From contig WBVU01000005.1 of assembly GCA_009192285.1 (NCBI GenBank), positions 1,434,768 to 1,498,767 of the forward strand: a stretch of DNA of 64,000 nt, given 5' to 3'. Under the pieces are notes generated by a model, which ran no database searches, had not been told where the DNA came from, and saw nothing but the letters and a program-made list of their open reading frames with translations. This stretch comes from Morchella semilibera. Its lineage: Eukaryota > Ascomycota > Pezizomycetes > Pezizales > Morchellaceae. The first letter of the stretch is position 1. Each line of letters begins with the position of its first letter. Positions 1 through 64,000 of the stretch are shown here, one piece after another. The position numbers and the translations under genes were made by a program.

Positions 1-3000
1 CTTTCATCATTTGTGATAGCGACGTCAAGAAGTCTCTCCTCCATTAATATCTCCACTATACTTGTGTGACCTTGCATCCATGCTAGCGCTAAAGCCGTGT
101 TTCCATCCTTGCCCTTGTGTTGCGTGTCTATGCCTTGTGCCTTAACGAGCAGTTTGCAGGGTTCCAAGCGCCCAAAAATCGCGGCGCAGGAAAGAGCGGT
201 CCATCCATAATCCCTGCTTCTCGCGTTGACATCCAAGTCCTCCCGCGCTAGGAGTAGCTTTATCACCTGGCACTGATCCCTTTGCGTAGCCCATATTAAT
301 AGTGTTTCCGAGTCATACTGTTTGTTGATATTAACCCTTAAATCAGCGACGAGAACTTTTAATATATCGAAGTGCTTTAATCTAGCTGCGATGAACAAGG
401 GAGGCTCTCCGTCCGTGTTTATGGTGTTTGGTAGAACGTCATCACTGGCCTTAAGGATACTTTCTACAGTTCCTACATATCCGCCAATGATCGCAAGCGA
501 CAAAGCCGTCTCTCCGGAGCGATTTCGATGATTCAAAATCGAAGCTTGAGTAGATGTGTTCCGGAGAATATGTTTAACTTCAGGTTCGCTACCTTTGGAG
601 GCGGCATAGTGTAGGATGGTATCGCTGTTCACGTCGCTCAAGGTAAGATCACATCTACCAGTTTGGAGCAACTTCCGGAAGATAGCGGGGTCACCGGTGA
701 GAAGGGCATGCATCAACGGCGTTTTCCCTTCCTGATCAGCGTGGTTTATGTCGACCGCTGGCCGCGCAATGAGGGACAGAACCACGCTCATTTGCTTTGA
801 CTGAACCGCCAAGATGAGTGGCGTATTCATTGACTTATCACGGCAGCTTAAATCAGTGTTAGGATGATCAAGTAACAGCCGAACATATTCCATATCCCCA
901 TGCTCGGCGCTGTGGTGTAGAGGGGTGCGTCCCATTTGGTTACAAGGGTTGGGATCCGAATCTTGGAAGTGTCCTGAGTCTTTTAGGCACTCCCTGAAAG
1001 TAGGCAACAGGCGATAGTAACACGCCGTCCATAAGAGAGATGTATTTCTCGTATCTATCCCGCTTAGATATGGGAGGGTAACATGCAAACTCGAAGCCCA
1101 TGACCGATAAACGTCAGATTGAGGGTCCAGCAACCCGTTCCATCCTTGAGGATTGAGGCTAGACTTAGTTACTAGAGTACTCAGGTGATGTCCCCAATTT
1201 CGAGAAGCGTAATGAATCAGAAGTTTCGGGGAGACGATGATATTATGGACGTTTGGATCATCAATATCGGAAAGATTATCATATGCGCCGTACATGGGGT
1301 TTGTTAAAACCTCTCTACACACATCGGCAATCCACCTCCTACCGTCATCTCTGTTGTATTCTGAAGATTGGTCCAAAAACTCTTTAACGGTGGCGTGGGA
1401 AAACCTTAATATCCCAGTGCTTTTATCCAGAACAACCAAGCCACAGCATATTGCATAGAGGTCGTCGATGCTACTAATCTTACTAGACGGCACATTGGTA
1501 TCCTGATGTGGATCAGTAGTGATTTGTAACGACTGAAGCAGTATCTCTGGCGAGCGGTCATCGATGGTGTTGTAAATCCAGTGTATTACGTTGAGCGCAT
1601 TTCGATTATTGGTCTTTGTATGCTTATCAATCCTGGATAGTATATTCCTATACTTTTCCTCTAGGGATTGTGGATTGTATCTCAGTGTGTCATCGATCCC
1701 ATCCTCCGTAACTTGTCGACCAAGCTCTTCGATCCTAAGAGAGACGGCCAGGAACCTAGGGAAGGTAAGTTGATCGCTCACCATGTAAGGAATGAAGTAA
1801 ACATACATCCCATTTGCATCGGTGTCCAGGGCATTGATCTTTGATCTCTGGGTCTCCAGGTAATTACGCATGCCTCTAGACTTCGAATATAAGTCCTCAA
1901 TCTTTCCATCAAGGTAGACTCGGATATCTCCACTGTTATCTTCGGGTCGTATGTAGTGCTGGTTGTATGCACTCATACGACTCTTGATGTCTGACTCATT
2001 GCGACTACTGAAGAACATACGGACGGTTTTCACCGCAACCTGGATATCATTCAAGACATGAAAGAACTCCATGCGCGTAGCTGAGTCTAATTCGTCGAGT
2101 GCATCGATAATAATCCAGACTCCGTCTGAAAAGTCTTTACAAAGTTCAATAATGTATCGCTTGCTTTCCTCAAGAGTCAAGGATCCGCCGGAATTCAGAG
2201 ACCGCTGCTCATACAGTTTCATGATAGATTTGGGTACTCCCGATGAGTAGGCAAGACAGAGCTGTCTTACAATGGCTCTCAAGACGGAACTGGGGTTTGA
2301 ATGTTGGGGAAGATCGTAAGAACAGTAGAAGAAGGCGACTGCAGAGTTCCCAACAAAAGAGTTCTCGTTGTCCGGGTCCTGATTCGTACGGTTGATCAGG
2401 ATATCAACGACCTTTGAGCTTTTATTAATGTCAGCCAAGGCAGCTATGGCGGGGTATTATATCGGCTCTTACGTCAAGTGAGACTTGCCAGTTCCAGCTT
2501 GAGTAAATATAGTTAGTATTCTACCCCTGACCTGAGAAAGAGCCCTCACCATCGCCGCACAACCAAAAAGCAGACGAGGACGACTCTAAATTGAGCCATT
2601 CCTTGAATTCCACGTTTTCCTCCAGCCATTCGCATGTGTTAGGCGTTCGTCGTTCACAATGGGTCCTATGGTTTGCCCCATATTCCAAATTCGATATCCA
2701 GTTCAAGGCGTCCTTCAACTTTAGCTCTAGAAGGTTTAGCCATCTAAACATTAGGGTCGTTGTTTATGAGCCACTAACCATCGAGATAATCACAAATCAC
2801 CCCGAGTCTCATGTGACAGTCCTTTAAAGAACTTTCAAGACCCTGCAACTGACCCCTGCATTCTTCCAACTGGGACTTGAGCTTTTCTCGAGACGCATCC
2901 GCTCCTATAAGAGAATAGTGACTGTCAGAGGGATAGGAGCACAGGAACCACATTGGGCGATATACCTGATCGGTTGAGGGACGCAGCTGATATTCCTAGT

Positions 3001-4331
3001 TAGCAGAGAGCCAGAGCTTCTAGAACGTATTGGGTGGAACCTTCTTTCTCCACGAGATCAGCGCACTCACGGGTGCGTCTTTCACAGTCACGTACATCCT
3101 CTAGTAATCGGGACAGATGAGTTGAAAGGCTTTCTAAGATTTGCTCTGCTCATTCCGGGCGTTAAGCATAGTTCGTGAGTCAACTTTGTGTGTACCTACT
3201 TGGGGCAGATTTATCAACGTGCTGCTTCGCATAGACGAGGTAAGTCAATATCGAAACATATTGATCAACGAGACGTGTCTTCAATTCAGTGACGGACTGT
3301 TGCTTCGTCCCCAGATATAGTGCCTCATATATCGAGCTGCAATGCATGACCCAAGCGAGGTATCCAAGGCTAGTGGATATCAGAGCCATCCTTTTATAGT
3401 ATGCCAACCCAAGCTATGAGATCTAGGTTAGTATATATCTTTAGCGAGATGATTGGAAAAAAGGCACTTACATCTAGAAGGAGGATGAAGCCTGACCATG
3501 CTAGAGCGACAACATTAGGATGGTGCTGGAGTGCTATATTTCCAAACTTGGCGTATTTCTCGAGCTGTGTCAGGAAGACTTCAGCATACAATACTTTCTC
3601 GTTCTTACTGTTGGTATAATGAAGCCTCGACTCATCACTTTTGGCTCGTTGGTCTCGAATATAACCGATGAGGGAAGTAGCTAGCTGGAAATTTTCCTTT
3701 TTCTCCACAAGCGCTTCGGGCATTCCCTTGCGTAGCCTCTCCACCGCTTCGCCCCAGGGAGTGAGGGGTCTAATAAGTTTCAATTGTTAGGCAGCGAGAT
3801 ATGATATCCGCGGACTGCATTTCAACTTACTTCGGTGGACCTCCTTTTAAGTCGGACGGAGAAGAAAAAGTTTTTGATGGCTGCAAAGGAGGTGCAATAA
3901 ACTGGGAACTACATGCTGAGCCTGATCTCGGGCCGTTGCTAGCTGGGTGGCGAGTGGTCACTCTGGCAGTGTTGGCCGATGAATCTGAGTGGGTTGTTGG
4001 AGACCCCTTAGAGAATTGCGAGGGTCCTGGCGCGGTCATATCCTGTGTCGCGGTTGCACTAGCATAAATAGAAATTAGAGCCCCCCCAGATAAGAACAGA
4101 GTGATCCATTATCAATTACTCAAGAAGAGAATATAGCCTAACTTCGCCCAGGCTAAGGTCTTCCAAGACCGGGGGTGGGGGAATGCCGGCAGTGGGCGGG
4201 TTGGGCTCGATTTTAACATCGGTTAGGTCTTGAAGTGCACAATCACCAGGCGTCGACGGTTGTAGAGTGATTGGTAAATCTTTAGTCCTTCTTTTAAATA
4301 GCTTTCGTAGCGTAGAGAGAATGATACCCAT
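1..4331 (-). CDS. NLR-like NACHT-ankyrin protein A (3' end outside window)
   Basis: I recognise a fungal STAND/NLR-like protein, presumably an intracellular sensor for non-self or cell-death signalling (family knowledge; function not shown here). The gene model was built by hand. Exons: 4331-4120, 4058-3831, 3769-3472, 3413-3200, 3145-3041, 2904-2779, 2726-2550, 2497-2473, 2418-1807, 1755-<1. All phases match, and introns are 51-61 bp except one of 136 bp. The protein starts MGIILS followed by basic KLFKRR, which fits N-myristoylation. Residues ~147-317 form a helical domain (ALQHHPNVVALAWSGF) like Goodbye/DUF7708-type N-termini. Residues ~318-394 are coiled-coil-like. Walker A GDAGTGKS sits at ~452-459, split by an intron. 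Walker B is IIIDALDELD. About nine divergent ankyrin repeats follow from ~950, and the frame is still open at the window edge. It is a paralogue of the gene at 11952-18524. Donors GTTCCA and GTTAGT are weak, but the former's position is matched in the paralogue. Confidence 0.85.
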
Positions 4332-4411
4332 TGTTTGGAAAGAGTTGTTGTGGGGTATGGTTGTTAGGTCCGGTGGTGGGAAGGTTGTATGAGCATTGAG
4401 CACACACCTAC

Positions 4412-4423
4412 AATTATATATTA
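4412..4423 (-). promoter_or_regulatory. TATA-like box upstream of NLR-like gene A
   Basis: On the minus strand an AT-rich AATATATAATTG stretch lies about 80-90 bases before the ATG at 4331. A C/A-rich leader follows it. This is a plausible core promoter by position and composition only. Confidence 0.3.
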
Positions 4424-4987
4424 GCGATGTAGCGTAGCACATGACCTACGTGTCGCTAAATTTAAAGAACCTGCATTGGTAATTTATAACCTGTCTTAAT
4501 TAGAATCTAATCTACAATTCAACGAATGGAAACGGTCGATATGAAACATAGTGGAGTCTTTCAACCAAAGACAATTCTGCACGACTCATGTCCTCGGCCT
4601 GGGTATCACTAGAAACCTGAACCTCAGTCATAGAAGCGGCGATTTGGATAGACTGAGTGCTCGCCTAAAAAAAACAGCCTGTTGATTTGCAAATATATCA
4701 ATAGACTTTGTTTTTTGGCAACTTCATAGCGTTTCTGAACACAACCGCTATTACATGCCATAGAAAAATGTAGTCTTGGCGGTTTTTGTGTGTATGCAAT
4801 ATTAGTCGTTTTCAAAAACGCTATGAGATTGCGTCGTTTGCAGCAAAAGGTACTCAACGTGCTGTTCTTTTGGTGTGCCAAAGAGCTTGTCTAAAGGTGG
4901 GCTCTGGTTGGCATACCCCAGCCGCAATAAAATTTTCCTGAGTCTTACAGTCTGAAATATTATATCACATTCTGGTTGCATAACTTC

Positions 4988-5057
4988 GTGAACTAAAAGT
5001 GTGGTGTTGATAGGTGAGGATCCGTTCACTCACTTTATCCTAGAGCCTTGTACTGAA
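4988..5057. mobile_element. Partial MITE related to the one at 19325-19405
   Basis: The core GTGTGGTGTTGA, then GGATCCGTTCAC and the right arm TCCTAGAGCCTTGTA match the inverted-repeat element near 19.35 kb. The left arm is missing apart from a short GTGAAC stretch, so this copy is truncated or rearranged. Confidence 0.5.
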
Positions 5058-5483
5058 AAAATTCCTTGCCGCTGTTTGCACTAAAAGTGCTACTTTCTTG
5101 GTGCGATAAAGGGCCCGTGGTAGAATAACGAAGGTTCTGATCACATTGATTTTTGATATCGGGAATTATCCGCGGTGCTATTTTCTTATATATGCAAAGT
5201 GCCAAGACTGGCCTGGTGAAGTGGAACAGTATTGTCCCTTAGTCTGTCAATGCTGACCTCCCTATAATAGAGGAATTAAATTTGTATGGAGGATCCCTTA
5301 TTTGATAAGGGGGGTAGCGGGATCTGCTAGTAAAGCCACACAAATTTGCTTCTTCTGGGGGGGCCAGCATTTTACTAAGAGACTAAGGGATAGACTTACG
5401 GCTAAGATATGATTTGTGGCTGGAATATACTGCTCTGATTGGCCCATGCGTGTTCGGAGTAGCCAAGATTGTTCCAGCTGTGG

Positions 5484-5590
5484 TACTCGGGTCAGGCAAG
5501 AAGAACCTGAACATAAAAACGCGCTAGCAGGGGTCAAATTGGTTACTACCAGAAAAACGATGTTCAGGTTCTTCTTGCCTGACCCGAGTA
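5484..5590. mobile_element. MITE with ~29-bp perfect inverted repeats and TA ends
   Basis: GTACTCGGGTCAGGCAAGAA at 5483 is repeated as its perfect reverse complement ending at 5591. The arms continue inward to about 32 bases, and the spacer is ~45 bp. If the flanking TA dinucleotides at 5484-5485 and 5589-5590 are the target duplication, the element proper is 5486-5588 and of Tc1/mariner-like type. No coding capacity. Confidence 0.6.
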
Positions 5591-7385
5591 CTAATTTACG
5601 GCGCGCCGCACCATAGATTTCTTGCAGTACCACCCCCGCGAGGGTGACAGCATTGTTAGAGCATTACCGACAAAAAAACTCCAAGAACATCAAGTTATAG
5701 GAGCTTCCGGAACTCAATATAGGTAACCCTGAGCCCTTCTTTCTTCCAACCCTATAAAAGTCCTCAGATCTACAATGCGGATCAAATCAGACTCTAGCCC
5801 CGAGATATGTATGCCACTAGATTGTACTACCTCAATTACTATAGATGTGGCAATCAGTCGACAGGAATTGCTGAATCACCTACATGGTGGTTAGCTGGGG
5901 AGGTTGAGCTTCCCTCCGGTCAAGGGCTGAGTGATTAGTTGGTGGATGCAGCCCGACCTACGCTCAAAGGCCTAGCAACTGGTAGAATAGTTGATAAGGA
6001 CACAGATTATCCTAGTTTCAAGAACCACATACGCATCCTGTATCTCAAACTAGACTTCCGCTTCTTTTTGCTCTGGTTCCGGCGATTGTTTTGTCGTTCG
6101 GTAGACCATGATAGCTAACAGGCCTAGTTTACTGTACCACGTGGAACTCTGTGCAGGCCCGGTGCAAAACAAGGGCGAATAACTCCCGTATCACCTGAGG
6201 AGATACACTACGAGACAGCAGGGCTATAGGCCAACCAGATAGAGCCCACCTTTAGACGTCGGCCGCTGAGGTTCGGTGTAAAAGGCCCTTGCTGCAGCCT
6301 AATGATATATCTCAGACTTTGTGGTAAGCTGGGGTTCGATGGGTAGTTATGCAGCATCTACCGCCGTACCCCCGATTAAACTCGTGCAGGTCTGCATGTA
6401 TTTTATACCCCCGCAGGTCCCCTACTTCCTATCCCGTCCGTTGGTACCTTCCGTAGATTACCAGAGAAAGAACCGCCGACACTCCGCATCTTAAACTATA
6501 ACGCATTCTCACACTAAGCTCCTATCGCTCCTAGACACCTTACACACCTCAGTTCTTTCCTCGAGGGCACCCTCTCACACCTCCACCAGCGCCGGCCAAA
6601 TGACTCGAGCGGGCATAGGAACCCTAGCCGCCCTCAGTAACCTTAGTGAGGATCTGCAAGGAGAAGCCGTTCACCCACGTCTGCGTACAAATAAACGAGC
6701 TTCGTGATTTCGTTAGCGCGCTGAGTCATGGGGTATCACTCGCTTCCTTAGCCAAGGCTTTATTATTATATTTTATTTATACTTGATACATTAGCCAAGT
6801 CCTTTATATCACTGGTTACATGCAGTCCCTCGGCTATGGTAACGTCTCTCCGTCCACCGCCGTCCGCAACAAAGGGGTGAGGGTGGAGCTGGGGGTGGAT
6901 TATGAGGAGTGACAAACTAGGTAGGGTTCCCACCAGCCCCTGTTGGAGGGGGGTGGACAGTGTTACTTGCTGGCGACAGGATGAGGAGGCTGTTTTTATA
7001 GGGCTACACATTGTGTGTGTTCGAGGTAAACAATACTAGCACTATGGTCTACAATGCTCGGAAGCGCATATTATAATAGTCGTTGGTTATCCCAGGCCTT
7101 TTCAGGACACAAATGGATATCATGGTCACATATCACGACGAGGTGGTAGTCAGACCGGGGGCACGGTAATATAAAGCTAGAGTTTGGGGGCACGGGTTTG
7201 CGTTTCGGGCGTGTCAGTAGATTAATCGAGTCGTGCGCCTGCTCTATAGTGTCAGGAGATCCATATTTGGACGCGAAGAGGGCGGGTTGGTGGTGCCAGG
7301 CTTGATTTGTAGGGTGAGTCGTGGCTTCTCTGTTGTCTGCGAGTGCGGAAGTAAAGGATGGGGTAGGAGGGGTGGGGGTGAAAAA

Positions 7386-7835
7386 GGTGTAAAAAAATAT
7401 AAAAATATAAAAATATAAAAAATGCAAGTGTATAAGGCGATATAGGAATAATAAAAGTAAACAAAATAACGCAAAGGAGAGGGGTAATTAATAGGGGTGG
7501 TAAAAATGGTAACAAAAACAATAAAAACGATAAAAACGATAAAGATAATAAAGATAATAAGGATGATAGAGATAATAAAGATGATAAAGTAATAAGGATA
7601 AGGAAAATAATATCATAAAAATAATAAAAATGAGAAAAATGAGAAAACAAAAGTAATAAAAATAAGAATGGTGAGGGTGGTGCAAGAAATAAAGATAATA
7701 AAATATTAAAGGTAATAAAAAGAATAAAGATAATAAAATAATAGAGGTGGTTGAATAAAAAATATAAAACAAAAAAGTGAAAAAGAAAGAAAAAAAAATC
7801 AAAGAAAAAAAAAACTCGGTCAGCGACAGGATCCC
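7386..7835. repeat. Purine-rich low-complexity tract
   Basis: The plus strand is almost entirely A with G and scattered T/C. It is made of degenerate AATAAA, GATAATAAA and AAAATATA units with no exact period. The long Phe/Leu/Ile-rich open frame on the opposite strand is a by-product of this composition and is not a gene. Confidence 0.7.
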
Positions 7836-8166
7836 CACGGCGAAAACGCATTCCGTAGATGCGCTATACCGGACCGATGCCGCAGCGACATTGCCATATA
7901 CTACTAATTATAGACAGGCAGAACCCATCCGCTATCCCCACAGCTGGGTCTCTCACTACCATGCACGTTTCCAGAGCAGCTAAGGCGGCGATTCGTTAGT
8001 AGGTCAAGTGTTGACCTTGGTCATCAACAATGGGTTGTGTCATCATCATCTACACCCCCGCCCGGATCTAGCGTCTACACCGGAACAGCCTCTAAAGGAA
8101 ATTCCAGATCGCGAAACACCGTCTGCGCCCCTTGATCGCTTGATATGGCGGGAATGAAGATGATCA

Positions 8167-8178
8167 GGGTTAGGGTTA
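8167..8178 (+). repeat. Two-unit telomere-like repeat
   Basis: GGGTTAGGGTTA, two units of the usual fungal telomere repeat. Similar pairs occur at 10063-10076, 10928-10939 (reverse), 42382-42392 (reverse) and 55791-55804. They are too short to be interstitial telomere scars and may be telobox-like protein sites. Confidence 0.5.
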
Positions 8179-11100
8179 CTTGACAGACGTCAGAATTAAG
8201 ACTTGACGTGGAAGTTCAGAGTCCTGGATCTGAACCTAAAGAAAGCAGCAATGCAATGTGGTTTGAGTTATTTCGTGAGCGCTTCCCGCCCCGCCGAAAT
8301 CAGCGCGCGGTTAGTAGGTAATCGGCCAGTCGGTCGTCCATGGCATGGTAGTATCCGCCGCCATCTGTGAAGAGCACCTGTGCGCGTTTCCCCGCCGACG
8401 CAGCGGTGGTACAGCGTACTCCCGCATGCCCGGGCGGTCGTGCTGTGGTGGGGGTTGCATGGTGGTAGAGCGGTTTTTGGGCTGCGGTGTACCGTGGGAT
8501 GTCGGTACCACCACTCGTGTAGTGTAGTCTGCAGCTGGGCACAGAGTCGGGAGGGGTCAGGTTTTGTGCAGCGGTGGGTGTGTGTGTTGTTGGTATGGAC
8601 CCGGGAACTAGAGCGAAGAGCCTCAGCGTTTGACCGGGTGCAGGTGTGACGTGCAGCATCTGCAGGGCGGCGGGGGGGTTGGTGGGGTATCGTATGCAGG
8701 GCATGAGATAAGCGAGGTATGCAAGGGGAAACATGGTGGGGGAGAATGTACGTATAACCGACCACCACCTAGAACGAGCGAGATCTCGCACCACCGAAGT
8801 TCATCGCCGCGAGAATTAATCAGCTTACACGCCTCTCACACTAGCTTGAGATCCAGCATGGCTGCGTGCGCTGGTGCGGGGAAGCCACCGTAGCGTTGGG
8901 GGTTGGTGGTTCTGGGAATTAAAACACAGTAGCCGCAACCCACGCCACACCCTCAAGCGATGTGAGCTACGGGAGTGAAGGACTGACTGCAAAGGGCAGG
9001 CCATGGGTGTGGATGAAGTTGCGGTGTGGGCAAACTAGGGTTCCTGGTGGGCTCTTCTAGAGAAGCGCCGACAGGGGCTCTGCCAGACCCCCGCGTGCGG
9101 CTTCTGTCATCGTGTAATCCACTAATAGACAGGTATGTATGACTGAGAGCATATATGGCAAAGAACTCGTAAGATGGGTTACCTGCTAAAAAGGACTGTA
9201 CATAGTCGAGGGCAGTAGGTCAGAACCTCTCCCCTCTCATCATGAATACAAGCGATTACTCTCTACGTGGTAGAAACCCTTGTGCGATAGTCTTGGCGGG
9301 AGTATCTCTCTAACGGGACCCCCGGTTGCTTGCTGTTGGTGTATGGACAAAATATATTGCGGCCCTTTCTTGACAGGGTATGGGGTATGGGACGCGATAA
9401 ATGTTTTGCCAACGGTAGTAACTCTTTTACTACCCGTGGTGGAAACATTTCTAGCATTTATGCTTTAAGGTGGATGGAGGCACAGGCCTTTTGGGCAGGG
9501 GGCTGCGTAATCCCAGTATACTCATGAATATTGGCCACCGGTGGGGGATTTCCTGTGGTGTGTTACCAGTGGCGGCTACGTCACCACTGGCACTGGTGGG
9601 GGCATTTATAAAGGTTAGCGTTCATGGTTCGAGATTTACCAACAAGGTATAGCGCAGAATCAAGACTGATTCTCAGTGTTTATACAGACACAAGGCTCGC
9701 CACCGCTGGTAGAATTGCTTTCGACACATCTACCGCTCCACACCACATGACGTTAACAGCACAGCATTTCTGGGCCAAGGATGCCAGTACATATGCGTCC
9801 ATTCTCCACTAGCAGATGTTTCTGTTTGATAGCTGGATGTTCGCTAGCTTAGCATAGGAGGGCACGAAGACTGGAATTCGGTGTTTATGGCTGAAATCAA
9901 TACCACGGTGGGAAATAACCGTTGACGAATTTTCAGGGGGTGGGGGTCACAAGTGGTTGCGGTATATCAGGATGACGGTATGATGGTCATTGGGAGCTCG
10001 GAGTTATAAGGGAGCACAAGAACAGCCAAGTAATGAATTAAGAAAAATGATATCTTTCGACGTAGGGTTAGGGTTTCTTCTCCAAGTTGGGAAATGTGGC
10101 AGACTCGTGCAGTTTTCTCAGTGGATTTACTTTCATCATGTACTTTTTTACTGGCGAGCATATGGGGCACATCTGGCTCTTATAGGGGGGCATCACTCGG
10201 GATGAAGGTTAAAAAGTGGGAAGTGGGTAGTTTCGATGTGGGGGCCTATTTATTTCATACATGCATGCAGCCCTTAGGCCATGGCAACCATCTCCAGTTC
10301 CCACCTCCCGGAACAGATGGATCCTCCTCCCCTTCACCCTCCGCCGCCAAACTCGAAAAACAAAAAACAGAATCCGGGGAAACAAAACAAAACAGCAAAC
10401 ACGGTTGAATTACACCGATCTATCCTTCTCCCTTTCCTCTCCTCTCCTGGTGAGCTGATGTAGTAGCCTGCGATGTTGGTGGGAAGACTCTAATAGCCAA
10501 GCATGTAAGACCGCCGGTATATGGGTCTTGTAAATGTGTGATTAGGGGGAGGTTGGACGACTCTACATACATCAGGGTCCCGTGAGATACTGGAGACCGT
10601 GTCTGAAGCAGGGCAAAATACTCAAGCTGTTGCAAACTGGTGTTTATAACTACATGATACTCCGGACGACATAGGCCAAGGATGCGGGTGTGTCTTCAAC
10701 AGTTGTTATGCCTTTGGGCCAGGCCAGGGGGGAACGGACTTGTCCCTCGCTACTGGTGCCCTCCGTCTGGTGGTGGAGGATATGGGCAGGTGGTGGAGGA
10801 TATGGGGAGGAAGATTTACCTACTTCGGAGAGAGGAAGGAGGTGGTTGCCATAGCCTAAGGGCTACATGCATGTATGCAGTATAAGTAAATAAATACTGG
10901 TGCCCTCTTCCTATATAATTGCGTAATAACCCTAACCCTGCATAGTATCTTACTCCTTCTCAACTGGACCTGAGTTGATAACCGGGTTATAACTGTGTTT
11001 CTTTCCCCAGTCTGTTACCCTTATATGTTCGACCCTGATACACATTTCCGAACTCTTGAAAAGAAAATCTCATGTATCTTGTGGGGAAAGATATTGTTTA

Positions 11101-11951
11101 AAGGTGTAACCAGCAGACAAACATACCACTACTCGGTGGTTAAGGACTCTCTATAACTGCTATACCATGCTTTTTATACAACCCAATTAACTCCGGACAT
11201 TTATTTAAAAAAAAAAAGAGGCGTCTCACTTTTACGACCTGTAAGAGTAATCGTAGGGCCGCAGGCCCAATCATTTAGTTCATTTACCGATTCGTTTTGT
11301 ATGGGGAAACACAATTCTCGGACTACTAGAGAGGGGGGTAGGGGGAGGAAGTCCCTTCATCATCACCTAACCGCAGCGGTCCCGGCGATACCAGACCAGG
11401 AGCCGACATGTGTGCGCCGGAATGCAACTCTGCGGGCTGGCGAGGCACTATATGGGCTGGAGATTGGGTTATGGTGGATAGCATATTGACCAGAGGTTAT
11501 TGGAGGAATGAGATATGGGGTGAAATATGTGTTGCGCGGACTTAATGCGGGAGCTCGGGGGCGTGCACATGGGTAGCATATCAAGTGATTGGAGAAAGAC
11601 TAGGTTGGAGATGTCATTTATAAGAAAACTTTTTTTATAAGGGTTCGTACAGTCTGCGTTCTCTTGACAGGGGGAGGAAAGAAGAAAGGAAAAATTCGAT
11701 AGCTCATAACTGAAAAACAGATAGGGTAACGAAAAAGGTCAATGTAGCAAACTCGATAACAGATGGAATATAAACGGGTAACTCCACGAACTTGGCGACA
11801 GATAAAGTTAAAAATAACAATCTTAACAGGTTCAGTTACAGGTAGAGGGAAAATGAATCAACGCTTTCATATGAGCCGCCAAGGGATTGCCTACACCACC
11901 GCCTGTATCTCGAACATGGTAGAGGGCTAGCAGGGAGGATCACAACACCTC

Positions 11952-14900
11952 CTATTTCCCCACCATAGTATCGGCAAGCGCCAGTAGATCTATAACCCTC
12001 TGATGCTGCCCTTGCTTCGCAAGGTCGAGAGCAGTCTTCCCTTCTTTATTGGCAATACTGACGTTAATGCCCTCCTGTCCCAGCAACAGCTCGACAATGT
12101 CTCCATGGCCGTTGTTTGCCGCGCGTATCAGAGCCGTATTACCACGTTTGTTTTGGAAATTGATATCATGACCTCTTCTCTCCAAAATGAGCTTAACAAT
12201 TCTGTGTTCCCCCGACGATGAAGCGAGGGTGAGGGGTGTATCGTCGTCCTGGTCCATTTCCTGTAGTTTGTCATCCTTGTCGTATCGCCCTAGAAGCGCC
12301 TCAAATATTCGCAGATAGCCATATTGACAAGCGTTCAATAGTGGTGTTGTATGATCGTTTTTGGTACATTTGGGGTTTGTGGCTGGGTGTTCTAGAAGAG
12401 CAATGACGGTTTCGGTTTTTCCGTGCTGCGACGCTGAATGGAGTGCTGACTTGCCAGTTGGGGTAACTATGCCGATGTCGGCGTCCTTGGAAAGAAGAAA
12501 GCGTACAACTTCTGTTCTGCCTTCTTGGGCTGCTAAATTGAGTGGTGTATAGCCCAAGTTGGTGACGGCATTGACGTCCGCCCCCTTGCAGACCAAAAAC
12601 TCTACCATGCCCATGTCACCGTGGAACGCGCGGTTGTGCAGAGCTGTGTGGCCTGTTTTAGTCTTTGCACTGATGTCTGCCCCATTTTCTAATAGTACCT
12701 GTGCCGTCTCTTGGTGTTGGTTCTGAGTGGTAGAATAGAGAGGGGTACGTCCGTCGTTGGAGGCTTTGTGGATGTTTGCACCCTTGGGAAGAAGAAAGCG
12801 TACAATGTCTGTTTGGCCTTCTTGGGCCGCTAAATTGAGTGGTGTATAGCCTAGGTTGGTGACGGCATTGATGTCCGCCCCTTTGGAGACCAAAAACTCC
12901 ACCATGGCCATGTCACCACGGAACACGCGGTTGTGCAGAACTGTGTGGCCGGTTTCCATCTTTGCGTTAATGTCGGCCCCGTTTTCCAGCAGTAGCTGTG
13001 CTGTTTCTTTATGTTGATTTTGAGCGGCAGCATAGAGAGGGGTACGTCCGTCGTTGGAGGGTTTGTGGATGTTTGCGCCCTTGGAAAGAAGAAAGCGTAC
13101 AATGTCTGTTTGGCCTTCTTGGGCCGCTAGATTGAGTGCAGTATAGCCTAGATTTGTGACGGCATTGATGTCCGCCCCTTTGGAGACCAAAAACTCCACC
13201 ATGGTCATGTCACCACGGAACACGCGGTTGTGCAGAACTCTGTGGCCGGTTTCCATCTTTGCGTTAATGTCGGCCCCGTTTTCCAGCAGTAGCTGTGCTG
13301 TTTCCAAATGTTGGTTTTGAGCGGCAGAGTAGAGAGGGGTACGTCCGTCGTTAGAGGCTTGGTGGATGTCTGCACCCTTGGAGAGAAGAAGGCGTACAAC
13401 TTCATTTTGACCTTCTTGTGCTGCTAGATTCAGTGTTGTATAGCCCAAATTGGTGACGGCATTGGGGTCTGCCCCATTGGAAACCAAAAACCCCACCATG
13501 GTCATGTCGCCACGGAACGCGCGGTTGTGCAGAACTGTGTGGCCGGTTTCCATCTTTGCGTTGATATCTGCCCCGTTTTCCAGCAGTAGCTGTGCTGTTT
13601 CCAAATGTTGGTTTTGAGCGGCAGAATAGAGGGGGGTACGTTCATCGCTGCAGGCTTGGTGGATATTCGCACCCTTTGAAAGAAGAAAGCGTACAATGTC
13701 TGTTTGGCCTTCTTGGGCCGCTAGATTGAGTGGTGTATAGCCTAGATTGGTGACGGCATTGATGTCCGCCCCTTTGGAGACCAAAAACTCCACCATGGCC
13801 ATGTCACCACGAAACACGCGGTTGTGCAGAACTGTGTGGCCCGTGTCCGACTTTGCATTGATGTTTGCACCCTTGGAGAGAAAAAAGTGTACAGCGTCCG
13901 TTTGACCTTCCTGAGCGGCTAACTGCAGTGGTGTATGGCCCGAATTGATGACTGCATGGATGTCTGCCCCGTTGGCGACCAAGTACTCTATCATAGTCAT
14001 ATCACCATAAAACGCGCGGTTGTGTAAAGCTGTGTGGCCCGTGTTCGACGTTGCGTTGATATTTGCGCCCTTGGAAAGAAGGAACCGTACAACCTCGATC
14101 TTCTGTTCTTGAGCAGCCAACTGCAGTGGTGTATGGCCTGAATTAATGACTGCATGGATGTCTGCCCCCTTTGAGACCAGGAACTCCACCATAGTCAATG
14201 CACCGTTGGACGCCTGGTTATGAAGAGGTGTGTGTCCCGTTTTCGCCTTGGCATTGATATCAGCTCCCTTTTTCAATAGCTTTTCTAATATATCTGTAAG
14301 GCCGTAGGGAGTAGCGTGATAGAGTGCTGTTCGACCAGTATCATCCTTCACGTTTAGGTTGATGCCAGGGGCATCCAGCAGAATTTCAAACGCCCCCCAC
14401 GACTTGAGTCTCACAGTATTCGTTAACGCCGTCCATCCAGATACCCCTCGATGGTTAAGATCGATATTCTTAACTTTCGTAAGTATCTTCACCAGCCATA
14501 GCTGGTTCCTGTCAACCGCACGAATCAATAGATTATCCTGTCCCTCTGGGCAACTCTCAAGGGCCCTATCATCTTGGAGTAGAAACTCTACTAATTCTTT
14601 GTTTTCGAGACTAATGGCTTTTTCAAGTGGCTTTTCGTCCGTGTCGTTCGTACCAGAGAGGTCTAAGGCACTATGATACAGAAGCTTACGCACCACCTGG
14701 ATATGTCCCCCATCGATAGCAAGGGAGATAGCAGTCTCTCCTGATTCGTCTTTCTGATTAACATTCAGCATTGGGTCGCGGAGGAGCAGCTCCACAACAG
14801 ACTCGTGCCCTTGCAGCGCTACGTGGTGGAGTGCGGTAAGCCCCTTGATATCTGCCAGGTTGACATCACACGCAGGTGAGGGGTTAGATGTATTCTGGGC

Positions 14901-17900
14901 ATGATTGGTAGTATTGGATGTGGATGATGCCTTGGGAGTATCGTCGGACATTTCGGTACTATTCCCCTGTCTCCTGAGACCCAGCAGATATCGGACAGCA
15001 TCCACTCTATTGTTCTTGGCAGCCAGCATAAGTGGTGTGAGTTTTGTCGCGTCTCCTGTGTTTATATCGATCTTGAATTGGCCAACCAATGCTTTCAGAA
15101 AGGTAACCTCTCCGGTTTCGGCGACATGGTGAAGAGGGGTGCGTCCTGCAGAGTTGATAATGGCAGGTGTCAAAGTGTACAGATACCGCTCGAGCACATT
15201 GAATAGTCTATAATAACATGCCGCCCAGATAATGCCAATTCCCCTGCCCGCGGGAGCTTTAAGAGTAGGAACTAGACTTCCAACGTTATATGCCCAAAAC
15301 TCATAGTAGGACGACGAAGGGTCCAAGAAGATATCCCAAGATGTCGAAGGCTCATCACGCAGATGAATTCCCCAATTACGCATTGCGTAGGTAGTGAGGT
15401 CTGGGCGAGTGAGGCTAGTAGGGTCTGGTTGCTCAGAGGCCGGGCGCGTAAGATGTCGGAGACATAGATCCAGAATCCATTGCAATCCCCCTCTTAGAAC
15501 GCCTGTCGATTCCTTCTCTAGATACTCTCGGACAGTGGCATGTGAAAAGCGTAAAGTCCCAGTATCGGGGTCGTGAACTACGAGTCCACAACACACGTGT
15601 AAGATATTTTCAACCTTTCTCGTTATATCGTCGGGTATCGTCTTGATTGTTGAAGATGTGGTATGAAGGGCTTGAAGAATAGTCCTCGGAGAGAAGTCGT
15701 CCAACGCATAAAACAGCCACTGCACTACCTTTTGAGCAAACTGTCGATTTGTGGGACTCTGCCCATCAATCCTGCGAAGTATGTCGTTGTACATAGTTGC
15801 TAATCCTTGAGGGAATTCAATTATAGCGTTGTTTACACCCTCGATCGATGTCTCGCGGCCTAGGGCCTGCATGCGTAGGTGGATCGAAAGAAACCTGCGG
15901 GAGGGTGAGAGGGATGAAAAGGACGATGGATGATGGATGATGGGGACCGTGTCTACACTCACATTCCATTTACGTTGCTGCTCAACGCCTTGCAAATCTC
16001 CGCCTCATTTTCCCTGAGGTCTTCGACCATGGCCTCCTTGCTAGGGTCGTCATATAGCTTATCAAGCTCGCTCCTGATATAGAGCTCAATGTCCTTCGCG
16101 TTGTCCTGAGGATCAATGAGATAACTTTCGTAGTTTTTCATGTACGCGATAATATCACCCTCGTTCCGACCCGTGACGAAGATCCGAACACATCTGCCTT
16201 TCTTTTCAATCTCTCTGAGCGCTTGAAAGAGATCTTTCCGGCGCTCCGGATCACATTCATCCAGAGCATCGATTATAACCCATAAACTAGGTAAATGAAA
16301 GGAGAGCTCAATGATTAGTTCTTCGCACTCCTTCACAGTAAGAGCCCCTGTCGACTCGCGTTCCTTCTTCTCTTTCTTTCTTACTAGCGCTTGTGGAAGG
16401 GCGTCGGGAGAGTATGCTAGACAAACCTGTCTTAAAAGCGCCCGAAGTATTGAACTAGGACTAGACCGGTCCACATGGGTTTTACTGCAGTAAAAGTAGG
16501 CCACGCAGCCTTCAATATCCGCTACTCTCCTAATAACTTCATCGATCGCAAAGGAACTATATGCATATAAGTATGAAGCATGAATATGTCCGATTTCTGT
16601 AACTCACGCAAGGATAGTTTTTCCAGTACCAGCTAAGAGAGAATTAGATACAAGCGCCTAGTGAAGTAACTGAAGGTGTATCTTACCGTCACCACGAAGC
16701 CAGAGGACAGATGATGGTGATTTATAAGAAATCCAGGCACCAAATTTTGGGTTTGTCTTCAACCAGAGACATGTGCCCTTAGTCCGTCGATGGACGTTCT
16801 CTGAATGGGTCGTGCCGAATTGAGTCTCTGACACCCAATCCAACGTGCTACTTACAACCTGTTCTGATTGAGGAATTAGCGGTCTGTTACTACACTGGCC
16901 TTGGTAACCTACTATCGACATATTGACGAAGTCGCTTGATGTTCGCATGACATGCATTCAAAGTTGTTTCCACAGCGCTTAATCTCCCCTTCATCGATTT
17001 CAGATGTCCCTCGAGTTGTATTCGTGACTTATCTTGCTCTAAAATGTGTTGTTAGATTGCCGATAGAAGATGGAAGGGGGAATTCGGGTATCATCATACT
17101 GGCTCGCTCACTACTCGCAGCTATAGGGATTTCTTAGCATATGGTTATCTCGCTAGGTAGCAGGGCAGCAAACCTTGTTTTTCAACAAGCTCCGCATGCT
17201 TTCTCGTTTCCTCCTCCGAGGCTCGGATGTCTTCCAACAAGTCCGCAAGTGTGGATGACAGACTCTTGATGATTTGTACTGCCCATGGTTTGCTTAGCCC
17301 ATATATACAAGCATGCGATCAGCCCAAGAGGGGTTATACCACTAAAACTCTCCTGCAGGTGGGTTTTCGCATGTAATAGATATTTCAGAATTGAGATATA
17401 TTGTTTGACCAAGCACCTTTGAAGGAATGTGGTCGTTCCTTCCTCTAGGTCTAGGTATAAATGCTCGTAAATTGCTCCACAGCAGATCACCCAGGAAAGA
17501 TACCCCAAGCTACTCAGTATTCTTTCAAGATTATCGGTATAGGCGGTTCCCACCTAGAATGCTGTCATTAGAAGGTGTCATCGCGAAATCGGTAAACAAC
17601 ATACGTTTAGAAGCAGCCGAAAACCAGCCCAAACTAATGCTACCACATCCGGGTGATGTTGAAGGGCTGCGTCGCCTATGAACGCATACTTATTAAGCTG
17701 TCCAAACACCTGGTCGGCAATAAAGACATCTTCGCCATCCGAGTTTTTATATCTCATTCTCCCTTCATCAATCGACTTCCGAAGATCTTGTACTTCTTGA
17801 AAGAGCCTCTCCACCGGAGTTGTCGTCACCTGTTCAAAATCGTCAAGAGCCAGAATACCCTTGCTCTGCAGGGCGGTGATCGCTTCAGCCCATAACCAAG

Positions 17901-18524
17901 ATCTACGTATTAGGAGTAGTATTAGCAAAGACAACGTGATAGAATCGTAACACTTGCGGAGGGCTTACTGCTTAATGCTAATGGCAATTCTCTCGTCTGA
18001 TCCTAACAGGCCTGCCAAATCCTGATCGACAGGAGCTGGCGAGAGCTCTTCTCGGACCCCCTCATTCTCACCCTCCAACCCTACTGCCGACGGGGGTTGC
18101 ACAAAAATATTCGGCGTCGCCTCAAACTGTGGCCCTGTGAGGGTTATCGTTGGCGGCACTAGGTGCGCTACAGTGCGGGGGGCGTTGACATGATCGTGCG
18201 GTTGCTCGGTCGGGGTAAAGAGTGTCTCAGCAGGAAGGGTTGCCGGGGGTGGGGAACTGATCGTTTTCGCTACTTGAGTGCTTTAAGCGGTTAGCAAGGC
18301 TTCGTAAGTGTTAAGGTTACGGTGGATTGGGTGTACCTGGTGAGATCTGGGGACAATGCGGGCTCTGATTTCTTGGTGTCGAGAAGCGTTCTCTCAAATG
18401 CGCGAGACGCGTCTGGCGTCTGGGGTTGCTCCTTGGAGGTATTCGCTTGGCGTGTGGCAGGCTTTCTTTTTTTCCTCCACTTCCTTCTCACAGAGCGCTG
18501 CACCTTAGAAAGAGAGGATCCCAT
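11952..18524 (-). CDS. NLR-like NACHT-ankyrin protein B (complete)
   Basis: A complete NLR-like STAND protein of about 1,993 aa. Exons: 18524-18337, 18280-17969, 17902-17605, 17553-17340, 17278-17174, 17038-16913, 16863-16687, 16632-16608, 16556-15963, 15894-11952. All phases agree. The start MGSSLSKVQRSVRRKWRKKR is Src-like (Gly2, Ser6, then basic residues), predicting myristoylation and membrane tethering (inference). Residues ~165-337 carry a helical N-terminal domain with HHPDVVALVWAGF. Residues ~338-414 are coiled-coil-like (LLEDIRASEEETRKHAEL). The RRTKGTCLWL...W motif precedes Walker A GDAGTGKT (~472-479, intron-split). Walker B is WVIIDALDECD, and an RIFVTGR sensor motif follows. About 31 ankyrin repeats fill ~930-1990, the middle ones nearly identical. 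Exons 3-8 have exactly the same lengths as in the partial gene at the left edge, so the pair arose by duplication. What activates it is unknown. Confidence 0.9.
12480..13850 (-). repeat. 297-bp tandem super-repeat inside the ankyrin tail of NLR-like B
   Basis: The marker GTGACGGCAT recurs at 12562, 12859, 13156, 13453 and 13750, exactly 297 bases apart. Each unit encodes three successive ankyrin repeats: a HTVLHNR type, a YTPLNLAAQEG type and a RTPLYSAAQNQH type. Copies differ by a few bases and keep the reading frame. This is the 'high internal conservation' pattern known from fungal NLR repeat domains. Confidence 0.9.
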
Positions 18525-19324
18525 GGGAGGAGAAAGTTTAACGGCCGAGGAGGGGGGGAGAATGGATAGTATGCTAAGGGGTAAATCTGGCGACAGCGAG
18601 ATCCTCAGCTGTTGCTTCGCCCGGGATGTTAGGAGGGGGAGTCAAACAATACCAACCTTACCTAAATACTTACATACTCCAGCCCGCGACCGTCGCACTG
18701 TGTAACTTCTGGTAACCAATTCTGCGATAATTATGTAGTAGAGTAGTGTCGCTTTGCAATTGACTGAAATTCCGAGACTGTACATGTATGTACTTTCTAC
18801 TGTAGAATATCTATATACATGTAGCTTGCATAAGATATGTAAATTTACGGTATTGAGCCCATAATATTTGAAGATTCGATACCTAGGACTACGCTCTTAA
18901 GGTATTTCTGGTACCATATAACCTAAGCCCCCTAAATAGCCAGGGCATGCCGGGCCGGGTTTGAGAAACCTTGCGAGGTGTTGCTGTAAACAGGTCTAGC
19001 AAAAAGGGCTTCGAAACGAGGCTTTAATTTACACTGTTGCCAAGCAGGCCAGGGTACTGCTCGGCAGACCCAAACCCACAAGCGCCGAACAGGCCCTAAG
19101 AAGTGCGCAATGCTGCCTCATCCCAGTAGATATCCAGGTTTAGGTCGAAGTTGTGCGCAGATACCTACTGTTACTCACTGGTTGTTGACGGACAGGGGCT
19201 TTTTGACCAATAAGAATATAAATAAACAGGACTTGGCTGTTTCTTTTTAGTGGGGTCCGTCAACACATAGTATCCGTCATCACCGCGTGGACGGCGGTGC
19301 AGTGCTATTTTGTAGTTCATTACC
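18525..19324. other. Intergenic region, putative promoter of NLR-like B
   Basis: On the minus strand a pyrimidine-rich leader (CTCCCCCCTCCT, TTTCTCCTCCC) directly precedes the ATG at 18524, as is common in fungal promoters. No clear TATA box is seen. The remainder toward 19.3 kb shows no gene or repeat that I recognise. Confidence 0.4.
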
Positions 19325-19405
19325 TACAAGGCTCTGGGATAAAGTGAGTGAACTAAATGTGGTGTTGACAGGATCCGTTCACCCACCTCATCCCAGAGCC
19401 TTGTA
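19325..19405. mobile_element. 81-bp MITE upstream of the membrane-protein gene
   Basis: TACAAGGCTCTGGGAT at 19325 is the exact reverse complement of ATCCCAGAGCCTTGTA ending at 19405. The inner arms (AAAGTGAGTGAAC / GTTCACCCACCTC) also pair with few mismatches. Taking the outer TA as target duplication gives a 77-bp Tc1/mariner-type MITE. It sits ~115 bp before the ATG at 19521 and could affect that promoter. A truncated relative lies at 4988-5057. Confidence 0.65.
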
Positions 19406-19520
19406 CATAGTTCGCAACGGCGGGCTTAAGCTTATAAGGCGAAACGAACTTCCACCGAATCAATCAAACACCTTCTTATCGCCAGATTCCGGTCGAGCAG
19501 GACACTTCCAGCTGCCCAAA

Positions 19521-20987
19521 ATGTCGACCCTGCTGCTACTGGCATTTCTTTTCATTCCCACCTGCGCAACGGATACGCCTGTAAACTCAACGGAGAAAGT
19601 GGGCTAGACACCTGAGCCCCGAGGACGGGGTACATGGGGGATTCTTTCGAACTGCATTTTCACATTGATAATCTGTACCTAGACGGTCATTCATGACGAT
19701 GTCAAAATTAAAAAGATGTTGCCCTTGACCCAGGGTTCTACAATCATAGATCCCACCCCATTCTCGAGGCTTCTCTCCAAGCTTCAATGGATGCTTTACG
19801 CTTTCCTGGCTCCCGAAGCAGTTATAGGCTCGGCTGCTATGCAGGGCATTGATGCAGCGGACCTTCAGAGAGAGTTTTGTTCCATAATTGGAGTCGAGCC
19901 TGGGAGTAAAGATGATATATTGGGGCCTGAAGGCTCATATTTTGTCATCATGGGTGGCTTCTCATCCGGGCCAATGCGACCCGATGGTTCATATCCCGGT
20001 ATTCTTGACAAAGAGAATTTCATAAGGCTTGTGAAAGAAAAGGTCGTTCCCGACTCGGTCAACCTAAGGCAAATTCGAGATCGTGGTAAAGTCGATGCCA
20101 TCGGAAAACTTCTCGCGCTCATCCAGGCTCTCTCCCTCGTCATCCAGTGCCTCCTGTGCACAATGCATGACTTGACCGTCACTTTGTTCGAGCTCCACGT
20201 CGTCATCCAGGTTCTCTGTACCGTGCTCATATATAGCCTCTGGTGGTCGAAGCCTCAGGGTGTTTTAGAGCCAATCCCGTTCGAACAGCCTGCTACACAA
20301 TGCGACAAGATTCCGACATCCGCGGCCGGTGAACAACACGTTCCACCTCGCGAGCTTCGTGGGTTTGGTGATGACGTTGTGTTTGGCTCTGGATCTCCGA
20401 GCACTCTGATCATATATTTACCCCCGGCCTTGCACACCCACGAACGGACGAGAGAGGCCCGCACCACGACCAGCAGAAACCTAACCCATCCCTCGCAAAG
20501 AATCCAACGACCCCCAAGCCCAACGTTCTTCAGCTGGTCCACGGTTGGGGAGGCCCGCAATCGATTGAAGGAGTGGTCTAATATACCCTTCATAACCAAC
20601 TTCCGTACCCTCCACATGTTTACTTTTCACAATGGTTCCGAGGTCGCACTGGTCTAGGTACTCAAACTATACCCTATATATGGTGCCTTACACAGTTTTG
20701 CATATATACTCGCCAGCTTCCCAACACCCATCGAGCGGAGTCTGTGGGGCATGTCGTGTCTGTCACTTTTCGTTATCCCTCTTCTCTTCCTTTTGTACCA
20801 CATATTCTATGTTTGTGCACCTGGGCGCATCCCCAGCCGGTATGATCGCATTGTGAGAATGTTGGTAATATTCTATATACTCATCTGCCGATCATACCTT
20901 ATCTTAGAATGCTTCATTAGTCTCAGGCTTCTCCCAGCCAATGCGTACCAAACAGTTGTGTGGGAACGTGTCTGGCCTCATTTATAG
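19521..20987 (+). pseudogene. Multi-pass fungal membrane protein, single exon with three in-frame TAGs
   Basis: The 489-codon frame from ATG 19521 to the stop at 20985 matches, from memory, a large fungal family of uncharacterised integral membrane proteins. It has a signal peptide (MSTLLLLAFLFIPTCAT), then RGRGTWGILSNCIFTLIICT, LQWMLYAFLAPEAVIG, FVIMGGF, a long hydrophobic pair ending LIYSLWWSKP (families usually have LWWxKPLDVxxP), FPTPIERSLW, and a C-terminal CRSYLILECFISLRLLP...VWPHL. No frameshift is seen. In-frame TAGs occur at 19605, 19680 and 20655. The one at 19680 falls exactly where relatives have Trp (ICT-W-TVIH), and the others also fit Trp. TGG to TAG is a CpA-to-TpA change on the other strand, as RIP produces. 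It is therefore a recently disabled host gene, or less likely one using amber read-through. Confidence 0.75.
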
Positions 20988-23900
20988 GAATCAATTATCG
21001 TTTCCTATAGTAGGTGGGGGGAGTTTAAGTAGCTAGAATGGTTGATCAGTGATCGGAAAAACTGGCCACGAACGCACTTTGTTGGTTTCCTTCATTTTTT
21101 AGCATGTCCTTTTGATTCTGCTTTTAATAACTTCAGTGGGTATTCACATAATCTCCACTAGCTCACTAACAATCTCACCCCTGCTGGTCTGGTTATTGGA
21201 GTCGTCAATCCACCGCACGCAGCCCTAGTGAATATTATGGGCAGTGGTGACCCACCAATTACGCCTCTAGCTTGTCGTCTATATATTTGGGTAAATAAGC
21301 TAAGTATTCGTGCCCCCCACTACGAACCAACAGTGGCCTCCATATGTTGGGCCATCGGGAATGACTCTTATATATGAAACCTTTGAAGTATGATAATATA
21401 TAGAATCCAGAAGAATCCTGCAATTCAACATAACATTCACAAACCGGATGCTCAAACAAACAGGGTATAATAGCAGTGACTCAAATTCTATTCATTATAT
21501 AAATATACCGACGCCGAGAAAAGTGAGCTAAGCTATATCCCTAATCCTTACCAACGCTAAACCCCTTACCCACATATCCACAGCCCCAGCGGCTGCAGCA
21601 CCGAACGGCCTTTATTCGGCGCGGTGCGCGCGCGCCAGGTCAGGGGTGGGGAGCACAAGATCCGGCGCGGAAGTGGGCAAGCGACAGAGGGTCTGGTTAG
21701 CTACTCGAACGGCGATGCGTGGTGCTAAAATAGCTGGATCTACGTTACTGGTCCTGTCCCTGACCTTTCCGGAAGGGCGGGTGGGGGGGTGGGGGGGGGG
21801 GGGGGGCTCGGGGGTTGCCCCTCTGAGTTTGGGGGGGAGGGGTGGTAACCAAGTGGTGCATGCCCTGCTAGGCGCGACGAGTAGGGTGGGGGTGGGAACG
21901 ATTTTTCCTGCTTCCACGGCGCCTGAACCATCCTCCCTCTCCTCCTCCTCCTGGTCCTGCCACGGCCAGTCTCATTTGCCCTCACAATTCCCACCACCAC
22001 GACCGTCACCATTAACTCCACCAGCCACACCATGGCTCCTTCCCTTCGCCGTTCCTTAAAGGTAGCCTTAAGTAGATCACACGGACGTACTCAATCCTCC
22101 GCGACCTGCGCTTGAGGGAACGCCACACAGAACCCCCCCCCCCCCCTTTGCAGCACCGGCTAGTCGCGCATATAAAGGCTCTGAATCCGGGGCGGCGGCC
22201 TGCAAACCAGCGTGAAAACAAGGTGTTTAGGGCTGCTGACAGTAAAGGAGAGGCTTCAAGCAGAGTTGTCGTGTGTTGTATATGTAGACCGTGATTAGGT
22301 GCTCGGGGCAATAGGTAGCCGCCACCCAAGACAGCTGGCGACGCAACGGCACGTGAGGATTCGGCACGTGATGGATGAAGTAGGTAAGCAGGGAGGACAA
22401 TGAATTGTATTGAGAGTTTTTTTCTTTGCGGATAGAGTTGGCTCTTGCCGCCGATCAACCCCAATTAAGTATCATTTGGTGGTATAATATTAAGAAGCGG
22501 CGTTATGGCAGAGTGGTATATTTATCGATGGAGCTGGCAAAGTCTCCACTGGCCAAGTGGCATGCACTTAACCCCTACTTACCATTTTGCAACTCCATCT
22601 CAATATAGAGCTAGTCCGCTTTTCATGAAGCCTTTTCTATATATGTGATGTAAAATTAATAACCTTTGGACGGAATTAATGAATCAAACGAAAGATGAAT
22701 TTTCCGAACAACCCGCCACTATGACCGGGTGAGGGTCTGTACACCATTTTTGATTCGATACACCCCTCAGGCCAGAACTCCCTAAGGGGTATCGGCCTAG
22801 TATCTAGCAGACGGCTACTCCGTATTACAATGTAGACTATTAAGCTCCATTGGGCTTGACGTTCTAGTTACCTTTAGCAAAATGACAGAGAGTGAGTAAT
22901 AAGCTATTTAATATTGGGACATATAAGAATTGAGAATGGAAAGAAATAAAGCAGTTTTTACAAAGTGTCGTACTCTGTTATTCACAGCTACAACCTTCTG
23001 TCCTAGTGATTGTTTGTGTAAACTAGTTCATACCAAATAAACCGTTTCCGGTTCCAAGTACAAACAGTACAAATATAGCACATTGGTCGATCGCAAACGA
23101 GTTGTTCGCCTAGGGAAGGGTGTAAAATGGGGGCGAGTTTTTCGGGAACTGGCCTGGATGGGATAGGAATATAGGAAGGCCTACAACTGAATTGACTCGG
23201 TGTAATCCTGTACCACGATAGTATGTTAAATCATTGATAACAAATCTACTACTCGATAGATGCTATACACAGATAAAGAAGGACATAGTAGGTACGGACG
23301 CATTATGCATATCAAGACTTAAAATCGATTCAGTATCGTGCAATCCTGCGCCCACATCTATCATACGTCTATAATAGGCCCTTTGCGCAAAAGACTCAAG
23401 AGTCTTTTTCTACTTGTGTGATTGGTTGATGGGGGGATAGGCATCAATCGGGTTACCGGGAAAAGACCCTGGAGTCTTTTGCGCAAAGGGCCTGATAGAA
23501 GCCGCCCCATAGATATACTCAGCGGATCACGTGCTAGAGCTGTTAGCGCCGCAGTAAGCCACCTGAATACACGGACGCCTGTTAATGCCCTACAGCTTCA
23601 GCTAATTTTTAAATATTTTTTATCGATCTATATGTAAACATCCTAGTCATGTTGTGTTCAGAGGTATCATATACTCATCGATACTGCCTCGTCTCCCCTT
23701 CCTCAAGGTCGTTTTCATCATTTGACACCCATCCCCATCTTTTTACTACCTGTGGCTTCCTTTTTCTAGCTCAAGTGGATTGTGTATATGGGCTTTTGTA
23801 TATTTAACTACTATAATAACGACTATTTCCTTCCTACTCATAACCCTGTATTCACCGAGGAGCACCCGCATTACATAGGGCCCTAGGTGCCGAGATGGCG

Positions 23901-25795
23901 CTGATTAGTTCATTGATACTTCCACTCCGGCGGCATTTATTTAACCCGGCTAGTCATTGGCGTTCCAAAAATGGTTCATCACCTACGTCTCTAGCATAGC
24001 GAGCTCCTACCTCTCCTCAGCCCCTGTATCTCATCCAGGTTTTTGCACATAGGTTGGAAGGCACCCATATGGCATCTTCCGAGGTCTCTATCCCATTAAG
24101 AGGGCACCCAAGGTGCTAATGCCATCGAGTAGACTTGGGAAATAGGGCTGTGTCATAACCTTAAATCTAGAGTGAAGATGTTGGTGCGCCTGAGCGCACC
24201 GAAGCTGTTCACAAAATCGAGTGTGGTAGCGAATATAATTCTTGTCATGTCTCCCCAAGCCCTGACCAAGTAGGAGGTTTGGTAGCTTTTTTATAACAAT
24301 GATGGCCTTGGCAAAGAAGCAGTAATCATACAATAGTGGTCTATGACTTACCATAGGCGCGGGGAAGATATCTTTCCCCGGCTCGCAATAAAAGTTCAAC
24401 GGAGGCCATGAGTGTCGGCCGAGTGATAGCTTATGATGCACCCCCGCTGTGGGGTTTCTCCTTATCTAGTTCATTACATGTTCTAGGATATAGACTCTCC
24501 GGAGTCGCCCTGTGTCGACGGCAAAACACCGCTCCGCGACACATCATATCTTCGCACCAGTTAAGCACAGTAGGTATTGATGTCTTCAGGGAGTATGCCA
24601 AATCCAAGAATACAATTCGAGGCCTCTGAGTACATGAAATCTCCTTCTGTTCGTGTTAGAGTGTCTAGTCTATTTAGAGTCGTCCATTATATCCTATCAT
24701 ATTAGATCGCTTTTATTCTTTGCTCACTGTATAAACTAGTTCATAGTACTCTTAGGTCTAGAGAGGTGTCAAAAAGATCCTAAAACGGTTGAGCTTTTAG
24801 GGTGTGTTGCATGAAAATGGGTGAAACGGACGAAGGAACAGATATATCTTTTAGTACTATTGCAAGCAAAACGGTTCTTAATAATGACAGGACCCCTAAT
24901 TATTAGTAGATTGGATTGACCTCTCTTCTCTGGGCTTGTCACCCATAAAAATGGGTGAGCTAAGCTAGCACCGCCCTCTTTTGCGTAGTTACTGCACGGG
25001 AAAGGTTAGCGGTAGTGTTGAGTATTAGGGTTATTCCGGTTCCGGGCTAGGGAAAATATATCCTCGCTGTAGTAATTGTAGCAAGGCCTTTCCTATATTA
25101 TAGTTGCTGCTCCTCTGCCGAGTTAAATATTGTTATAAAACGGCGGCGAAATTCCCTTCTGTATCTGTAGACATAACAAGAATTATGTTCGCTGTCAGCT
25201 CTATATTACGAAGATTGGTTCTGAAATACGACCATAAATATAGTAAAGGAAGTATATGTAGTCAGGGGGATATAATAATGGACTTCGTTACTCCTTTAAC
25301 ATCGAGCACGAAGGCGGTGTCTTATGAAGGCATATAAGGGCCGCATGCATACATACCGGAGCCCCAGGTGCAATGGCTGGCTGTGCTCGCGCTCGGAGGC
25401 AACCCATATTACAAAGTTGGGGCATGTTGCTAAGACGAGTGACGGTGTATGATGTATGTTCGAGTGAGCGCACATGATGTGGTAGCGAGTGACCGGGTTG
25501 ACATTGCGGTTCAGGTCTCGGAGACTTGCAGTAATTACATTTAACGCATATCAGAAAAACCTACCTTGAAGTTCCACTTATGAGAATTACTAATTGCCCA
25601 AATTGTAGCCCTAACACTCTTTTGGTTAGCCAATTGACGCTATCAATCTATATAATGGCGTAGAACTCCACTCTTGAGTTAAGGTTCACTCCCGCAGCTT
25701 ATTCATCGATCCTCGCTTAGCTTTTACGGGGGGCTTACAGGTAAAGTTTCCCGTAGGGGAGGGGAGGTCTGTCGGATCTAGGCCAGGACTATGGG
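20988..25795. other. Gene-poor region
   Basis: I see no supportable gene. The stretch contains G-runs at 21780-21808, a C-run at 22134-22146, a short tRNA-Ser-like head near 22506 without a B box, the MITE at 23376-23493, and AT-rich sequence with TAAACTAGTTCATA shared between 23018 and 24733, perhaps from an unrecognised dispersed repeat. Confidence 0.5.
23376..23493. mobile_element. 118-bp MITE with 22-bp inverted repeats
   Basis: AGGCCCTTTGCGCAAAAGAC at 23376, continuing TC, is repeated as the perfect reverse complement ending at 23493 (GAGTCTTTTGCGCAAAGGGC then CT). The spacer is ~74 bp and non-coding. No convincing target duplication is visible. Confidence 0.6.
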
Positions 25796-25796
25796 C

Positions 25797-25808
25797 TAGG
25801 GTTATATA
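25797..25808 (+). promoter_or_regulatory. TATA-like box and CAAC-rich leader
   Basis: GGGTTATATAGG is followed by a leader rich in CAAC/CCAAC units up to the ATG at 25973 (context CCACAATGTCC). This is a typical fungal promoter and 5' leader arrangement for the broken gene downstream. Confidence 0.4.
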
Positions 25809-25972
25809 GGCTTGGCATGCTTAGCCATCGATGCACGCTTAGTAACCGCAACCACCAACAACCCCACTAACAGCCCCACCAACAACCCCGCCAACCCCCC
25901 CCACCTTGGCTCAGGATCGACCCCACCCCGCCCAAAATTCAATCTCTGCGACCATCCAAAAAACAATCCACA

Positions 25973-26545
25973 ATGTCCTTTCAGCTCAGCGACAGCCAAA
26001 AGATTGCATACTACACCAAGGACATCTCGGATAAACTCACAAACCTCACGGGGCTTATCCGGGCCAGCGCCACACAGCCAGCATCAGCACCTGATGCCTA
26101 TATGAAGAGTGGGATATAAAGCAAGCTTCAGTCCCTTAGCTCGGGAGCCGGAAGCAGTGCCGATCTTCACGCCATCAAAGTACGTTCCGAGTGCGACAGA
26201 AAATCGGCGCAGATGGAGCTTGTCGAGGAGATCAACTTGGCGGATGTCCGGACCTGGAGGACGCGGACAATCTCGTCGAGAATGAGTTAACCGGAGGGTA
26301 AGTAGTACTCAATTTGCGGACAACCAGCCCTTACGTCAGTATGGTCGCTGAACGGATTGTAAAGGAAAAATAACGAGCTCGCCCGCCGTTGCGGTGGGGA
26401 ACTCCAGAACATCCACGATTACACCGCTCCACTCCACAACGCCCGCGGCGTTGCTGTGTTAGGATTCCCCGCCACTGTTGGCGATCTTCTTAATCTCGGT
26501 TCGCCCACCCCCCTCCTGCCTCCCAGAAGGCTGCGATGAAATGAA
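25973..26545 (+). pseudogene. Broken small gene of unknown function
   Basis: From ATG 25973 the frame reads MSFQLSDSQKIAYYTKDI... for 48 codons to a TAA at 26117. It stays coding-like beyond the stop in the same frame (SKLQSLSSGAGSSADLH, then VRSECDRKSAQMELVEEINL). It appears to shift frame near 26250 (into DLEDADNLVENELTGG), reaches a GTAAGT donor near 26297, and resumes in another frame with NNELARRCGGELQNIHDYTA and GVAVLGFPATVGDLLNLG. It resembles a small coiled-coil fungal protein ending in a GFPxTxGDL motif that I have seen only as 'hypothetical'. The TAA could be CAA changed by C-to-T. I infer a pseudogene, though missed introns could explain part of the disruption. Confidence 0.5.
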
Positions 26546-28690
26546 CTGACGGGATAATAGAGTATACCGCCGAAAGGCTCCTGTGTGGTGCCTTCGTAAT
26601 CAAATACCAGCGCTCCGGAACAACATTCATGGAGTTCTGCGGCCTTCAATCCCCAGGTGTTATTTAACCTCTCATCGTGCCAGACTAGCGGGAGCCAACT
26701 AGCCGCAACACGCGTGTTTAGCCGCAACAAACGCGCAACCGACCTCAAGAGGGTCGGCCGCCCATCAAAGGCCTCCAGGCTGTTGGCGAAGTAAGTAAAC
26801 CACCTCTTGCCCCCCCCCCCCCCTTCCAGCAAGCAAGCACTAACTAGTCGTCCCCCCCCCCATATTTCCCATATGATAGGCACCATAATGCCAACGCCCG
26901 CAAACATAACGCATGTGCGGACTCCCCCGACTACAAGGTCATACCGATGCACGATGTGCGCAACGTGGCAGTGCCAGGTTTCCCAACGGATTATGACTGG
27001 CTCTTGAAGTCGCAACGTGAGTGTTCAAACCTGGCGTTTGCGATCGGCAGCGGGCGGGCGGGTGGCTGACGGGTGGGGGAGGGGGGGGGGACATGCTGTA
27101 CTTGCTGGGAGAGTATGGACAGGATGTAGAGCCGGAGGGGTATATGAACGGTTTGAGGCCTTTGTAGGTTCCAGAGTCGAGAAGTAGCCAGAAAGGTGTG
27201 GAGTGGTTTTTGTAGGGTGGCCGGGGGAGCGCGGTGTAACGCTAATATTGGTAGTGCATGTGCTGGAGACTCCCGATCTGTTCCTACCATAGGATAAAGA
27301 TCTATGGAGCAGCACATTCATCGTAGCCACTTATCCCCCACAAGAGGTGATCCTCATGCAAACCTGTAAGGCCTACCTGACCTTGTGTCTGCCGCGAGGG
27401 AATTCCTCCGTGACTAATCACCCAGGCTCGTCCATATCTCTACTGGCTTAAAAAAAGTCTTTTCGAAACAAAACATTTATCTTCCCTACATATTAGTCGT
27501 GGTTGAAATTTCTGTCTACTGTTCATATTGTGGCTGCTTCAACTGTGGCGTGGGTGTGTGGTGCGGCGCATCTAAAAGCAGGCTCCACCGCCGATAACCC
27601 CTCAATAAGAGAGGACATCAGAAATCTGCCTGTAGAAGCGTGGGTCTAGTGATTTTAAACACTTTAATCAGGCAGACCTTTCATATGTCTTGTTAGAATG
27701 TTTTTAGAGACTGAATTTACCTGTTTTTTATATGTAAAAGGCGCTAAAAATTGGTAAAGTGGTCCATCATTTTCAGCCAGGACATGGTTGGAATAAAAAG
27801 CTCCTATTGGTTCGATAGCAGTTGGAATCATTCCGATTGATACACCCCATATCATCATTAAAGCGTGCTGTACCAAAAATGAAGCTCACAGCCCGATACA
27901 CAGCTCAGAGCCTCCGTACACATAATGGCTGCTGTAAGTCCCGAATTCTTCCTGGTAGGCTTATCCAATAGGTTTCATTGATTATTTCATATAATCCATA
28001 GGTTCTTCCTATCTATACACAGACATCCTCCGTAACTGGCTGCCCTCACGTCCGAAACAAATATCATCCATCCTCGATAGAGTCAACTGATATCAGGGTT
28101 CTCCAAGTAGTTCTGGGAGCGCCGGGACATAGAACTTTACCTACTCGCAGCCATTGTCTTGAACCCCAGGTATTATGGTTTAGCCTAATGCACATTATCA
28201 ATCGTTGAAGCAACTTTGAAAAAGGGTTGTTGGATAAAATCGGTCAATGTCGGAAGTGTGATACTGGGTTGGGAAAGGGGTTTAGAAGTGAGTTGTAAAC
28301 GCTAGGGGTGCTTGGGTTAACGGTGGAATTTGTATCGGTACTGAGAATAGTGTTATCGCTAGGGTTTCTGTTAGGTTCCATGGGTTTCTTCGATATTAGT
28401 AAAAGCACCAGAACCACCAGAGGGCGCAGTTATCTATATAAGGTCCTGTATTTGTATTTTCTTATCCTTCTGACTTCTCCATATAATCCTTTCCTTCTGT
28501 TAGCAATATATAGTTTTAGTGTTTTTGGCCTTCTATTCCTGAACTACCTCGTTCGGAGTTCCGCCTCCGACCCTATTCCGGTCCCTGAACATGAACCTGA
28601 GACCGTCCTGGCTGCGGCGTATTCTGGGCCGAACCGGCCCTTAAGTTGTCCCCATCTTAGTCTTCACCCCCAAATCTGGACCCTGTCCCT
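26546..28690. other. Gene-poor region
   Basis: No supportable gene. There are C-runs at 26809-26823 and 26853-26861. A 198-codon open frame on the minus strand (26419-27015) overlaps the broken gene and has no recognisable motif. A TATA-like TCTATATAAGG lies at ~28430. Confidence 0.4.
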
Positions 28691-29140
28691 TTAGAGAAGA
28701 GCGTTAGTAAGTAACCGGCATATTCTGGAATAAGGTAAAGGTTGAAATACTATTGGGAGTCACGGTAGAAAGTGAACTGTTGCCTCCCGAATATCAACAA
28801 CATGATTGGTGAGTCTGAGGGAAATGGATTTGAGGTATGGTTCGAGCTAGAGGAGTTAGGGAATCAGGACTCTGATGAGTGTGAAAGCTACTGCTCCAAT
28901 AGAGTAGAGTTTGAAGTTGGTCTTTTGGGGGCCGTCAGTAGTGAATGACTGCGAGGAATAGAGCTAGATACCCTAATCTATCTCGCATAGCCATAGATAT
29001 CTTGTCCATTCCTGCCATGTCTTCAGAGGCCCATATACTCTTCTCGAGTACTAAATTAACTGTCAGCTCTCTCAGAAGTAGATTAAAGGACGGAACTACT
29101 GAAACCCTGGAACCTCTCAACTCTTGGGATCATGCTTAAC
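28691..29140 (+). mobile_element. hAT transposase C-terminal relic
   Basis: The segment 28960-29137 encodes YPNLSRIAIDIL, then SIPAMSSEAHILFSSTKLTV and LEPLNSWDHA. This is the hAT C-terminal dimerisation domain (usual form YPxLSxxAxDxLsIPaxSxxxExxFSxxxxxix...lxxWxk). Upstream, other frames carry matching pieces: FWNKVKVEILLGVTVESELLPPEY from ~28728 and VWFELEELGNQDSDECESY in the ORF starting at 28802. The coding information is thus split over at least three frames with at least two frameshifts. There is no sign of the catalytic core and no terminal repeats were found. It is a dead fragment of a plain DNA transposon. Confidence 0.75.
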
Positions 29141-30556
29141 TATTCTGTATTTCACTTTATCATTCATATTATGTTTCCACTCAAGAGGCATAATCTCGTT
29201 TGCTGTTAGCTGTATGTATCATTTATTATCAAAGTGAGTACAATATAACCTCTAAGAATCATTATCCAATGCGATATGACATCAGGCCGTAATAATGAGT
29301 AGGCTTGGGTGCTAAACACGGATCAATACATACCACTGAGAACCCTGCCTGATACCCCCTCCGCCGAGCCATGTACTATAGTCTGTAACCATCCATAATA
29401 CTAAAACGCAAATCCTGAAACAGCAGAGCGTACTATTTTTAAAAATATCAGAAAGTAGTGCAGGACATCACTTATTGGGCATGTGATAGGATGCTGGCTT
29501 TGTACTGGGCTAACCAACAGATAAGCAACCCATTTATGGATTAATTAAATATACGCCTCTCGATCATTTGCCCGACTGAATAACCGTAACCTCCGGCCCC
29601 CGAATACTATTGTCACGCCACGGTTTCTTTTATTATGTAACGCGGATAGTATTGGCATCACGCCTAACCCCAAGCCACCCTAGACCTTCATCCATTTACG
29701 TCTTTGCTCGGTGACTATAGATCCAATTCCATCCACGAGTCTTTGGGGCCGATGAGTCAGGTGACAAGTATCTTCCTCGACAGCCACTCAAGCTAGCAAG
29801 GATCCCTCACACCTCGAGACAGGAATGACTAGGTGTTACCACCAAGGACGCCCAGCTGCATGCATGTAAAGTATCAATCAACTAGGGACGCCCATAGGCC
29901 AACTCGCACCTTTTTTCTAGGTCTAGGTTAGGGGATAGTTGGTACTTCTCATTCTTTTTCTAGTGGGTTGGTTTTTAGGCTTCCGTTTGAATTTACGTGC
30001 TACTTGTTACTAGGGGGCCTCGGCTCAGTACTTTGGCCCGGGGCCTTCCTCTGCTACGCCCCATTCTTTGGTCCTGCGGCTACTGGGTACGTGAGGATTC
30101 TGAGTTTGTTATTATTTCGAGTTCAATACCTTCTAGCCGAACAGCATCTAGTTGAATAATTTCACCCCCTTTTTTGGTGGTCGACCCAGTTGAGAGTTAA
30201 TATAAGTGCACACAGGGTAACCTCCAAACGCACAAAATCTGAATAGTAGCTGTACCAGCTGCACTCCTGATAACTACCGATTGAAGTATGTGTAGCGCTG
30301 TGCCAGCCGATAGAGAGAGGAATATGTATGTTTAGCTACAACGAAGGCCCATGACGGGCACTTAGGGCTCGAATCTTGAGGAACAAAATTTAAAGACAAT
30401 AAATGTAAAAGAGAATGTAAGTCTCGGAGCTCTCTGATATCCCAAATCCACAGGTGTTCTCCACCTAGTGATCCCCGGCCCTTTAGTTACCTGTCTTTCT
30501 CTACGCTGGGGAAATGTAGGTCTGCGACGTACCTGTTTGCTCTCCTTCCCCCTTAC
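29141..30556. other. Intergenic region downstream of the giant gene
   Basis: No supportable gene and no inverted repeats beyond short ones. It presumably includes the 3' untranslated region and terminator of the minus-strand gene ending at 30557. Confidence 0.4.
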
Positions 30557-33500
30557 TCAAATTGCAAAGTCTTCCTCAGGCAAAGTCCTCCCGCTTAGCA
30601 TTTGTCCCATGTGTGTTGCAACATAGTTCTGCCCCTTGCGGCGCATCCCTATTAATGTCCGAAGAAACGGCACGGGGCTTTGGTCGAAGGTTGAATCTCT
30701 CATGAGTAGTAACTTGCGACTTGACGGCTCAACAAAGCCATCACTCCCTATAACCACCTCTTTTACCTGGGGATGAACCTTTAAATAGAGCCCTAAGAAC
30801 CCGCATACTCTCTCGTATGTCTCATAGTCCAAAAAGTAAACCTGACCAGCAAAGATGTTGATCGAATCAACCAATTCCAGGTTTGGTTGCCATGATTTAG
30901 GCAGTCGGGGGATCGTACAAAAGTCTAGAGTTTCGTATGACGGATTGGCCTTTGCCGTGCGCGCAGAGTACATGTGTAGGATTACCGATTTCGACTCGCG
31001 TATGCGGGGTAGTAGGTCGTTGACCTCGTAAGGACTCAAGATGATCAAGGTTGAAGCATCATTTTTCATCGACAAAATCCAGTTGACAGGTCGGAGATAC
31101 TCGTCCGACTTCCTGCCCCGCTTGCCCACAACAGTGGCAAAATCGTGTGTTACAAGGATTGTGTCCGGCCAAGATGATAGGTCCATATCCGGATTAGCTG
31201 AGGTATCGCGGAGAGTTTGGAAGGCAGGTATGAAGGTGTCCCAGCGCCGAGGATGTGGCGGTAGGTTCCCGGTATCTACCAATTCCTTCAGACCCCTTGT
31301 GACCTGATTAGGGATGGGGTCGGCCTTCGGGGGGCGCTCTAGTACTCGCTCGCATTCAATCTCATGAGACAACTCTCGCTCTTGCTCTTCGAGCATTAGA
31401 GCCCCACCGAACGATTTCACACCGAACTCTTTGCATTTGTCGAAGATTGCATGAAACTCACTACGCTCTGCTTTTCTGTCTCTCTCTGCGTCTCCTTTGT
31501 CGTCTGTCTTTCGTGTTGAAGGCCCTGTCACCTGGATCCCACTCTTCGGCCGCTTGAGCCCGTAATGCTCCTCCAGTGTTTTTGATTCTTGCTCCAGTAA
31601 GCTCTGTGGAAATGCCAGTCTAAGGTCGTTGCATGCCTTATACCGTTTAATATGACTGATCCCTTGTTTTGCCCATATTGGCAATAGCCTGCGAGCATTT
31701 TCACAAGTTTCCATCATACACCAGTGTAAGACATCCCGGACCTGGATCTCATGAGAACTATCCATCTTAGATATCTCAAGGATCCTTCGATGCACCTCCG
31801 GGGGCCCGCAAAAAACGACTGAGTGCCCATTTCCAAGTTTTCGCATTCTCATACATGCTGGGACACGTTAGCTAGGCAGACCAGAGATCACTACCAGGGT
31901 AGGAATAACCTTGTACAAGCCTATCCTTTGTCATGTTTGGACCCAGTGTTACTACAGCCCGACTCTCGCTCGGGAGCTTGAGGTCTGTACCGCGAGTATG
32001 CGCTTCATCAAGATATACAAGACACGCGTCAAGTCGTTCTGCGAAAGCCGAGATCATGAGTGGCTCTTTGGTCCCATCACGAGCTACTACGGTCAGTTCG
32101 TCAATGTCGCTAAAATATACTGCTGCTTTAGCGTAGCTCTCCGGCACCAGTTCCAGCCACTCTCTTGCAAACTCTTCGTTTCCTAGCTCCAATACCTGAG
32201 CGCCAACATCTAGTAATACAGTAACTCCTAAATCCCTCTCGGAGTCTGTGATAAACTCCAGTAATTGTCTAACGGTCAGACGCTCACCGCTAGGCCCATC
32301 TGCCAACCTGTAACAGTTCTCGGGCTGTAATAGATAGCTAAGAACCCTCGCGTTGGTATTGAGCTGCTCTTTCGTGTCCACTTGAGTAATCGATAAAGGA
32401 AGAAGGTATTGGTTATCATTTGTGCCGCTGAAGCCTGTCGTTGGCTGGGAGTCTTTCCTCTCGGCTATATCCCAGCCCGAGGTTGAAAGCTTCTCAGAGA
32501 ATTCCTTAGCTTCCATCGGGAAGACGACCCCAGAAAGATAAAAGTCAATGACTGCTTTGTTAAATCTAAAGGTAGGGAAAATCTCCTTCGACCATTGGTT
32601 CCGATCCTCCAGGTTGATGGCGCTCAGGTGTCTCAACTTGAAGTTATGATTAGTCGCAGAAACCTTCCCCAACCAACGCTCAAACTCCATTGTTGGATTA
32701 TCAGACTTATACACATCGCGAAAGCAAATCTCCAGCTGACCCTCACTCAGTCCACCATAGTAGTAGCTGAGACAGGTGAGGCTTATAGCAACGTCTGGAT
32801 GACTGAATTCGGACTGCCCAGAGGGGGAATCCTTTGCCCTATAAGGCACAGCTAGCATCGAACGCGACGGGTCGAGGCCATAATCAACTTTCCATCTCTT
32901 GTAATGCAGCACGTAGAGCAAGAGCTTATGGGCAATGAGGCCTCTCAGTAAATAGAGGATACCGGTTGCCGCCTGATTATCGTGATACTGTGAAAGCAGA
33001 CCCTCGCACTCATCCTCACGTAAAGTAGGCTTTGTGATAAACCTTTTCGCTACTTTTAGTAAATCCTCGGGCAGGAACCGGAAAGAAAATGAGGGGAGAT
33101 GGCCTATATAATATCATAGGACGTGTGGTCAGCCATCTCAAACTTTGTACCGCAAACCTCCGATGCGAGGGAATCATGAATAAGAGGTTTGGGAGTTACC
33201 TGCGATGATCTTGGACGCAATCGCTTTTAATAGGTTTTGCCCCGCAGGAATATCCAGGAAACGGATCGAGTCAAAGCCGCCGTCATGTGGAGAATGTACT
33301 ACCTCGAAGTGCTTGGAGTCGAACTCTGCCTCGCTGAGATGTTTTCTAATAAGATCGAGAATTTGTTGAATGATTATCCAGCGGTCAGGATAGCCTTCGA
33401 GAGATCTTGAACTTCCAATAGTATATATCAGTTCATGTCGAATGCTTAAGATCTCGTCGCTTTCATCCAGAATATCTCTTGAATTTTTCCTGAGCCACCG

Positions 33501-36500
33501 CTGAGTTTCCAGTAGCTGTTGGGCAACTGCTTGCAAATCGTCCATGTCTCTTGTGGGCTTGTTAACATCCTTGGGTGGGTGTTCAGCGTTGTATAATCTT
33601 TCGAGCCCGAGAAGCTTAAAGGATAATATATGCTCTGGTTGGGCTAACAGAATGCCCCCATTCTGCATACACTCCTCAAAAAGGCTATGAACAAGACGTG
33701 CTTCATCTAATCCCATCTTGACTCCACGGGAGAAGGGCAGAAGATAGATTCGTCGGTTGACCAAGCCTCCCAGCCTCTGGACCAGCGTTTGAAACATTTG
33801 CCCGATAAGTGGCTTCAACACAACGACCCGAACCAACCTGTTACGGTTGGCAAGGTAGGCGGCAGCAATAGGGACGATAATTGAAGTCTTGCCCTCTCCC
33901 ATACAAAGTTGTACGAGCGTATTCTGACCTTTATCTGGTGAGATCATCCTGGACGCTATGTCAACCTGAACAGGCCGCACAAGCAGGCTATTCTCGATTT
34001 CCATTAACAGCCAGTCCGTTTTCTCCATTTGTTTCCAATAACTATGGCCGCTATTTTCCAGCTCCTTAGAGAGTTCCGAAAAGGCTCCTGCTCGATCATA
34101 CTTGAGGAGACGTTGTGATCGCTGAAGCATAGCTATTGCTTTACCATATGTGACGAGTGCAGTTCTCCACCTGTCAGTTAGCTTGACTGCTCTGTTTGTT
34201 GCTAGCTGTTGGAGGATGAGCATCGGCGAGATCCGTGGCCACAGGCCGGCTCTGTATATCATCCAACCTTTCCCATTTCGTTTTGGGAGAAGTCTTTCCC
34301 GAATAGCACCAAATATACCCATCAAATACTTCTCGCACTCCGCCTCGCAGGACTCCAACATGTCTGTGGATACTAGCGCTCTGCCGGTTTCGGTAGAAGC
34401 AGGAAAATCCTTAAGAGCCTTGAAGCTCTCCCTTAAGCCCTTAACGTATATCTCCCGGAAACCTCCCTGGTTCTCCGAAGTCTCAAATCGCTCAAGAAGT
34501 GACTCCAGACCACTGTGATCCATGGCTGCCTCTGGTCCGCGATTGTTGGGGACAGAGCCTAGACCGACGTATGTAAGACGAGGGGGTACGGGTAGGTTTG
34601 GATGGGGCTTGCGGAGAAGGTTTTCTAGTGGAACTGTGCCGCTCACAGATGAAGGGGCCTCTCTGCATGGTTTAAAGGTATAAATCTGAAAGGTTCTTTT
34701 CTCCTGTAGATTCACATCTTTTAGCGCATCTTGAACCCTGCGCACATAGCGTTGGAGGTCCTGGTTCCTATGCCAGTTTCTGAAGTGGACAGTAGCATTT
34801 GCGAGAGCCGTAGAAGTATTCAAGAGCGAAAATTCACGTGTTGGTTTGTATGGGGTTTCAGACGGCCATTGAGCGAACATTTCGGTTACAAAGCTTGCCG
34901 CTTGCCCCTCTAGGTTCTTAGAGTATGCTTGGTATCGCCGAAGGAAGTGTTCACGTTCACTCTCACCCACTCTGATCCGCTGGTTGGCCTCATCACTGTG
35001 TTCAAAGGGTATGGAACATCCCTTGAGGGTGCCGTCTAAAGTGAGAAGATCGGGACCGCAGCCTTGCTTAAGGTTATAGGATGCAAACGCAGGCAGACCC
35101 AACCATCGAAAGTTATTCACTGTAGCAAATGCCAACAAACTCTCGATGAGGTCCATCTTCGTCTTTCCTGAATATGCGATCGCGCTGAGCAGGAATATCA
35201 GTCTGTATGTATGGCGTTCCTTGGTGCTCTCGGTCAGAGACTGGTAGAGTTCAAACCAAACCTCATCAAGACCTTGGTCCAGCCATTTCTGGTCATAGAC
35301 AAAATCAATCTTTTTGCCCCCGACCTCTCCCCACTTCTCAAATACATCCATCAGATTTAAGCAAACGCTCAGCCTCGATGGCCAGCGTTCAACTAAGGCA
35401 GAAGTGTAACAAACTCGTGCTTCATCCGTGGAGGACTTTTGGAGAATATCACGCGCCTCATAAACCTCATCCATGTTCGCCTCCCCGCTGGAGCCGCCGA
35501 ACTCGTGTGTGCGAAAGCTGGCGTTACGGTGCGCAGCCCTGTTGAGGAGCGCCGAATGGCTAGGTTCTGGCGCTTGGGGACTAGATCTAGCTTCCTCTCT
35601 CTCGAACATTCTAAAGCGGCGTGCATGATTCAAGACATCCCCCACAATACTGAAGAACTCCTCATGCTGCGCTATTGGGGACAGACTGTTCCACGCTACC
35701 TTCTGCATATTCCTCATGCGTTCTGGGTAGTAGGTGCGTGCTGGGGTCAGTGACTGAATGAGTCTAAAGAGTTCCGCTTCTTCCCCCTCGATCTCGGGCT
35801 TCTGAAAAGACCATGTTGCTGCGGCTCGAAGTAGATAAAGGGCCTCCTCGGTACCTGTCCGGCTGGTTAGGGTATCTGGCAGGCACGATGCCGTCACCGC
35901 ATGAAGATAAATTTTGTATAGGTGACTGGCCAGGCTGCCGTTCCCAACTAACCGACCGAGTATGGTATCAACGGTATAGATGTGATATTTAACCCGTTCT
36001 TGCCCTCTAGTATCGATTCCAACCCTGACATGGTGATTCTCACATTGCTCGAACTTCACCTTACCGTAAGGGATCAAGACGCTCCTCACTGGCCCCTGGC
36101 TCACAACAAGACGATTTTCCAGCCCTGTCAGCGTTCCAATATTTAGGTCACAATCAACAACCATGCCCTGAAACTGTCGGCATTCTAACTTTCCGTCTGA
36201 GTTGATGAAAAAGTCTAGTTTGAGGCGGGGTAGGTGCGCTGATATAACACCATCTTTCCCGTAGCATACAGCAATATGGCCTTTTTGTTCAAGAGGTCCA
36301 AGCACCAAGTTGATCGCTGCTGTTGTCGCACTGCGTACGTCGATTAGGCGTTGGTCTGCCCCAAGGTGGAGCACACTCCGGGTAGAACCGTAGGTATCAG
36401 AGATATACCGGTGGCTCTCTGGTTTCCATGGTGTCCCTCGGTCTCTCAATTCGATCTTATTTGTTGAAAGCTCTAGCCAGTAGAGGTGATTCGAAATAGT

Positions 36501-39500
36501 GTGACTCGGGAAGTCCCCATGCAATTTACCACGTGGAATAAGCTGGTGTACTACTGAGTCCGTTCTCCTCCGGATCCGAATAATAAGTTCCTTTCCATGC
36601 ATTACAAACCCAACCTATACCGATCTTGTCAGGGGGCTGTCAAAAAGAAAGTTTCAAGGGTCGTGAAGGCATTATTACATCATGTCCCTCCATAGGCTGC
36701 TTTGCCTCAAATACCATTCCATTCATCTTTGCTGGGAGCACGTCAAGCACCGTCTACAAAGCGATATTGATCAGCTCTTACCCAGGAATCAATCGATAGA
36801 TGGGGCACCGACCTCGCCAAATAACTCCATATACGTTGAATGAGAAACATAGTCCAATGGCAATTTACCAAGCGGTAATCCATCAACAAGTAGTTTACCG
36901 GTAAGCAGGTTGTAATACACCTTCTGAGGGCGATCCTCAGATCCTCCAGTCGTAGTAAACATCCATCTGGTGTTAGGGGCGGCTAAGCACCTCCAAGAGG
37001 ACTTGGATTTGTATGCACTCCACACGCAGGTAAGATCTAAGCCGACTCGATCTGTTTGAATCAGAGACCGAACGCGGGCTTCGATTGCATGGGACAATCT
37101 TCTGTCTCGATCGAGTAGGCTAGAAACTTGACGGGTCGAGGTTTCTTTAATAGCAGGGGCACTATCATGGATGATTATGGCGCATTCGACAAGAACAGCA
37201 ATATCCTGGCGGGAATTAAGTACATCGTGCAAATGTTCCTCCCCGACGTTGTAGGTTTCTCGGCACACTGCTGCTACCTGCACAATACGAACCGTAAGTT
37301 CACCCATCTCCTGGGGCTTGCATTCCCGCAGCTTCGTAGATATTTCTCGTGTCCAGCCCAAGCATACCCTCCGTGCGTCACGCAAGAATTTAACAGCATC
37401 TGCCTTGATGGACTTATTGGTGGCAAAGGAGAGGAGCTGAATCGCTAGCATGACAAGGGTCTGGGTTGCGACAACCTCTTGCCAGTTGGACTTTATAATT
37501 CCGAGAAAATTGACCAGTTCGGAAAGAAGGCTTCGTCCAAACTCTTCGTCCTTGAGGTCAACATGAGATTCCCTCAACACCTTTGAACATCCCGCGGGTC
37601 CCCTGGGACCAACTTGCCAAGCACACTGTGAAAACAACATATTGACCGCATCATTATTGAACCTGAGGGTACGGCTTCTGAGCTCTCGTAACATATTAAG
37701 CCACTGAACCCTGTGACCAGACCGCACAAGTCCAAACGCGATGTACTCGTGAAGCTGCATATCTACCGGGCATTCGGACTGCCTGGATATAACCGTGTTC
37801 GGAGTATGGGCAGTCGACTTAAGAGTGTAGTGTAATTTTTTGTAAGGGCCTTCAGGGAGTCTGGGTGTACACAACTTCTGAACATGGGACTCGCCGATGG
37901 CATGGTCGGCCCATTTCTGCCCCTCGCTGTCGTAGAGGCCATAGCGCAACCCATGATTTACTTGAATGGACGCCATCGTCGTGGGGAGCCTGGCAAACCG
38001 GTAGTGACATTTGAGAAATGGCTTGGCGTACGACGACCACTGAAGTTTCTGCGGCCTGCACCGTTGGGGGGCCTTCAGATACCTTTTTAGGCCGGAGTAG
38101 GTGTCAAGTGTCTCATGGACCTCATCGGTTTTGCCCAGGGGGATTCTTGGCGGGCGGAGTTCGGTCAAAACTTTGAATGTCATGTCTCTCCATATGGAAA
38201 ATCCTAGTGGGCATTGGAGCTCGAACACCACAGCTTTCTGCGCCAGAATCTCTTCGGGGAGTGGATGTTCAAATCGCTCTATCCGTATCGCCTCTGCGGA
38301 GCCAATTAAAAGACATCTTTTGCAAAACTCGCGATATTCCTTCTGTCCCTCCTCCCAGCGGGTACGGGAAACACATCCGCAAGACAATCTATCGGCTGCG
38401 CTGAGTAGGTCATAGTAGTTTGCCTCTTTATCCTTAAGCTCACTCTCCTTTCTAACGAGGTCCTTCTTCACATTGTCTAATATTTGGCGCCGCAGACGCT
38501 GGAGGTCATTCGAACTATCAAAGTACTGTACCGCAAACGATCTATCTGTCACTTCATCTGAGAAGAGCGAATCTGCTGACCCTCTATATGTCCCATTCTT
38601 GCGAGCTTTCAGATATTCCTCGATGTTATAGAGGCGAATTCTTTGCTGGGCTTGCGGCAGCAGGAGGTGAGTTAGGAGGTCATCCCCGAAGCCCGGATTG
38701 TAGCGGGATAGCAGCGGATGAAGCATCAGAGCAATCTTGTCGAGCGTGACCCAGAGCTCCATCATTGTCAAAAGGAATACTGAGTTTTTTTCTGGACCGG
38801 AGGAGGCTGATGGCTTTCCAACTGAGATGTAATCTTCTAGTTCCTCTCCTAACCTCTCGCAGGCTTGCCTGCGGTCCTGAATAGAAGCGAGCCATTTGCC
38901 CAAATTATTGCCCACCCAAAGCTCAAAGTCCGCCAACATAAATTCTTTATCAGGGGTTCCCTTAAAGCTGGCAAGCTCCGGCAACCGGGGTGAAGCAGAA
39001 TTGATCCGTTTGAATTCACTTGGCGCAAAATTGCTGATATTCCCTTGTTTAACCCCCATAGTCCTGGCTAATTTCAGGTATTCTTTGGTTTTATTCATTG
39101 AGAGTTTCACGTCTCTCTCGGGGAAGAAAGATTTCGGATCCCAATGGAATGGTCTGGAGTAATATTCCTGTGCTTCTGTCCATCTTTTCTCCAACGTATC
39201 ATGCGCCAGCTCGCACACTCTACGTGCTTCGACCAACGCAAATTGTGGTAAAGCCTCGTTGCGCATCTTGTGGACTCGCCGGCTCAGCTTTGCATTCATG
39301 ACAAAGAGGACATCACTGGAAATATCCTCCATGGATAATGCCCAATCCAACAGCCTGGCCATGAGAAAGACCATGAACGCTTTATACTCTTGATGCCCCT
39401 CGCCAGGACCCCTCAGCGTTGTTTGCAGCGCAACCCTCACAACAAGCCACAGTGGGGATCGCCGCCAGGGAGCCCGTGCATCGTCAAAGAGGACATCGTC

Positions 39501-40241
39501 GGCTATACGTTTCTCGATGCGCTGAATAGCGGCTGGTGTCCCAATCCCTCTCAGGATCCCCGTAAGCATTTCGGTGATGAATTGCGGACTCTGCGTTTCC
39601 CTATCCTCCACGACGGTGGATCCCGCTTTAACCACCTTGTGCGATGCTTGCTCCAAGACATCCCGACTCATCTTCTCTAGGAAAATGCCAAGTTCCTCGA
39701 GGAAAGCGGCGTTCTTGACCTTTGCTAGACTCACATAGATCGCAGGGCCAGGATAGGAACAACGGAGTTTGCCTATAGTCCCTATCACGCTCTCAGTGAG
39801 CGGGGATGCCTCAAAGGACTCAAACAACATCGTATTTTTCAATTGTCGTAGGATGAGGCCGGCATTCTGGGCGCGAATATGTAGTGCCAATACATCTGTT
39901 TCCATAAATCAACATTCACCCAACCCAGCGCAGCGAGGGGCAACGATAAACATACCACCCTTTTCCATAGATTTGACAGCCGTTCTGAGAGCATTCGCGT
40001 CGAGGGCGTTATTGTTCTCGAGCTGGCCAAGGGTTTCAAGCATCTTGACAGCTGGAGCCCACTGCGCATGTCTCTCATCACCCCTTTTTTCGTGGTAGGA
40101 CACAGCGATCTCCCGCACAACTTTCAATAACGCAACATTGCCCTCTCCCATATCGTTCTCGGCCTCTTGCGGCAGCTTTGGTGGGAGGAAAACATGGTTG
40201 ATGATGAAGAACAGGGAGCCCATGCCAATATCTAACGGCAT
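30557..40241 (-). CDS. Giant DUF6606-DUF3638-DUF3645 ATPase-like protein
   Basis: Six exons with matching phases: 40241-39956, 39895-36813, 36753-36679, 36614-33200, 33103-31910, 31857-30557, giving about 3,117 aa, the usual size of this family (~3,000 aa). The N-terminus FFIINHVFLPPKLPQE marks DUF6606. Around residue 2,050, QLCMGEGKTSIIVPI is a Walker A motif within DUF3638 (VRPVQVDIASRMI precedes it; ILLAQPEHILSFKL and ILDESDEILSIRHE follow). LAVPYRAKDSPSGQSEFSHP marks DUF3645, then YLDEAHTRGTDLKLP and LVQACMRMRKLGNG. The role is unknown; databases often label relatives 'ubiquitinyl hydrolase', for which I see no motif evidence. The pattern fits a divergent SF2/SecA-like motor (inference). 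The exon-2 donor GTCGGT and exon-3 donor GTAATA are weak, but splicing there restores family-typical sequence (ELFGE-TVLDVLPAKMNGMVFEAKQPMEGHDV). No inactivating change seen. Confidence 0.9.
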
Positions 40242-40367
40242 TTTCTATCTGTTAGCAAACCGTAGCATGCAAAAGAGCACCGCGATTGGGAGGAGGGCTA
40301 CATCCTAAACCTTTGAACTGCGCCATCCCCGGGGAGGAATTGGCAAGATAGAGAAATTGATAAACAA

Positions 40368-40380
40368 GATTTTATATAGA
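40368..40380 (-). promoter_or_regulatory. TATA box of the giant gene
   Basis: On the minus strand TTCTATATAAAATC lies ~130 bp before ATG 40241. It is followed by a pyrimidine-rich leader, then TTTGCTAACAGATAG just before the ATG, which looks like a branch point plus acceptor. A 5' UTR intron is therefore possible. Confidence 0.4.
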
Positions 40381-42818
40381 AATAGTTGGAATCGAAGTAA
40401 CTGGGTACGAGGTAGGTGGATTGGAAGAATGTAGATTTGGTTGATGATACGAGAGGAGTACTCGGGAGTAGAGATATATTATTACTAGATTTTCAGCCCG
40501 CCAAGAATTTAAGGCATCCCATATTTGCAATCCGGCCCGATAGGCAGGGATCACTCCTGTAACATTGCAGGGGAGGCAGAGAGCAGATCTACCTATCGAT
40601 AATGGAGGTATTTGGGGGGAGGGGGGAGAACATTTTGGGTGATAACACGCGACCTCCAGGGCCCTTGAACGGAGAAAGGATTTTCTTGTAACCTGAGCTT
40701 ACGCCGTGAACTGAGTCTGGAACCATGCCAGCGGAATCGATCCTTCTGTCCGCTCCCCCTGTAGTACGTTACTAGTACAGATGTAGCTACGATTTTACCA
40801 ACATTTTCGGGACCGTTTGGCAACAGACTAAAACGGAGTTTTCACCCTTTTGTTAGGCCTTGATGATCAGTTGTAGAGAGGTCCATGCGATAAATACCAG
40901 GATAGGGGATCCTCCGGCAATACCAGTGACCGCCTAGACTACCGCAAAATGTCAGTTTATTCGGACGGTTGCCAACAGTGGCACTGCCACTGTTGGCTGT
41001 AAAAGGCTCTTACCCCTTCCTTTAAGGGGTGATATTTTTCAGCTCCTCTGCAAAATTGTCCTGTTGGCGACCTTCCGCATGAACTGAAACACCGGAGTAC
41101 CAAGCGCCCCCCCCCCCCCGGGCCGCAGGTAGCACCAAATTTTTAAGAGGGTGGGGTATCGCCTGGTAGGCCGAAACATGCTTAGAATCTGGGGCACTGC
41201 ATATTGCATATTATACAAACCTGGTCCTTAAGTTACTGTGTAGAGTAATGATAGAATTCCCATTACAATGGAAGTTCCTCCAAATTGTATTTTTGTAGCG
41301 CAAGTTGCCAGGTAGCGCACCAGATTCTGAGGCCCGCCATGCGCCAGGCGATAGAGAATCTCATTTGTGTTCATGATGATGAAAAGAAGGGGAATACCTC
41401 CTTCTCACACCTCAAGAGGTCTTGTTATCTCTCTTATCAAATAATAGCTCTCCCATGGAAATCTAATTCCTCTGTTATGGGGGGGTCAGCATCGACGGAA
41501 CAATAAAGACGACGTGAACTTTTCTCTGGCTTATATAGCGAGTTAAGGATGGTCATTAAGGCTAGGGGTATGATCCGTAAGGAGTGGCATTTCAGACATA
41601 GAAGAGTGCCCTATTAGCGATGTACAATCCAACCCTTCTTGAGGCGTAGAATATGGATAATTAATCCCAGCAGTCAAGCCACAAGGAGGCGACACCGGAG
41701 AACTGAGGCTGGTCTAAACATAGGTAAAGCGACTTCGTGACAAAGCCCCTACGGTAAAAAGATTCAGATGGAGAATACTTGACCAGGTCAAGAACTGTAC
41801 TGCCAGTCATGGTCGCAGCAGGCCATAGCTCCGGAGTTCCCCTACCCCCCGCAGTACTAGCAGTGAGGTTTTTGGTCACGTGGGACCAATAGTGGTATCC
41901 TTCACGTGACTAGCTTTCTTTGGGGTTTAGTCACCAGCCTCTACTAATACTTGGATTAACGCACTGTAACTGAACTGGGCGCCGTAAAGGCATGCACCCC
42001 TAGACGGATGAAGGGATAAGCAATCTCTCAATGCTTACACTGGGTAGTTCTACTTCCTTTTCCCCACTTTCGTCCATAGTCAATCTACATTATCCTCTAG
42101 GTAGCCGAAAATTGAAACGCCTCTTCATATCGTCGACGAAGCCAGACACTATTCAGTACAATAGGGGCCAATACTGTGTTTCTAGAGTGATGAGCATTAG
42201 GTTAGCGTAGTAAATGCTTCCCATTGAGTAAATCGTTATCCTACAACCACAATTATTACTGCTAGGATAAAGCATGTGGGGGCGAGCTACAATCCCTCAT
42301 CAGTTGTTGTTGCTGCGGGTAGTGATACTCATTATCCTTTATCTACCTTCTAAAACGGCAGACTCTCATCCCGGTGGTCGCAACCCTAACCCAACCTAAC
42401 AATTTATATTCTTCAACATGGAGAACGCTCAAGTGGAGGTCCCAGCCTTCAAGGCTCACCAAAAATTTATCTTCCAGATGACGTCCGACCTTTGGCACCT
42501 CCGGGGCCCGCGAATGTTTATTTGCGCGACATCGATACCACTTGAATTAATCCTAAAGGCGATAGCATCGGTTATTAGCTTCGCAACAGGTGGAGTTAAA
42601 TCCACCCCATTGCCTGGGCTGCTGCACTAATAATTGGCAAGCGTCGCTCGTCCAATTCGGCTCCCGTGTGTCGAATGCGCTGCAGAAACTCCCATCAGCG
42701 AGGCAGGCAAAATGCAGCTGTGGGGGAAGGAAATTACCCCCGATAAGATATACACAGCTTAATCCCTGCAGAGATAGAAGTGGAGTATGTTTATAGAAAG
42801 ATCCAAGAGCTTTATATA
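40381..42818. other. Gene-poor region
   Basis: No supportable gene. It holds a perfect 27-bp inverted repeat at 40971-40997, a C-run at 41107-41120 and a telomere-like pair at 42382. An ATG at 42418 opens a 70-codon frame (MENAQVEVPAFKAHQ...) in a leader-like context, but I recognise nothing in it. Confidence 0.4.
40971..40997. repeat. 27-bp perfect hairpin
   Basis: GCCAACAGTGGCA and its exact reverse complement are separated by one base. The motif TCGGACGGTTGCC immediately before it recurs at ~43613, so both may belong to a small dispersed repeat. Confidence 0.45.
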
Positions 42819-42821
42819 CAC

Positions 42822-43271
42822 CTCTACCACCCCAATTAATGAATTAGCATATGCATCTAAAATGTATCGTTTCATAATGCATCGGAAATGCATCGCTAAT
42901 GAATCGGAAATGTGTCAAAAATGCATCGGAAATGCATCAAAATCCCAGCTAATGTATCAGTCTAATTAGGACATGGAAAATTTCCTGGAAAAAAAGAAAA
43001 CTGTCAGAGAATTGAACCTGAATCATTATACTAAATTACTGAAGAGCTAATCTATTACGCCATGCTATAAATTGATATAATTTCAAGCTTTTCACGCATG
43101 CTATTGACTATTCACAGCTAAAGTATCAGTAAATGTGTTGGTGTCATCAGTAAATTTGTTGCTGTGATGCATTAATATCCTTCGTTGCATTTAATGCACC
43201 CTTCGATGCATTCACAGATCCTTTTTATATGAGTAAATGCATCAAATGATGCATTAATTGTGGTGGTAGAG
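42822..43271. mobile_element. 450-bp MITE with ATGCAT subterminal arrays
   Basis: The left end CTCTACCACCCCAATTAATG and the inverted right end CTCTACCACCACAATTAATG differ by one base over 20 and continue inward (AAT versus CAT). The flanks carry a CAC duplication (42819-42821 and 43272-43274), a 3-bp target site as made by CACTA-type elements. Inside both ends are many copies of ATGCATC and near forms (AAATGCATCGG, AATGCATC, GATGCATTAA). There is no coding capacity, so it is non-autonomous. The layout of inverted ends plus short subterminal repeats parallels the large element at 45983-55342, but the repeat motif differs, so it belongs to another family. Confidence 0.8.
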
Positions 43272-43274
43272 CAC

Positions 43275-45982
43275 CGTCAGCTAATGTTCTTACAATATAG
43301 CCGCCCGTCCTTGAGCTCATTTCCAAGGGTTTGCCGCTCACCTAGTAGCGACTTTTTAATGTAAATCATACTGCCTCTTCTTACCCTCCATCACGTTGGG
43401 CGGGTGCAAGAGTGCCTTTTCCGGTAATTATTCTAATGCCTAACCCAGAACTCTTCGGGGAATAGAAACACCTTTGATGCCCCGCTACGCGTCAAGCTCA
43501 TCCCTTAGACGGACGAAAGTTGTGAAATTCGCGGCCTGGACCGTCCACGCCTTACCAAAGGAATGGTATCGCTTGTTCCAGTGGATGGGGGCAGGGGAGT
43601 CAATCAGATGTTTCGGACGGTTGCCGCACTAGACTGGTGATAGCTGAAAGAGGGAGGTCGCGAATTTGAAAGGTTTTTGAACAAGTATTTAAGACTTCGT
43701 ATCGAATTATCAAACTTGTCAACATGGGTGCGGGTGCGAGCGGGGATGCCCTGCCTTTTATAGGCGGGGGAACAAAGCAAGAATACAGCCCACCCGGGGG
43801 GACAGGGGCTTCTGGGAACTAGTACTTTGTGCGAGCATCTTCACCAAGGTGCTATCCCTCCAAAGGATGCACGAAAGGTATAACCGCGGAACGCCACCAG
43901 AGTACGCGTTTGCAGGCAAATTGTGGCTAGGTGTCCGATGACTTATTACCCACCGCTGTACAAAACCTATGAAATACAGCGCCGGAAACGGGCAGAAGAC
44001 CACTACCGTATTCTGGTCATTACGGTAGTGACTCTGTAGGAATAAGTACCATATGCATACGGTATCGATACGGTATTCTACTTATGGTGCCGGTTTAAAC
44101 CGGTACCCTTGACTCAAAAGCGTAGCCCCACGGTTACATTTTTACCCCCCATTTCCGAGACTGTATACCAGTACCAGAGGTTATGATGTGTGAGTTTTCA
44201 AATCCTAACTTATTGCTATTCTCATTTTCTGGGGTTGCACATTTATTTACAACTTCAGGTTGTGGGGGGGGGGGGGGGGGGTGCGTCCACCAAGCCAAAC
44301 ATGGAACCTAAATCCATGTCCGGATTAATCTTCTTATTCTAGATCCTGCGTTTAATAAATACTCAATCATCTACTTGTTCATATCTCACATATATCCTAT
44401 TCCACAGTTTGCAGAGAGAAAGTTGCAAGTTCTATCTACCCAACGGATGGATTGGATGATCACGAGCTTCAGGAAGGTGCGCAAGCTAAATAAACTGTTA
44501 CGGTCCGACCCTTGCCGGCTAGTGCAGCCGAGCGTCCCCAGCCCTCCATAGTGCTACAGTATGTATATATTGTAAACCATTCTAGAGGTCTGACACAGTC
44601 TATTGTGGAAAAACCATCCGAAGCCGCAGCGGCGGCCACTATCATACCCTAGCCTAGCTTAACACTTCCGATTCTTTCGGCACTGCCGACGTTACACGCC
44701 TCTTTTTCGGACAGAGGGTCACGGACTACGGGCTCGAATGCGGAAGCGAGCGTTGCGGTAGAGGCAGCATGGTCTAGTCATCACTCGGTAGGGCTAGAAG
44801 CAGAGATGAGCGCTTCCGCAAAGCCACACGCGGAGCAGTGGGCCCCCGAACGGCATAGGTGGGGGAACTGTTCTGGAGCATCTGAAGGAGCGATCTTGCT
44901 CCTGATGTGGGGGGCCCACACCTTAGACAAAGGTCACAAAGACAGGTCTGGTACTGACTGTGCCTGCTAGATTAAGTGGGGTTCGCTCCCGGAGAACATC
45001 TCAGGCGCGAAATGTTAGAGCATTGGGGGAGGCGCGGGGTGGCGCTGGAGACTGTAGGTCAACCCTCGGAGATACAGTGTATATAAACACCAACACACAT
45101 ATGTCACTGAAGAATCGAACTTAAAATGTTGACATAGCCAAAGCTTGCTCTGGTAAGTCACAGCTTCGGATAGACCCCGAAACTGCGCTCACAGAGCCGC
45201 AGTTATTCCACCCTTGCTTAGTATTATGCAGGAACCGCCTTGGCGCTGCATGCCGGGGTCATTACCCCACCAACGCAGAGCCTCAAAGTGCGGGGTAGGG
45301 GAATGCTTGTCCACAACTACTAACCGTGTGAACAGGGAAAGGAGCTGCCTCCGCTTCATATTATATTTCTGGAATATTTACGGATGGCATCTGCTAAAAG
45401 CTCGATACATCATGGGGCGTTGCATATGGAGAATTAATATACTGGATTGGTTATTCCCGCGCCCAATGGTGCATCTTAGCGCGGGGATCGAGGTCATGCC
45501 AATGACTCATAATCTGTAGTATCATGCCGTTCATCCTGTGAACACTCCTTCTTGTCGCTAGGGTTTTTCATACAGAGCAGTACTGTGGGACTCAGGCGTA
45601 GACGATAGTACAGACGCATTGAATGCTGTGGTATCTCATCTTCGCTCTGGCACGCCACGACTATAATAGATGTTACGTCATGGTTCCCACCATTCCCAAG
45701 CACCACTACCACGGAAGCTGCCTTCCCGGTGCCTGCCGCCTTGGCAGGATCTGCAAGGGGTTTCTCGGTACCTTCAGATCATGCTTATGCAGGGACCGAC
45801 CACTTCTCTTGGGCAGGGAGACATAGGATTTTTCTCCTCCATCGTGGTTGTTTAGTTTGGCTGGGTAATATTTCGTCAATACTTTTGTGGAAGGAGTCTG
45901 TTGGGGCAGTAGTAAGTATGCCCTTTGTGACGATTCACACATAGACTGACCTGTGTCCATCCTCAAATAACTAAATCGTAGG
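43275..45982. other. Gene-poor region left of the large transposon
   Basis: No supportable gene on either strand. It contains the palindrome cluster at 44001-44108, a run of 14 or more G at 44267-44281, and otherwise unremarkable intergenic sequence. Confidence 0.4.
44001..44108. repeat. Cluster of palindromes beginning with CACTACCGTA hairpin
   Basis: CACTACCGTA, ten bases, then TACGGTAGTG form a perfect 10-bp inverted repeat at 44001-44030. Next come AATAAGTA and TACTTAT arms around a doubled ACGGTAT (44041-44085), and the palindrome CCGGTTTAAACCGG at 44090-44103, extended to 22 bases with one mismatch. The first hairpin's CACTA ends suggest remnant termini of a CACTA-type element. Confidence 0.5.
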
Positions 45983-46007
45983 CACTATGGTACATACATT
46001 TGGTGGA

Positions 46008-46532
46008 GACTGTTTAACTTAAACAGTTTTACTGCTTAAACCGCCTAAAAACTGTTTAAATCCTAATTTTAAACAGTAAAACTGTTTAAAATCCGGCATT
46101 CTGCCCAGAAACTGGTTAAGTACCGGGTTTAAACAGTTCAACTGTTTAAACCCATGTCGCTTGCAAACCTGGTTAAACAGCCAGACTGTTTAATACGTGC
46201 ATAAACAGTTTAACTGTTTATGGCTTTCCGCCGCATAGATACGTCCTTTGGTTAAACAGTCAAACTGTTTAAATTATTAAAACAGTCGAACTGTCTAATA
46301 TCGCTTAAACAGTAAAACTGTTTAATTCCTCTCATTGGCTATATATATATATATAAAGCTTCTCATTTAAACAGTCACCGCTAAGCAAACAGTAAAACTG
46401 TTTAACTTAAACAGTAAAGCTGCTTAAATCATATCTAGTCGGTCATTTAAACAGTAAAACTGCTTAATTGCATGTGTCTAGTCGGTTCATTTAAACAGTA
46501 AACTGCTTAACTCAAACAGTTACGGTGTTTAA
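46008..46532. repeat. Left subterminal AAACAGT/ACTGTTT array
   Basis: Roughly 25-30 half-sites AAACAGT or ACTGTTT (variants ACTGCTT) are mostly arranged as inverted pairs separated by 3-4 bases, such as TTAAACAGTAAAACTGTTTA. A (TA)7 stretch lies at 46339. They are presumed binding sites for an element-encoded protein. Confidence 0.9.
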
Positions 46533-46625
46533 TCCACGATTCAGGTTGGCTATATATATAGTACACACACACAATATAGCACGATTCTATTAACACCAAT
46601 TGGTTCAATTGCAGTTGATCATGAC

Positions 46626-49600
46626 CTATTCGAAGAGCGCCGTATATCTTCTAACTATATACTCTCTACCTTTGTTGTTTAGTATCCCTATTAGCTCGCG
46701 GATATCAGCTGCTGGAATTATTCTTATTATCCCTTTCCCTCCGCGGTATCGCAGCCTGCCATCCTTATGTACCGGGAAATGCCTTATACATGCGAGAAGA
46801 AGTTCGCAATCCTTTTTCTTCCTGATAGCCCCTCTTTCTTTTAACTGAATCTGCTCGTCAACTGGCTCCGCACCCGTGGCTGTTGTATTCCATAGAGCGA
46901 GTCTTCTCGTTACTTGCAGATGGCGCCGGATGAAGGCATTCTCCTCTGGATTTGGAATATCCACAGTAAAAAAGAATAGGACCTCGCCGTATTCAGTTAA
47001 AGTTTCTCTTTCCCCATCCCGGAGGTTTCCATTTCGATCCGGTAGAGCTCGTGCCAGTTTAAAGCTTACGAATGATGTTGACCGAGTGAGGTTTGACCTC
47101 TGTTTTGTTGAAGAAGTCGCTTTAAATGGGTATGGGTCACCACGTTGTACTGTAGTCTTGAAATCTACAGCTCGGAATACACGACAATGTAATGGAATCT
47201 CATAACCATCTGCTGTGGCATCTAACTGAGAATCCTCAGCATCATCGATTGCAAGATCCACATCAAAATCTTCGTTTCCCAGGAAGTTACGAAGACATAT
47301 CCTTTCATATGGCGTCAAGGCCTTTACCTTTGATGGACCACAGAAAGTTATCGTATCTCTATCGCGCATATCCGATACCACTTTGGCTTCCGGCGGCCTG
47401 GAATTTTTTATCCGTTTCGACAAGAACTTCGCCAGCAGGATATTACCATCTGAGTCTTCATCGCTACTCTCCACCGTTATTCCTTCTTGGTCTATAACGT
47501 ATACGAGACAGTTCTTTTGTTCCAACATGGTGATCGTGTTGGAGATATTTTTATTCGTCGAAACCCTAGACTTTGCCGTTTTAGCCAGTGTCCCGCAGAA
47601 ACGCTCCATCGCCCATTGCGAGTATGAATACATGGGGCCTGCCCATCGAAGGGCTTGGGGGACATGGATTATTTGGTGAAAAACAGGTAGGCAGGCCTTG
47701 AGCCGTGTCCATTTCATACGATAGTATCGTCTTTCGTAATAGTCGCTGAACCTCTGGATGCTGACCTCCAATTGGGTCAGGTCGTCGTCGAGAATGGAGT
47801 GATCGCATGTTAGTTGAATAGCCTCTATCAGGTTGACGAATTCAACGTAATCCTCTTCTGGAAGGACCCCCTTCATGTATACCGGACCTATGATGAACGC
47901 AAACAGCTTCCACTCCGCCGCAGTCATCATATTGATGTATTCTAAAAAGTTTCTGAGTAGCGGGCCAAACAGCTGTGGAAACGTAGATGAACTCGATGCA
48001 ATATCGGTGCTTATCCGCTCCCATATCTTCAATGGTATGTTGTATGGGTCCTCATTTGCGATAACCTTTGAATCCCGGCCTCTCGATCTTGCCTGTGCTG
48101 GATTTGGTCTAGACGGTGCCCTCGCTCGTCTTGTTATACCAGGGCCACGACCTGCTGGTGTCACTCTATTTCGCCGAGCTCGAACCTGTATATAAATACA
48201 CATCATGATTTAGTAAATGATTGATTTTTAGATATAACTCATGTAAGATTGTTGTATATTACCGTTTGTCTCCCACTCCTTGCAGTGGCTGGAGAACCCC
48301 CTTCTTTTACGCCGTCGAGTTCGTTTTCACTCAGCTCGCTGTCAGCATCAGATCCGCCTGGGCTTTCCTCCTCGCGACCACGATCGATCATGTCAATATC
48401 TTCCTCTTCCTCAACATTCGAATCTTGCCCCGATTCCTCTTCTGAATCCTCTTCCGCACCTGCAGATTCCTCCTCCGGTTCGTCACTGAGCTCCCCCCTG
48501 TCTCTCTGCGCTTGATTTCCCGCACCTCGCCGCCGGGGTCCAGCTGGCTCACTTTCACCGACATCACATACAAATCTTCCTCTCCAGTGCTTGACGAGAT
48601 CCGGAATGATGTTCTCGAACCACAAATGCATGCTATCTGGTGGGAAGCTTCGTGGAAAATCAACTGCAGTCAAGCGGCTTAGAATAGACAGACCTTTGAT
48701 ACCATATTTAGCCTTTTGCTGCACCGTTGCACCTCTTCTCGCGATTTGTTGAGCAACCAGACGAAATTCCTCGTCTATTCGCATTGGGAGGCTTGTACGG
48801 TCCCACGTTTTCCAGGGGTAACCCGAGCCCTTGCGTATTCTAGCCTTCTGTGGGGTGTCTGTCGGCGGAGTCATTGGGCAATACAGGGACCCGTTCCATA
48901 CACCCCTGACCATACAATACTCGCAATAGCAATATGAGCGATTCCCCGTTACTTTCATGAGTTTTTCACGTGCAATCATGTCTGCGGCAACCAGGCATAG
49001 ATATCCATGAAGAGTGAAGTGTTTTTCAGGCATCCATGATGGTATCGACGCATTCAAAACACCCCGTATCCCCCGCTCGAGTGCTTCAAGCTCTTTGACC
49101 AGAGGGTACAAGAAAGAGTCAATATCCCTTGGTGTTTTGGGACCTGGTATGAACCCTGTGCAAAGCATGTTTTGTCGTTTCGTTCGAACGGTGGGTGGAA
49201 GATTGAGGCACAAAAGAGCAATCGGCCAAATAGAGAATTTCGCCCTTGACTGAAATATCTGAACCCCATCGGTAGTTAATACGAATCCCAGGTCCGTTTT
49301 CTGCTGGAATAGGCGTTTAGCCTTCATGTCTCGGTAAAGATCACCAGTCCAAAAGTCGGAGGTAACACCTTCTTGTGATTCGGCTTGGTCCCGATAAGCT
49401 ATCAACCAACTTGCACGTACTGGATCTGCATACCAAAGCCTGAGACGGTGCTCTATGGGTATATAGTCGTATGTAGCGTAAGGCTCTTTCCTGGCACCTA
49501 TACCAACCTTCCATCTGGGGTGTTGACAGTAATCGCATTGCCGCTTATCTGGATACAGCGCATAAGACATGCATGACGACTTACAGCAATCAATGCTTAT

Positions 49601-51289
49601 CGATTCCACGCCGGTCTTGTTTTGAATCCATTTCTTCGTAGTTCGGTAATCCCAGCACGACCGGTGGTCGACATTCTCGACTGAATCAGTGAAGGATATA
49701 TTGTTGATCAATGACGTCATATCGCTTGCCGATGCCCTGGACAGCTTATGTGTAAGTTTTATGTCATGTATTGCCACCGATAGCAGCTCAGTTTTTGACA
49801 TTGCCGTTTTTCTCACACCATATGGAAAACCGCCCTCTTCGTCGTCTGTAGTACTGGATTCCACAGATCTAGAATCTGCGCCAGGGTTTGCTCTATCCAA
49901 CCGTCCCTCACTAGTACTGCTAGCAACACTATCGCGGCCTGGCATATCCTCATCTGAACTGGATAAAAGATCGGAATATATGTCATACTCAAACTGTGGC
50001 TCCGCAACAAATCCCCTCCTCATTAGGCCTGCAGCTGCACCAACAACATCTTCATCATTATTCTCCTCATCGCTATTAACCCCACTTTCGACCAATACCT
50101 CTTCGTATCCGTCCGAAGTCGATTGGTCGTCACTACCGTCATGATTGATGATGTGGGCGTTTTCTGAAGCCATATCTATATCAGAACTACCCTGTATATG
50201 TCGCATAGCCCCACTATCTTGCGATTCGTAAGGTAGACTATCCATCTCAATATCTGACTCTTCCGCCATGCCAGGGCTGATTTGGTCGTTTTCGTTGTTT
50301 GCTGCAGGTGAATCAGCTGCTTCGGATCCTGGATGCTGCACGTATGGCAATATTGGAGGGGGGCTCGAGGCTATAATATTCTCATCATCGGAACTATCGG
50401 CTGCATCCGCCGGGATATGCTCATGCCTGTTCTCGAAATGTTCCTTTTGATACCGGCGCGGGGTCACTCGGGGCTTTCGAGCTGGCAGTTCCGGCGGTTC
50501 TTCGTCCACATCTAGATCATCCTCGGGCTGGTCTGCAGCTGGTTCATCAGAAGACATCATGTCTCCCCAAGCAACACTTTCAGACTGATGATGGCTTGTT
50601 TGGTCATTCAGCTCCGTGTTAACATGATCTATTAATCTAGGTACAGCGCGACGTCGTCTTCTTGCAGGAAATTCCGGGGCATCAAATTCATGATCAACTC
50701 CGACCAGGCCCCCACCCACGCCACCCATGTAGCCCGGTCCAATATGTCTTGGAGATCGCAAAGATGAATCGTGGGGTGAAATGGCTCTGGGTTCTGACAT
50801 CGCCGGTCGGGCATATATGGCTGGCCTTCGGGTTCGAACTGTTCGGGGTGTTCTAGCGGGTATAATGGCCTGTAGCTCATCATCCTCGTCCGACTTATCC
50901 CCCTGCACCCCAAGCTGATCATCGTTATCTCCAGAGCTTGCACCATCGTCATCCAGCTGTTGGTCGCGAATGTGTCTTCGGTTTGGGGCCCTTTGGGACG
51001 GTTTGGATCGAGGTCTCCTGGCAGGCAAATCTGGACGTTGTAGCTCTGTAGTCTCTCTTGTCGCATCTCTTGCCCGTGAACCCATATCAACATTCCCCTC
51101 GAGCTCCTGATCATCGACTCCGCTTGAGTTTTCGATTTCGTCATCGTCCCCACGCGGCGAAAATAACTGATCCAACCTGTCTTGCTCTTGCGCCTGCAAG
51201 TGCATGTGCCATTCTGATAACTTCGTGACCGGATGTGGACGGATGTCGAGCAGCGAGCAGCTACAAACGCGGTAGAAACCAGCAGGCAT
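46626..51289 (-). CDS. Tnp2-type (CACTA) transposase
   Basis: Two exons, 51289-48263 and 48185-46626, joined in phase 0 over a 77-bp GTAATA...ACAG intron, give about 1,528 aa. The first ~520 residues are acidic and low-complexity (Asp/Ser/Glu). A Cys pattern CCKSSC...CDYC follows near residue 568. Then comes the fungal Tnp2/Transposase_21-like core: TDGVQIFQSR near 678, LLCLNLPPTVR, GFIPGPKTPRDIDSFLYPLV, FTLHGYLCLVAADMIA, CYCEYC, and DFPRSFPPDSMHLWFENIIP near 885. A second acidic stretch ends exon 1. Exon 2 holds EWKLFAFIIGPVYMKGVLP and AGPMYSYSQWAMERFCGTL, resembling the DUF4218-like part of plant CACTA transposases. It is open throughout. The catalytic acidic residues were not assigned. It would cut and join the element ends in the nucleus. 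Confidence 0.88.
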
Positions 51290-51818
51290 TTCTCTTTTGA
51301 TGAGTTAGGTAGAGTTGAGAAGAAAAAAAAACTGGGGGTCTTGCGCCAAGAAAAAAATTTCGTTTCTTGGGGGGGGGTGTTGAAGCAAAATCGTGGTGGT
51401 GTCTATATCTTATGTGTGGAAGTGTAAATATGTGGAAGTGCAAATAGACGAGCGAAGTGCAAAAGACGAGTGACCTTGTATGTGTTAGGCAGCTTAGAGC
51501 TGTGTGCAACTCCTACCATCACATGACTTTGATACATCTTATCTGATGGATAGCACCAAAACGGCTAAACTAAGCTTTATCGGATAAGATCAAGACAAGA
51601 TATGCCTATCGTGGCACGCTAACTGATTAATTGGGTATAGTCTAAGAAAATTTTCTCCTTTCGCTTGGCTATCAACAATCTCAGCTCATCCAACACCCCC
51701 CCATTAACACCCCCCCCCCCAACACTACGGCCACTTTCATCCATCATTCTCACTATCATCCCCCCCCCTCTCTTTCAAACAGATACACTCAGTCGGTCCC
51801 GTACGCGCAATCCCACCG
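51290..51818. promoter_or_regulatory. Divergent intergenic spacer of the transposon
   Basis: About 530 bp between the two start codons. It contains an A-run and G-run just upstream of the transposase, and pyrimidine-rich leader sequence (CACCCCCCC..., CATCCCCCCCCTCTCTTT) directly before the plus-strand ATG at 51819. It probably serves as a bidirectional promoter. No AAACAGT array is present here. Confidence 0.5.
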
Positions 51819-54607
51819 ATGTCTCCCAGTGTACAAGAGATCTTGCAGGCGAAGAAGGAGGAACTGATGAGGCAGATGCGCGATCTGGAGGAGAAAATGG
51901 CTGCAGAGGAAGCTATGCTCACACAGAGCCTGGAAAGAGAACAGGAAGTACCCGAGCACGCGGTCGAGGGCAAAGGTTCTGATGAAAGCAGTACAGAACA
52001 GGCTGGTAAGCTGATCCATCACCATTCTTCTCCATCTAATTATCGGACCGGTAGGCGGCGGTACGGGTATAGTCATGAAAGTTACTAATGTTCCTATATG
52101 CATCTTAGCCAAGGGAAAGTCCAAAGCTCCTGTTTTGCACCAACGAACGATGACAGGCAGGGGAATACTTTCACCAGTCGGAGTATATACCACCCCCGGC
52201 TCCGAGATTAGCGAAGCAGACTCAGATCAGATAAGCCCCAGCGTTCGAGCTCAAATCATTGCGGAAAAAAGGAAGAGCCAGAAAATGCCGGTCCGGTTTA
52301 GTGAGCCTGAAGGTGGACAATCTCAAGGTCTGAGCTCCAACAAATCCGTGGCAGCCATCAGCTCGAAACATTCGACGATTGCAAGGCAAGGCGGGGCACC
52401 GTTACAACCGGCTAAGTCATCCTCCGCGTCGTCGTCAAAAACTCTACCCCGAAAGTCAGCCTCAATCGTACACGACCATGACACCGACGAAACGAGAGAA
52501 GAATCGCCAGACCCCAGCGAAAACATCCCAGATGAAGAGGGAGTTGACGTCGATGATGTGGATATGGGTATGGACACTGGTGAAGAACTGCGACCAAACT
52601 CCAAGGCTTTTCGGCGATCCCTCAACATTCGGATGGGCGTGATGATTGAAGGAACAGATAATATTGATAGGAAAAAATTGAGGCTACGGCGGCAATGGGT
52701 GTTGGAGGAGTGTCTGGCCAAGGGCATACGTTTGGACACTTCTTTCAATTCTTATCCCTATGAGACGAAGATGTGGCCTATGATCAAGTATATTGCAATA
52801 ACCGCCCCCAGGGAATGGGGCTGGGACCGCATGTTGGCCAAGGATGTGATTCGAACGATGTGCTGGGATCGGGGACGCAACAAAAGGAATCGAGCACTCA
52901 GAGCAGCTGGCGTTCCCCCGGATCCCACAAAAGCTCGCAGAAAACGGCTCCCTCCCACGACAGCCGATGATAGTGGTGGCTCGGGCAAACACGATAGTAG
53001 CCAAAGAGTCGAGACGGCTATGGAGGCCAATGGAGAAGCGGATGAAGGCCATATGTCCACACGAAGATCGACTGCCCCAACCAGCACAACAATAACACCA
53101 CCGCCACAGCGATCACGTACAACGAATGCCCAAAACAAAGACAACCGCGGAGTTCAACAACCGGTGGTGCTGACAGCGCCAGCGGGTGGTCGAAACCAGG
53201 CAAGTAAAGTTAGCAAAGTCCCAACTGCTGCCACTAAATCCAAACCCCCTACAAACAAACGGCCGCAGGTCAGTGGTGGCACTGAAGGTCCAAAAACTAG
53301 CGCTCCCGTGGCCGTACCGATCAGCAAACTTGTTCGTGGTCGTATGCAAGTTCAAAGCCCCCCTTCCCCGCAATTTGAGTCCAGCCCCCTCGTCCCCCCT
53401 GCCCGCACCCCCGTTCATTTGCATAAATTCAGGCAGCCCAAATTAACAGCACTGGAAACTATCGGGCATGCGGCAAAAGATAAAGCTGATACAGACGAGG
53501 AGAAGGATGTCTTCCAGGTGTTCATGGGCAAAAGGGTTTTCCGTTTTGCCACCGACATAGAATGGGACGAGTTTGAACTTGAAATTCAAAGTCGTGTTGC
53601 TTTAGAGGCTGATGAGTCTATGTTTTACCGGGCGCGTGGTGGGCGTGATAAAGAGTGGAAGCCTCTTGCCTATCCTGTCGAGTTGGAAAAGATGATAGAA
53701 CAATACGCTCACTGCGGGGCAGAAATTTGTATCAAGGAAGCGGTAAGTCTATATGCCCTGATTATATACTCCTAGGTTAATCATGTCAGCTGTTTGCTAA
53801 CTTTTGGTGTTGCTGACTATACAGCGAGCGTTTATAGAAGAGGAGGAGGAGGAGGAAGAGGGTGCTCCTGTTAGGAATAGAAAGAATTCACTGGTTTGGC
53901 GATGACCCCCGGCCTATAGATATAATTTATGGTAAGAATTTTTTCTTATACGGAGAACTAACGATATCGGTGCTATGCCATAGCCTGCTGGAGAGCCTGG
54001 AGAACCTGACCTTGTGATTGGAGGGCAGGACATTAATAATCATTCCGAGATAACACAAACTCTCGTCCCAAACACCCCGAATGATTACGAAAAGGGCAAG
54101 TTGCTAAGTAGTACGGGATTGATAAGCCCACCTGATTCGAACAAGGACTCGGCTTCACCGGAAGGCTTAGCTATAGGGATGATCAGCGAAAGTACTAAAC
54201 CATGCAAAAGAAAATTCCCGCATCCTGAACATGCCCATCTGCCATCACCGGAGCCATCTCAAGTACCGGATTCACAAATCCCCACTACACAGGCAGTTGT
54301 TTCGCCTATCGTGAAGAGAAAACGGGGCCGCCCGAGAAAAAATGAGAGTATTCAGGAGTCACAACTGCCTGCCTCGCAGACTGCAGATCAATTGGAAGAG
54401 GATATCAACAAACGCAAATCAACCAGGAAGATTACCAAAAGTATGAAAGTTTTGGATAACGGAGAGACCCAGAAAATTACCGGTGATGCTAACAAATTGA
54501 AATGTGCGAAGAATAAATGGAAAGAAGAGTGGGTTGGGTTTGAAACACGCAATCCACCAGCGTATTTAATTGCACGTGGAACGGCGGAGGGTGAGCCCGG
54601 GAGATAA
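51819..54607 (+). CDS. Transposon accessory protein with coiled coil and AT-hook
   Basis: Exon 1 is 51819-52005 and exon 2 is 52109-53742. They are joined over a 103-bp intron with a TACTAAT branch point and matching phase. Exon 3 starts at 53825 after a GTAAGT...ACAG intron. A last exon 53984-54607 follows an acceptor with a CTAAC branch point; the exon-3 donor is uncertain (53870 or 53894 keep the frame, both weak). The N-terminus (EILQAKKEELMRQMRDLEEK) is a coiled coil. The middle part has a conserved-looking helical block (RRQWVLEECLAKGIRLDTSF ... RTMCWDRGRNKRNRALRAAG). The region from 53480 (VFQVFMGKRVFRFATDIEWD) is a second block. The last exon carries KRKRGRPRKN, a good AT-hook. I know no named homologue. 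By position and AT-hook it may bind the A/T-rich subterminal arrays, as TNPA does in En/Spm (inference). Confidence 0.7.
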
Positions 54608-54863
54608 TAGGTAACTGTCCTCTTCATATATATAACTTGCATGGGTGTGGTCGGTCTGATGTGTAATTTTCAGATATGCTCAACAATACCACGTTACATT
54701 ACCAACCGATACACTGTTCCAGCTGCAACACGTTACGATTGATCTATATACAAGAGCTGCGAGAGGGTGATAGGTATATTAGATACATGTAGGGAAGATT
54801 AACTGTATCGTATACCATAGTCACCGGTTGCAATTGAATAGCTACTGCGCAATATGCTACTAA

Positions 54864-55325
54864 AATACTGTTTAAAATACTGTTTAAATTAAACAGCTAT
54901 AGATAACGTAAAACTGTTTAAACTAAACTGCTTAAATTAAACTGCTTAAATTAAACAGTCGTAAACTGTTTAAACCATGAGTCATAGGTCGTTAAAAAAA
55001 CTGTTTAAATAAAACAGTTAATGAAAACAGTTTTACTGTTTTACTTAAACAACTTATCTAAAACAGTTTTACTGTTTTACTTAAACAACCTATCTTAAAC
55101 AGTTTACTGTTTTACTTAAACAACTTATCTTAAAACAGTTTTACTGTTTTAATTAAACAACTTATCTAAACAGTTCGGGTGTTTAATTTAAACAGTTTCA
55201 CACACCGCCCATAGCAACGAAATTTAAACAGTTTCCAAACAGTTTTCACGCAGTTTTCAAACAGTTTTCTAAACAGTTTACTGTTTAAACCACTAAACAG
55301 TTTAACTGTTTAGACTTAAACAGTC
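54864..55325. repeat. Right subterminal AAACAGT/ACTGTTT array
   Basis: The same half-sites as at the left end, in high density. Between ~55022 and 55170 four tandem ~36-bp units of the form AAAACAGTTTTACTGTTTTA plus CTTAAACAACTTATCT occur, showing local amplification. Confidence 0.9.
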
Positions 55326-55345
55326 AAATATGTACCTCGGTGAGG

Positions 55346-58300
55346 TTTGTAACTCTAACAGCCCGATAACTGTGCATTTTAGGCCCTTTCCCATTTAAAT
55401 GAAGCATTTACATGCAATGTCTGATGTAAATGTATCAATAGATGGTTTGCCTACACATTTACAAATGAACATTTCTGTTTACAACTTTCCCTACATTTTT
55501 ACCAAGTAGAAGCGTTTCCGAAGTTGCAATAAACGGGGCAGCCAACCCTGGAGTAGTGACAAGGCTGGTCCAGCGGCGGGTAGAGAGTGTCAGAAATCTT
55601 AGAACAGTGGCGCCCAGGTTGGAAACTGCAGTTCGTCGGTTTTTTCTTTTTTTCTTTTGCTTAATTAGCAGCTGTATTATTTTCTAAATGTGTATCCAGA
55701 ATTGGTTATATCATATTAACACGGTCGTCTAGGGGTTAAATAGCACAAGCTCAGCTCCTGACGCAGTAAACCTTTGAATATGTTTCCCACAGGGTTAGGG
55801 TTTTCACGTCTGGTAAATGCTAACACATTTACTAAAATCAACGATTTTACCCACCAGAAATCATTCGGCAAGCCCTAATACACACTTGCACCGACAACAT
55901 ATGATAAGGTAGTAGCATGAAATAATTTGACGGAAATGATCCAGGTGGGGGTATTTTATCGAGAAAGAACTACCGCGTTAATTAGTCTCAGCGGACCCTC
56001 ATATTGACCTTGCAAACGCCCCTCTGATCCGGACCCATACGCACTGTAGGAGGCAACTTCGGCGTCTGTGTAACCCTCCACTGAGACGAATTACTGCGCT
56101 TAGTAACTAATATATCATAACTCGTAACCGCTACCCCGCTTTTCTTTACAACCACCTCGCGCACCAGGGAGGAGACAGAGCTGTTATCTCTGTGTTACTA
56201 AAAGTGAAGAGAGGGGGTACCTGGCTCACCCTTTAAACCTGCTGCTTGCGAGTATACTGCATGTATTACCTATAATGTCGTGGTTTAACTCCTTTCATTC
56301 TTGGCTTGTGTTATAAAGGACCACCGGCTCCCGGAAACAAGAGACAAGTATTATGTACCGTGCCCGCGAGACCTAGTAGCACATACGAGCTAGCGAAACC
56401 CGTCGCCACTCCGCTAGTGGCCATGATGACATGGGCTGAATTATGTGGGCGTAGATGTCCCATCACAGGGTATCACTCGGCTCCGGTGGTGCGGTTTTTT
56501 TCTTTTTTTTCTTTTTTTTGTTTAATCCATTTGTTGGCGGGGTTTTTGTTCTTGTTTCTTCAGTTTGCGGTTGATATGACGTGTAGGATGAGACGTGGTG
56601 AAGGAATTCGAATTTTGAAACCATTTCTTAGGCATGGCCAGGTGGAGGTTATAATGCGCCTTAGTGGCACACCAATTCTCATTTAGCAAATTTGAGCTAA
56701 ATATTGGTTTATAATAACGATTTGATAAGAGAGATATCAGGCTCAGTTAATGAAGCCGCACAAACCTGGAGGGGGGGGTAGTGCCCTATTTCCAGATTAA
56801 GGATAAAGACACGGGTCCGTTTCCACCGCACCACACGACATTTCACAACAGTTAAGCCACGGGGGGGTATCCAATGACCCAAACCACATGACACAGCCCA
56901 CTTGCATAATCACGACACATCCTTTTTACCACACTCTTCCACCACACCCTGGTGACTGCTCCATGTCAATCCTCATCCGTCCCATGATCTACCGCTCTGA
57001 CTTGCCACATAACGGGCTTTCATCAGGGACTATTCCGTCACTGATCGCCGTCACCTAGTCCCGCCACATGCGCGACCAATCGGCTACACCACAAAAGCCA
57101 CCTCCACCACCACCCCCGCCGGAGCTCCACCCTTCAAAATCCCAACACGTACCATCCACGTCACGGGTTGGTTTCCTCCCAACAACTCCCATCTTGAGCC
57201 CCCTAGTCCACAGCTCTACTCCCACACCATCGCTTAAGGAGACATCATCGCCACATGTCACCAATCACGCGCTTCCTCCCCCGGCCACCTGCAGCAAACA
57301 ACGGCAATGGGTTCGAAGTTCTGACATATTCGTTGCCGTGGAATCACTACCACAAAGAGCGATGGATGTGTACAAACACCCAGTTGGCAACCCGGAAGAG
57401 AGATTGATTCCACGAATATGTTTCCCGCCCATCGGAAATGAATCGGCCACGCCGCATCGCCGCCAACTGGGTGCCACATGGTGCGTTACCCCCTTGCGCG
57501 TCCCCGCGCTATAGCTGCCCCAAGGGAACAGCGCCGCTAGCCTATTACCCGCCTTGCTGCCCGCAAAATTCGTGTCCGCAGCGCCAAGGATCACAGGGTA
57601 TCACCCAGCAGTGGTGGGAGGCGTAGTGAACGGATTGCTTTGCCTCCTGTGCATGTCCGTGGCCGCCTGAGCATACATGGTGGAGCGAGTTGCCTCTCCG
57701 CCCCGAGAGTGCGGTGGAGGAGGCATAATTGCTAGCCCGGTCTGGTGTGATCAGGTGACCGAGTGAGAACCCATGACTAGCGCCGTCAGCGGTTGGTTCG
57801 CGTCGGCGTTGCGTTGGCTGGTACGCAGGGTTGGTAGGTAATCGGGCCTCCGCATTCACTGGTGGTGTGAGGGATGCTGCCGGCGCGCGTTGCTCCTTGC
57901 GTTGGCTCATCTGTTGGGCAGTGGGGGTGGCGGTACGGATACCTCACAAAGTGTTATATCGTGGTTGGTATTCTGGTTACCGGCGGGCGGAATAAGGAGC
58001 GAGGTGGCTTTGATGGTATTATCTTTGGTCGGCTTGGGCATCACTAGCAGGGCTGGCGTTACCACGAATGCTATTCCGGTGGTGGTTTCTACAGCCGCGC
58101 CACACTGCGCACTAACAGTTCGAATATTCTTGCTAAGTGGTTGTATATCTAAGCAGCAACCCCCAGAGGTGGCTTGGGATGCGATAGACTCCGGTGTAGA
58201 CTCGCTGTGCGCTAGTTAATGCCTTGCCCATTCAGCAACCGGGGATGTGAACTGTGTGGCACATGACCCGTGTTTAACTTTAAAAGCTTAGGTCTGGTGT

Positions 58301-61199
58301 CTTTTGGGAGCCGCTCCGACAGAAATCTAGACGTAGTGCAATGAACATTTATAACAAGACTCCAACTTGACCGAATGTCATTCCGCTCGGAACCAGCATA
58401 AAGTTATTATTTCTGTTATTTTGTTTTCAAAGGAACAAAACCTAGACCTATAGTGAAATTATGGTGCATATATAATATAATTAATCCACAATAAATCACA
58501 AGCGGATATACGGACAGTCCTCACTTCGCCAACACGATCCAGGTTCGTACTGGGGGAGTCCCAAAATTCCCAGATACTACACGGGTGCTACGCGGCCTCG
58601 CGATCGCTCCATGACCCATATATATAAGCTACATACAAATAATGGATCCAGAGTCGGGGGAATTGGCTCATAGCGCCTTTTGTGTGCTAACCCTCCCGGA
58701 TAGTAGATTCTTTCTTGAAATCTACTATGGGGCTCTACGAGTCAAGTACGCTTAGAATACAAATGCTGGGTGGCTGACCATCTCATTCTATCCCTGTACC
58801 ACAGTTGTGCTTGGGTCGTTTAGATGTGGATCTCTCGCCAAGACTGGCGCTAAGGTGGCGCAGGCTGGTTGCGATCGCGTTATTTATTACATTGGACAAT
58901 AACTTTCCGCGCGGAGATGCCGAGCATCCTCTTTCACATACAACTCACGGTCCTTTCGGTTCCCTACAATATCGCACATGTGGTGGGATTTAATGAGACT
59001 GGCAATGAACTTGCAATTGGGTGGTTCATTAATTCTGATTTATAGTATTGGCTTTCGTTCTCTACGTTGATCTCGACTAATTGGTCACTGGGTGACCGAT
59101 TGAGTATTGTGCCTCTGTGGTTTGTCCTCTCGCGAGCCGAAGCGAGTGAGCGAGTGATGTTGCTGATCCTCCTTCTGAGGCTCCAGGGATGCCAAAGGCC
59201 TAGTTTGCCGAATCAACCTCGGGTTCATGCACCGCTCGAATCAAATCAGTATTGGCCTAAGAGATAATTCAAACGATGTAGAAATGTTATCCGATAATCT
59301 TATCAGATTATGCTGAGGCAGCAGCCAAGGCGCCAAGAAACCAACCCACCAACCACTCAACGTCTTCCCATCGCCCTCACGAGCAGTTTGTCGTTCTCTC
59401 AAAGCTCCTTCTTCGCGACCATTCTCTCTGATCCATCACCTATACTAACAATAACACACACCTGTCGACTCTAGGCCCGGCCACACATATCTCGCCGTTC
59501 TCCCCACCCACCCCCCCGCCTCACCCCCACATCCATCCCCACCGCCGTCGCCGCCTCGAACCCCCCCCCCCCCACAGGAGCACACAACCCCGCTACACCG
59601 CCGATAACATGTTATCACAACCCGGCGCCCATCCCATCTCTACGCCGATCTAACTCTGCGGCGCCTCCTCCCTTCTCGCGTATCTCAGGCGATGCGGGGA
59701 CCCCTGTCGGCACATTCCTCTGCGCTTCGTCAGTGCTCCCACAGCGCCCGCACAGGCATGAAGCAGCGTATCGCGGCGCTCTACATTTTGGTTTGTCCCC
59801 TTGTTCCCCCCGCTTATCTTTCTAAGCTATCTACCCCTCGACGAGATTACGACGTACTCTTAGCGCCTACACCGGTCGCGGCGAATGACTACAGCGGACA
59901 CCGTGAGCTATTACCTGTTCACGCCCTGCCCATAGCTGGCGTGATGGGTTTTCTGATGCGGGTTGGCAAGTGAGGGGAGGAGGTTTTGCCTCATTCCTAT
60001 ACCCCCCTCCCCCCTCCCCCCTCCCAATCTCCTCTGTCCTTCTTCTCATCTTTTCTTACGCGTACACTACTGGCTCGGCGGCGCGGCACAGGGGAGCAGG
60101 GGGCCGTCATCATTCCCGTTCCCCCCACTTTGCCCCCATTTTACGCCAGCTGTAAGCGAGGGGGTTTGTTTGGTGCCGGAGGTCTACTTTGTGTATATAG
60201 TTTCAGTCCATAGCTTGCTTTAGAGGCTCCGGAAATGGTAGTACTCTTCTTACTGTGCATTGTCCATTACATGCCGGTCCCACTAGCCAGTTGTTATCAA
60301 GTAGACACGACTGTCTAGATAGATATATAACGAAATAAGCGGGCCACGTTACCAACATCTGCGATTTTGTGGGTTGTCAAAATTACCCGGACGCCTGATG
60401 CAAGGCGCGCCTCCCGCAAAAAAATAAACAAAACTTTACTACAAGATCGTCGAGCTGAATACAGGTATTAACTAGCCTGGCGAGTATTTTTTAACTTCTC
60501 GCAGAGGTTTAGGGCTGTTTGTGGCTTATTTTAGGGCTGTTAATCTGTAGCATCCTAGCCGTTGCGTCAGGATAATTTTGACAAACCACATGCACAATAA
60601 AACAAGTGTTTGGGTGGGAATCATAATTTTGTTGTCATAATCTTAAAATGTGAGGTTATAGTAAGTAGTCTTGCCAGCGTTGTCGTAAACATTATCGTAT
60701 CCGCATGAATAACATTACCACAAAGTCTTGGTGCACGAATATATCAAAGGTAAGCCCGCCTTCCCCGCCCCCGCGGCCTTCTTGAGCATACCGCTCTATC
60801 TACGAAACTCGAGGAAATGGATTGAATTCCGCTAAAATCACGCCGAGGCCAACGTATCAAAACAAGTCTCTTGATCTGTATAGTCTCTGACTCGCCCAGC
60901 CAACAACTACCGGAGTAAAAAAAGTGTGGCAGGAAACATGAGAGTAACATTCTGGGTAATAAGAAATCAGACAATGATCACTTTAAGAAAACATGATAGC
61001 TAACATTCTGGGTAATAATAAACAGGACAATGATCGCTTCAAGAAAACGTAGAATTCCCCCGTCTCCAGTAACCTGTTCCCACTTCTGCAGGTACGCCCT
61101 GGCATTCGTTCCATAAAATCCTCTCTTCTAACACCCCTACTTCTGATCCACCGGACAGTACCCTATGCATTGATTTGCAGGCTCATTGGTACCGATTGT
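55346..61199. other. Gene-poor region right of the transposon
   Basis: No supportable gene over 5.8 kb. Seen: repeated GTAAAT/ATTTAC motifs at 55390-55520 and 55810-55840, a tRNA-Glu-like relic near 55.7 kb, a telomere-like pair at 55791, a proline-rich open frame at 57068-57514 without recognisable domain, and a pyrimidine-rich stretch (59340-59700) that looks like a fungal 5' leader although no convincing coding region follows. An ~40-bp near-repeat (GATAGCTAACATTCTGGGTA-like) lies at 60945-61045. Confidence 0.45.
55705..55775 (+). other. tRNA-Glu-like relic (possible SINE head)
   Basis: GTCTAGGGGTTA resembles a tRNA A box. GCTCAGCTCCTGACGCAG followed by ACCTTTGAAT resembles the anticodon arm and B box of tRNA-Glu(CTC). 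The arms do not pair well (two of five anticodon-stem pairs), so it is not a functional tRNA. It is a decayed copy or part of a tRNA-derived repeat. Confidence 0.3.
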
Positions 61200-64000
61200 T
61201 TACGTATCTAATTCCGAACCGGATTTAGCGCCTCTGGCTAATAGAATATCGCGTAGTGCCCGGGCAGATTCGCTGTCTTGAGTGCTGGATTGAGGTGAAA
61301 CCAATGAGTCTGGTTCTTGGCCATCTCCATGGACCTCGTTGACCAGATCTAGGGCGGTCCTACGGTGCTTATCGGTTATGTTGATATCTGCCCCTCGATC
61401 CAGCAACATGTTGACCATCGCATGATCTATTCTCTTTGCAGCTATGTGTAAGGCCGCTTGACTATCCCCGTTCAAGATGTTGATATCCAAACCTCGTTCC
61501 AGGAGCATGTCAACCATCGCATGATGATCATCTTGATCGAGCGCCACATGCATGGCAGTGTTAAGTTGTCTGCTGGACATGTTGGGATCTGCGCCCCGGT
61601 CCAAAAGCATCTGGAGGATGGCACGATCATTGCTTTCAATAGCACAGTGGAGAGGTAGGCACTTATCGCGTTGGTTGATATCCGCACCTCGATCCAAGAG
61701 ACACTCGACCATTTGTTGATTCTTAGCCTCCACCGCTAAATACAACGCTGTTCTGTCCGATATGTCGGCTTTGTTGATATCCACGCCTCGATCCAAGAGA
61801 CACTCGACCATTTGTTGATTCCTAGCCTCCACCGCTATAAACAAGGCTGTTCTGCCAGATATGTCCGCTTTGTTGATATCCGCACCTCGATCTAAGAGAG
61901 ACTCGACCATTTCTTGATTCTTGGCACCCACCGCTATAAACAAGGCTGTTCTGCCCAATTTGCCGGCTTTGTTGATATCCGCACCTCGATCCAACAGGTA
62001 CCCGATCATTTGTTCATCCTTGGCCCCTATAGCTATACACAAGGTTGTTATCCCGGATGTGGCGGCTTTGTTGATATCCGCACCTCGATCCAAGAGACAC
62101 TCGACCATTTGTTGATTCTTAGCCTCCGCCGCTGTAAGCAAGGCTGTTCTGCCCGATATGTCCGCTTTGTTGATATCCGCACCTCGATCCAAGAGACACT
62201 CGACCATTTGTTGATTCTTAGCCTCCACCGCTAAATACAACGCTGTTCTGTCCGATATTTCGGCTTTGTTGATATCCGCACCTCGATCCAAGAGACACTC
62301 GACCATTTGTTGATTCTTAGCCTCCACCGCTATAAACAATGCTGTTCTGCCCGATATGTCCGCTTTGTTGATATCCGCACCTCGATCTAAGAGAGACTCG
62401 ACCATTTCTTGATTCTTGGCACCCACCGCTATAAACAAGGCTGTTCTGCCCAATCTGCCGGCTTTGTTGATATCCGTACCTCGATCCAACAGGTACCCGA
62501 TCATTTGTTCATCCTTGGCCCCTATCGCTATACACAAGGCTGTTATGCCGGATGTGGCGGCTTTGTTGATATCCGCACCTCGATCCAAGAGATACTCAAC
62601 CATTTGCTGATCCTTGGCCTCCACCGCTGTAGACAAGACTGTTCTATCCCCTTTGTTGATATCCGCGCCTCGAGTCAAGAGACACTTGATCATTTCTTGA
62701 TCCTTGGCACCCACCGCTATAAACAAGGCTGTTCTACCTGATTCCTCGGCTTTGTTGATATCCGCACCTCGATCCAAGAGACACTCGACCATTTGTTGAT
62801 TCCTGACCCCCACCGCTATATTCAAGACTGTTCTACCCGATGTGTCGGCTTTGTTGACATCCGCGCCTTGGTCTAGGAGAAGCCCGACTAGTTTTCGATC
62901 GTTTGCCTTCACAGAATGATGTAGAGCGGATGTGGCGGCTCCACGGGATATATTGATATGTGCACCTCGGTCCAAGAGCAACCCGATCATTCCGTTATTC
63001 TTTGCCTCTAGCGCAATACACAGGGCCGTTTGACCCAATCCGGAGACCCTGTTACCATATGCACCTCGATCCAGGAGACACTTGACCATTTGTTGATTCT
63101 CGCCCCCCGCGGCTATATGCAAGGCTGTTAGACCTAATGTGTCGGCTTTGTTGATATGCGCACCTCGATCCAAGAGATACTCGACCATCTTTTGATTATT
63201 GGCCCTCACCGCTGTAGACAAGGCTGTTCCACCCGATGTGTCGGCTTTGTTGATATCCGCACCTAGATACAAGAGATACTCAACCATTTGCTGATCCTTG
63301 GCCTCCACCGCTGTAGACAAGGCTGTTCTACCCGCTTTGTTGATATCCGCGCCTCGATCCAAGAGATACTCGACCATTTGTTGATTCTTGGCCCTCACCG
63401 CTGTATACAAGGCTGTTCTACCTAATGTGTCGGCTTTGTTGATATCCGCACCTCGAGCCAAAAGATACTCCACCATTTGTTGATCCCCGCCCTCCACCGC
63501 TATAAACAGGGCCGTTTTACCTAATGTGTTGGCTATGTTGATATCCGCGCCTCGATCTAAGAGGATAGCGACCATTCTTCTATTCCTTGCCCCCACCGCC
63601 ACATGCAAGGGGGCCCCATCCAGCGCGTTGGCTCTGTTGATATCCGCACCTCGATCCACTGCCACATACAAGGCGGCTGTACCCTGTTCTTTGTCTTTGT
63701 TTATATCTCGACCTCGATCTAAGAGAAACTCGACCATTTCTTGATCATTGACCCTCACCATAAGATTCAGAGGCGATATGCCATCTTTGTCGGGTATTTG
63801 GATATCTGCACCTCGGAATAAGAGCAACTTGACCATTTCTTTATACCTGGTATGCACCACAGTATATAGGGCCGTTGCACCCCGGCTGTCGGGTTTGTTA
63901 ATATTGGCACCTCGATCCAAGAGAAATTCGACCATCGCTTTATTCCTGGTCTCTACCGCAGTAATCAAGGCTGTTCCACCGATTAATTCGGAGATATCTG
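61200..64000 (-). CDS. Ankyrin-repeat protein (5' end outside window)
   Basis: One frame is open from the right edge to the TAA at 61200, at least 933 residues. It consists almost only of ankyrin repeats, about 27, most of them variants of a 33-residue unit with RTALxxAVxAKNQQMVECLL and DRGADINKAD. Some units are short: one lacks ~11 residues and two lack three. The C-terminus (SLVSPQSSTQDSESARALRD ... SGSELDT) is a hydrophilic tail. The repeats are much more alike than in the partial NLR-like gene at the left edge, pointing to recent amplification or gene conversion. Whether a NACHT or other effector domain precedes them cannot be seen. It is likely a protein-binding scaffold or sensor; the partner is unknown. 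Confidence 0.88.
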   Translation of the reverse strand, partial: DISELIGGTALITAVETRNKAMVEFLLDRGANINKPDSRGATALYTVVHTRYKEMVKLLLFRGADIQIPDKDGISPLNLMVRVNDQEMVEFLLDRGRDINKDKEQGTAALYVAVDRGADINRANALDGAPLHVAVGARNRRMVAILLDRGADINIANTLGKTALFIAVEGGDQQMVEYLLARGADINKADTLGRTALYTAVRAKNQQMVEYLLDRGADINKAGRTALSTAVEAKDQQMVEYLLYLGADINKADTSGGTALSTAVRANNQKMVEYLLDRGAHINKADTLGLTALHIAAGGENQQMVKCLLDRGAYGNRVSGLGQTALCIALEAKNNGMIGLLLDRGAHINISRGAATSALHHSVKANDRKLVGLLLDQGADVNKADTSGRTVLNIAVGVRNQQMVECLLDRGADINKAEESGRTALFIAVGAKDQEMIKCLLTRGADINKGDRTVLSTAVEAKDQQMVEYLLDRGADINKAATSGITALCIAIGAKDEQMIGYLLDRGTDINKAGRLGRTALFIAVGAKNQEMVESLLDRGADINKADISGRTALFIAVEAKNQQMVECLLDRGADINKAEISDRTALYLAVEAKNQQMVECLLDRGADINKADISGRTALLTAAEAKNQQMVECLLDRGADINKAATSGITTLCIAIGAKDEQMIGYLLDRGADINKAGKLGRTALFIAVGAKNQEMVESLLDRGADINKADISGRTALFIAVEARNQQMVECLLDRGVDINKADISDRTALYLAVEAKNQQMVECLLDRGADINQRDKCLPLHCAIESNDRAILQMLLDRGADPNMSSRQLNTAMHVALDQDDHHAMVDMLLERGLDINILNGDSQAALHIAAKRIDHAMVNMLLDRGADINITDKHRRTALDLVNEVHGDGQEPDSLVSPQSSTQDSESARALRDILLARGAKSGSELDT
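61690..62680 (-). repeat. 495-bp duplicated block of five ankyrin repeats
   Basis: The marker TTGGCACCCACCGCTATAAA occurs at 61921 and 62416, exactly 495 bases apart, and the surrounding five 99-bp repeats match pairwise in order (ITxLCIAIGAKDEQMIGYLL through RTALYLAVEAKNQQ). This is an in-frame segmental duplication. Confidence 0.88.

Follow-up and report, generated by a model that had tools for sequence, protein, structure and literature searches.

A CACTA transposon of Morchella semilibera with a divergent accessory gene that recurs across its lineage

Introduction

A stretch of 64,000 nucleotides from contig WBVU01000005.1 of the fungus Morchella semilibera (hereafter the window, to which plain coordinates refer) contains what looks like a complete transposon with two genes on opposite strands and repeat arrays inside both ends. 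The locus raises the questions of whether the second gene belongs to the transposon and what its product may do there. Among plants, few elements have yielded an account of how CACTA accessory proteins recognise fast-changing subterminal repeats, and similarity between the plant proteins is low (PMC2613891, excerpts). In fungi, members of the CACTA-related TRC group have been known since 2006 (PMC1636069, excerpts).

Results

Structure of E0

The element, which we call E0, occupies positions 45983..55342 (9,360 bp). It starts with CAC at 45983, ends with GTG at 55340-55342, and is flanked on the plus strand by AGG at 45980..45982 and at 55343..55345, as read from the sequence. Its inverted ends are short and imperfect: the left one, CACTATGGTACATA (45983..45996, plus strand), matches the right one read inward, CACCGAGGTACATA (55329..55342, minus strand), at 11 of 14 positions. 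An earlier note on this DNA had claimed a whole fungal CACTA-like element with CAC ends and an AGG duplication, and its coordinates proved exact. Outside the element, a stretch resembling the terminal inverted repeat with 1 mismatch in 12 lies at 43951, and no array was seen near it over 500 bases.

The transposase gene lies on the minus strand. Its gene model comprises exon 1 (48263..51289), which contains the Transposase_21 domain, and exon 2 with the stop codon (46626..48185), separated by a 77-nt GT-AG intron (48186-48262) predicted from the sequence; the two exons joined encode 1,528 aa. The Pfam match to Transposase_21 is above the cut-off (E 6e-14), in agreement with the Tnp2-type transposase proposed earlier. 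The published CACTA motif I was matched in E0 and in three related families of the same genome, E1, E2, and E3, and was sought without a match in the transposase of a fourth, E4. A CxxC after motif I was seen in E0 and E1; in E2 and E3 the frame of motif I holds no CxxC and runs into a stop, probably marking an intron. The region between the two divergent genes (51290..51818), which presumably holds both promoters, contains no AAACAGT.

Copies, insertion sites, and mobility

We searched the genome (56.8 Mb, 23 contigs), in which the window lies on contig C21. Its fungal nature is borne out by Fungal_trans, a family with 70 matches in this genome that was not called in any of 14 control genomes. 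The same loci appear on contigs C21 and C22, shifted by about 1.5-1.7 kb; the two contigs look like a pair of haplotypes, and their loci were counted once. The left kilobase of E0 gave 8 matches, namely four full-length ones and four of 29 bases inside the same copies. The right end recovered the same four copies at full length, together with four short reverse matches inside them and a diverged place on C16, split into two pieces of 74-81% identity. The four near-identical copies, one on C21 (the window), one on C22, and two on C4 (C4a and C4b), are 9,360 or 9,361 bp long and have identical end sequences. They represent three distinct sites, since C21 and C22 share the AGG site, while C4a and C4b have ACT on both sides and flanks that differ from each other. 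The further copies with the same ends that the earlier note had set as a test of its reading are thus present, making four copies in all at three sites.

Relative to the C21 copy, C4a and C4b carry 5 substitutions each and C22 carries 3. Indels number 1 in C4b, 6 in C4a, and 13, each of a single base, in C22, and may reflect errors of assembly. Some of them shift the reading frame: in C4a, exon 2 of both genes is affected; in C4b, exon 2 of the accessory gene; and in C22, exon 1 of the transposase gene and the final exon of the accessory gene. Both genes of the window copy are open under the given gene models.

For an empty-site test, the flanks of C4b were joined with a single ACT and searched for matches spanning the junction. 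They matched at least 38 other places across the junction (40 of 63 candidates were scored), because this copy is inserted in a repeat of about 130 bp that is dispersed in the genome. Some of these places look like haplotype pairs. In all 10 paralogous sites that were fetched, the repeat was continuous through the predicted junction and not increased in length; 8 of them had one ACT there, and the other two (L071 and L077) read ACTACT through a G-to-A change after ACT, with the length unchanged. These paralogous empty sites, which are not allelic ones, break where the earlier note had placed the ends, and they are strong evidence for a 3-bp-duplicating insertion and for the exact ends of E0. 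The same search with C4a matched only its own two flanks in the genome and gave no empty paralogue, and the AGG locus has no allelic empty site, E0 being present on both C21 and C22. Judged from its sequence, E0 has moved recently as a cut-and-paste element predicted to encode its own transposase.

Subterminal arrays

The palindromic AAACAGT/ACTGTTT arrays reported at both ends are present, the left one (46009..46520) with 22 and the right one (54867..55324) with 25 exact AAACAGT half-sites. The window as a whole contains 50 copies of AAACAGT against 8.65 expected, the largest count in 100 shuffles being 15. Of these, 47 lie inside E0, all within 700 bp of the left end (22) or the right end (25), with 0 in between.

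Each of the six families whose ends were read (E0 to E4 and C1c) has its own repeat words. We compared their spacing by means of a shared core, A[AC]ACA, that was chosen by eye after the sequences had been read. The commonest inverted spacing was the convergent A[AC]ACA-N7-TGT[GT]T in E0 (13 pairs), E2 (14), E3 (14), and E4 (10, counted at the right end only), and the divergent TGT[GT]T-N5-A[AC]ACA in E1 (13) and C1c (14). In 300 shuffles per family, no inverted spacing reached more than 3 or 4 pairs, depending on the family, a control that covers the choice of spacing and not that of the core; a chance origin of the arrays is ruled out by the shuffles. Convergent N7 pairs were few where N5 was preferred (2 in E1, 0 in C1c), and none were found in the tested interiors of E0 to E4 (E3 minus 350 bases). 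In E0, half-sites are offset by 10 bp when measured between the starts of the AAACAGT 7-mers and by 12 bp between those of the 5-mer cores.

Ends of the related families and assignment of E0 to CACTA

GGAT flanks E1, which spans C1:4268625 to 4283839 (about 15.2 kb); E2 is bordered by TATT, and E3 by runs of A. CAC...GTG was found at both ends of E1, E2, and E3 and at the right end of E4, whose left end did not turn up in the sequence covered; C1c, which is flanked by TTAC, has CCC...GGG instead. A 3-bp pairing test on the ends of E1 and E2 did not give a pair. E1, E2, and C1c seem to duplicate 4 bp, unlike the 3 bp of E0, each 4-bp duplication being one insertion read by eye; their transposases are about 50% (E1 and E2) and about 30% (C1c) identical to that of E0.

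These 4-bp duplications and the CCC...GGG ends of C1c would suit a placement of E0 in another CMC-related superfamily, such as Plavaka, Chapaev, or similar, which we nevertheless regard as very improbable, since Transposase_21 is the top Pfam match of the E0 transposase and CAC...GTG ends go together with 3-bp duplications at all three E0 sites. Pfam contains a Plavaka transposase model, and it was absent from the matches of the E0 transposase frames (E up to 1). Together with its motif I and CxxC, its CAC...GTG termini, its 3-bp target-site duplication at 3 of 3 sites, and its subterminal repeat arrays at both ends, the Transposase_21 domain marks E0 as a whole CACTA (EnSpm) transposon.

The accessory gene and its protein

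The second gene lies on the plus strand and has at least three exons. Its gene model begins with a K/E-rich, coiled-coil-like exon 1 (51819..52005), followed by exon 2 (52109..53742) and a last exon (53984..54607) that stays in frame when 53742 is joined directly to 53984, giving 814 aa under this predicted splicing. An extra small exon at 53825-53869, with a total of 829 aa, is possible; a longer version (53825-53931) runs into a stop and was dropped. The last exon contains an AT-hook match with an RGRPRK core (54314..54346, plus strand, residues 111-121 of its frame; E 0.0021, 18.2 bits against a cut-off of 17.4). The divergent orientation and the AT-hook claimed for this gene were therefore both found, and the coiled coil that had been claimed with them is a judgement from composition only.

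An alignment of seven element families (E0 to E4, C17c, and C1c) revealed two conserved blocks, domain A (52585..52926, plus strand) and domain B (53485..53742, plus strand). With 114 aa in E0 and 12 columns invariant across the seven sequences, domain A is 27-47% identical to E0 in the six other families. Its AlphaFold2 model consists of four helices (mean pLDDT, 89.3). Against the PDB, Foldseek gave nothing credible among 10 matches (best E 3.7), and a profile search gave no accepted match, with one at E 0.87; an assignment to a known fold was accordingly rejected. No Pfam family was matched by more than 3 of the 7 members, and we discarded both RING zinc fingers (1 of 7, best E 1.1e-4) and DUF3136 (3 of 7, best E 0.0075). 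No relatives were confirmed in viral and prokaryotic contig collections, which do not include fungi. The earlier note had not recognised the accessory protein, and neither the profile nor the predicted-structure search has connected its domain A to a PDB entry. Since domain A matches no known DNA-binding fold, a role for it in DNA binding rests on conservation and context.

Domain B (86 aa) is modeled as a beta-grasp (pLDDT, 85.7) and can be called PB1-like. Its best Foldseek match, and the sole one at E <= 0.001, is the PB1 domain of NBR1 (E 8e-4, TM 0.61, 12% identity), with GABARAP, other PB1, and ubiquitin-like folds close behind. The sole Pfam family given for domain B was PB1, which 2 of 7 members matched with scores below the cut-off (best E 0.068). 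PB1 domains carry an acidic OPCA motif, and no canonical one was seen by eye in the alignment. A profile match to ThreeFoil, a designed protein (E 0.0015), was set aside because it covers about half of the domain and has a fold that we take to be different.

Patterns resembling an AT-hook were found in E1, E2, E3, C17c, and C1c by a pattern search of raw frames, which are not gene models, and none was found in the accessory frames of E4. By composition only, charged upstream segments starting with Met resemble the coiled-coil-like exon of E0 in E1, E3, E4, and C17c; none in E2 or C1c was convincing.

Association of the accessory gene with transposases

A protein search with exon 2 of E0 found the four E0 copies and other places; a distant-relative query added more, and two further queries added none. 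Transposase_21 gave 25 Pfam rows in the genome, or 22 distinct places after three C22 rows were dropped. An accessory homologue lies within 8 kb of 16 of these 22 places, at 2.8-4.5 kb between the start coordinates used. Seven of the 16 pairs are on opposite strands (divergent), and nine are on the same strand. Of the accessory places, 19 of 21 (C22 included, gene pieces merged) adjoin a transposase, although the 8-kb surroundings of transposases make up about 0.7% of the genome; the remaining two are short fragments away from transposases. On the strength of the pairing count, the accessory gene is part of a transposon lineage, in which it occurs in two gene arrangements.

The earlier note had considered that this gene might prove to be an unrelated host gene caught in a single copy. 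Capture of a host gene by chance is extremely improbable, with homologues beside 16 of the 22 transposase places rather than one copy and just two short fragments elsewhere, and the count rules it out within this genome. Six places had no accessory homologue: two are degenerate or short, and the other four have open frames of 483-588 aa, suggesting that the accessory gene may not be needed by every such element.

Pairwise identity in domain A tracks transposase identity (Spearman 0.70, p 0.003), as measured on 15 non-independent pairs from six families without E4; that in domain B does so less well (0.50, p 0.055).

Discussion

The insertion of maize En/Spm duplicates 3 bp, like that of E0. 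The earlier note had seen the layout of E0 as a mirror of En/Spm, which holds for its Tnp2-type transposase, CAC ends, subterminal repeats, and second protein (for the roles of TNPA, see excerpts of PMC1636069 and PMC2613891) and fails in the narrow sense. The En/Spm proteins arise from one transcription unit by alternative splicing (PMC1636069, excerpts), whereas the genes of E0 are separate and on opposite strands, which does not fit such a unit; in other families of this genome the two genes are on the same strand. The arrays of E0 are palindromic with different motifs, and its accessory protein has no match to the plant accessory models. TNP1 (pfam03017) and Ptta (pfam03004; both accessions from excerpts of PMC2613891) did not match the E0 accessory frames (E up to 1) or domain A of the seven families (E up to 5, where HMMER filters drop most weak matches).

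Among fungal elements, E0 shares Transposase_21 with motif I with the fungal and animal TRC elements (DeMarco 2006, PMC1636069), and the CCC ends of animal TRC elements resemble those of C1c. The excerpts of that paper describe no fungal accessory protein, do not use the word subterminal, and report no detected fungal relative of SmTRC-PrA, a TRC accessory candidate. They also note a tryptophan-glycine interchange in motif I of 3 of 4 fungal TRC sequences, whereas E0 to E3 have the ordinary form. The fungal EnSpm families with TET/JBP (Kojima 2025, PMC12730594) have CAC...GTG ends and 3-bp duplications, as E0 does, but carry a TET/JBP dioxygenase as cargo; its main text does not use the terms subterminal, PB1, or second protein. 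Searches of open-access full text turned up papers on fungal CACTA elements and, in the parts covered, no published description of such an accessory protein.

We consider it fairly probable that the accessory protein acts in the manner of TNPA, binding the arrays and assisting the transposase. Three considerations argue for array binding: the plant precedent (PMC2613891 and PMC1636069, excerpts), the presence of both arrays and accessory gene in all six families with ends read, and the features of the protein, which look suited to DNA binding and multimerisation. The Transposase_21 protein would cut at the CAC...GTG ends and insert with a 3-bp staggered cut. Domain A would recognize the subterminal palindromes, whose half-sites are about one helical turn apart, with the AT-hook possibly aiding binding in the AT-rich arrays. 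The protein may multimerise through its coiled-coil-like N-terminal segment and its PB1-like domain, spread over the two ends, and draw them together so that the transposase can act. With an array and a protein version of its own in each family, cross-mobilisation would be limited. As for the earlier proposal of a lineage with its own repeat-binding factor, the conserved accessory gene and the family-specific palindromes stand, and the binding itself is what we infer.

VANDALs are Mutator-type elements. Like E0, those of Arabidopsis pair an element-encoded protein, VANC, with arrays that differ between related elements; they differ from E0 in their plant host and in the anti-silencing role of VANC, which induces methylation loss throughout its own elements (PMC5735166, excerpts). 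The accessory protein could likewise be mainly an anti-silencing or transcription factor whose array binding keeps the element unmethylated and expressed, with no part in cutting. VANC targets are often tandem repeats that vary between related elements (PMC5735166, excerpts), as the arrays here do, and plant TNPA reactivates a methylated promoter (PMC1636069, excerpts). We think this unlikely, since the arrays of E0 sit at its extreme ends with no AAACAGT between the two genes, a placement that fits end pairing better than promoter control.

Chromatin proteins and scaffolds make general use of AT-hook and PB1-like modules. The accessory protein, which matches both modules, might then serve in chromatin tethering through its AT-hook, in nuclear import, or in target choice, with the transposase itself binding the arrays. 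Array binding in plant CACTA elements is assigned to the accessory protein (PMC2613891, excerpts), and we hold this division of labor to be distinctly unlikely.

Within the TNPA-like reading that we prefer, a wider and more doubtful conjecture can be entertained. An undescribed protein family, made up of the coiled coil, domain A, the PB1-like domain, and the AT-hook, might accompany a whole fungal CACTA branch and form polymers, by way of its PB1-like domain, on palindromes in helical phase so as to pair the ends, with domain A and the array sequence changing together while the spacing grammar is kept. If so, several protein-DNA codes, each matched pairwise and insulated from the others, would coexist in one genome.

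This one genome contains at least seven families in which an accessory protein is paired with a transposase; array sequence is available for six of them (E4 at one end only), and E0 is present as near-identical copies. The joint change of protein and array is thereby directly testable here. Domain A is a candidate for a new helical DNA-binding domain, and E0 offers a testable fungal counterpart to the maize two-protein system.

Whereas the target-site duplications of the CACTA transposon E0 are 3 bp, those of three related elements in this genome appear to be 4 bp long: GGAT in E1 (C1:4268625 to C1:4283839; ends L070 and L061), TATT in E2 (stretches L062-L063), and TTAC in C1c (stretches L068-L069). 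The termini of C1c also read CCC...GGG rather than CAC...GTG. A diverged piece resembling the right end of E0, 74-81% identical, was found on another contig at C16:609763-610163 (L017-L018); no Transposase_21 match was found on that contig, and the piece is perhaps a relic or a non-autonomous derivative.

Other long frames were also present in the window. A big ankyrin-repeat frame lies at 11952-16603 and the frame next to it carries an NPHP3_N (NACHT-like) domain, a combination common among fungal NLR-like genes. Adjacent long frames on the minus strand at 30557-39908, two of which carry DUF3638 and DUF6606 domains, are possibly a single very large gene.

One E0 copy, C4b, landed in a roughly 130-bp dispersed repeat (L071-L080), which had at least 38 further matches among those listed, part of them probably haplotype pairs. 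C4b differed from the window copy, C21, by five substitutions (window positions 47130, 48016, 48389, 52377, and 55090). The direction of the change at 55090 is unsure because its T is also present in the copy C4a. All five are C-T or G-A in mixed contexts, possibly reflecting methylation damage or mild RIP.
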